Below are positions 1 to 22,082 of a DNA stretch of 22,082 nt, one piece after another. This stretch comes from a virus. A program made the position numbers and the translations under genes. The stretch covers positions 1 through 22,082 of IMG/VR virus record IMGVR_UViG_3300030390_000616; one strand, given 5' to 3'. Below the pieces are notes generated by a model. That model was not told the DNA's origin. It did not search any database and worked only from the letters and a program-made list of their open reading frames with translations. The stretch's first letter is position 1, and the number at the start of each line of letters is the position of its first letter.

Positions 1-269
1 CCTTGTGGTGCAGCGTAGTCAGGGTCTCCCAGTAGGAATGTGCCTACCTGTCCCTTTAGAGCTAATAGCATAGCCTTCCACGGTGCAGCTAGATCACGAC
101 GAACAGAAGGTATGCCAACCGAAGCACTCCACTGTTGACCTCCGTAGGAAATAACCTGTTGTTTGTACGAGAACGGAGAAGCAGATACAGCAGTAGTATT
201 AGAGGCACGTAGTTCAATCTGTGCAATTCCAATACCAGTTGGTAGGTTTAGTGGGTAGCTTATCGCCAT
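1..269 (-). CDS. Distal-tail-like minor tail protein (partial, 3' end outside window)
   Basis: The first 89 codons of a protein that continues past the left edge. The start is an ATG at 269 with an AAGGAAA ribosome binding site about 7 nt upstream. The visible residues include SPFSYKQQV, then GGQQWSASVGIP, then LKGQVGTFLLGDP. This order (an 'SPF..KQQV' strand, a 'G..W.A' strand and a terminal 'L.L.G..GTFLLGDP' strand) matches a widespread phage family I recall sitting directly after the tape measure gene. In that position it usually encodes a distal tail or tail-tip hub-like component. The gene follows the tape measure after a 14-nt gap, the expected place for it. The role rests on motif recall and context, and the C-terminal part cannot be seen. 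Confidence 0.7.
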   Translation of the reverse strand, partial: MAISYPLNLPTGIGIAQIELRASNTTAVSASPFSYKQQVISYGGQQWSASVGIPSVRRDLAAPWKAMLLALKGQVGTFLLGDPDYAAPQ

Positions 270-283
270 AGTATATTTCCTTA

Positions 284-2818
284 TTAGTTAAAGGCAGCTT
301 TAGTCGATCCACCCCTCCGACGAGATTCTATGACAGACGCTTTAGCTAGTTCTGCTATTCTAGGAGCAGCCTGTGCAATCAACTTCTTAACACTGTCGTC
401 TCCGTTAGCTTGGAAGTTGAAGGACTGACTTATGTTAATGACGTCACCGCCACCGCCTTCTGCTTGTACACCTAGCTTACCATTAGCACCTCGCTTGAGT
501 GGCATGATAGCTTCAGGGCCAGCTTCTCCCATGAGGCCAACCTTGTTACCTGCCATAGGGAAGTTAGTAGGTCCATTCACGACACCACCGTTAGCGTAGG
601 CTTGTACTTGAGCGCCCTCCGAGAAGACATTGCCGTTAGCACTGCCCCCACCAAAGAAGCCGCTAACCATGCTCATAAAACCACCCTTTGCATCCATAGC
701 AAGTTTAGCTGATGCAACCATCTCTTGTACGACAAGAACCCTGTAGAGTTCCTTGATGATCTCAGAAGCCATAGACTTAAAGGCATCCTTAACGCTCATG
801 GTGCCATCAATCATAGCCATCATACCGTTTTCTACAGAACCTGTGATTGAATCAATTAAGGCTTGTCGTTTTCCTTCGATCTCAATTAACTCAAGGTTCT
901 TTTCGATCTGTCGCTCAAGTCCAGCTTCAGTCTTGGGGAAGTTTTCTCCCATAGTAACGCCCATTGCTTGCATTACTTTTTGTCTTGCTTCTGATTTACC
1001 CAAGAGTTGGGTCTCTAAGTTTACTTGTTCCCGTAGCTTCTCTAGGTCTGTCTTCTTTGAAGCCTTACTCTTATCGCCCTTCAAGGAGTCTTGGTAAGCC
1101 TTCCTTAGCTCCGCTAGCCTCTGTGCAGCAACATCTTGTGATGCTTCTCCGAAACTACCAGACCCTGCATTAAAGGAGGCTCTCGCTGCTCTTACGGTTG
1201 CCTCTCGCAGAGCAGCTTCATTTAAGATGTTGTCGATACGTTGTTGGTGGATGTCGTCTTCTAACTGCTGCTCGTTTTTGGCGTAGTTCATGCCATTAGC
1301 TCTTCTGAGATCAACAGCGTCTTTATCAGCTTTAACCCTAGCTTCGTGTTCAGCATGTATACGGTCAACCTGAGACTGAAGTATCTCAGCCTGAATGGCA
1401 TCCTCTTGAGAAGCATAGGCTAGACCAGCGGTCCTACGTAAAGCTATTTGGTCTTGGAGAGCTTTATGCTCGTCCTTAATATGATCGACACGCTGCTGAT
1501 GCATTTGAGACTCAAGGTCTTGTTGCTCTCTGGCGTAGGATAAACCAACAGCCCTGCGTAAAGCTATTTCTTCCTCAGTGTTTTTATTCTTAGTCTTCAA
1601 CTCATCTTCAAGAAGCTCAATCCTCATTTGGTGAGCATCTGCTTGGTCCTGCTGCTCAGAACGAAAGTACTCTGACCCAGCATTTCTACGAGCTTTCTTT
1701 GCATCCTCTATGGCTGCAAGACGTAGCTTATTCTCTTCCTTGTTATTTTTAACCCATGCTTTGTGCATAGACATCTGAAGTTCTTGTTCCGCCTTGAAGT
1801 AAGCTAGTCCAGCAGCCATACGAAGCTTAAGAGCATCTTTGTCTAGTTCAGCAGCTATTGCTAGTCTTGCAGCCTCAGCTTGAGCTAGTCCCCAAGCGCT
1901 TCCGATAATATCCTGATAATTAGCTAGTTGTGATTTCTGGGAAGTCTCTAATTTACCCTGAAGTTCTAATAAGGCTACTTCAGTATCAACAAGGGCTGTA
2001 AAATACTCTAGTTGAGCCTCAGTCATTTGACCAGCAGAACCGACTAACAACTCAAACTGCTCTCTCATTGCAGTAGCAGCTTCGACCTGTTGAGTTAATC
2101 CCTCAGCAGTCTTTAGTTTGTGTAAGGCGTTCCTGAAACGGATAGCAGAGTCACCACCAATCCTGAGAGCGTTATACATATCCTCTGCACGACTTACGTT
2201 TCCCCAAGCGCTACCATTGTACATAGAAAGAAGCTCTTCTTTAAGCCCCTTAGCTGCGTCCATAGCCTCTCTAAAGCCTAGCTGTTGCATAGCACGAGCT
2301 AAAGACCTAACGCTAGGCCCAGCAGCACCAAACCTATCAGATAGCTCTTTAAAGTCAGCGTTTACGAGCTTAGTAGTCTCATCTATTTTACTTAGTGCAG
2401 CATCAAGGTCTTTTAAGGCGCTCTCAAGAGTTCTACTGGCAGATGAGCCAGCTATCATGTTATAAGCCATACCACCTACAGCAGCACCGATAGCAATGAC
2501 AGCACCGATGACAGCACCTTGGGGGCCGAATACACCAGCGAACTGTGAACCCTGCTGACCAAAGGCTGTGAAGAAGCTCGTACCACTTTGAAGTTGGACC
2601 ACGAAATCCTGTAGCTGGTAGCCACCTTGCTGGATTTGCATGTTGAAAGTGTTCATCTTCTTCCCGCCCATAGCGGAAACTTTACCAAACTGGTTCATAC
2701 CTCTTGAGGCTTTGTCAAGACCCTTACCAGCAACCTTACCAGAGTTACCTAATTGGTCAATCCTATTATCTGCTTTAACAACATCAGATGAGTCCACTAT
2801 GATCTTAATATCAGCCAT
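284..2818 (-). CDS. Tail tape measure protein
   Basis: An 844-residue protein that sets tail length and is packed inside the tail tube; it probably assists DNA delivery. The largest tail gene, following the chaperones, is the classic context. The ATG at 2818 has AAGGGTGG just upstream and overlaps the end of the chaperone frame by 8 nt. Residues 94-123 form a glycine/alanine-rich hydrophobic stretch that could span a membrane. Residues 130-650 are highly helical and charged, with five to six imperfect repeats of 40-45 residues at 329-541. The C-terminus has a Gly-rich segment (712-730), then the NGGVVNGPT and GLMGEAGPEAIMPL motifs (743-774), a hallmark of lambda-type tape measure C-termini. 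At about 3 residues per helical turn-and-a-half, the length would suit a tail somewhat over 100 nm; this is only a rough inference. No frameshift was seen. Confidence 0.93.
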   Translation of the reverse strand: MADIKIIVDSSDVVKADNRIDQLGNSGKVAGKGLDKASRGMNQFGKVSAMGGKKMNTFNMQIQQGGYQLQDFVVQLQSGTSFFTAFGQQGSQFAGVFGPQGAVIGAVIAIGAAVGGMAYNMIAGSSASRTLESALKDLDAALSKIDETTKLVNADFKELSDRFGAAGPSVRSLARAMQQLGFREAMDAAKGLKEELLSMYNGSAWGNVSRAEDMYNALRIGGDSAIRFRNALHKLKTAEGLTQQVEAATAMREQFELLVGSAGQMTEAQLEYFTALVDTEVALLELQGKLETSQKSQLANYQDIIGSAWGLAQAEAARLAIAAELDKDALKLRMAAGLAYFKAEQELQMSMHKAWVKNNKEENKLRLAAIEDAKKARRNAGSEYFRSEQQDQADAHQMRIELLEDELKTKNKNTEEEIALRRAVGLSYAREQQDLESQMHQQRVDHIKDEHKALQDQIALRRTAGLAYASQEDAIQAEILQSQVDRIHAEHEARVKADKDAVDLRRANGMNYAKNEQQLEDDIHQQRIDNILNEAALREATVRAARASFNAGSGSFGEASQDVAAQRLAELRKAYQDSLKGDKSKASKKTDLEKLREQVNLETQLLGKSEARQKVMQAMGVTMGENFPKTEAGLERQIEKNLELIEIEGKRQALIDSITGSVENGMMAMIDGTMSVKDAFKSMASEIIKELYRVLVVQEMVASAKLAMDAKGGFMSMVSGFFGGGSANGNVFSEGAQVQAYANGGVVNGPTNFPMAGNKVGLMGEAGPEAIMPLKRGANGKLGVQAEGGGGDVINISQSFNFQANGDDSVKKLIAQAAPRIAELAKASVIESRRRGGSTKAAFN
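1196..1834 (-). repeat. Imperfect 40-45-codon tandem repeats inside the tape measure gene
   Basis: Tape measure residues 329-541 consist of five clear units and a sixth decayed one. The pattern is L-R-x-A-x-G-x-x-Y, then E-Q-x-L, then H-Q-x-R-x-D-x-I. The Leu/Arg-Arg anchors fall near residues 332, 377, 420, 460, 504 and 544, so unit length varies between 40 and 45 residues. At the DNA level, the stretch CGTAAAGCTATTT occurs at 1437 and again exactly 120 bp further at 1557. The units are predicted helical and probably act as coiled-coil length modules. Confidence 0.85.
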
Positions 2819-3143
2819 TCGCCACCCTTAAATATTCTAAGTCTATTCTCTTAATAGCCTCGATTTCCCAAGGCTCCGTAGATGTCTCTGTCACTTCTTT
2901 CCAAGCCTTTATCTGCTCGTAGCCTATAGCCAGTGGTCCATTCATCCCTGATCCTCTGCTAGAGCTTAAACTAACAAAGGCAGACCAGACATGAGATATA
3001 AGCACAGGGAAGGGTGTCGGGGGTTCCAATGCTTCTAACTTACGTCCAGTCTGCCTTTCTACTTGTTCAAGATGTTCTCGTTCTGTAGTTCCGTTCTGAT
3101 CTGGGAGGTTGAGCTTAAACTGATGTGCAGCCCACTCAACCAA
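2811..3143 (-). CDS. Tail assembly chaperone, downstream (GT-like) frame
   Basis: A 110-residue reading frame lying between the first chaperone and the tape measure. The C-terminal half has the pattern GSGMNGPLAIGYEQIKAW, then E-P-W-E-I-E-A-I-K-R-I-D-L-E-Y-L. This matches small proteins I recall in the same slot of many phages, the equivalent of the T extension of lambda gpGT. The first possible start is a TTG at 3143, nine bases past the stop of the upstream gene, with only a distant GAAGG. The frame is -1 relative to the upstream gene and stays open back to about 3176. The extra codons read naturally (FYEGLICKLVEWA), so the true product may be a frameshift fusion rather than a separate protein. 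The end overlaps the tape measure start by 8 nt. Confidence 0.75.
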   Translation of the reverse strand: MVEWAAHQFKLNLPDQNGTTEREHLEQVERQTGRKLEALEPPTPFPVLISHVWSAFVSLSSSRGSGMNGPLAIGYEQIKAWKEVTETSTEPWEIEAIKRIDLEYLRVANG

Positions 3144-3151
3144 CTTACAGA

Positions 3152-3550
3152 TCAGACCTTCATAAAATCCAGAGAGTCAGTCACGACCTCCTCAATCTGA
3201 TTGCGTATCCAAAAGACTTCTTCGTAAAGACTTCTAGCTTTGCCTACAGTTAGCTCTGGTTTCTCTCCGTCATAAGTAATATCCCAAGCTGTCGTAGCTT
3301 TAGCTAGAACCTCCAGCGTAGCTTCTTCGATGTCTGAGTAGTCTATGTCGTCAGACTTATTCTTCTGAGCCTTCTTGAGCCTCTTGCTAATTTGTTCATG
3401 CTGGAACTTCTTGTATTCTTTAGAGTGCGGAGCAAGAATAGTAATTGTCATAGCAGTGCCATCATCATTCTTCAGGACTTCTCCTGTCGAGGGGTGCTTT
3501 ATTTCTACAACAACATCATTTAAGTTCGGGGTTAAGTCTTTTAAGTCCAT
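3152..3550 (-). CDS. Tail assembly chaperone (G-like)
   Basis: A 132-residue, strongly charged protein between the tail tube and tape measure genes, where siphophages encode the chaperone that coats the tape measure and recruits tube subunits. The N-terminus is a beta-rich segment (V-E-I-K-H-P-S-T-G-E at about 16-25). The middle is a lysine-rich helix with HSKEYKKFQHEQ (42-53). The C-terminus has the typical 'A-R-S-L-Y-E-E-V-F-W-I-R-N-Q-I' helix (107-121) ending in DFMKV. The ATG at 3550 has AAGGAAC eight bases upstream. A hairpin between it and the tail tube gene may reduce read-through into this gene, consistent with the lower chaperone dose needed. Sequence and position agree, but family identity is from recall only. 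Confidence 0.82.
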   Translation of the reverse strand: MDLKDLTPNLNDVVVEIKHPSTGEVLKNDDGTAMTITILAPHSKEYKKFQHEQISKRLKKAQKNKSDDIDYSDIEEATLEVLAKATTAWDITYDGEKPELTVGKARSLYEEVFWIRNQIEEVVTDSLDFMKV

Positions 3551-3583
3551 GTCAGGTTCCTTTTCGGGGATTTATGTCGGGTG

Positions 3584-3623
3584 ATTAAAGTGTGGAGACC
3601 CCGACCCGACTCAGGGCCTCCAC
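3584..3623 (-). terminator. Hairpin after the tail tube gene, likely weak terminator or attenuator
   Basis: On the minus strand GTGGAGGCCC (3623-3614) pairs with GGGTCTCCAC (3601-3592), a 10-bp stem with one G-U pair and a 12-nt loop. ACTTTAAT follows, so the U-tract is short. It sits 19 nt after the tail tube stop codon. The loop and flanks also hold GTCGGG and CCCGAC copies that could form an alternative fold. The stem is clear; terminator strength is inferred. Confidence 0.6.
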
Positions 3624-3641
3624 GTACCTACGCAGGTATTC

Positions 3642-4559
3642 TTATGCTGGTCGTGTAATCTGTAAGTTAGTCAAGAGTGTAGAATCACGAAGAGCTACAA
3701 AGGACATAGTTACCATACGACTAGTTGGGCCATCGACACCAACATCAGCGCTATTGATCTTCACTCGTGGGAAGTCAAATGTGTAAGCGTTTGCACCTGT
3801 AGGATCGTCTACAGATACTTGAATTGCTGATTCTGTCTCGTTCAAGAAACGGTTAATCAGGGAAGCATCTTCAAAGTACACAGTCATAGTGCCTTCTACT
3901 TCTGCACGACCATACTCAAGTGAAGGTGCGCTGTCGGAGCCAATCACAAAGGTTGGAGCGAAGGAGTTAGTCAGTGTGAAGTCTAGACTAGTTACGATAG
4001 CCGAAGCTACTGCGTTTCCTACGTTACCAATGGAAATTGCCCCTGAGTAAGCATCAAAGGGTTGAGCGCCAGAGGCTGCTGTCTGTGTCTTTTCAGTGCC
4101 GCTGATGGTCATGTCTTTACCTACCATACCAAAGGTAGTTGTTACCATCTGGTTAGGGGCAAGAGTAATAGCCAGAGTGGAAACTGAGCAGCCTGTGAAC
4201 AAACGAGCTTGGTCGATGTCAGCAGCGAAGTCTTCGATAGACAGGAAGGTTGGAATTACACCAACTTTGAGCCTATAAGTAGCGCCATCAAAGACACTGA
4301 GCAGAGCTGACTCAAGTAGTGTGTCGTAGTCACCGTCACGCAGGTCAACTACAATATCACCAGCGACTTGACGATTACCCTGACGATTAACTCTTGGCAT
4401 ACGATCAGATTCTATATCTGTGCCAGCTAAGATGTCCTTAGTTAAGTTCATTGATTGAGTGCTGAAAGGTAGGTTAGTAAAGTTTCCTGCTGGTGTTACA
4501 CCAAAGGTAACTTCCTTTACGAATGATAGACTGGATCGTGATCCTTGTGCGAATGCCAT
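3642..4559 (-). CDS. Major tail tube protein
   Basis: A 305-residue protein that should polymerise into rings forming the tail tube. The N-terminus SRSSLSFVKEVTFGVTPAG (7-25), followed by D-I-E-S-D-R at about 48-53 and the 'D-G-D-Y-D-T-L-L-E-S-A-L' segment near 75-86, is the signature of the Phage_tube_2 type of tail tube protein. It is rich in Thr, Ser, Ala and beta-strand sequence. The C-terminal third (PTGANAYTFDFPRVKINSA) resembles the Ig-like half of such proteins. The ATG at 4559 has CGGAGA at good spacing. It lies between the tail terminator and the chaperones and is followed by a strong hairpin, as expected for a highly expressed structural gene. Confidence 0.9.
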   Translation of the reverse strand: MAFAQGSRSSLSFVKEVTFGVTPAGNFTNLPFSTQSMNLTKDILAGTDIESDRMPRVNRQGNRQVAGDIVVDLRDGDYDTLLESALLSVFDGATYRLKVGVIPTFLSIEDFAADIDQARLFTGCSVSTLAITLAPNQMVTTTFGMVGKDMTISGTEKTQTAASGAQPFDAYSGAISIGNVGNAVASAIVTSLDFTLTNSFAPTFVIGSDSAPSLEYGRAEVEGTMTVYFEDASLINRFLNETESAIQVSVDDPTGANAYTFDFPRVKINSADVGVDGPTSRMVTMSFVALRDSTLLTNLQITRPA

Positions 4560-4573
4560 ATTGTATTCTCCGA

Positions 4574-4999
4574 TTATGTGTTATAGATATACCAGCCTAT
4601 GTTGACTGGGACTGTGTACCAAGGGGTGTCAATACGGCCTTGCTGGCGTTCAGCGTAGCGTATACGAACGATGTATGTATCTGCATCTACCACAATAGAT
4701 ATGTCAGTAGTAGCTGCAAAGGCGTTAGTGATTGTGTTACAAGTAGTGTCAGATAGAGCAGGACCACTTCCTTCCGGTGCATGCACCATTACGTTAAACA
4801 AACCCTGATACAAGAGTTGAGGGTTTAAGCCACGAGTAGCAGGTTGTGTTACCGTGGGAATGAATGTCGGCTCAACAAATAGTGTGCCTGTGGTTGGGGT
4901 AAATACTACGTTCTCGTAAGCTACAGGGATTGCTCCAACGGTATTTGCGAGCTTGGTCTCTAAGGCAGCACGTATACTGTTGTAGATATTATTAGCCAT
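4574..4999 (-). CDS. Tail terminator / tail completion protein
   Basis: A 141-residue protein directly upstream of the tail tube gene, the usual position of the tail terminator that caps the tube and attaches it to the head. I place the start at the ATG at 4999, because GGAGAG lies 5-11 nt upstream; an in-frame extension to 5026 would bury that ribosome binding site and overlap the neighbour more. The protein opens with NNIYNSIRAALETKLANT (a helix) and continues with beta-rich sequence. NPQLLYQGLFNVMVHAPEG near 60-78 and the late RIRYAERQQGRIDTPWYTVP segment resemble DUF4128-like gpU-type terminators. The start overlaps the previous stop by 8 nt (ATGGCTAA), implying translational coupling. 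Family assignment is moderate. Confidence 0.78.
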   Translation of the reverse strand: MANNIYNSIRAALETKLANTVGAIPVAYENVVFTPTTGTLFVEPTFIPTVTQPATRGLNPQLLYQGLFNVMVHAPEGSGPALSDTTCNTITNAFAATTDISIVVDADTYIVRIRYAERQQGRIDTPWYTVPVNIGWYIYNT

Positions 5000-5405
5000 A
5001 TATGCTCTCCAATTTAGCAAAGACAAAGTAACCAGCAGTTCTCTGCCAACCTTCCCCGAACTCTACATCATATGCGTGAGGTGAGTTGTTCCTGAGTTGA
5101 ATGCTCTGTAGGTCTTCTAGTTCTGTGACTCTGGTCAAGTCTTGCATTAGGTTGTCGTAACCTTGTTGCCGTTCAGCCTGTACGTTTGCTCCTCTAGGAA
5201 GTTCCTCAGATGATTTACCTCTTGGACGACCAGACCCTACTGTATAGGAAAATGAGTTGACATAAGCCCCAGTGGAAACAGGTGAGTAGTCTACAGCAGT
5301 TCTAGCTATGTCTTCTAGTCTATCTTTAACTTCTCCTAGTGCAAGAGAGTCTAAGTGTTTTAGTTTATTGTAGAAGGAGGCGTTGACAGAAAAGGTAGTC
5401 TTCAT
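4992..5405 (-). CDS. HK97 gp10-like head-tail / tail completion protein
   Basis: A 137-residue protein starting at the ATG at 5405, chosen because GGAGG lies 5-9 nt upstream. An in-frame extension to 5492 would run through the upstream gene and gives unlikely sequence. Residues near 25-50 carry the gp10-family pattern: a helix, then ARTAVDYSPVSTGAYVNSF, where an amphipathic helix precedes 'P-x-x-T-G-x-x-x-x-S'. The later SPHAYDVEFGEGWQRTAGY fits the family's 'Y-A-x-x-x-E-F-G' segment. Such proteins act at the neck or tail completion step. It begins 1 nt after the stop of the head closure gene and overlaps the tail terminator by 8 nt, so the connector genes are translationally linked. Confidence 0.82.
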   Translation of the reverse strand: MKTTFSVNASFYNKLKHLDSLALGEVKDRLEDIARTAVDYSPVSTGAYVNSFSYTVGSGRPRGKSSEELPRGANVQAERQQGYDNLMQDLTRVTELEDLQSIQLRNNSPHAYDVEFGEGWQRTAGYFVFAKLESIYG

Positions 5406-5406
5406 T

Positions 5407-5757
5407 TTACTCCTCCACATCACACAGGTAGCACACTGCTGTACCACCAGAGTAAATTGTGACAACCCTGCTAATCTTTGCGCTGTCTCCATTACCTAAT
5501 ATTATATCATCAGGGGTTGGTTCAGGAATAAAGCCTAGCGAGGGAATAACGCACTTACGAGTTCCACGTATGACTTCACTAGGGTTAAGGATGTTGTAGT
5601 CGTAGTAGTAACCCGTGAAGGTAGTGTCAGTTGTAGCTGATCCAGTAACAGACCCTGTAGCTGGGTTGTATGTACCAGCAGTTGTAATTTGACGTAAGGT
5701 GAGAGTTTCACCAAAGTCTTGTACTAACTTAAGGAGATCATAGGAACGGAATGACAT
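5407..5757 (-). CDS. Head closure / head-tail adaptor protein
   Basis: A 116-residue, beta-rich protein between the connector and the gp10-like gene. It starts with a helix (YDLLKLVQDFGETLTLRQI) followed by TTAGTYNPATGSVTGSAT, which matches the start of small SPP1 gp16 / HK97-type head-tail joining proteins: 'G..vtlrr...gtYdp.tG.vt'. The rest has RGTRKCVIPS and DDIILGNGDSAKISRV, typical of the strand that binds the connector ring. The ATG at 5757 has AAGGGAG at about 8 nt. The gene stops 1 nt before the next start. Context and motif agree; the exact family is not certain. Confidence 0.78.
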   Translation of the reverse strand: MSFRSYDLLKLVQDFGETLTLRQITTAGTYNPATGSVTGSATTDTTFTGYYYDYNILNPSEVIRGTRKCVIPSLGFIPEPTPDDIILGNGDSAKISRVVTIYSGGTAVCYLCDVEE

Positions 5758-5768
5758 AGCTTACTCCC

Positions 5769-6224
5769 TTAAGAATAGTCAGGTGTTTTGTAGCTTGGAG
5801 GGTTCTTGAACTGATCCATACGGAAGGCTGGAGGTAAACGGTTAGTGTTAGCCCTCACAGCATTGACCCTAGCGATAGTAATTCCTCCAGCTAGTACACC
5901 AATGGCAGCACCAGAAGTCTTAGCCTCGTACTGCAACTGATCTCCTAAAGTGGTGTAGTGCGACATCAGGTCTGAGTATTCAGCCTTGAGAGCGCCAGAG
6001 AGTTCTGTGCTAACCCTTCTGGCGTACTGAGCAGCTATTGTACGAGCTATCCATGAGGCTGCGTAGTAAATTCCGTTATTATTCTGGGAGAGAGCGAAAC
6101 CAATCTCTTCGTTCTGGGCTTGTTGATCTAAGGCGTTAGTATCGCCTACTAGCAACCTTACTGAGTTGAGACGACCAGAAGCCGTAGTTGTGTCCAAGTT
6201 AGTTGGATCGTATGACCATGCCAT
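5769..6224 (-). CDS. Head-tail connector (adaptor) protein
   Basis: A 151-residue protein whose first 45 residues, SYDPTNLDTTTASGRLNSVR then LLVGDTNALDQQAQNEEIGF, match the N-terminal helix and loop of small phage adaptor proteins ('vRlliGDtd..d..l.DeEI.f.L'). Next comes an alanine-rich helix (YYAASWIARTIAAQYARRV). The adaptor forms the ring between portal and head closure protein. The C-terminal part, with an AIGVLAGGITIARV patch and a Pro/Lys-rich tail, is less conserved. The ATG at 6224 has AAGGGA at 8 nt spacing. It leads the row of small connector genes after the capsid block. Confidence 0.83.
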   Translation of the reverse strand: MAWSYDPTNLDTTTASGRLNSVRLLVGDTNALDQQAQNEEIGFALSQNNNGIYYAASWIARTIAAQYARRVSTELSGALKAEYSDLMSHYTTLGDQLQYEAKTSGAAIGVLAGGITIARVNAVRANTNRLPPAFRMDQFKNPPSYKTPDYS

Positions 6225-6240
6225 TCAGTCGTCCCTTCAG

Positions 6241-6669
6241 TTATTTATCTACGAGAATAGTATCTCGAATACGGTAGAAGTCATCCATGATCCAGTTGCT
6301 GTTATTCAGGAACCTACGTATCAGACCTCTTTGTTTGTCGTCTATTGTTGACCTCTTGCACTTCTTCTTTTCAAACTCTGCCGTGCTAGATGTCCTAGAT
6401 TTTACCTCAGAGTTAAGAAGACCAACTAGAGTTGTCAGTTGTGATCCAGCCATCTCAGACAGCCTGTCTCCAACTTTATTCTGTACTTCAAGTTCTGCGT
6501 TGTGGTAGAGGCGTCCGTAATCGTACAGGGTGGCTACCTTGCTAGGTTCTACTCCTAGTTCTAGCCAGTTGAAGTGATCGCCATGTTTCCAAATCTTGCC
6601 GTTGCCAGAGAAGCCTTGCTTAATAAAGACGGGCCAGTCAACTTGGAATCCTAGATATGTGGGGTGCAT
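6241..6669 (-). CDS. Conserved phage protein of the head-neck block, function unknown
   Basis: A 142-residue protein between the major capsid and the connector. The N-terminal half has VDWPVFIKQGFSGNGKIWK, HGDHFNWLELGV, then KVATLYDYGRLYHN; I recall similar sequence from other phage head modules but cannot name a function. The second half is charged (EFEKKKCKRS) and ends in helical FLNNSNWIMDDFYRIRD. The ATG at 6669 has AAGGAAG at 5-11 nt. It is the first gene after the hairpin following the capsid gene, so its transcription is probably reduced relative to the capsid. It may be a minor capsid or connector component; that is only positional inference. Confidence 0.7.
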   Translation of the reverse strand: MHPTYLGFQVDWPVFIKQGFSGNGKIWKHGDHFNWLELGVEPSKVATLYDYGRLYHNAELEVQNKVGDRLSEMAGSQLTTLVGLLNSEVKSRTSSTAEFEKKKCKRSTIDDKQRGLIRRFLNNSNWIMDDFYRIRDTILVDK

Positions 6670-6708
6670 TTGTACTTCCTTATTTCTACTGTTATATTAT
6701 TTATAATT

Positions 6709-6737
6709 GGGTGATGCCCAGATTTCTCTGGGCACCC
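6709..6737 (-). terminator. Stem-loop after the major capsid gene
   Basis: In the minus-strand transcript GGGTGCCCAG and CTGGGCATCACCC form a stem: a GCCCAG/CTGGGC core of 6 bp with a 6-nt loop, plus an outer 4-bp helix after a 3-nt bulge. It lies 19 nt beyond the capsid stop codon. An AT-rich stretch follows (AATTATAAATAATA) with no clean U-run. It could be a partial terminator, a pause site or an mRNA-stabilising hairpin; the sequence does not decide which. Confidence 0.5.
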
Positions 6738-6756
6738 CATTAGTTAACGCTACCTA

Positions 6757-7761
6757 TTAGGCAATGATTGCGTTGAAGAAGTAACCCAATGATGGGCCGA
6801 CTAGCTTCATGTCATAGGACATCTTAACTTGGATATGCTCTGCAACCTGCTGACGCTTCAGCGCATCATCAGAGAATGACTCAACAGTAACACCAAGGTT
6901 GTTCGCGCCTTCGATGTTATTCCATGCAAAGGTCAAACCAGATGCTGGGGTCATAAGACCTGCACTTGATGGTGTGTAGCAAAGTAGTGCGTTCTTACCA
7001 CCAATAAAGGCAGATGCTTCTGTTGCACCGTCTGCTGCTGTGTTCTCTACAGCTTCCATGATGAGGAATTTCTCTACACCAAAGATTTCAGCCAACTTAG
7101 CGTCAACGATCAAAGCTGGGTTGTTGATGGTTGAACCACCGTTCAAACGAGCCAAGATGTCTGGGTGGTTGACTAAGATGTCGCGCACTGCCTTACCAAC
7201 AACCATTGTGTTGGGCTTGAAGCCACCAGATGTAAGCTGCATTGTCTGAGCAGCAAGAGTTACGTTAGCGATAGGAGTTGAGTTAGTGTAGTCACTCCAG
7301 AGGACAGGTTCGTTACCAGATGCAAAAGTTGCACCAGTTACGGATGTTCCCCAGACGCCATTTACGAAGAATGTAGAAGCGAACTGCTTCTCGCGGTGGA
7401 TTAACATACGGTTAACTAGCATCTGAGCGCCAGCAGAACGGATGTTCAGCATGTCATCTTCGTTAGCAAGTGTCTGCTCATCGAAGTCCATGCCGATGCC
7501 ATACACGTCAGCAAAGTAAGCGTCATTTGACAGCTTCTGGCCTACGCGGTTGACTTCTGTACGAGGCGCTAGTTTCTTAACGTCACCAGAGCGGTTAGCG
7601 TTTGCACGATCATACAGGTAGTATTTATCTGACTGCTTTGGAACACCAACGACAGGGAATACCTTATCGGCAACGAAAACAGTTTGCTCTTGTACATAGG
7701 CCAGTGTCAAGTTTGACAGTGGTGCGTCCAAATGTACCTGTGCGGGGGTCAATAGTGGCAT
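6757..7761 (-). CDS. Major capsid protein
   Basis: A 334-residue protein that should form the icosahedral shell, presumably with the HK97 fold. The N-terminus LSNLTLAYVQEQTVFVADKV then FPVVGVPKQSDKYYLYD (16-51) matches phage capsid proteins of this type: 'vs..y.q...fvAdkvfP.v.V.kqsgkY..yd'. The segment PRTEVNRVGQKLSNDAYFAD is followed by a helix with DFDEQTLANEDD (about 92-103). The C-terminus is beta-rich and ends with MKLVGPSLGYFFNAII. The ATG at 7761 has AAGGAAAT nearby. Position fits: decoration protein before it and connector genes after it. No N-terminal scaffold domain is fused; the separate scaffold-like gene lies two genes upstream. Confidence 0.93.
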   Translation of the reverse strand: MPLLTPAQVHLDAPLSNLTLAYVQEQTVFVADKVFPVVGVPKQSDKYYLYDRANANRSGDVKKLAPRTEVNRVGQKLSNDAYFADVYGIGMDFDEQTLANEDDMLNIRSAGAQMLVNRMLIHREKQFASTFFVNGVWGTSVTGATFASGNEPVLWSDYTNSTPIANVTLAAQTMQLTSGGFKPNTMVVGKAVRDILVNHPDILARLNGGSTINNPALIVDAKLAEIFGVEKFLIMEAVENTAADGATEASAFIGGKNALLCYTPSSAGLMTPASGLTFAWNNIEGANNLGVTVESFSDDALKRQQVAEHIQVKMSYDMKLVGPSLGYFFNAIIA

Positions 7762-7785
7762 ATTATATTTCCTTAATTCTAGCTA

Positions 7786-8157
7786 TTAAGCTGAGATGTT
7801 GTTAGCGAGAGAGATGTCCATTGCAATGATATTGCCTACTGCTCCAGCTTCTAAAGCTGTTCCGACAATTACGTCATTTGTAGTAGCGGCAATTACATGG
7901 CCTGATGCGTTAGTTGCAGCGTTGGCACCTAAAGTGATACCACCAGTACCTACTTCTACCATTACGACACCAGAGACTGTTACGGTGCAAGCGTTGGTAG
8001 CAGCCGCAGGTACAGTTAGTACGCCCAGCGGAGCTTCGCCAGCGCCACAGATTACAGCATTTGCATTAGCATCGTACTTTACCATTGCGAACTGGTCAGT
8101 GCTTAGGTCAGCACCAGCGAGAACTGTACGGTTGTCACGAGATTGGATGAAAGACAT
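7786..8157 (-). CDS. Capsid decoration (cement) protein, DUF2190-like
   Basis: A 123-residue, Ala/Val/Gly/Thr-rich protein immediately before the major capsid gene. The pattern LSTDQFAMVKYDANANAVI, then GEAPLGVLTVPAAATNA, then VTVSGVVMVEVGTGGITLGA, and a final beta segment with TALEAGAVGNIIAMDI, matches the small beta-barrel cement family (DUF2190-like): 'd.s..qy.aV..d..g.v..a...... G vl......g..v.v...G.v.v..g'. Such proteins bind the outer capsid as trimers and stabilise it. The ATG at 8157 has AAGGGGAA about 7 nt upstream and follows the scaffold stop by 3 nt. Confidence 0.87.
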   Translation of the reverse strand: MSFIQSRDNRTVLAGADLSTDQFAMVKYDANANAVICGAGEAPLGVLTVPAAATNACTVTVSGVVMVEVGTGGITLGANAATNASGHVIAATTNDVIVGTALEAGAVGNIIAMDISLANNISA

Positions 8158-8160
8158 TAT

Positions 8161-8994
8161 TTATTCCCCTTTATAGGATTTAGTGATGAGAGACTTGCCT
8201 TCTTCGGTCTTTGCTACAGCAGCATAAGCCTTTGCGAAGTCACTTTTCTTTAGTTGGTTGTCGTCCATGTAGGACTTTACGAGGGCATCTAGTTTGTCGG
8301 TAGGTGAAGTAAAATCACCGTCTACATCAGACTTACCAAATTCTTGCATGGAAGCGGCAAAAGCTGCATCAGCGGCCTTTAAGGTTTCCATAATTGCATC
8401 ATCTTCTGAGAAAGACTTCAGAAGGGTTTTTGCTGAACCAGTCTCAAAGTGTGGTAGGACTTCGCCTGCACTCTTGGTTAACTCAATGTCAGCCTTTTCT
8501 AATTCATGTTCGCGCTTAGAAACTTCAGCAGCTTCAAGTGCTTTCAGGACTGGGGCTGGAATGTCGCTCTTAGCAACCATCTCTCCGCTGATGTCCATCA
8601 TCTCTTCTTCCGCTTTCTTCTCAATCGACTCAGCACGAATAACGTAACCATTGTCGATCAATCCTTTGCGGAGGTGTTGGTTCTCCGTAGAAAGTCTGTC
8701 TATATCAGCCTTCATGGCATCAAAGTCAGGTTTTGGGGGCATCCCACCATCCTGAGCTGCTTCAACTTCAACAGCCTCTTCTTTGTACATATCCATAGCT
8801 TTCATAGCCATTTCACGGTCAACACCTTTTTCTGCCATGTATGCCTTAATTTTGGCTTCCATTTCTTCAGTCATTTTAGTAACTTCCTCTTCCGAGTTAT
8901 CACGCTTGAAGAGGCTAACCATTGCCTGAGCATTAGCAGGACGATCCACTAAGGATAGTTCTTCAAGGTGCAGTTTTGTTAGGAGATTGGGCAA
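8161..8994 (-). CDS. Scaffold-like protein with XkdF-type N-terminal motif
   Basis: A 277-residue acidic, Lys/Glu/Met-rich, mostly helical protein, as expected for an internal scaffold that shapes the procapsid and is removed by the protease. The start is TTG at 8994, supported by GAGGAG 8 nt upstream, which lies within the last codons of the protease gene; no ATG fits better. Residues 10-30 read LEELSLVDRPANAQAMVSLFK, near-identical to the linker found inside XkdF-type protease-scaffold polyproteins, so protease and scaffold seem to have been split here into two genes. Residues 40-75 and 92-160 are likely coiled coil. The C-terminal repeat-like helices (KLDALVKSYM; DFAKAYAAVAKTEEGK) could contact capsid subunits. 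The scaffold role is inferred. Confidence 0.75.
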   Translation of the reverse strand: MPNLLTKLHLEELSLVDRPANAQAMVSLFKRDNSEEEVTKMTEEMEAKIKAYMAEKGVDREMAMKAMDMYKEEAVEVEAAQDGGMPPKPDFDAMKADIDRLSTENQHLRKGLIDNGYVIRAESIEKKAEEEMMDISGEMVAKSDIPAPVLKALEAAEVSKREHELEKADIELTKSAGEVLPHFETGSAKTLLKSFSEDDAIMETLKAADAAFAASMQEFGKSDVDGDFTSPTDKLDALVKSYMDDNQLKKSDFAKAYAAVAKTEEGKSLITKSYKGE

Positions 8995-8995
8995 T

Positions 8996-9775
8996 TTATA
9001 GCTCCTCTTTTATAGCTCTTCCACCAATGGAAAACGCCGCTAGTTCACCCGACTTAACCATAGCCCAGACATCATCATCGAATACTTTGTAAGCAACGAT
9101 CCATCCTTCACGGTTAGACTGGATACCAAGAGAGTCACCGATTTCTTTAGTGACTGGAAGAGAGTGAACGACTACGCCTACTTGCTTCCCTGTGTGCATA
9201 GCCTTGCCAACTCGCACATGCTCCATAAATTCGTTAACGGCTTTGACTAGCGTGTCAGCCCCGATCATATCACCTTGGCGGTCTACTACAGGTTCACCAT
9301 CTTCAGTGATAACTGAGGCCCAGCCAAAGACCATACGTTGTTCTTCATCGACCTTAAGGATTTTACCTTCTATGCTCTTTGTCATGGTGTGTTCAAATCC
9401 GTTCTCTTGCAGGTCTAAGTGTTCTTGTAATGTATTTACCTTTATACTTTCTCCAGTCTCAGGGTTATACATCGTGTGAGGCTCGAAGTTCTCCTCAGTG
9501 TAAGCCTTTGTAAGACTAGTCACAGAGCTTGCACTCCACATACGACAAGACCAGTAGCCAGCAGTTGTCTTATCTTTCTTTGTGTCGCAGTTGTGCCTAG
9601 CTCTGAAGTTCGCTCTAGCTTTTGGGTTGTCTCTTCGGATGCTCATATTAGGGTCACCAAAAGCAACTCTCTTTACTCTGTCACCATCCTGTACAAACAC
9701 TTCAAACTTACTGCTTCCGCCTGTTGTACGTCTGGGCTTGTTAAGCGTTACTTGCTTACCTTGATACTCAGCCAT
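8996..9775 (-). CDS. Prohead protease, XkdF-type, with N-terminal DUF6321-like domain
   Basis: A 259-residue protein with two parts. Residues 5-80 contain QVTLNKPRRTTGGSSKFEVF, FGDPNMSIRRDNP and a Cys-rich patch (RARHNCDTKKDKTTAGYWSC). This resembles a small domain of unknown function (DUF6321-like, from memory) that is common in phage proteins. Residues 135-257 resemble the XkdF-type phage serine protease: VFGWASVITEDGEPVVDRQG (149-168), then conserved histidines at 194 and 204, and AFSIGG near the end with a candidate nucleophile Ser249. The role would be cleavage of scaffold and capsid during maturation. The ATG at 9775 has AGGAGGT, one of the strongest ribosome binding sites in the window. 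The gene abuts the scaffold gene. Catalytic residues are proposed from the family pattern. Confidence 0.83.
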   Translation of the reverse strand: MAEYQGKQVTLNKPRRTTGGSSKFEVFVQDGDRVKRVAFGDPNMSIRRDNPKARANFRARHNCDTKKDKTTAGYWSCRMWSASSVTSLTKAYTEENFEPHTMYNPETGESIKVNTLQEHLDLQENGFEHTMTKSIEGKILKVDEEQRMVFGWASVITEDGEPVVDRQGDMIGADTLVKAVNEFMEHVRVGKAMHTGKQVGVVVHSLPVTKEIGDSLGIQSNREGWIVAYKVFDDDVWAMVKSGELAAFSIGGRAIKEEL

Positions 9776-9786
9776 ATTACCTCCTG

Positions 9787-10110
9787 TTATCCTAATTCTT
9801 TGGTTATTACTAAGGGAAGTGAACCACTGTTAGGAAATGTCTCTATTGAACCGTTGCTGTATGTGACCTCAAACTGAACAGAGAACGTGCCAAAGGCATT
9901 CGTATCTGCTGCGACCCAATCGTACTGGACTACACCACCTGTAGCGTCAGTGATGTTCGTAGCGGCATCGACCTTTAGCACAGTGCCACCTAACGGCATT
10001 ACGTGTATCTTACAGGCTGCTCCAGTTAGATCAATTACTGCATTAGCTCCATCTCTAAGAGTTGCCTTTATAGAAGGTGACGTGTCATTCTGAGTGATGG
10101 TAAAAGCCAT
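9787..10110 (-). CDS. Small BppU-N-like beta-sandwich domain protein
   Basis: A 107-residue protein that looks like a single domain. The pattern FTITQNDTSPSIKATLRDG, NAVIDLTGAACKIHVMP, GGVVQYDWVAADTNAFGTFS then VQFEVTYSNGSIETFPN is that of the N-terminal domain of lactococcal-type baseplate upper proteins (BppU_N-like): 'kgDt.p.l...l.d..g.pvdLtga.v.f.m......v.y.w...dt...G.y...f.v.y.dG...tfP'. In other phages this domain anchors fibres or receptor-binding proteins. It starts at the ATG at 10110 with AAGGCGG upstream and follows the repeat protein by 1 nt, closing the appendage cassette. It may link the repeat fibre to the virion. Confidence 0.68.
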   Translation of the reverse strand: MAFTITQNDTSPSIKATLRDGANAVIDLTGAACKIHVMPLGGTVLKVDAATNITDATGGVVQYDWVAADTNAFGTFSVQFEVTYSNGSIETFPNSGSLPLVITKELG

Positions 10111-10111
10111 G

Positions 10112-12706
10112 TTAAGCCGCCTTATTGTTTTGATTTAGGACATTAGCTGTGTTAGATGAAACCCCTACGGAAGCCGTATTAGGATCGTCTACAATTACTG
10201 TGTTGCTTGATGCTCCCAGAACGCTAGAGTTAGGTTCTTCTACAGTCACAGTAGTTATTGTACTTTCTGTTACGAATACTGCTCGTCTCTGTGTTGGAAT
10301 TATAACTCTTGATGTGCCAACAACAGGGCTAGGAGTAACAATAGGTGTTGCAGAAAAACCAGAAACCTTTGATAATGTAGGGCTACCTATACTAGGGTTA
10401 GCTGTTACAATAAAGTCAGCTAGTATAATTACATTCTGGTCAAATGCTGGGGTGCCAACCCTAGGGTCACTCGTTACGACATCAGAGGCTTGCAGTAGAT
10501 TAACTTGATCTACGTTAGGGCTACCTACCAATGGAGATGGTACGATAATACTCGTTGCACTTAAGCCATTAAGTTGAACTAAGTTAGCTTCTTGAACTAC
10601 AGGGCTAGGAGTAGCTATAGGAGACGCTGTAAGGCCGCTCTGTTGACTAATAGCAGCCGTTGCTACTGAAGGTACACCTGAGACAATTGAGGACGCTGTG
10701 AGGGCTTGTTGTTGAGTTGCGGTTGGGTTGCCAAGGTTAGGGCTAGGGGTAATAATGTCATCAGCTAGTATCCCGTCACTCTCAGAGAAGGCGGCAGTGC
10801 CTACTAGGGCGCTTGGGGTTACGATACTGTCTGCTGTTAGAGTATTAGGTTGATCTACTGATGGTTGACCTAAGACTGGCTGAGGGGTAGCAACAAAAGA
10901 CGCTGTAAGATCGGCAACTGAGGCTATAACAACTGACCCTAAGACTGGGCTGGAGGTTATAATTGCGTCAGCTACGAGGCCGCTTAAGTGGACTAAGTTA
11001 GGTTCGCCTACAGTAGGTATGCCTGTAACTATGCTGTTCTTAGTTAGCTCATTGTTCTGACGTAAGATTGAGCTTGTGAATACAGAAGGTGCTGTAACAA
11101 TGCTGTCAGCAGACATTGGGCTAGCTTGATCTAGCTTTGAGCTACCAACTTGTGCCGGAGCTGTCGTAATGTTATCCGCTAGAAGGGCGTCATTCTCGAA
11201 CAGGCTAGGACTACCAAGAGTGGGGATACCCGTTTCAATGTCGCCTTTACCTAAATCAAAGATTTGAATAAGGTTAGGTTCACCTACAGCAGGAATACCT
11301 GTAGCTATGCTGTTCTTAGTTAGCCCATTGTTCTGACGTAAGGTAGGTTCTGCAACTAGGGGCTGACCTGTGACAATACTTACGACATTAAGCGCAATGT
11401 CTTGGGATATTGCTGGGCTGTTAGCAAAGGTTTGACCAGAAGTAATAATATCGGCTAGGAAACCATCGCCCTTAGCAAGTTCTGGGGTACCTACGATAGG
11501 AATGCCAGCTTCTATGCTATTCTTGCCTAAAGCATTAACTTGACCAAAGGCAGATGTGCCTACAATCGGGGCTGACGTAGTAATATTATTAGCTAGTAAA
11601 CCATCACCTTCGCTGAAAGGAGCGACACCAACTAATGCAGCAGAAGTAACAATTGCATCAGCAGTTAGTGCATTTTCTGTATCAAGCTTAGGGATTTCAA
11701 CAATGGCATTGCCAGTTAGGATGACATCAGCTTGAATTGCACTCTGAGAGGCTATAGCAGGCTCGCCTACAACAGGAACGCCTGTAACTATGGTTCCCTT
11801 GCCTAACTCATTGACTTGAGAAAGTACAGCAGCCGCTACTACAGCACTGGCAGTAGTAATTGCCTCAGCAGAAAGTATGCCTACCTGAGTAAACAGAGGC
11901 TCATCAGCGAAAGCCTTATCAGTAGTAATGCTGGCGGGTAATAGCTGACCAGAAGATGCTAGTGTAGGTTCACCAACAGTAGGACTTGCAGTCTCTATGT
12001 TGTTCTTAGTTAGCTCATTGTTCTGATCTAGCTTTGAGCTACCAACCAGAGGGCTTGGTGCAGTAATACTTGTTGCAAGTAGCTCTCCGTTAGTAACTAC
12101 TTCTGGAGTGCCTACGAGAGCAGAAGCAGTAACAATACTGTCTGCCAATATTCCATGAGCTTGTGTAGCTGTAGGCTGACCTAGCACAGGACTTGAGGTA
12201 ACTAGGTTTGTCGCTACAAAGTCATCTTTCTCAGCGAACTGAGGGCTTCCAGCAAGAGGGGAACCAGTCTGAATGTTGTCTGATGACAAGTCATTGCCTT
12301 GAGCAACAGATGTAGTTCCTACAGAAGCACTAGGAGTAACTATAGAGGATGCTGTTAGGTCTTGATCTTGGGCAGCACTAGGGCTACCTACAGAAGCACT
12401 AGGAGTAACTATAGAGGATGCTGTTAGGTCTTGATCTTGGGCAGCACTAGGGCTACCTGCAAAAGAGTTAGAAGTAACAATACTATCTGCTGATACGCTA
12501 TTGACTTGTTCAAAGGTAGGTTCTTTAACCTCACAATTGCCTGTAACAATAGCACTACCAGTTAAGTCAACCACAAATACAAGGCTAGGTTCACCTACAG
12601 CAGGGTTTGGCGTAGCAATGGGGTTAGCGGTAAGCATTACATCAGGGTCATCAAATAAACCCGTTCTGTCATCAAAGTTACCAGATAAACTATCAAATAA
12701 TGGCAT
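10112..12706 (-). CDS. Giant 23-residue-repeat structural protein (34 repeats)
   Basis: An 864-residue low-complexity protein with no recognisable enzyme domain. Residues 1-24 are a head segment (LFDSLSGNFDDRTGLFDDPD). Residues 25-806 are exactly 34 units of 23 residues with no insertion or deletion. The consensus is L-T-A-x-S-I-V-T-x-x-P-x-V-G-x-P-x-x-x-Q-x-x-x. Residues 807-864 form a tail with two 17-residue units (TVTVEEPNSSVLGASSN-like). There is no signal peptide or cysteine cluster. Similar repeats occur in uncharacterised phage and prophage proteins I recall. The repeat should form a long beta-strand or solenoid rod, so a fibre, spacer or adhesin is plausible. The ATG at 12706 has AGGAG 10 nt upstream. 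It follows a terminator-like hairpin, so expression may be partly uncoupled from the genes before it. Confidence 0.8.
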   Translation of the reverse strand: MPLFDSLSGNFDDRTGLFDDPDVMLTANPIATPNPAVGEPSLVFVVDLTGSAIVTGNCEVKEPTFEQVNSVSADSIVTSNSFAGSPSAAQDQDLTASSIVTPSASVGSPSAAQDQDLTASSIVTPSASVGTTSVAQGNDLSSDNIQTGSPLAGSPQFAEKDDFVATNLVTSSPVLGQPTATQAHGILADSIVTASALVGTPEVVTNGELLATSITAPSPLVGSSKLDQNNELTKNNIETASPTVGEPTLASSGQLLPASITTDKAFADEPLFTQVGILSAEAITTASAVVAAAVLSQVNELGKGTIVTGVPVVGEPAIASQSAIQADVILTGNAIVEIPKLDTENALTADAIVTSAALVGVAPFSEGDGLLANNITTSAPIVGTSAFGQVNALGKNSIEAGIPIVGTPELAKGDGFLADIITSGQTFANSPAISQDIALNVVSIVTGQPLVAEPTLRQNNGLTKNSIATGIPAVGEPNLIQIFDLGKGDIETGIPTLGSPSLFENDALLADNITTAPAQVGSSKLDQASPMSADSIVTAPSVFTSSILRQNNELTKNSIVTGIPTVGEPNLVHLSGLVADAIITSSPVLGSVVIASVADLTASFVATPQPVLGQPSVDQPNTLTADSIVTPSALVGTAAFSESDGILADDIITPSPNLGNPTATQQQALTASSIVSGVPSVATAAISQQSGLTASPIATPSPVVQEANLVQLNGLSATSIIVPSPLVGSPNVDQVNLLQASDVVTSDPRVGTPAFDQNVIILADFIVTANPSIGSPTLSKVSGFSATPIVTPSPVVGTSRVIIPTQRRAVFVTESTITTVTVEEPNSSVLGASSNTVIVDDPNTASVGVSSNTANVLNQNNKAA
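10289..12634 (-). repeat. 34 tandem 69-bp units, in frame, without indels
   Basis: The coding segment for residues 25-806 divides into 34 consecutive units of 69 bp, which equals 2346 bp exactly. Units diverge in sequence but keep length perfectly. Conserved positions are I6, T8, G14 and P16, with a hydrophobic residue at position 1. Units 4 and 5 are identical at most positions, and units 20 and 24 are close relatives 276 bp apart. Confidence 0.95.
12318..12455 (-). repeat. Perfect 69-bp tandem duplication
   Basis: Bases 12318-12386 and 12387-12455 are identical at all 69 positions, encoding two copies of SPSAAQDQDLTASSIVTPSA and the following three residues. Neighbouring units have diverged widely, so this copy was made recently by unequal crossing-over or slippage. 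Confidence 0.95.
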
Positions 12707-12735
12707 TATACATAGTCTCCTAGTCCCAAGGTAGT

Positions 12736-12769
12736 AAAAAGGTTACTCTGAGCATAACCCAGAGTAACC
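12736..12769 (-). terminator. Rho-independent terminator between the 124-residue gene and the repeat protein gene
   Basis: On the minus strand GGTTACTCTG (12769-12760), a 9-nt loop and CAGAGTAACC (12750-12741) form a perfect 10-bp stem, followed directly by TTTTT (12740-12736). It lies 14 nt after the stop codon of the preceding gene. This is the cleanest intrinsic terminator in the window. I see no convincing promoter between it and the next gene, so some read-through must occur. Confidence 0.82.
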
Positions 12770-12783
12770 GTATTTTATTTAGC

Positions 12784-13158
12784 TTATACTGGGTCAGGGA
12801 TACCGACTGTAAATGAGCCAAGTGTAAAAGTGTTGCCGTTTGTTACGGCTTGGCCGTTTGTAAGAGTGTTAGCTGCAAGAAGTACACTTCCTGTAGTATT
12901 CAGTAGGGCGTAGTGCGAGGCTGTGCCTGTCCCCGTAACTGAACCATCTGTAATTGCAGCTATAGTCACCTCTCGACCGCCACCAGCACGATCCGATGGG
13001 GGGCCGATTGAAAGGCTAGTGCTGTCACCTAAAGCGTAGGTCACGTTAGCTTCGGCAAATGTAGTTGCCTGCTGAGAAGTAATTACGATCTTGTTTGCGT
13101 CATTATCAAGGGTATCAAGTCCCTGATCGAACACTGCGTTGTCTAGAAATGCAGCCAT
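12784..13158 (-). CDS. Small conserved phage structural-type protein
   Basis: A 124-residue protein starting FLDNAVFDQGLDTLDNDANK, followed by KIVITSQQATTFAEANVT, then GREVTIAAITDGSVTGTGTA, SHYALLNTTGSVLLAANTLT and a last strand FTLGSFTVGIPDP. I recognise this as a common small phage protein found among minor structural and fibre genes ('afLDn.l...ln.l...a.ki.lcs..PttyaeA......G...t.tG.ath.Alvd......l......vt.Gntft...f.igipdp'). Its function has not been established to my knowledge. The mostly beta pattern could suit a trimeric capping or linker domain. The ATG at 13158 has TAAGGAG at 8 nt. It is followed by a strong terminator. Confidence 0.75.
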   Translation of the reverse strand: MAAFLDNAVFDQGLDTLDNDANKIVITSQQATTFAEANVTYALGDSTSLSIGPPSDRAGGGREVTIAAITDGSVTGTGTASHYALLNTTGSVLLAANTLTNGQAVTNGNTFTLGSFTVGIPDPV

Positions 13159-13175
13159 TGCTATAGCTCCTTAAA

Positions 13176-14315
13176 TTATGTTAAGTTTGTTGTGTGCGGC
13201 ACTAAGATAGAAGAGTTCTTAACACCATTATTGATGATTTCTAGTGATGAATTAACTGTCTCATCTAAGACAGTACAACCAGCAGCACTATTATCAGTTA
13301 CTTCGGAAATACCACGAATACCTATCTCACCACCTGTGCATGTTGAGTCTATTACGACACGACCAGAAGAAAAGTCTAATGTGATAGCACCACCACCAGA
13401 GTAGTTAGTTATCTTTAAACCACCAGAGTAATTACGTAGGGCTAGAGAGTTTCCTGATCCACCCATGTCAATCGTAACTAGTTGGCTGTCTGAGATACCA
13501 GCAGTTCCTGACCAACAGTTAATTATGTTAGCTTGTGCAGTGCCAGCAACGGAAATAGTTCCTGTTAATGAACACTCTTGTAAAATACCGTTGACGTAGC
13601 TTACGTTACTTACGGTACAATTCCTAAAGATGTTGTTGCCATCAAGGATTCCTGAAACCGTAAGGTTCTCAAAGCCACAGTCGGTTACGTCAGCACCTGT
13701 TCTAAGCTGTAGGGTATCAACTGTTGCGTTATCCCCAGCGAAAACCTTACCTTGAGCATTAGCGCCTGATAGTAGCGTAGCGGATGTAGCAAGTTGGATA
13801 CGACGAATACCTAGTTTGTTAGCTAGAGTAATCGCATCAGGGAAGTTATCTACTGGAGTAGCGCGAGTACCAACGGGAATAGCTGTACCTGCTTGACCAG
13901 AGGTGGAAAACACCACTTGTCCCTGATACGCAGCAGTAAGAAGCGTTGAGAGGTCTTGTAGGCCAGCAGAGTTAGCTGAACGTACAGAAACTTGGTTCAC
14001 GTTAACTACGTCTGCAATGTTTGAGTTAGCACCAGCTAAGTTAACAGCGTATTGACCATCTTCAAACGTAACTGTGTAGCCATTAATCATCTCAATAACA
14101 CTAGCCAAAACAACGCCACCAACTGTGACTGATGGGTTACGAATGTGAGTGTCAGGGTTAGGTATCCCAACAATAGTGGCTAAGATAGCCTTGAGGTCTA
14201 AGCGAAACTGGTCGATGCTCAACTGTCTTATCTCAGTGGGTGTTGACTGAATTAATGTCATGTCAGCGCGTGGTACAGAGATGATCTTAGTTGAAAAGTC
14301 TATAGTAGTAGCCAT
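13176..14315 (-). CDS. Beta-helix-like appendage / fibre protein
   Basis: A 379-residue protein in the appendage cassette. The N-terminal 120 residues (TIDFSTKIISVPRADMTLIQ, then TEIRQLSIDQFRLDL, EMINGYTVTFEDGQYAVNL, ANSNIADVVNVNQVSVRSAN) match a conserved phage virion-attachment domain I recall from fibre proteins and prophages. From about 150 on comes a 'P-V-x-x-F-x-D-A-I-x-L-A-x-K-L-G-I-R-R-I' motif, which often precedes parallel beta-helices. Then there are short repeating strands (CGFENLTVSGILDG, NNIFRNCTVSNVSYVNG, LQECSLTGTISVAG) typical of right-handed beta-helix turns. The C-terminus is Gly/Ser/Asn-rich. No glycosidase or lyase motif was identified. The ATG at 14315 has AAGGAG 7 nt upstream. 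A role in host binding is inferred. Confidence 0.78.
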   Translation of the reverse strand: MATTIDFSTKIISVPRADMTLIQSTPTEIRQLSIDQFRLDLKAILATIVGIPNPDTHIRNPSVTVGGVVLASVIEMINGYTVTFEDGQYAVNLAGANSNIADVVNVNQVSVRSANSAGLQDLSTLLTAAYQGQVVFSTSGQAGTAIPVGTRATPVDNFPDAITLANKLGIRRIQLATSATLLSGANAQGKVFAGDNATVDTLQLRTGADVTDCGFENLTVSGILDGNNIFRNCTVSNVSYVNGILQECSLTGTISVAGTAQANIINCWSGTAGISDSQLVTIDMGGSGNSLALRNYSGGLKITNYSGGGAITLDFSSGRVVIDSTCTGGEIGIRGISEVTDNSAAGCTVLDETVNSSLEIINNGVKNSSILVPHTTNLT

Positions 14316-14325
14316 TCTGCACTCC

Positions 14326-15930
14326 TTATACGTCTGGGACTTGACTTACGTTTATGCCTACACCAGCAGAAGTCAAAGTGGCTGTTGTATCAAAAGTCTT
14401 ATAAGGGACAGCGCCATTACGAACTCGTATAGACAAGTCTACGTCAGTTCCTTGAGATGCTATAGAACCTACAAAGGGGCTTGTCGATGGAACCTCATTA
14501 AAGAGTACAGCAGTGTTTGTCGTGTCTGTCACGAGTATCCTAGAGCCTGCAACAATACCGTTCAGCGTTAGTATCCTGTTAGGGAAGTTTAAAACAACAG
14601 TTCCACCACCTGTATTAGTAAATCTAGGAGTTGTTGTTGTTCCTACTAGGTCTATCGTTACTGTACCAGTGGTATGCGTAGTTTCTATTTCAGCAGTACC
14701 ACTTTGATCGAAGAATACGTCAGTTAACTTATAAGTCCCAACAGTGTCAATCAAGATAGCGTGTTTGCCAGCATAAGACTCAAATCGCATATTTGCTATG
14801 TCCATTGGTCCTCCAGTAAAGTGTAATGCATTAGATGCAAAGGTGTTTGAGATTGTAGACCCGTTGATGGACACAAGGCTATTACTCAGCTTAATAGAAC
14901 CAGTGTTATCGAAGGTTGCTGAACCTGAGACAGAAGACCCTACAGTGAAGTCTCCCATACCCCTAAAGGTAGCGCCAGCTATATTAGTTAAAGAAGCGTC
15001 TGACTGATCGAAGTTAAAAGCTGCTCTTGTTCCCCACAGGTACGTGCCTGTCATAGTACAAGTATCAGCAGCAGAGTTACTGAGGTTTAAGTGAACCTGC
15101 ATAGCTTGATCTGTTAGCTGAAACCTTGGGTCTGCTGCGTTATTACTAGCTGGGCTAACGACAGTAACTCCGTTGTCGTTAAAGGTAGTAGCAGTAGCTG
15201 CATCACCAATCTGAAAGGGCATATCTATGTAGACTACGCTACCTGTCTGCCTTATCCAGTTCCCAATCTTGTTAGTGTAGTTTGTTCCCTGCACTAGCGT
15301 TACAGCCTGTACGAAGTTACTTGCGCCAGTAAAGACTGGTATGTCAGCGTCACCCTTACCCGTACCAAGTACGAAGTTAGAGCCTTGGAAGTTAATGTTA
15401 CCCTGAGTACCAACGACAAAATCAGAGTTAACTATAATTCCGTATCTAGTTACAGCAGTGTTATCAAAAGTACCTGCTGAGGAGGTTTCATTACCTGCAT
15501 TTAGGTCGATCACAAAAGGTACTTGACCTTTGATGCACTCTGCGAAGGGGCTATCATTACCGCCTATGTTCCAATCCTTGTAAGCAAGGGAAAACAATGT
15601 AGTTCCAGAGTAAAGCCTGAACCTAACACCACCATTAGCTAGGTCAGCTACTTGGATACGGTTAGGTGCGTTGAACTGATTGTGCCAAAGTAATACTTTA
15701 GTTGAACTAGAAACGTCATAGGAAGCTGGTGCAGTTTGGAAGTAGTAACTTACTCCAGCCAACTGATTGTCTGAGGTTATTGTGAACTGGCTACCATCTT
15801 GAGTAATAGGTAAGTTGCCAGCTTCTTTTGTGTTGACTGCGTTAGGACTACCAATGTTACCAGCGAAGAGAGGATCACCAGCCCCGTTAGTCTCATGCAA
15901 GTTGTTTACGGTAGGTAAGCTAAACGTCAT
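14326..15930 (-). CDS. Beta-rich fibre protein, long paralogue
   Basis: A 534-residue protein rich in Thr, Asn, Gly and short beta-strands, with no enzyme motif seen. It is paralogous over residues 1-365 to the gene just upstream. Both have TKLIVW-like/TKVLLW followed by NQFNAPNR (84-91), a later W-N-I-G/A-G-N-D (120-126), F-Q/E-I-G-D with TTFNDNGVTV (239-257), and DFTVGSSVSGSATFD (327-341). Residues 366-534 are unique to this copy and continue as beta-helix-like sequence (IANMRFESYAGKHAIL; TVTIDLVGTTTTPRF), ending in VNVSQVPDV-like sequence. The start ATG at 15930 overlaps the upstream stop by 4 nt (ATGA), so translation is coupled. I cannot name a family; a tail or head fibre is the likely role. 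Confidence 0.75.
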   Translation of the reverse strand: MTFSLPTVNNLHETNGAGDPLFAGNIGSPNAVNTKEAGNLPITQDGSQFTITSDNQLAGVSYYFQTAPASYDVSSSTKVLLWHNQFNAPNRIQVADLANGGVRFRLYSGTTLFSLAYKDWNIGGNDSPFAECIKGQVPFVIDLNAGNETSSAGTFDNTAVTRYGIIVNSDFVVGTQGNINFQGSNFVLGTGKGDADIPVFTGASNFVQAVTLVQGTNYTNKIGNWIRQTGSVVYIDMPFQIGDAATATTFNDNGVTVVSPASNNAADPRFQLTDQAMQVHLNLSNSAADTCTMTGTYLWGTRAAFNFDQSDASLTNIAGATFRGMGDFTVGSSVSGSATFDNTGSIKLSNSLVSINGSTISNTFASNALHFTGGPMDIANMRFESYAGKHAILIDTVGTYKLTDVFFDQSGTAEIETTHTTGTVTIDLVGTTTTPRFTNTGGGTVVLNFPNRILTLNGIVAGSRILVTDTTNTAVLFNEVPSTSPFVGSIASQGTDVDLSIRVRNGAVPYKTFDTTATLTSAGVGINVSQVPDV

Positions 15931-17060
15931 GCTGCTAACCTCATCAAGTGACTTGCATTAGGGTTCTTTAGGGTTGACCCAGACAGACTTGCATTGTTGT
16001 TGTACACGACACCACAGCTATCGAATGTAGCGTTACCCGATACAGATGATCCTACAGTAAAGTCACCAACATTGTTGAATGTAGCTCCACTAAAGGTAAC
16101 AACGGAATTGTTACTGATGTTAAAGTCCCAAGCTGGCGTAGAGTTACCGCAGTTGTACAATCCGCTAAAGGTTGCTGTGTCAGCAGCATTATCTCTTAGA
16201 TTAAGGTAAGCTCTGAAAGCTGCGCTAGTAACCCTAACTCTTGGATCAGCGTCAGTAATTGTCGTTGCGTTAGGCCAGAAGACTGTAACACCGTTGTCGT
16301 TGAACTGAGTAGAAGTTACGTTATCGCCTATCTCAAAAGGAGCAGCATAAGAGAAAACATCACCATCTCGCTTGATCCACTCATCAGTAATCTTAGTGTC
16401 AAACGTAGTTCCCATTGCAGTAATCATGTCACCCCAGTTAGACGTACTAGTAAAGCGAGGGATGTCAGTAGCACCCTTAACGGTACTAAAAGCGAAGATA
16501 CGCTGAGGAAAGAAGTTAGAGCTACCTGAGCCTGTGATACTAAGGTTATTAACACCAAGACCAAACGTCTGTAAGTCCGTGTTGTCGTATGTGCCTATAT
16601 CTTCATCGTATGTGAGATCATTAGGGTCTACGATAATCATCTTAGGGTTTTCACGCGCAGACGCACCAACCTTGTCGTTACCAGCTATATTCCAAGTACG
16701 ATAGCTAGTAGTGGGGCTACCTGTGCCTGACCCTAAGCGAAAGACTAGACCTCTGTTAGCTGCTGTGTCAGTCTGAACTCTGTTAGGGGCGTTGAACTGA
16801 TACGTCCATACGATCAACTTAGTGTTAGTTGAGGTATCAATCGCAGTAGGGAAACCGAAGTTAAAACCTCTTAGCTGACCATCACTAGATGAAGTCAGGT
16901 TAGTTGCAAATAAGGTCAGAGGCAAATTACCAGCAGTTTTAGCAAAGCCTCTCTGAGTGGTCTGACCTTCACCAACACCAGCGAAACCGCCTCTTGCGTT
17001 AGGGTGAGAGTTCACAGAGTCTGTCATTAGGTCAACAGCAGTTGGTATCACAAATGTCAT
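15927..17060 (-). CDS. Beta-rich fibre protein, short paralogue lacking the C-terminal domain
   Basis: A 377-residue protein with the same order of motifs as its neighbour: YQFNAPNRVQ (88-97), TWNIAGND (122-129), FEIGDNVTSTQFNDNGVTVF (242-261), DFTVGSSVSGNATFD (333-347) and LSGSTLKN near 359-366. It stops 11 residues later (PNASHLMRLAA), where the paralogue continues for another 168 residues. The N-terminal 45 residues differ most, apart from a shared AGNLP motif. It may be a natural short form, or a copy whose end was lost when the second gene was duplicated in. The ATG at 17060 has AGGAG at 7 nt, and it follows the collagen-like gene by 8 nt. Likely a fibre component. Confidence 0.75.
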   Translation of the reverse strand: MTFVIPTAVDLMTDSVNSHPNARGGFAGVGEGQTTQRGFAKTAGNLPLTLFATNLTSSSDGQLRGFNFGFPTAIDTSTNTKLIVWTYQFNAPNRVQTDTAANRGLVFRLGSGTGSPTTSYRTWNIAGNDKVGASARENPKMIIVDPNDLTYDEDIGTYDNTDLQTFGLGVNNLSITGSGSSNFFPQRIFAFSTVKGATDIPRFTSTSNWGDMITAMGTTFDTKITDEWIKRDGDVFSYAAPFEIGDNVTSTQFNDNGVTVFWPNATTITDADPRVRVTSAAFRAYLNLRDNAADTATFSGLYNCGNSTPAWDFNISNNSVVTFSGATFNNVGDFTVGSSVSGNATFDSCGVVYNNNASLSGSTLKNPNASHLMRLAA

Positions 17061-17068
17061 GCTGTCTC

Positions 17069-17875
17069 CTAAAGTGTTATTGTCTGTGCCTTTGTTGCTA
17101 CTAGACCATCCAGCGTAGTTCCATTAAAGGTCTGGAAGTATCTATCAGAGCCACCAGCAGCAATATATCTGAACAGGGTTAGAGTGTCATTGTTATATAA
17201 GTAGTTGTACACAAAGCCTCCGAGAAGCGGAGTGTTTAGCGTAGGGGTGCTAGAGAAGGATGTCGTGAGGGTAATCCAGTTGTTAAGAGTACCTCCAGCA
17301 GAAATAAACCCAGTGTTGAACTCCTTGCCCCAAGGGCCGAGTATGATGAGTTCACCAGCATCGCTAGTCTTAGTCCCCTTGATACCAAAGGTTCCTACAG
17401 GAGCGCCCGTGATAGTGTTGTTCAGGGTTGTACCTTCTTTTGTAATACTAACCTTACCAGCAATGTCTAGGTCACCATCATCATAAGTTATGACTAACAT
17501 ATTCTCGCTATTAACGGATATGTTTTTTACGCCCTTACCTTTTTCCCCAGTCTCACCTTTAAGACCTTGTTGACCCTGAAGTCCATCCTTACCGTCTACT
17601 CCGCTAGGACCAACTGTTCCGATCTTGCCTTGCTTCCCACGTCTACCGTCGAAACCATCTGCTCCGTCTAGGCCATCTTGTCCAGTAGCTCCTGTAAGGC
17701 CATCTACAGCGTCCTTACCGTCTTTTCCTGATACACCCTGCTTACCAACCTCTCCACGCTCTCCTGTGGCTCCTGTGAGGCCCTGTGAGCCATCCTTGCC
17801 ATCTACCCCATCAACTACCACAGGAATAGCTTTGTCGATCAGAACCTTAAATAGTGCTAAGTCAGTAGGCTTCAT
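17069..17875 (-). CDS. Collagen-like phage fibre protein
   Basis: A 268-residue protein. After a short helix (PTDLALFKVLIDKAIPVVV) comes a Gly-X-Y stretch from Gly23 to Gly113, about 31 triplets, with one Gly-to-Ala break at 56 (KDGKDAVDG). This would form a collagen-type triple helix and so make the protein a trimer. Residues 116-138 (VKNISVNSENMLVITYDDGD, then LDIAGKV) are the beta cap that usually follows collagen stretches in phage fibres. The C-terminal 130 residues form a beta-rich tip with no recognised enzyme motif (GPWGKEFNTGFISAGG; NNDTLTLFRYIAAGG). The ATG at 17875 has AAGGAAG at 6-12 nt and lies 1 nt from the portal stop. The helix at the N-terminus probably anchors to the virion. 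Confidence 0.88.
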   Translation of the reverse strand: MKPTDLALFKVLIDKAIPVVVDGVDGKDGSQGLTGATGERGEVGKQGVSGKDGKDAVDGLTGATGQDGLDGADGFDGRRGKQGKIGTVGPSGVDGKDGLQGQQGLKGETGEKGKGVKNISVNSENMLVITYDDGDLDIAGKVSITKEGTTLNNTITGAPVGTFGIKGTKTSDAGELIILGPWGKEFNTGFISAGGTLNNWITLTTSFSSTPTLNTPLLGGFVYNYLYNNDTLTLFRYIAAGGSDRYFQTFNGTTLDGLVATKAQTITL

Positions 17876-17876
17876 G

Positions 17877-19289
17877 TCAGCTTCCTTTTAGTACCTTTAA
17901 GGTTTCTTCGAGGATTTCTTCCTCTAGCTTCTGGGTGGATGTCGGTTCATCTACAACAACCTCTGGTTCTTCTGGTTCTGGAACTACTAAGTCTGCATCG
18001 TAGTCTAATTCAGCAATATCCATGAGGTCACTAATTACCTCTGGGTGTTGCGACACATCAATGCCAGCGCCGTTGAGGTTCCGTAGGAATGAGGATACTT
18101 CACGAAGATCATGCGGGGCGACATCACCAGCTTCGATAGTTGGCATGTACTTATAGTCTAGGCCGTTTAACTGCCACAGACGTTCTACTAGCTGCTTGTT
18201 AAGCACATCAACAATAGCTTGGATGTAACTCTCTAGGGCGCGTAGGAATAAGTCAGTCTTAGACTTAGACAGAGCGTAGGAACCTCCTGATGTACCAAGC
18301 AGTAGGAACTCAGAGAGTACACTACGAGCTATGTCGTGCTGGTATCTAGTTACCACTGGGTTGATGTCTATGTTGCGCTTACCTGACGCTGACATTAACT
18401 CTATGTCAACCAGACGGTGGTTCGTTGGTGAGCCATCTTTATCTGGGTACGTGTCTGATGGCAGGATAATGTAACCCTGCTCGTTGAACTTAACGTCACG
18501 AAGGATTTGCTGTAGGTTCCCAACGAACTGAGACTGACCAGCAGAGGCTTCACCTGACAGATACTCAGCAGGGATACGAGCAACTGGAATACCTGCTAGC
18601 TCTCTCTCAATGGCTATCGCTTCAATAGACTGTACGTTATTAAGGTAGGTGTAACTAGTGTAAGCATTACGTAGAATGGAACGACCACTTGCATCACCGT
18701 TGAGTGTAGTAGTTCTATAATATAGGGATTTATTAGTGGGTATATAATGTTTGCCATTTATAAATCCTACTGACTGCTCAATTCCTAGTACATCACCAGT
18801 TACAGGCTCAACATTAAACTTGTTGATAGTCCAAGGCGCTCTAGCAGCGATCTTGCGTACGCCTAAGCGTCCGTCTGTGTATTTACTGTGTTTCTTAGGG
18901 CTTCTCTCAGTTGGGCCTACACGCCGCTTGTATATGACCTCGAACCATGCAAAGCCGTACGACAAATAAGATAATGCTTCAGCTACGTGATCGTCGAGCG
19001 TCTCATCCATGTCATTCAGTACAGACTCAACAAAGAAGGCTTCATCCTTAGCTTGTTGGCTATCGTCTGCTGGCTTTACCTTCATCTCTACGTCACGAAG
19101 TATCTGCTCCACTGCGTACATCACAGCACCAATAGTGGCATCGTTGTCTCGCATCTGACGATACGTCTTGATAGCCCTCTGACCTTTAAGCTCTGGTAAG
19201 AACTCATCAGCCCTGATCTGGCCTGACTTGGTGTTATCGCCTGCGATACCCATTACTTGTTGGGCCTTAGCTTGAGAGAGCTTCTTCAT
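17877..19289 (-). CDS. Portal protein
   Basis: A 470-residue protein directly after the large terminase, as is usual for the portal, the dodecameric ring through which DNA enters and leaves the head. Sequence features: KTYRQMRDNDATIGAVMYAV (41-60), SYLSYGFAWFEVIYKRR (107-123), the wing/stem region GDASGRSILRNAYTSYTYLN (198-217), a helix with IAIERELAGIPVARIP (225-240), and LSEFLLLGTSGGSYALSKSK (325-344). These resemble the Mu gp29/DUF935-like and related portal families. The C-terminus is very acidic (EPEEPEVVVDE) and coiled, as in many portals. The ATG at 19289 has AAAGG about 9 nt upstream. Confidence 0.88.
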   Translation of the reverse strand: MKKLSQAKAQQVMGIAGDNTKSGQIRADEFLPELKGQRAIKTYRQMRDNDATIGAVMYAVEQILRDVEMKVKPADDSQQAKDEAFFVESVLNDMDETLDDHVAEALSYLSYGFAWFEVIYKRRVGPTERSPKKHSKYTDGRLGVRKIAARAPWTINKFNVEPVTGDVLGIEQSVGFINGKHYIPTNKSLYYRTTTLNGDASGRSILRNAYTSYTYLNNVQSIEAIAIERELAGIPVARIPAEYLSGEASAGQSQFVGNLQQILRDVKFNEQGYIILPSDTYPDKDGSPTNHRLVDIELMSASGKRNIDINPVVTRYQHDIARSVLSEFLLLGTSGGSYALSKSKTDLFLRALESYIQAIVDVLNKQLVERLWQLNGLDYKYMPTIEAGDVAPHDLREVSSFLRNLNGAGIDVSQHPEVISDLMDIAELDYDADLVVPEPEEPEVVVDEPTSTQKLEEEILEETLKVLKGS

Positions 19290-19301
19290 TGGACTGAGCC
19301 T

Positions 19302-20675
19302 TTATTTAGATAAGCCCTTAGCACTTGAGTAAGCGAGGGTCAATTTTGGTTTAGCGTAGCCTCCAAGACATAACTCAGTTAAACACCACACAGCGGCATC
19401 AAGTCTATCTGGAGAACCAATACGTCCGAGGGGTTGCCACGTACGGTATTGCGTCTCTAGTTCATTGAGGTTAGCACCATCAGGGGGGTTAGTTACGTGT
19501 TTAACTAAACCACGCTCATAGAGGGCTGATACTGGCTCTGCACGGGCATACTTACCTCGTGAAGCCCTTACAGCTTTATACGCTACGTTATCATCAATGT
19601 TGTGTATGGTTGTCTTAACTAGATCACCACCCTGATTGACCTCAGCTACGATACGGTCAGCTTCGTAATGGTGATACAATTTAATTGCTTTTGCTGCCCA
19701 TCCTGCTGGTGAGAGCTTGTCAGTGTAATCGCCTAGTACGTAGGCAACACCGCTGATATCTACCCCAGCTACTACTATGCCTGTCATGTCGCTCTCAGCG
19801 TTTGCTGTGACCGCAGGGTCAAGTGCCACGACAATACGAACTAGGTCTGGTAGGTCTTCATGCTTTATAGCAGCATTGTCTAGGGTTTCAGTAGTCCACA
19901 GAGCGCCTTCAGCTTCTTCTAGGACTTCTGCGTATAATTCTTGTCTACCAATGCGTGTGCCTTCGTACTGATCGGATACAGCAGTAAGGTAGGTATCAGC
20001 TAGGTTGGCAGCATTATCAAAGGTTGTACCTCTAGTAATATGCGTCTTAGGGTTCTTTAGTATCTCTCTAACGAGCTTGGTAGGCTTGGGTGTAGTAGTA
20101 ATGCAAACTCGTGGGTGTTTACCAAGTCTGAGACAGAACTGAAGCATTTGCCATGTGGCTTGGTCCCGACCCCAAGCTGCTAGCTCATCGCACCAAGCTG
20201 CACTAAACTGAGGACCACGTAAGCGTTCTGGTTCCTCTGCTGAGTAGAACTCAACTCTAGCTCCGTTAGCCCACTCTAGTGTACGTTTGGTTGGCGACCA
20301 GATAGGAAAGCCCATCTCTTTGCCCTTATGGGTCTTATCACCCTTCCAGCAAACATTAAGGAAACCTGACTCACCTTGAACCATAACACGTATGATGTCT
20401 GAGTTAGTAGAGGCGATACAAGCTATGCGCTTATGTCCAGCCTTGACCTGCTCACGAACCCATTCAGCACCACAGCGGGTCTTTCCCCAACCCCTTCCCG
20501 AATTGATGAACCAGTTGTTCCAGTCTTTGCCGACAGGCTGTATCTGTTCAGGTCTAGCCCAGAAGTCCCAGCTATGCTGGAGTTCGTCTAGTTTCTCTGG
20601 GCCAAGAGCTTTGAGCGCAGCTTCGACCTTATCCTGTGGTAGTGATCTGAGGGTAGCTGCTGTTAGCTTTTGCAT
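19302..20675 (-). CDS. terL: Terminase large subunit
   Basis: A 457-residue DNA-packaging motor and nuclease. The ATPase domain has WDFWARPEQ (36-44), Walker A SGRGWGKT (59-66), a Walker B-like FSAAWCDE with Asp163 and Glu164 (157-164), and a coupling motif TTTPKP (193-198). The nuclease domain has VALDPAVTANAESDMTG (283-299), giving candidate metal ligands Asp286 and Asp296, then RIVAEVNQGG (341-350) and SPDRLDAAVW with Asp426. The overall pattern is that of the terminases of alphaproteobacterial phages and gene transfer agents. Length is normal for the family. The ATG at 20675 lacks a good ribosome binding site and lies 47 nt inside the HNH gene, so translation may be coupled to it. Confidence 0.95.
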   Translation of the reverse strand: MQKLTAATLRSLPQDKVEAALKALGPEKLDELQHSWDFWARPEQIQPVGKDWNNWFINSGRGWGKTRCGAEWVREQVKAGHKRIACIASTNSDIIRVMVQGESGFLNVCWKGDKTHKGKEMGFPIWSPTKRTLEWANGARVEFYSAEEPERLRGPQFSAAWCDELAAWGRDQATWQMLQFCLRLGKHPRVCITTTPKPTKLVREILKNPKTHITRGTTFDNAANLADTYLTAVSDQYEGTRIGRQELYAEVLEEAEGALWTTETLDNAAIKHEDLPDLVRIVVALDPAVTANAESDMTGIVVAGVDISGVAYVLGDYTDKLSPAGWAAKAIKLYHHYEADRIVAEVNQGGDLVKTTIHNIDDNVAYKAVRASRGKYARAEPVSALYERGLVKHVTNPPDGANLNELETQYRTWQPLGRIGSPDRLDAAVWCLTELCLGGYAKPKLTLAYSSAKGLSK

Positions 20676-21141
20676 TGCGTAATTTGTCCATCGGGGTTTG
20701 GTAGTCTCGTTTGTTGCTCTTGCGGATATTGGTACTAGAGGCTAATAGCTGTAGGTTGTGAGCAGTGTTTAGTCCACAGATTTCATCGTGAGTTAATGGC
20801 TCAATGTGATCTAAGTGTAGGTTGCTTGCTGTCAGAGTATTAAGTCTCTTAGCCAGTGCAGACATACCCTTAAGGGCTTCTAAGTCCGTGGTAGGAGAAC
20901 CGTCTGCAATCCTACGCTTTGCACGGTAGGCACGACCAAAGTTATCTTTATTCTTCTTCTTGTAAGCGGCAACCTTCTCAGGGTTCTCTTTACGCCACTC
21001 AACACGCCACGCTTCATTCTGAACGTAATTACGGCGACTAGACTCTACGTTCTTACAGGATCGTGTACAATACTGTGCGTGAGACTTCTTGTGTGATATG
21101 TCTACGCCGCACGTATGGTTGTTACACGTTCTCTTCATCAT
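20629..21141 (-). CDS. HNH endonuclease between the terminase genes
   Basis: A 170-residue protein. The N-terminus has a likely zinc-binding set, Cys6, Cys11, Cys25 and Cys29 (C-x4-C, C-x3-C). A basic region follows (WRKENPEKVAAYKKKNKDNF, 49-68) that could bind DNA. The HNH motif is at 109-144: HLDHIEPLTHDEICGL, then NTAHNLQLLASSTNI and RKSNK. Such enzymes nick or cut DNA; beside terminase genes they often assist terminase cleavage, while others are homing endonucleases. It overlaps terS by 20 nt and terL by 47 nt. The first of two adjacent ATG codons (21141 or 21138) is used here; both have only a weak ribosome binding site. Whether it is a packaging partner or a mobile intruder cannot be told from sequence. 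Confidence 0.88.
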   Translation of the reverse strand: MMKRTCNNHTCGVDISHKKSHAQYCTRSCKNVESSRRNYVQNEAWRVEWRKENPEKVAAYKKKNKDNFGRAYRAKRRIADGSPTTDLEALKGMSALAKRLNTLTASNLHLDHIEPLTHDEICGLNTAHNLQLLASSTNIRKSNKRDYQTPMDKLRNAKANSSYPQITTTG

Positions 21142-21529
21142 CTTTATTAAACCCCAGTAAATTCATTAATGTGTCTGCTGCTGCTTCGTCTACTTCTGGG
21201 TCTACAACCTGATCAACTTCGTTGACTGTGTTTTGAACCGACCAACCACCCTTAGATCGTAGGAATAACTCTTGGCTCTTGAAGGTGACACCATCTTTGG
21301 GATCACCATGTAGAGCTTGGTCGATAACCCTAGCGCCGATTGCTCCGTTGATCTTCGCACGTTCAGCTTCCATTGCTGGTCCGTACCATTTGTACAAGGT
21401 AGACAGACTACGAGGAGCATCATTCATGTGCTGGATGGATACAATGATCTGACGAATAGGGACAGCCCCTCGAATCATCTCAAGCACTGCCTTCTCAACG
21501 AGCTTGCTGTATGGTAGCTTCTGCAGCAT
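21122..21529 (-). CDS. terS: Terminase small subunit
   Basis: A 135-residue protein that should recognise the packaging site and guide the large subunit. Residues 20-50 look like a helix-turn-helix (RGAVPIRQIIVSIQHMN, then SLSTLYKWYGPAM). Residues 54-78 form a helix, and VTFKSQELFLRSKGGWSVQN (81-100) matches the oligomerisation segment of phage TerS ('f..q..fLk..gGW'). The C-terminus is acidic (DEAAADTLMNLLGF) and probably contacts TerL. It starts at the ATG at 21529 with only weak upstream purine content (GAAAGA about 10 nt away). It is the first gene after the leader region, whose direct repeats and palindrome could be its DNA target. Confidence 0.85.
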   Translation of the reverse strand: MLQKLPYSKLVEKAVLEMIRGAVPIRQIIVSIQHMNDAPRSLSTLYKWYGPAMEAERAKINGAIGARVIDQALHGDPKDGVTFKSQELFLRSKGGWSVQNTVNEVDQVVDPEVDEAAADTLMNLLGFNKDDEENV

Positions 21530-21555
21530 GGTGACAATCTTTCTGTTAAAGTAGC

Positions 21556-21568
21556 GGAGCTACGCTCC
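21556..21568 (-). other. Small hairpin in the terS 5' leader
   Basis: GGAGC (21556-21560), a 3-nt loop TAC and GCTCC (21564-21568) form a 5-bp GC-rich stem, flanked by TTAA on both sides. It lies 27 nt before the terS ATG in the transcript. It is not followed by a U-run (GCTACTTTAACAG), so it is not a plain terminator; it may influence translation of terS. Confidence 0.4.
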
Positions 21569-21587
21569 TTAACGACAATCTAGATGA

Positions 21588-21663
21588 TTACTTAAGAAGG
21601 TAATTTAATCTGTTGTAACAAGTTTGGAAAGTTGTTACAACAGAATTTACTTCAGAAGGTAAT
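21588..21663. repeat. Pair of 17-bp direct repeats flanking a palindrome
   Basis: TTACTTAAGAAGGTAAT (21588-21604) and TTACTTCAGAAGGTAAT (21647-21663) differ at one base and lie 59 bp apart. Similarity continues past the ends (TTAATCTG versus CCAGATTG, weakly). They bracket the palindrome at 21609-21644. Iterated sites close to terS are typical of terminase binding sites (cos/pac), which is the suggested but unproven role. Confidence 0.75.
21609..21644. promoter_or_regulatory. 36-bp near-perfect palindrome
   Basis: TCTGTTGTAACAA (21609-21621) is the exact reverse complement of TTGTTACAACAGA (21632-21644). The inner bases also pair partly (TTT against AAA), leaving a two-base centre, so 16 of 18 positions match. 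Each arm contains the smaller palindrome TTGTwACAA. No U-run follows on either strand, which argues against a plain terminator. It could be an operator or a packaging element; GTTGTAACA occurs again at 22068-22076. Confidence 0.7.
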
Positions 21664-21762
21664 CCAGATTGTGCTAAATAAGTTCCCCAAGTAACATCAG
21701 CAAGATCACGTCTTACATATTTCAGTGCTAAGGTTCATCTTGGTTGTTCTTGGGGAGTATGT

Positions 21763-21972
21763 GTTATACCTGAGTTAATGCCTCGAAGTTATAACGACAA
21801 TCAGTTATACAACGATGTGGTTATATAATCTTGTTGAGTAACTATAGTTATACTTAAGTTATTCTAGTAAGTTTTTGTAACTGGTTGTGGTTGATGTTTC
21901 TTATGTAGTAACTTAAGTTAGTCTCTTATGTCTCTTACTTACTTATATAGGGTCCAAACGGAAATCTTATAC
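21763..21972 (-). promoter_or_regulatory. Cluster of GTATAA(C/G) motifs, possible -10-like or operator sites
   Basis: On the minus strand GTATAAC occurs at 21769-21763, 21810-21804 and 21853-21847, and GTATAAG at 21972-21966. The first three are spaced 41 and 43 bp. TATAAC/TATAAG resemble bacterial -10 boxes, but I find no good -35 box at 16-18 bp from any of them. They may be phage-specific promoter elements or half-sites. Low confidence, since the region is AT-rich. Confidence 0.3.
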
Positions 21973-22082
21973 CTAAATAATTTACTTTATTTGCAACTAT
22001 TTTATACATCGTTGATAACGCACGATTCTTTCTTTTGCTATTTTGGGGTTGACATTGGTCTTCATTGGTTGTAACAGGCCCT

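Follow-up and report, generated by a model that had tools for sequence, protein, structure and literature searches.

A 23-residue repeat protein encoded between the portal and head protease genes of a marine CRP-6-type siphovirus: probable shaft of a virion-surface fibre

Among the head genes of a siphovirus represented in IMG/VR is one whose 864-residue product, hereafter the stalk protein, is composed over most of its length of tandem units of 23 residues, and the question raised by this locus is what such a protein contributes to the virion. The analysis covers bases 1 to 22082 of the 28,621-bp record IMGVR_UViG_3300030390_000616 (referred to as the window, i.e., the whole 22,082-nucleotide stretch). 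As judged from sequence comparisons, the protein is proposed to form the shaft of a virion-surface fibre, located at the neck or head of a marine CRP-6-type siphovirus, a reading to which we assign a probability of roughly 0.6 and of which we are least sure where it places the fibre at the neck as opposed to the tail tip.

RESULTS AND DISCUSSION

The stalk gene resides within a structural gene block

The window encodes a siphovirus structural block specifying terminase, portal, protease, capsid, head closure, neck, tail-terminator, tail and tape-measure proteins. The stalk gene is located between the portal and head protease genes, directly following the gene for a 124-aa protein and directly preceding that for a 107-aa BppU_N-like protein. 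The features on which the argument relies are as follows.

284 to 2818, minus strand: tape-measure protein, 844 aa, separate from the stalk (phrog_1538)
6757 to 7761, minus strand: major capsid protein (phrog_1005, E 3.9e-69), used to gather relatives
8996 to 9775, minus strand: head maturation protease (PF14550, E 1.2e-17)
9787 to 10110, minus strand: 107-aa BppU_N-like protein (PF10651, E 1.3e-4, just below the cut-off)
10112 to 12706, minus strand: stalk protein gene, 864 aa, whose homologues share the same slot
12717 to 12721, minus strand: AGGAG, Shine-Dalgarno-like, upstream of the stalk gene (read from the sequence)
12784 to 13158, minus strand: 124-aa partner, whisker/fiber-I-like, distantly similar to Sf14 gp31 and Pfam Gp80
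17877 to 19289, minus strand: portal protein (phrog_113)

The same block harbors two neighbouring fibre-like paralogues (positions 15927 to 17060 and 14326 to 15930; 40% identity over 382 aa), neither of which has a family match, and a collagen-like fibre protein (PF01391; positions 17069 to 17875) encoded between the portal and these fibre genes. The remaining part of the record carries what we take, from its sequence, to be a probable thymidylate synthase gene, thyX (L163:3638-4255).

The stalk gene has the appearance of a genuine gene on account of its Shine-Dalgarno-like AGGAG, its coding-like GC content by codon position (57/50/29%) and a dN/dS of 0.48, compared to 0.17 for the capsid gene, when the window is set against its near relative L002. 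Searches of the stalk protein against Pfam, PHROG and NCBIfam returned zero family matches, and a literature search for a 23-residue phage repeat returned nothing relevant. Matches of stalk relatives to Lipase_3 and Apolipoprotein were dropped as chance-like fits within the repeats.

Thirty-four indel-free units with an invariant hydrophobic pattern

The stalk protein is laid out as 24 aa, 34 units of 23 aa and 58 aa, without an indel, its parts being the following.

12635 to 12706, minus strand: N-terminal 24 aa, with the motifs LFDSLSG, NFDDRTG and LFDDPDV (read from the translation)
10289 to 12634, minus strand: 34 tandem units of 23 aa (69 bp) each, residues 25 to 806, consensus about LTADSIVTGSPVVGTPALDQVNG
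12290 to 12496, minus strand: units 3 to 5, the latest duplicates, neighbours having 80 to 81% DNA identity; the equivalent stretch is amplified in L002
10115 to 10288, minus strand: C-terminal 58 aa, Asn/Val-rich, with a 17-residue repeat

The original prediction, made from the window alone, had divided residues 25 to 806 into 34 units of 23 residues, and this division is borne out by two approaches. Self-identity of the protein is 0.31 at lag 23, 0.32 at lag 69 and 0.32 at lag 92, compared to a best value of 0.13 in 500 shuffles across lags 1 to 119, while a break-tolerant dynamic-programming parse returned 34 adjoining units with every step equal to 23. The coordinates which had been given for the array, 10289 to 12634, delimit exactly these residues, to which the strand (minus) is now added. 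The units are, as had been noted, widely diverged, with a mean pairwise identity of 32%, and only the adjacent pairs 3/4 and 4/5 have the look of recent copies.

Despite this divergence, positions 1, 6, 13 and 18 are hydrophobic in all 34 units, and none of the residues D, E, K, R, N, Q and H occurs at positions 1, 6, 8, 11, 13, 16 or 18. Such a pattern reads as the mark of a folded repeat and not of a linker. The protein is otherwise rich in Ser, Ala, Val and Thr and devoid of Trp and Tyr. With regard to its termini, the N-terminal 24 residues comprise three hydrophobic 7-residue motifs, for which a role as a multidentate anchor is possible by analogy with the RcGTA head fibre discussed below. 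At the opposite end, the C-terminus of the L005 stalk is 41 aa long, i.e., exactly 17 residues (one period of the C-terminal repeat) less than that of the window protein.

The 23-residue grid is kept among relatives with different ends

Relatives were gathered through a capsid-protein scan of IMG/VR and a second scan, yielding dozens of marine loci with a stalk gene in the corresponding slot; the Roseobacter isolate phage CRP-6 encodes a further example, gp57 (QBQ72781, a hypothetical protein), in the same head-gene slot and on the same 23-residue grid. The grid is kept in all CRP-6-type stalk relatives, with unit numbers from 2 to 40. A-type stalks (those of the window, L002, L005, L010, L048/L049 and CRP-6) have a short N-terminus, 10 to 40 units (34, 40, 21, 19, 18 and 10) and a short Asn-rich C-terminus. 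B-type stalks have 2 to 8 units and a fused globular C-terminal domain, which in most cases is phrog_8198; their unit number was calculated as 2 + (stalk length - 78)/23, the shortest stalk (L153) being taken as two units. Measured from the Met to a conserved M[FL]GGW motif, B-type stalk length equals 78+23k in 59 of 68 proteins, and the other nine all deviate by +5, reflecting an additional N-terminal-type module in the cases inspected. Ends and stalks recombine, as shown by hybrid proteins encoded by L122, L128, L135 and L133, in which a B-type end is preceded by an N-terminus of A-type or window-like kind; in L133, VFDSQVG/LFDNKLG/LFNDGG precedes a different stalk and head.

For alignment across loci, non-overlapping six-unit segments were used, because overlapping ones lost their register when aligned freely with MAFFT. 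The resulting 20-row alignment, which covers ten loci besides the window, is gapless. The expectation that no unit had gained or lost a residue stands for the window protein but not across its relatives, among which one 21-residue unit was found (in the L018/L090-L092 group) and stalks with 22-residue repeats occur in Octadecabacter DB virus 2 and Microcystis phage Mae-JY22, each with a member of the 124-aa family encoded nearby. The repeats of the latter two phages have in common a Q-x-H signature ahead of the first hydrophobic residue of the next unit. The period thus appears to be lineage-specific, at 22 or 23 residues, and constant within one protein. Both of these stalks carry their extra domain at the N-terminus, from which it follows that stalk polarity is not fixed. 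Together with CRP-6 gp57, they substantiate the initial statement that similar repeats exist in uncharacterized phage proteins. A scan of genome contigs produced a single weak match (31%), in a Ruminococcus bin.

Several observations concern these and other repeat proteins in their own right. The DB virus 2 stalk (gp11, L086:7065-8591), in which the extra domain precedes the 22-residue repeats, is annotated as 'ribonuclease E', an assignment that looks wrong, and its C-terminus holds about five copies of a 10-residue Trp motif. The Mae-JY22 protein (L172:3-1421) comprises a lamin-G-like N-terminal region, recognized by eye, 22-residue repeats and four RAL-type repeats, and its annotated start at 744 may omit the N-terminal part of the open reading frame. 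Another fibre in a relative has a 17-residue period of the TTGxxNxAVGxxAL type (L020:16380-19184), and in L049 the 124-aa gene and the stalk gene are separated by an inserted gene for a 1186-aa fibre with long imperfect repeats (SSTFDGRDVS.DG.KLDGIE; positions 2572 to 6132). The 1843-aa protein of Alishewanella phage Slicko01 (L171:4570-10101) contains a 20-residue repeat in its C-terminal half, which may account for the poorly predicted 'beta-helical' spacers of the related LSH1 gp34 (PMC13243795).

Stalk length changes in whole units

Loci L048 and L049 are more than 99.6% identical in DNA sequence, yet specify 19 and 18 units, respectively. Similarly, the flanks of L002 and the window are about 98 to 99% identical, while their stalks comprise 40 and 34 units, a difference of six; in L002 the stretch around units 4 and 5 is amplified (L002 units 4 to 11), and a four-unit block equivalent to window units 20 to 23 has been transposed to a site between units 9 and 10 in perfect register. 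These differences fit a stalk whose length is evolvable in whole-unit steps by recombination between 69-bp units.

Strong structural selection on the period had been proposed at the outset. Retention of the 23-residue grid by all CRP-6-type relatives agrees with this proposal, and orthologous stalk units evolve under purifying selection; part of the constancy may, however, be due to recombination, since whole-unit exchange between 69-bp units itself preserves the register. It had further been suggested that the protein might act as a ruler or spacer. A strictly periodic, one-dimensional repeat would suit a molecular ruler, with the length of tail or neck, or another dimension of the virion, dictated by how many units are present, but unit numbers that span 2 to 40 and change between near-identical genomes disfavor this function, and the tape measure is encoded by another gene (284 to 2818). 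We therefore regard a ruler as very improbable and consider the data better explained by a spacer or stalk whose length can evolve.

A beta-structured repeat is plausible

AlphaFold2 modelling of a B-type protein monomer produced a featureless stalk (pLDDT about 28) with a beta-sandwich-like end domain. For six units modelled as a monomer from the 20-row alignment, the best of five models was a coil of short strands with an exact 23-residue period and a pLDDT of 60, the other four having values of 28 to 42; the solenoid anticipated by the original prediction was thus obtained in one model. AlphaFold2 is reported to invent solenoids for repeat sequences (PMC11795689), for which reason the six-unit model is considered suggestive only. 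A fold search with this model against PDB and viral folds returned nothing significant, as did a PDB sequence search with the whole stalk protein and the repeat profile, and the B-type model yielded TM scores mostly below 0.3 and one small partial match (TMt 0.43). The hydrophobic pattern and the six-unit model render a beta-structured repeat plausible.

If each of the 34 units forms one solenoid turn with a rise of about 4.8 Å, the array would measure about 16 nm, whereas as an extended trimeric shaft it would be several times longer.

The poor monomer models, the Ser/Ala/Val/Thr-rich composition lacking Trp and Tyr, and the clear occurrence of whole-unit recombination would also suit a mostly disordered, low-complexity linker whose constant period merely results from unit duplication. 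Such a linker would not be expected to retain four hydrophobic positions in every unit at 32% identity, nor to be subject to purifying selection on orthologous units (dN/dS 0.48), and the grid is kept across unrelated stalks whose units no longer resemble recent copies. A disordered linker is, on balance, considered improbable, and a folded shaft is preferred.

Partner proteins point to the neck or head

The 124-aa partner was found to resemble proteins of neck whiskers and of podophage fibre I. Of 16 members of its family, 10 give weak matches to PF23140 ('Podophage GP4 fiber I protein gp80'); the best of these (E 6e-4, 20.5 bits) falls short of the curated cut-off of 27 bits, and the partner is not assigned to this Pfam family. 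The family profile also matches chain K of PDB entry 9C39 (E 0.013), which corresponds to Sf14 gp31 by its 110-aa length and its sequence, and hhalign returned 77% for gp31 against 0.5% for gp30, included as a control. The similarity to whiskers lies mainly in the last 45 residues of the partner and was absent from a single-sequence search; a search of the family for a jellyroll match, as in an RcGTA-type base, found none.

In B-type loci the interval in question consists of the portal gene, a 123-aa gene, the stalk gene and the protease gene, with no other gene, and the 123-aa gene was present in all 72 loci with sufficient upstream sequence, these loci being partly redundant (about 40 distinct stalks). 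In CRP-6 and the A-type relatives, further genes are inserted between portal and protease. All 11 A-type loci, which represent about five lineages and in some cases share a contig, have a BppU_N-like gene directly downstream of the stalk gene, as opposed to none of 77 B-type loci. Because this gene accompanies A-type stalks and is absent where the end domain is fused, its distribution suggests that the BppU_N-like protein provides A-type stalks in trans with their missing end domain. The B-type end domain, phrog_8198, also occurs as a standalone protein in unrelated phages, in every case inspected within a head, packaging or neck gene block, and the homologue in S-SCSM1 carries the label 'virion protein', the virions of that phage having been studied by mass spectrometry (PMC9602691).

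The whisker-like partner, the occurrence of phrog_8198 in head and neck modules, and the portal-protease slot together form the basis for placing the fibre at the neck or head. The stalk could alternatively be the shaft of an ordinary tail or side fibre at the tail tip which happens to be encoded among head genes, given that collagen-like and tailspike-like genes share the interval in the window and in CRP-6, and that tail-fibre genes can lie apart from tail genes. The B-type interval, however, holds only the stalk and 123-aa genes, phrog_8198 and the whisker-like partner point to the head or neck, and CRP-6 possesses a separate putative tail fibre gene downstream of its tape-measure gene; a tail-tip location is thus thought unlikely, though it deserves consideration.

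The position of the gene between those for portal and capsid might also be expected of an ejected, internal or scaffolding head protein. Proteins with ejection or scaffolding roles, however, tend to be helical and do not have a modular build in which end domains are swapped, and the partner of the stalk is whisker-like. There is consequently very little to recommend an internal location over the surface fibre proposed here.

Two peculiarities of CRP-6 (L007/MK613348) deserve mention. This phage has been described as short-tailed (PMC6918029), yet encodes a tape-measure protein and a structural block syntenic to that of the siphovirus window. Its gp58 (L007:6174-7943), encoded near the collagen-like 'tail fiber' gene gp60, appears to comprise glycosyltransferase domains fused to a 2OG-Fe(II) oxygenase (phrog_61, E 2e-71) and is possibly a collagen-modifying enzyme for phage fibres.

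Proposed model of stalk assembly and function

A tandem shaft of fixed period and, among relatives, exchangeable end domains are both found in the stalk, as in repeat-shaft fibres. In the proposed model, each 23-residue unit would add a fixed rise to a beta-structured rod, such that the number of units sets its length (the element in which we have most confidence), and this length would be tuned by recombination between the 69-bp repeats. Second in confidence, the rod is believed to carry an anchor at one terminus and a functional tip at the opposite one, the latter being the fused phrog_8198 domain in B-type stalks and probably the separate BppU_N-like protein, encoded by the next gene, in A-type stalks. 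Third, a neck-located whisker-like protein, the 124-aa partner, is presumed to serve as this anchor, and the three N-terminal hydrophobic motifs of the stalk may take hold of it in a manner comparable to that of the RcGTA head fibre on its base. The fourth and least confident element is that the fibre would serve to provide reach, establishing a first, reversible contact with the host surface.

More tentatively, and at somewhat less than even odds in our estimation, the repeat may represent a new family of fibre-shaft folds of 22 to 23 residues which is inserted by many aquatic phages between exchangeable anchors and adhesins, which is neck-mounted via whisker/fiber-I-type proteins, and the reach of which evolves by recombination of 69-bp units, with the register nearly always kept. 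None of the protein-family libraries searched has a name for the stalk family, although CRP-6-type phages are reported to be ubiquitous in the ocean (PMC6918029). Its natural series, from 2 to 40 units and including pairs that differ by one unit, is well suited to asking how fibre length affects adsorption, and the link drawn here ties a repeat without known family to neck whiskers, structures on whose function opinion is divided.

Comparison with known systems

The closest counterpart considered, CRP-6 gp57, shares with the window stalk its slot, the 23-residue grid, an Asn-rich C-terminus and the adjoining BppU_N-like gene; it differs in the number of grid positions, about 16 as against 34, and in its N-terminal motif, and the 124-aa partner of CRP-6 adjoins the portal gene, several genes from the stalk gene, unlike in the window. 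Leptospira leucine-rich repeat proteins have the same 23-residue period, but the profile match to PDB 4U09 (E 0.35) is at chance level and was dropped, as the stalk lacks the LxxLxLxxN motif and a Pfam LRR match.

In Shigella phage Sf14, gp30 and gp31 form neck whiskers in the cryo-EM structure (PDB 9C39; PMC11821841), and the genes are arranged as portal, gp30, gp31, protease, decoration, capsid. Likeness to the window consists of a small gene in the portal-protease slot and the distant similarity of gp31 to the 124-aa partner; the Sf14 slot differs in being without a repeat stalk gene. The partner likewise resembles, below the Pfam cut-off, fiber I (gp80, PF23140) of Ralstonia podophage GP4. 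One such GP4 protein, which has a match in phage LSH1, is described as a dimeric fibril that runs from the tail-nozzle collar to an adhesin (PMC13243795).

The head spikes of RcGTA, an alphaproteobacterial particle, are encoded by adjacent base and fibre genes (Rcc01079 and Rcc01080), reminiscent of the stalk and its partner, and the fibre is lodged in a ring that the base subunits form by the repeated (iso)leucines of its short hydrophobic N-terminus (PMC7296036). The N-terminal motifs of the window stalk are reminiscent of this arrangement, as are further short, repeated hydrophobic N-termini among its relatives. The RcGTA fibre is 325 aa long, and its likeness to the stalk is one of analogy rather than homology. 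The neck fibres of Anabaena phage A-1(L) are, like the proposed stalk, long and repetitive, but their bead chains are formed by many copies of a separate protein, gp81 (PMC10966104), while the stalk units are all contained in one chain. Set beside these systems, the stalk-repeat family is unnamed, new as a family and ordinary in kind, its member in the window being unusually long and regular.

Follow-up and report, generated by a model that had tools for sequence, protein, structure and literature searches.

The origin of phage lambda lies inside the O gene, whose product reads binding sites located in its own coding sequence. The sites proposed here would likewise lie inside their reader's own gene and near replication genes, but each gene holds just one dyad, which some genomes have copied ahead of terS, and there is no sign of origin function. 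In related phages we found a 16-bp dyad with a 7-2-7 layout like that of parS and a ParB-like protein predicted to carry a ParB-CTPase fold beside an HTH, as in ParB-parS and Noc-NBS. One B. subtilis site, parS-359, is reported to lie within parB (PMC4442127), and the phage sites resemble it in being inside the putative binder's own gene. ParB/Noc specificity is attributed to a small number of HTH-region residues (PMC7383237), and phages are described as encoding ParB-fold proteins (PMC12704722). Unlike parS, the phage sites are hypervariable: they occupy one codon position just before the HTH, vary along with the recognition helix and, in some genomes, have a duplicate ahead of terS. Moreover, the product of ORF276, the gene carrying the dyad in the phage analysed here, is not recognisably ParB.

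Three further systems are comparable in part. KorB, of the KorB-KorA pair of plasmid RK2, is described as a ParB-fold regulator that silences genes with a partner protein (PMC11790492). The cassettes of phages that have the dyad copied ahead of terS are two-gene units as well, but their second protein is without a good match (ORF148 in PHROG, NCBIfam and Pfam; ORF142 in Pfam). In Cluster A mycobacteriophages, the specificity of immunity repressors and their stoperators diversifies between relatives, and these can stop elongation; stoperators are many, 13 bp long and asymmetric, according to the part of the report cited (PMC6550527). Here too a candidate regulator would have cognate sites that diversify between relatives, but one or two dyads were found, including one within the gene for the regulator itself. 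Cluster O mycobacteriophages share with the present phages a spaced dyad (17 bp, 7-3-7) and an encoded ParB-like protein; they differ in having more than 30 copies per genome, and the part of the report cited describes no link to the gene's HTH (PMC4351075). Among the matches listed from open-licence PMC papers, none described embedded, co-varying sites before terS.

The terS leader and its insertion

The window, that is, the whole stretch of DNA analysed here (22,082 nt), is bases 1-22082 of G000, a virus scaffold of 28,621 bases with N gaps directly past the window end and more further along. Its late and structural genes form a leftward run starting at terS, and the replication module lies outside the window. 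By TerL, the closest named phage is CRP-6 (59.8% identity), which suggests that the window phage belongs to the CRP-6 group, described as ubiquitous in the ocean (PMC6918029). The ORF at 21122-21529 is probably terS, from its position beside terL and its homology to the CRP-6 gene before terL, annotated there as 'hypothetical protein'. The putative TerS had no match in PHROG (E 0.001), Pfam (E 1) or NCBIfam (E 10), and window 21100-22082 had none to phage records by direct DNA similarity. Between terS and terL there is an HNH/endonuclease VII-like gene (20629-21141); in CRP-6, terS and terL are adjacent. Elsewhere in the window are an 864-aa ORF (10112-12706) with many short repeats (..ADSIVTPSPxVGSP..) and no PHROG match, and a collagen-like ORF (17069-17875). 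The features of the leader are listed below in window coordinates.

21122-21529, minus strand: putative terS, 135 aa, start at 21529, heading the late/structural run and preceded by the dyad
21530-22082, minus strand: untranslated terS leader
21588-21604, minus strand: 17-bp direct repeat TTACTTAAGAAGGTAAT, terS-proximal copy (ATTACCTTCTTAAGTAA in terS sense), ancestral-looking leader sequence
21605-21649, minus strand: 45-bp insert, identical to G000:27635-27679 on the opposite strand, within ORF276
21609-21644, no strand: 36-bp dyad from repeat and hairpin scans, proposed binding site of the ORF276 protein
21615-21618, no strand: variable tetrad GTAA (TCCT in contigs L054 and L021)
21635-21638, no strand: matching tetrad TTAC (AGGA in L054 and L021)
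21647-21663, minus strand: second repeat copy TTACTTCAGAAGGTAAT, one mismatch, apparently duplicated with the insertion; the same pair flanks the L054 insert

An earlier note on this DNA had described two 17-bp repeats with one mismatch, 59 bp apart and about 60 bp before terS, around a near-perfect 36-bp palindrome with TTGTwACAA cores, and each part of this description was borne out. The repeats are 94% alike, at a start-to-start distance of 59. The inverted arms (21609-21625 and 21628-21644) are 94% alike, with 16/17 paired and 2 nt between them; over the full 36 bp, 16/18 positions are paired, as computed on the identical gene copy. Direct reading gave the cores TTGTAACAA at 21613-21621 and TTGTTACAA at 21632-21640. 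The outer repeat lies 59 bases, and the dyad 80, upstream of the terS start base at 21529. With 17-nt arms and loops of 0-20, this was the best hairpin in the window (16/17 pairs) and the only one scoring at least 11, while 100 first-order Markov simulations of the window reached a maximum of 15/17, in five cases. The note's remark that no U-run supports a terminator also agrees with the sequence, where the stem is A+T-rich and a T-run is absent on both flanks.

Leaders upstream of terS were read in nine IMG/VR loci with terS relatives and in CRP-6 (L018); L012 is the same as L011, and L013-L015 are the same in practice. The leaders of L009, L010, L011 and L017 have in common ATTACCTTCTTAAG..ATCATC..TTGTCGTTAA, with changes in L009 and L017. 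All four hold a single repeat unit and lack the 36-bp dyad; the repeat core ATTACCTTCTTAAG occurs once in L010, L011 and L017 and as a variant in L009. The leaders of L013, L016 and L018 are too divergent to show the unit. Aligned to G011, the window leader matched in two blocks (query 8-433 and 479-514), which are separated by the 45-bp insert. Because the most similar terS leaders hold one repeat copy and lack this dyad, the dyad before terS is, as judged from these alignments, an insertion of 42-45 bp. Since the closest leaders are single-copy, the repeats would be a duplication around the insert and not a conserved recognition pair; conservation in relatives, which the note had suggested checking, was not found for the pair. 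An assembly artefact, considered in view of the N gaps in the scaffold, was rejected, as the same insert and repeats, with other arms, occur in the IMG/VR contig L054.

Two other parts of the leader drew attention. A structured-looking RNA element (21687-21760, minus strand; CCCCAAG..AACCAAGAYGAAYCTT..GATCTTGCTGATG..CTTGGGG) is present in relatives down to CRP-6, with two-sided changes in 6 of 15 predicted pairs among nine sequences and several pairs broken in some rows. Rfam, searched with ten sources, gave no family at the gathering score, this element included, and nine weak sub-threshold leader matches. Window 21850-21956 is 77% alike to G000:27213-27308, before ORF276, with ACTTAAGT repeats and the motif GGACCCTATATA in both leaders; this common stretch is possibly a shared phage promoter for the sigma-like gene product.

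Cassettes carrying the dyad and copies before terS

The 45-bp insert recurs inverted at G000:27635-27679 (45/45 identical), inside ORF276 (276 codons; L006:6727-7557). These are the only two copies in the 28.6-kb scaffold, and each gives TAAATTCTG...CAGATTAA when read in the direction of the gene it belongs to. ORF276 heads the replication module and, with the next gene, ORF148, makes up an accessory cassette flanked by a sigma-like gene (Sigma70 region 4) and a primase-helicase gene, an order seen in L008; in CRP-6, G010 and G011 the cassette locus is visible but empty. ORF276 had no match among phages, plasmids or GTDB genomes, none of weight in Pfam, PHROG or NCBIfam and no significant PDB sequence match, and its structure model was poor (pLDDT 40).

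An IMG/VR pattern scan with four stem bases per side left free returned four contigs. In L007 and L008 the dyad lies inside ORF276 and its arms are those of the window; L021 has TCCT/AGGA instead of GTAA/TTAC, also inside ORF276. L054 carries TCCT/AGGA in its terS leader, at the same place and between the same two repeats, mismatch included; L021 and L054 are contigs of one metagenome and may or may not be one genome. These two versions, the only ones found for the ORF276-type site, differ by 4+4 paired bases, and the loop is unchanged. Within each version the gene and leader copies agree, over 45/45 bases in G000 and 43/43 between L021 and L054. When the last 300 nt before terS were aligned, the window and L054 differed in the eight stem bases, in a few isolated positions and in a small hairpin near the start codon. 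L054 has this hairpin (window ~21549-21573) in the opposite orientation to the window, the outcome expected of a local template switch. Between the ORF276 genes of G000 and L021 (573 nt compared), 18 of 24 nucleotide differences are inside 59 nt at codons 107-126, that is, the dyad and the codons following it. The palindrome in ORF276 exceeded synonymous recoding (445 and 168 of 200,000). Dyad pattern scans of IMG/VR matched in ORF276 or the terS leader only, and none was found in GTDB genomes; a scan for the doubled TTACCTTCTNAAG pattern returned L054 and two contigs without a terS match (L055 and L056).

In G005, a ParB-like gene unrelated to ORF276 is found, with a second small gene, where the cassette would lie between the sigma-like gene and the primase gene. 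No likeness was seen between ORF148 and ORF142 or between ORF276 and the ParB-like protein. The longest word common to the G005 terS leader and the rest of its contig was 27 bp, consisting of a 16-bp dyad and flanks, and lies inside the ParB-like gene. Scanning for relatives of this protein gave 23 loci, all with a primase match downstream. A search of ~96 nt per locus placed the best 16-mer dyad at the same spot in every one of the 23, namely 37 nt ahead of the HTH's HA codon and in the same phase, with 7/7 pairs in 14 loci, 6/7 in eight and 5/7 in one. The palindromes exceeded synonymous recoding in 15/17 sequences (P 0.004-0.03 each; sum of log10 P over all 17, −30.5), and those of L067 and L077 were within synonymous chance (P 0.19 and 0.16). 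The residues encoded by the dyad change freely (VSNDT, VTDVT, PSNEG, TPNGA) while the dyad is kept, and they fall in or beside a low-confidence stretch of the structure model (residues 125-136).

The AF2 model of the ParB-like protein (pLDDT 75) indicates a ParB-CTPase fold, with a VIA Z of 10.8 to M. xanthus ParB (82 residues aligned, rmsd 2.0) and a Foldseek match to Spo0J (E 6.7e-5, TM 0.29/0.41); KorB was also among the structural matches. By sequence, Pfam found HTH_3 in 16/17 proteins and no ParB model, PDB sequences gave nothing significant, and the only phage match was a partial one to Leptospira phage LE1 (two records, 27% covered). The alignment also shows conserved stretches, GRHRY and, further on, R.H, that resemble ParB motifs. 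The N domain and HTH are common to these proteins, which have at least three different-looking C-terminal modules.

Thirteen distinct terS leaders were examined for copies. A leader copy of the cassette-gene dyad of the same record was present in G000 (45 bp), G005 (27 bp), L063 (34 bp) and L071 (28/30 bp), opposite in sense to the gene copy in G005 and in the same sense in G000, L063 and L071. The L054 leader dyad matches the L021 gene dyad, and TATGCAATCTTGCATA in the L010 leader equals the gene dyad of L078, a contig from another metagenome. A second dyad, TACACCATTTGGTGTA, is retained in the L063 leader at the position where L010 and G005 have theirs. Copies were absent from L069 and L075, where the cassette is present, and from L009 and L013, where the cassette locus is outside the contig. 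In cassette-free L016 (G010), L017 (G011) and CRP-6 the leader had no copy, and the 550 nt preceding terS contained no perfect 7-2-7 dyad; a different inverted repeat is present in G010 ~570-620 nt before terS (L016:7378-7429). Allowing at most two mismatches, the ParB-type 16-mer recurred on its own contig only before terS, in G005, the identical G006, L063 and L071; no second copy was found in the other 19 loci, of which just L069 and L075 hold terS. Thus three of five distinct ParB-type genomes with terS in the record have the dyad copied, and these are the three with a second cassette gene. Among the nine genomes with both places visible, copies occur in 4/4 with a second gene (ORF148 or ORF142) and 0/5 without (Fisher 1/126, post hoc and hand-calculated); by cassette presence alone, the split is 4/6 versus 0/3. 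In L071, a small ORF, read by eye, apparently lies between the copy and terS. The L075 leader has two other dyads, GTCGATTTTTAATCGAC and GTTAGCTGGTAAGCTAAC, just before terS, for which no matching word occurs elsewhere in the locus.

Co-variation of site arms with the recognition helix

Co-variation was measured on 17 non-redundant sequences of the 23 ParB-type loci, which have 10 distinct 5' arms. Genes with the arm TGTATCA encode SRPT[VI]ARW in 5/5 cases, those with TACGCCA encode GHRTVNRW in 3/3 and those with TCCCTCA encode G..T.ERW in 2/2, and genes sharing arm and helix can have a background identity as low as 38%. Arms and recognition-helix residues were correlated (r = 0.76, p = 5e-5; partial 0.76), and the correlation with background was 0.12 for the arms and 0.04 for the helix. 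Arms were compared with neighbouring DNA as well, giving r = 0.145 (p = 0.12) for the 21 nt between dyad and HTH, 0.01 for the 30 nt upstream and 0.065 for the 45 nt after the helix. The HADALGV codons, which adjoin the recognition helix, were weakly correlated with the arms too (r 0.27, p = 0.02), a point against the binding-site reading. Hitch-hiking of the whole block was considered as the source of the arm-helix link and was unsupported, given the value for the intervening DNA. An arm-helix link without a corresponding link to the DNA in between fits the prediction of co-evolution between a binding site and its reader, not exchange of a whole block.

Candidate functions of the dyad

The dyad before terS is very probably a DNA-binding site. 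It is probably the site of the phage's own ORF276 protein, by analogy with the ParB-type cassettes, duplicated ahead of terS to control the late genes, and we lean towards late-gene control as its use. By the same analogy the ORF276 protein would bind DNA, and its locus, layout, copying and co-variation suggest that it works as those cassettes do, with copying presumably from ORF276 to the terS leader. Part of the ORF276 coding sequence, holding the original site, would have been copied into the leader with a 17-bp target duplication. ORF276 protein would bind the leader dyad as double-stranded DNA and most likely impede transcription entering terS and the late genes, as a roadblock or by clamp-type repression, and the site inside ORF276 would give autoregulation. 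In the relatives, a ParB-fold protein and 16-bp parS-like sites would do likewise. Points against this reading are the cassettes of L069 and L075, which have no leader copy, the palindromes of L067 and L077, which are within synonymous chance, the missing family match and poor model of ORF276, and the small number of ORF276-type site versions, two in all. Each of these steps is plausible because, in the parts of the reports cited, KorB silences with a partner (PMC11790492) and parS is found within parB (PMC4442127).

The earlier note had left a choice between a packaging start and a control region. The control region is retained and the packaging start is not: since the dyad duplicates a site that lies within ORF276, in an accessory cassette, and since the arms co-vary with the helix in relatives, it is most likely a control site. 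Packaging sites are often located before terS, and three ParB-type cassettes likewise place their copy there, as would be expected of a pac or cos mark read by TerS or a cassette protein and selecting the phage's own DNA. Such a role is nevertheless unlikely. Cassette-free CRP-6, G010 and G011 lack a copy, so the dyad is not a required cos/pac element of the group, and L069 and L075 have the cassette and no terS copy. The arms follow the cassette protein, whereas close TerS relatives (87-100% to the L011 TerS) stand behind different dyads or none (L011, L063 and L069).

It is improbable that the hairpin acts as RNA in the terS and ORF276 transcripts, whether as an attenuator, a protein-binding hairpin or by mRNA-mRNA pairing. 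The leader RNA does fold well (−24 kcal/mol, z −6.1), as does the L021 gene hairpin (−18.2, z −5.7), the stem changes are compensated with the loop unchanged, and the G000 copies have the same sense in both transcripts. The G005 leader copy, however, runs opposite to the copy in its gene, although the shared sense of the copies in G000, L063 and L071 makes orientation by itself a weak argument against RNA. The G005 dyad is built around a 2-nt centre and does not stand out as an RNA fold (z 0.18), a U-run is absent, and pairing alone requires neither identical stems in leader and gene nor tracking of the recognition helix. A dyad in duplex DNA is the simpler common denominator.

Concerted evolution alone, with short-repeat recombination homogenising the gene and leader copies and no selection on binding, would account for copies of 43-45 bp that are identical in both versions, but it leaves unexplained why arms track the recognition helix when the intervening DNA does not and why the dyad is kept while the encoded residues change; we consider it very improbable. 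Highly improbable, finally, is a mobile palindromic element or recombination site without a regulatory role, like REP/RPE elements or a loxP-like site with 13-bp arms: the insertion with a 17-bp duplication, the inverted 45-bp copy in two places and the arm-spacer-arm layout would suit it, but the scaffold holds two copies and not a REP/RPE-type dispersal, scans place the dyad in ORF276 or the terS leader only and nowhere in GTDB genomes, recombination at the ORF276 copy would break ORF276, and the ParB-type sites are fixed at one codon position and do not move.

If the dyad is a binding site of the cassette protein, a wider reading is possible, which we offer tentatively. The cassettes of these marine phages may form a re-targetable DNA address system for self/non-self discrimination, with the address written in the reader's codons, swapped by one crossover and copied before terS. 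The address would lie tens of base pairs from the recognition helix, so that a crossover could exchange reader and address jointly, and the unrelated ParB-fold and ORF276 proteins would use the same trick at one locus. Fast switching among near-identical phages might then suggest discrimination between co-infecting phages, through immunity, selective late expression or packaging.

The ParB-type set, with 10 distinct 5' arms among 17 non-redundant sequences, is a natural collection of matched helix/site pairs, and the DNA-recognition code of this ParB subfamily is therefore directly testable. Taken with the leader copies, these observations point to a late-gene switch of changeable specificity in CRP-6 relatives. 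If conflict between co-infecting phages drives the switching, it would amount to an immunity-like layer.
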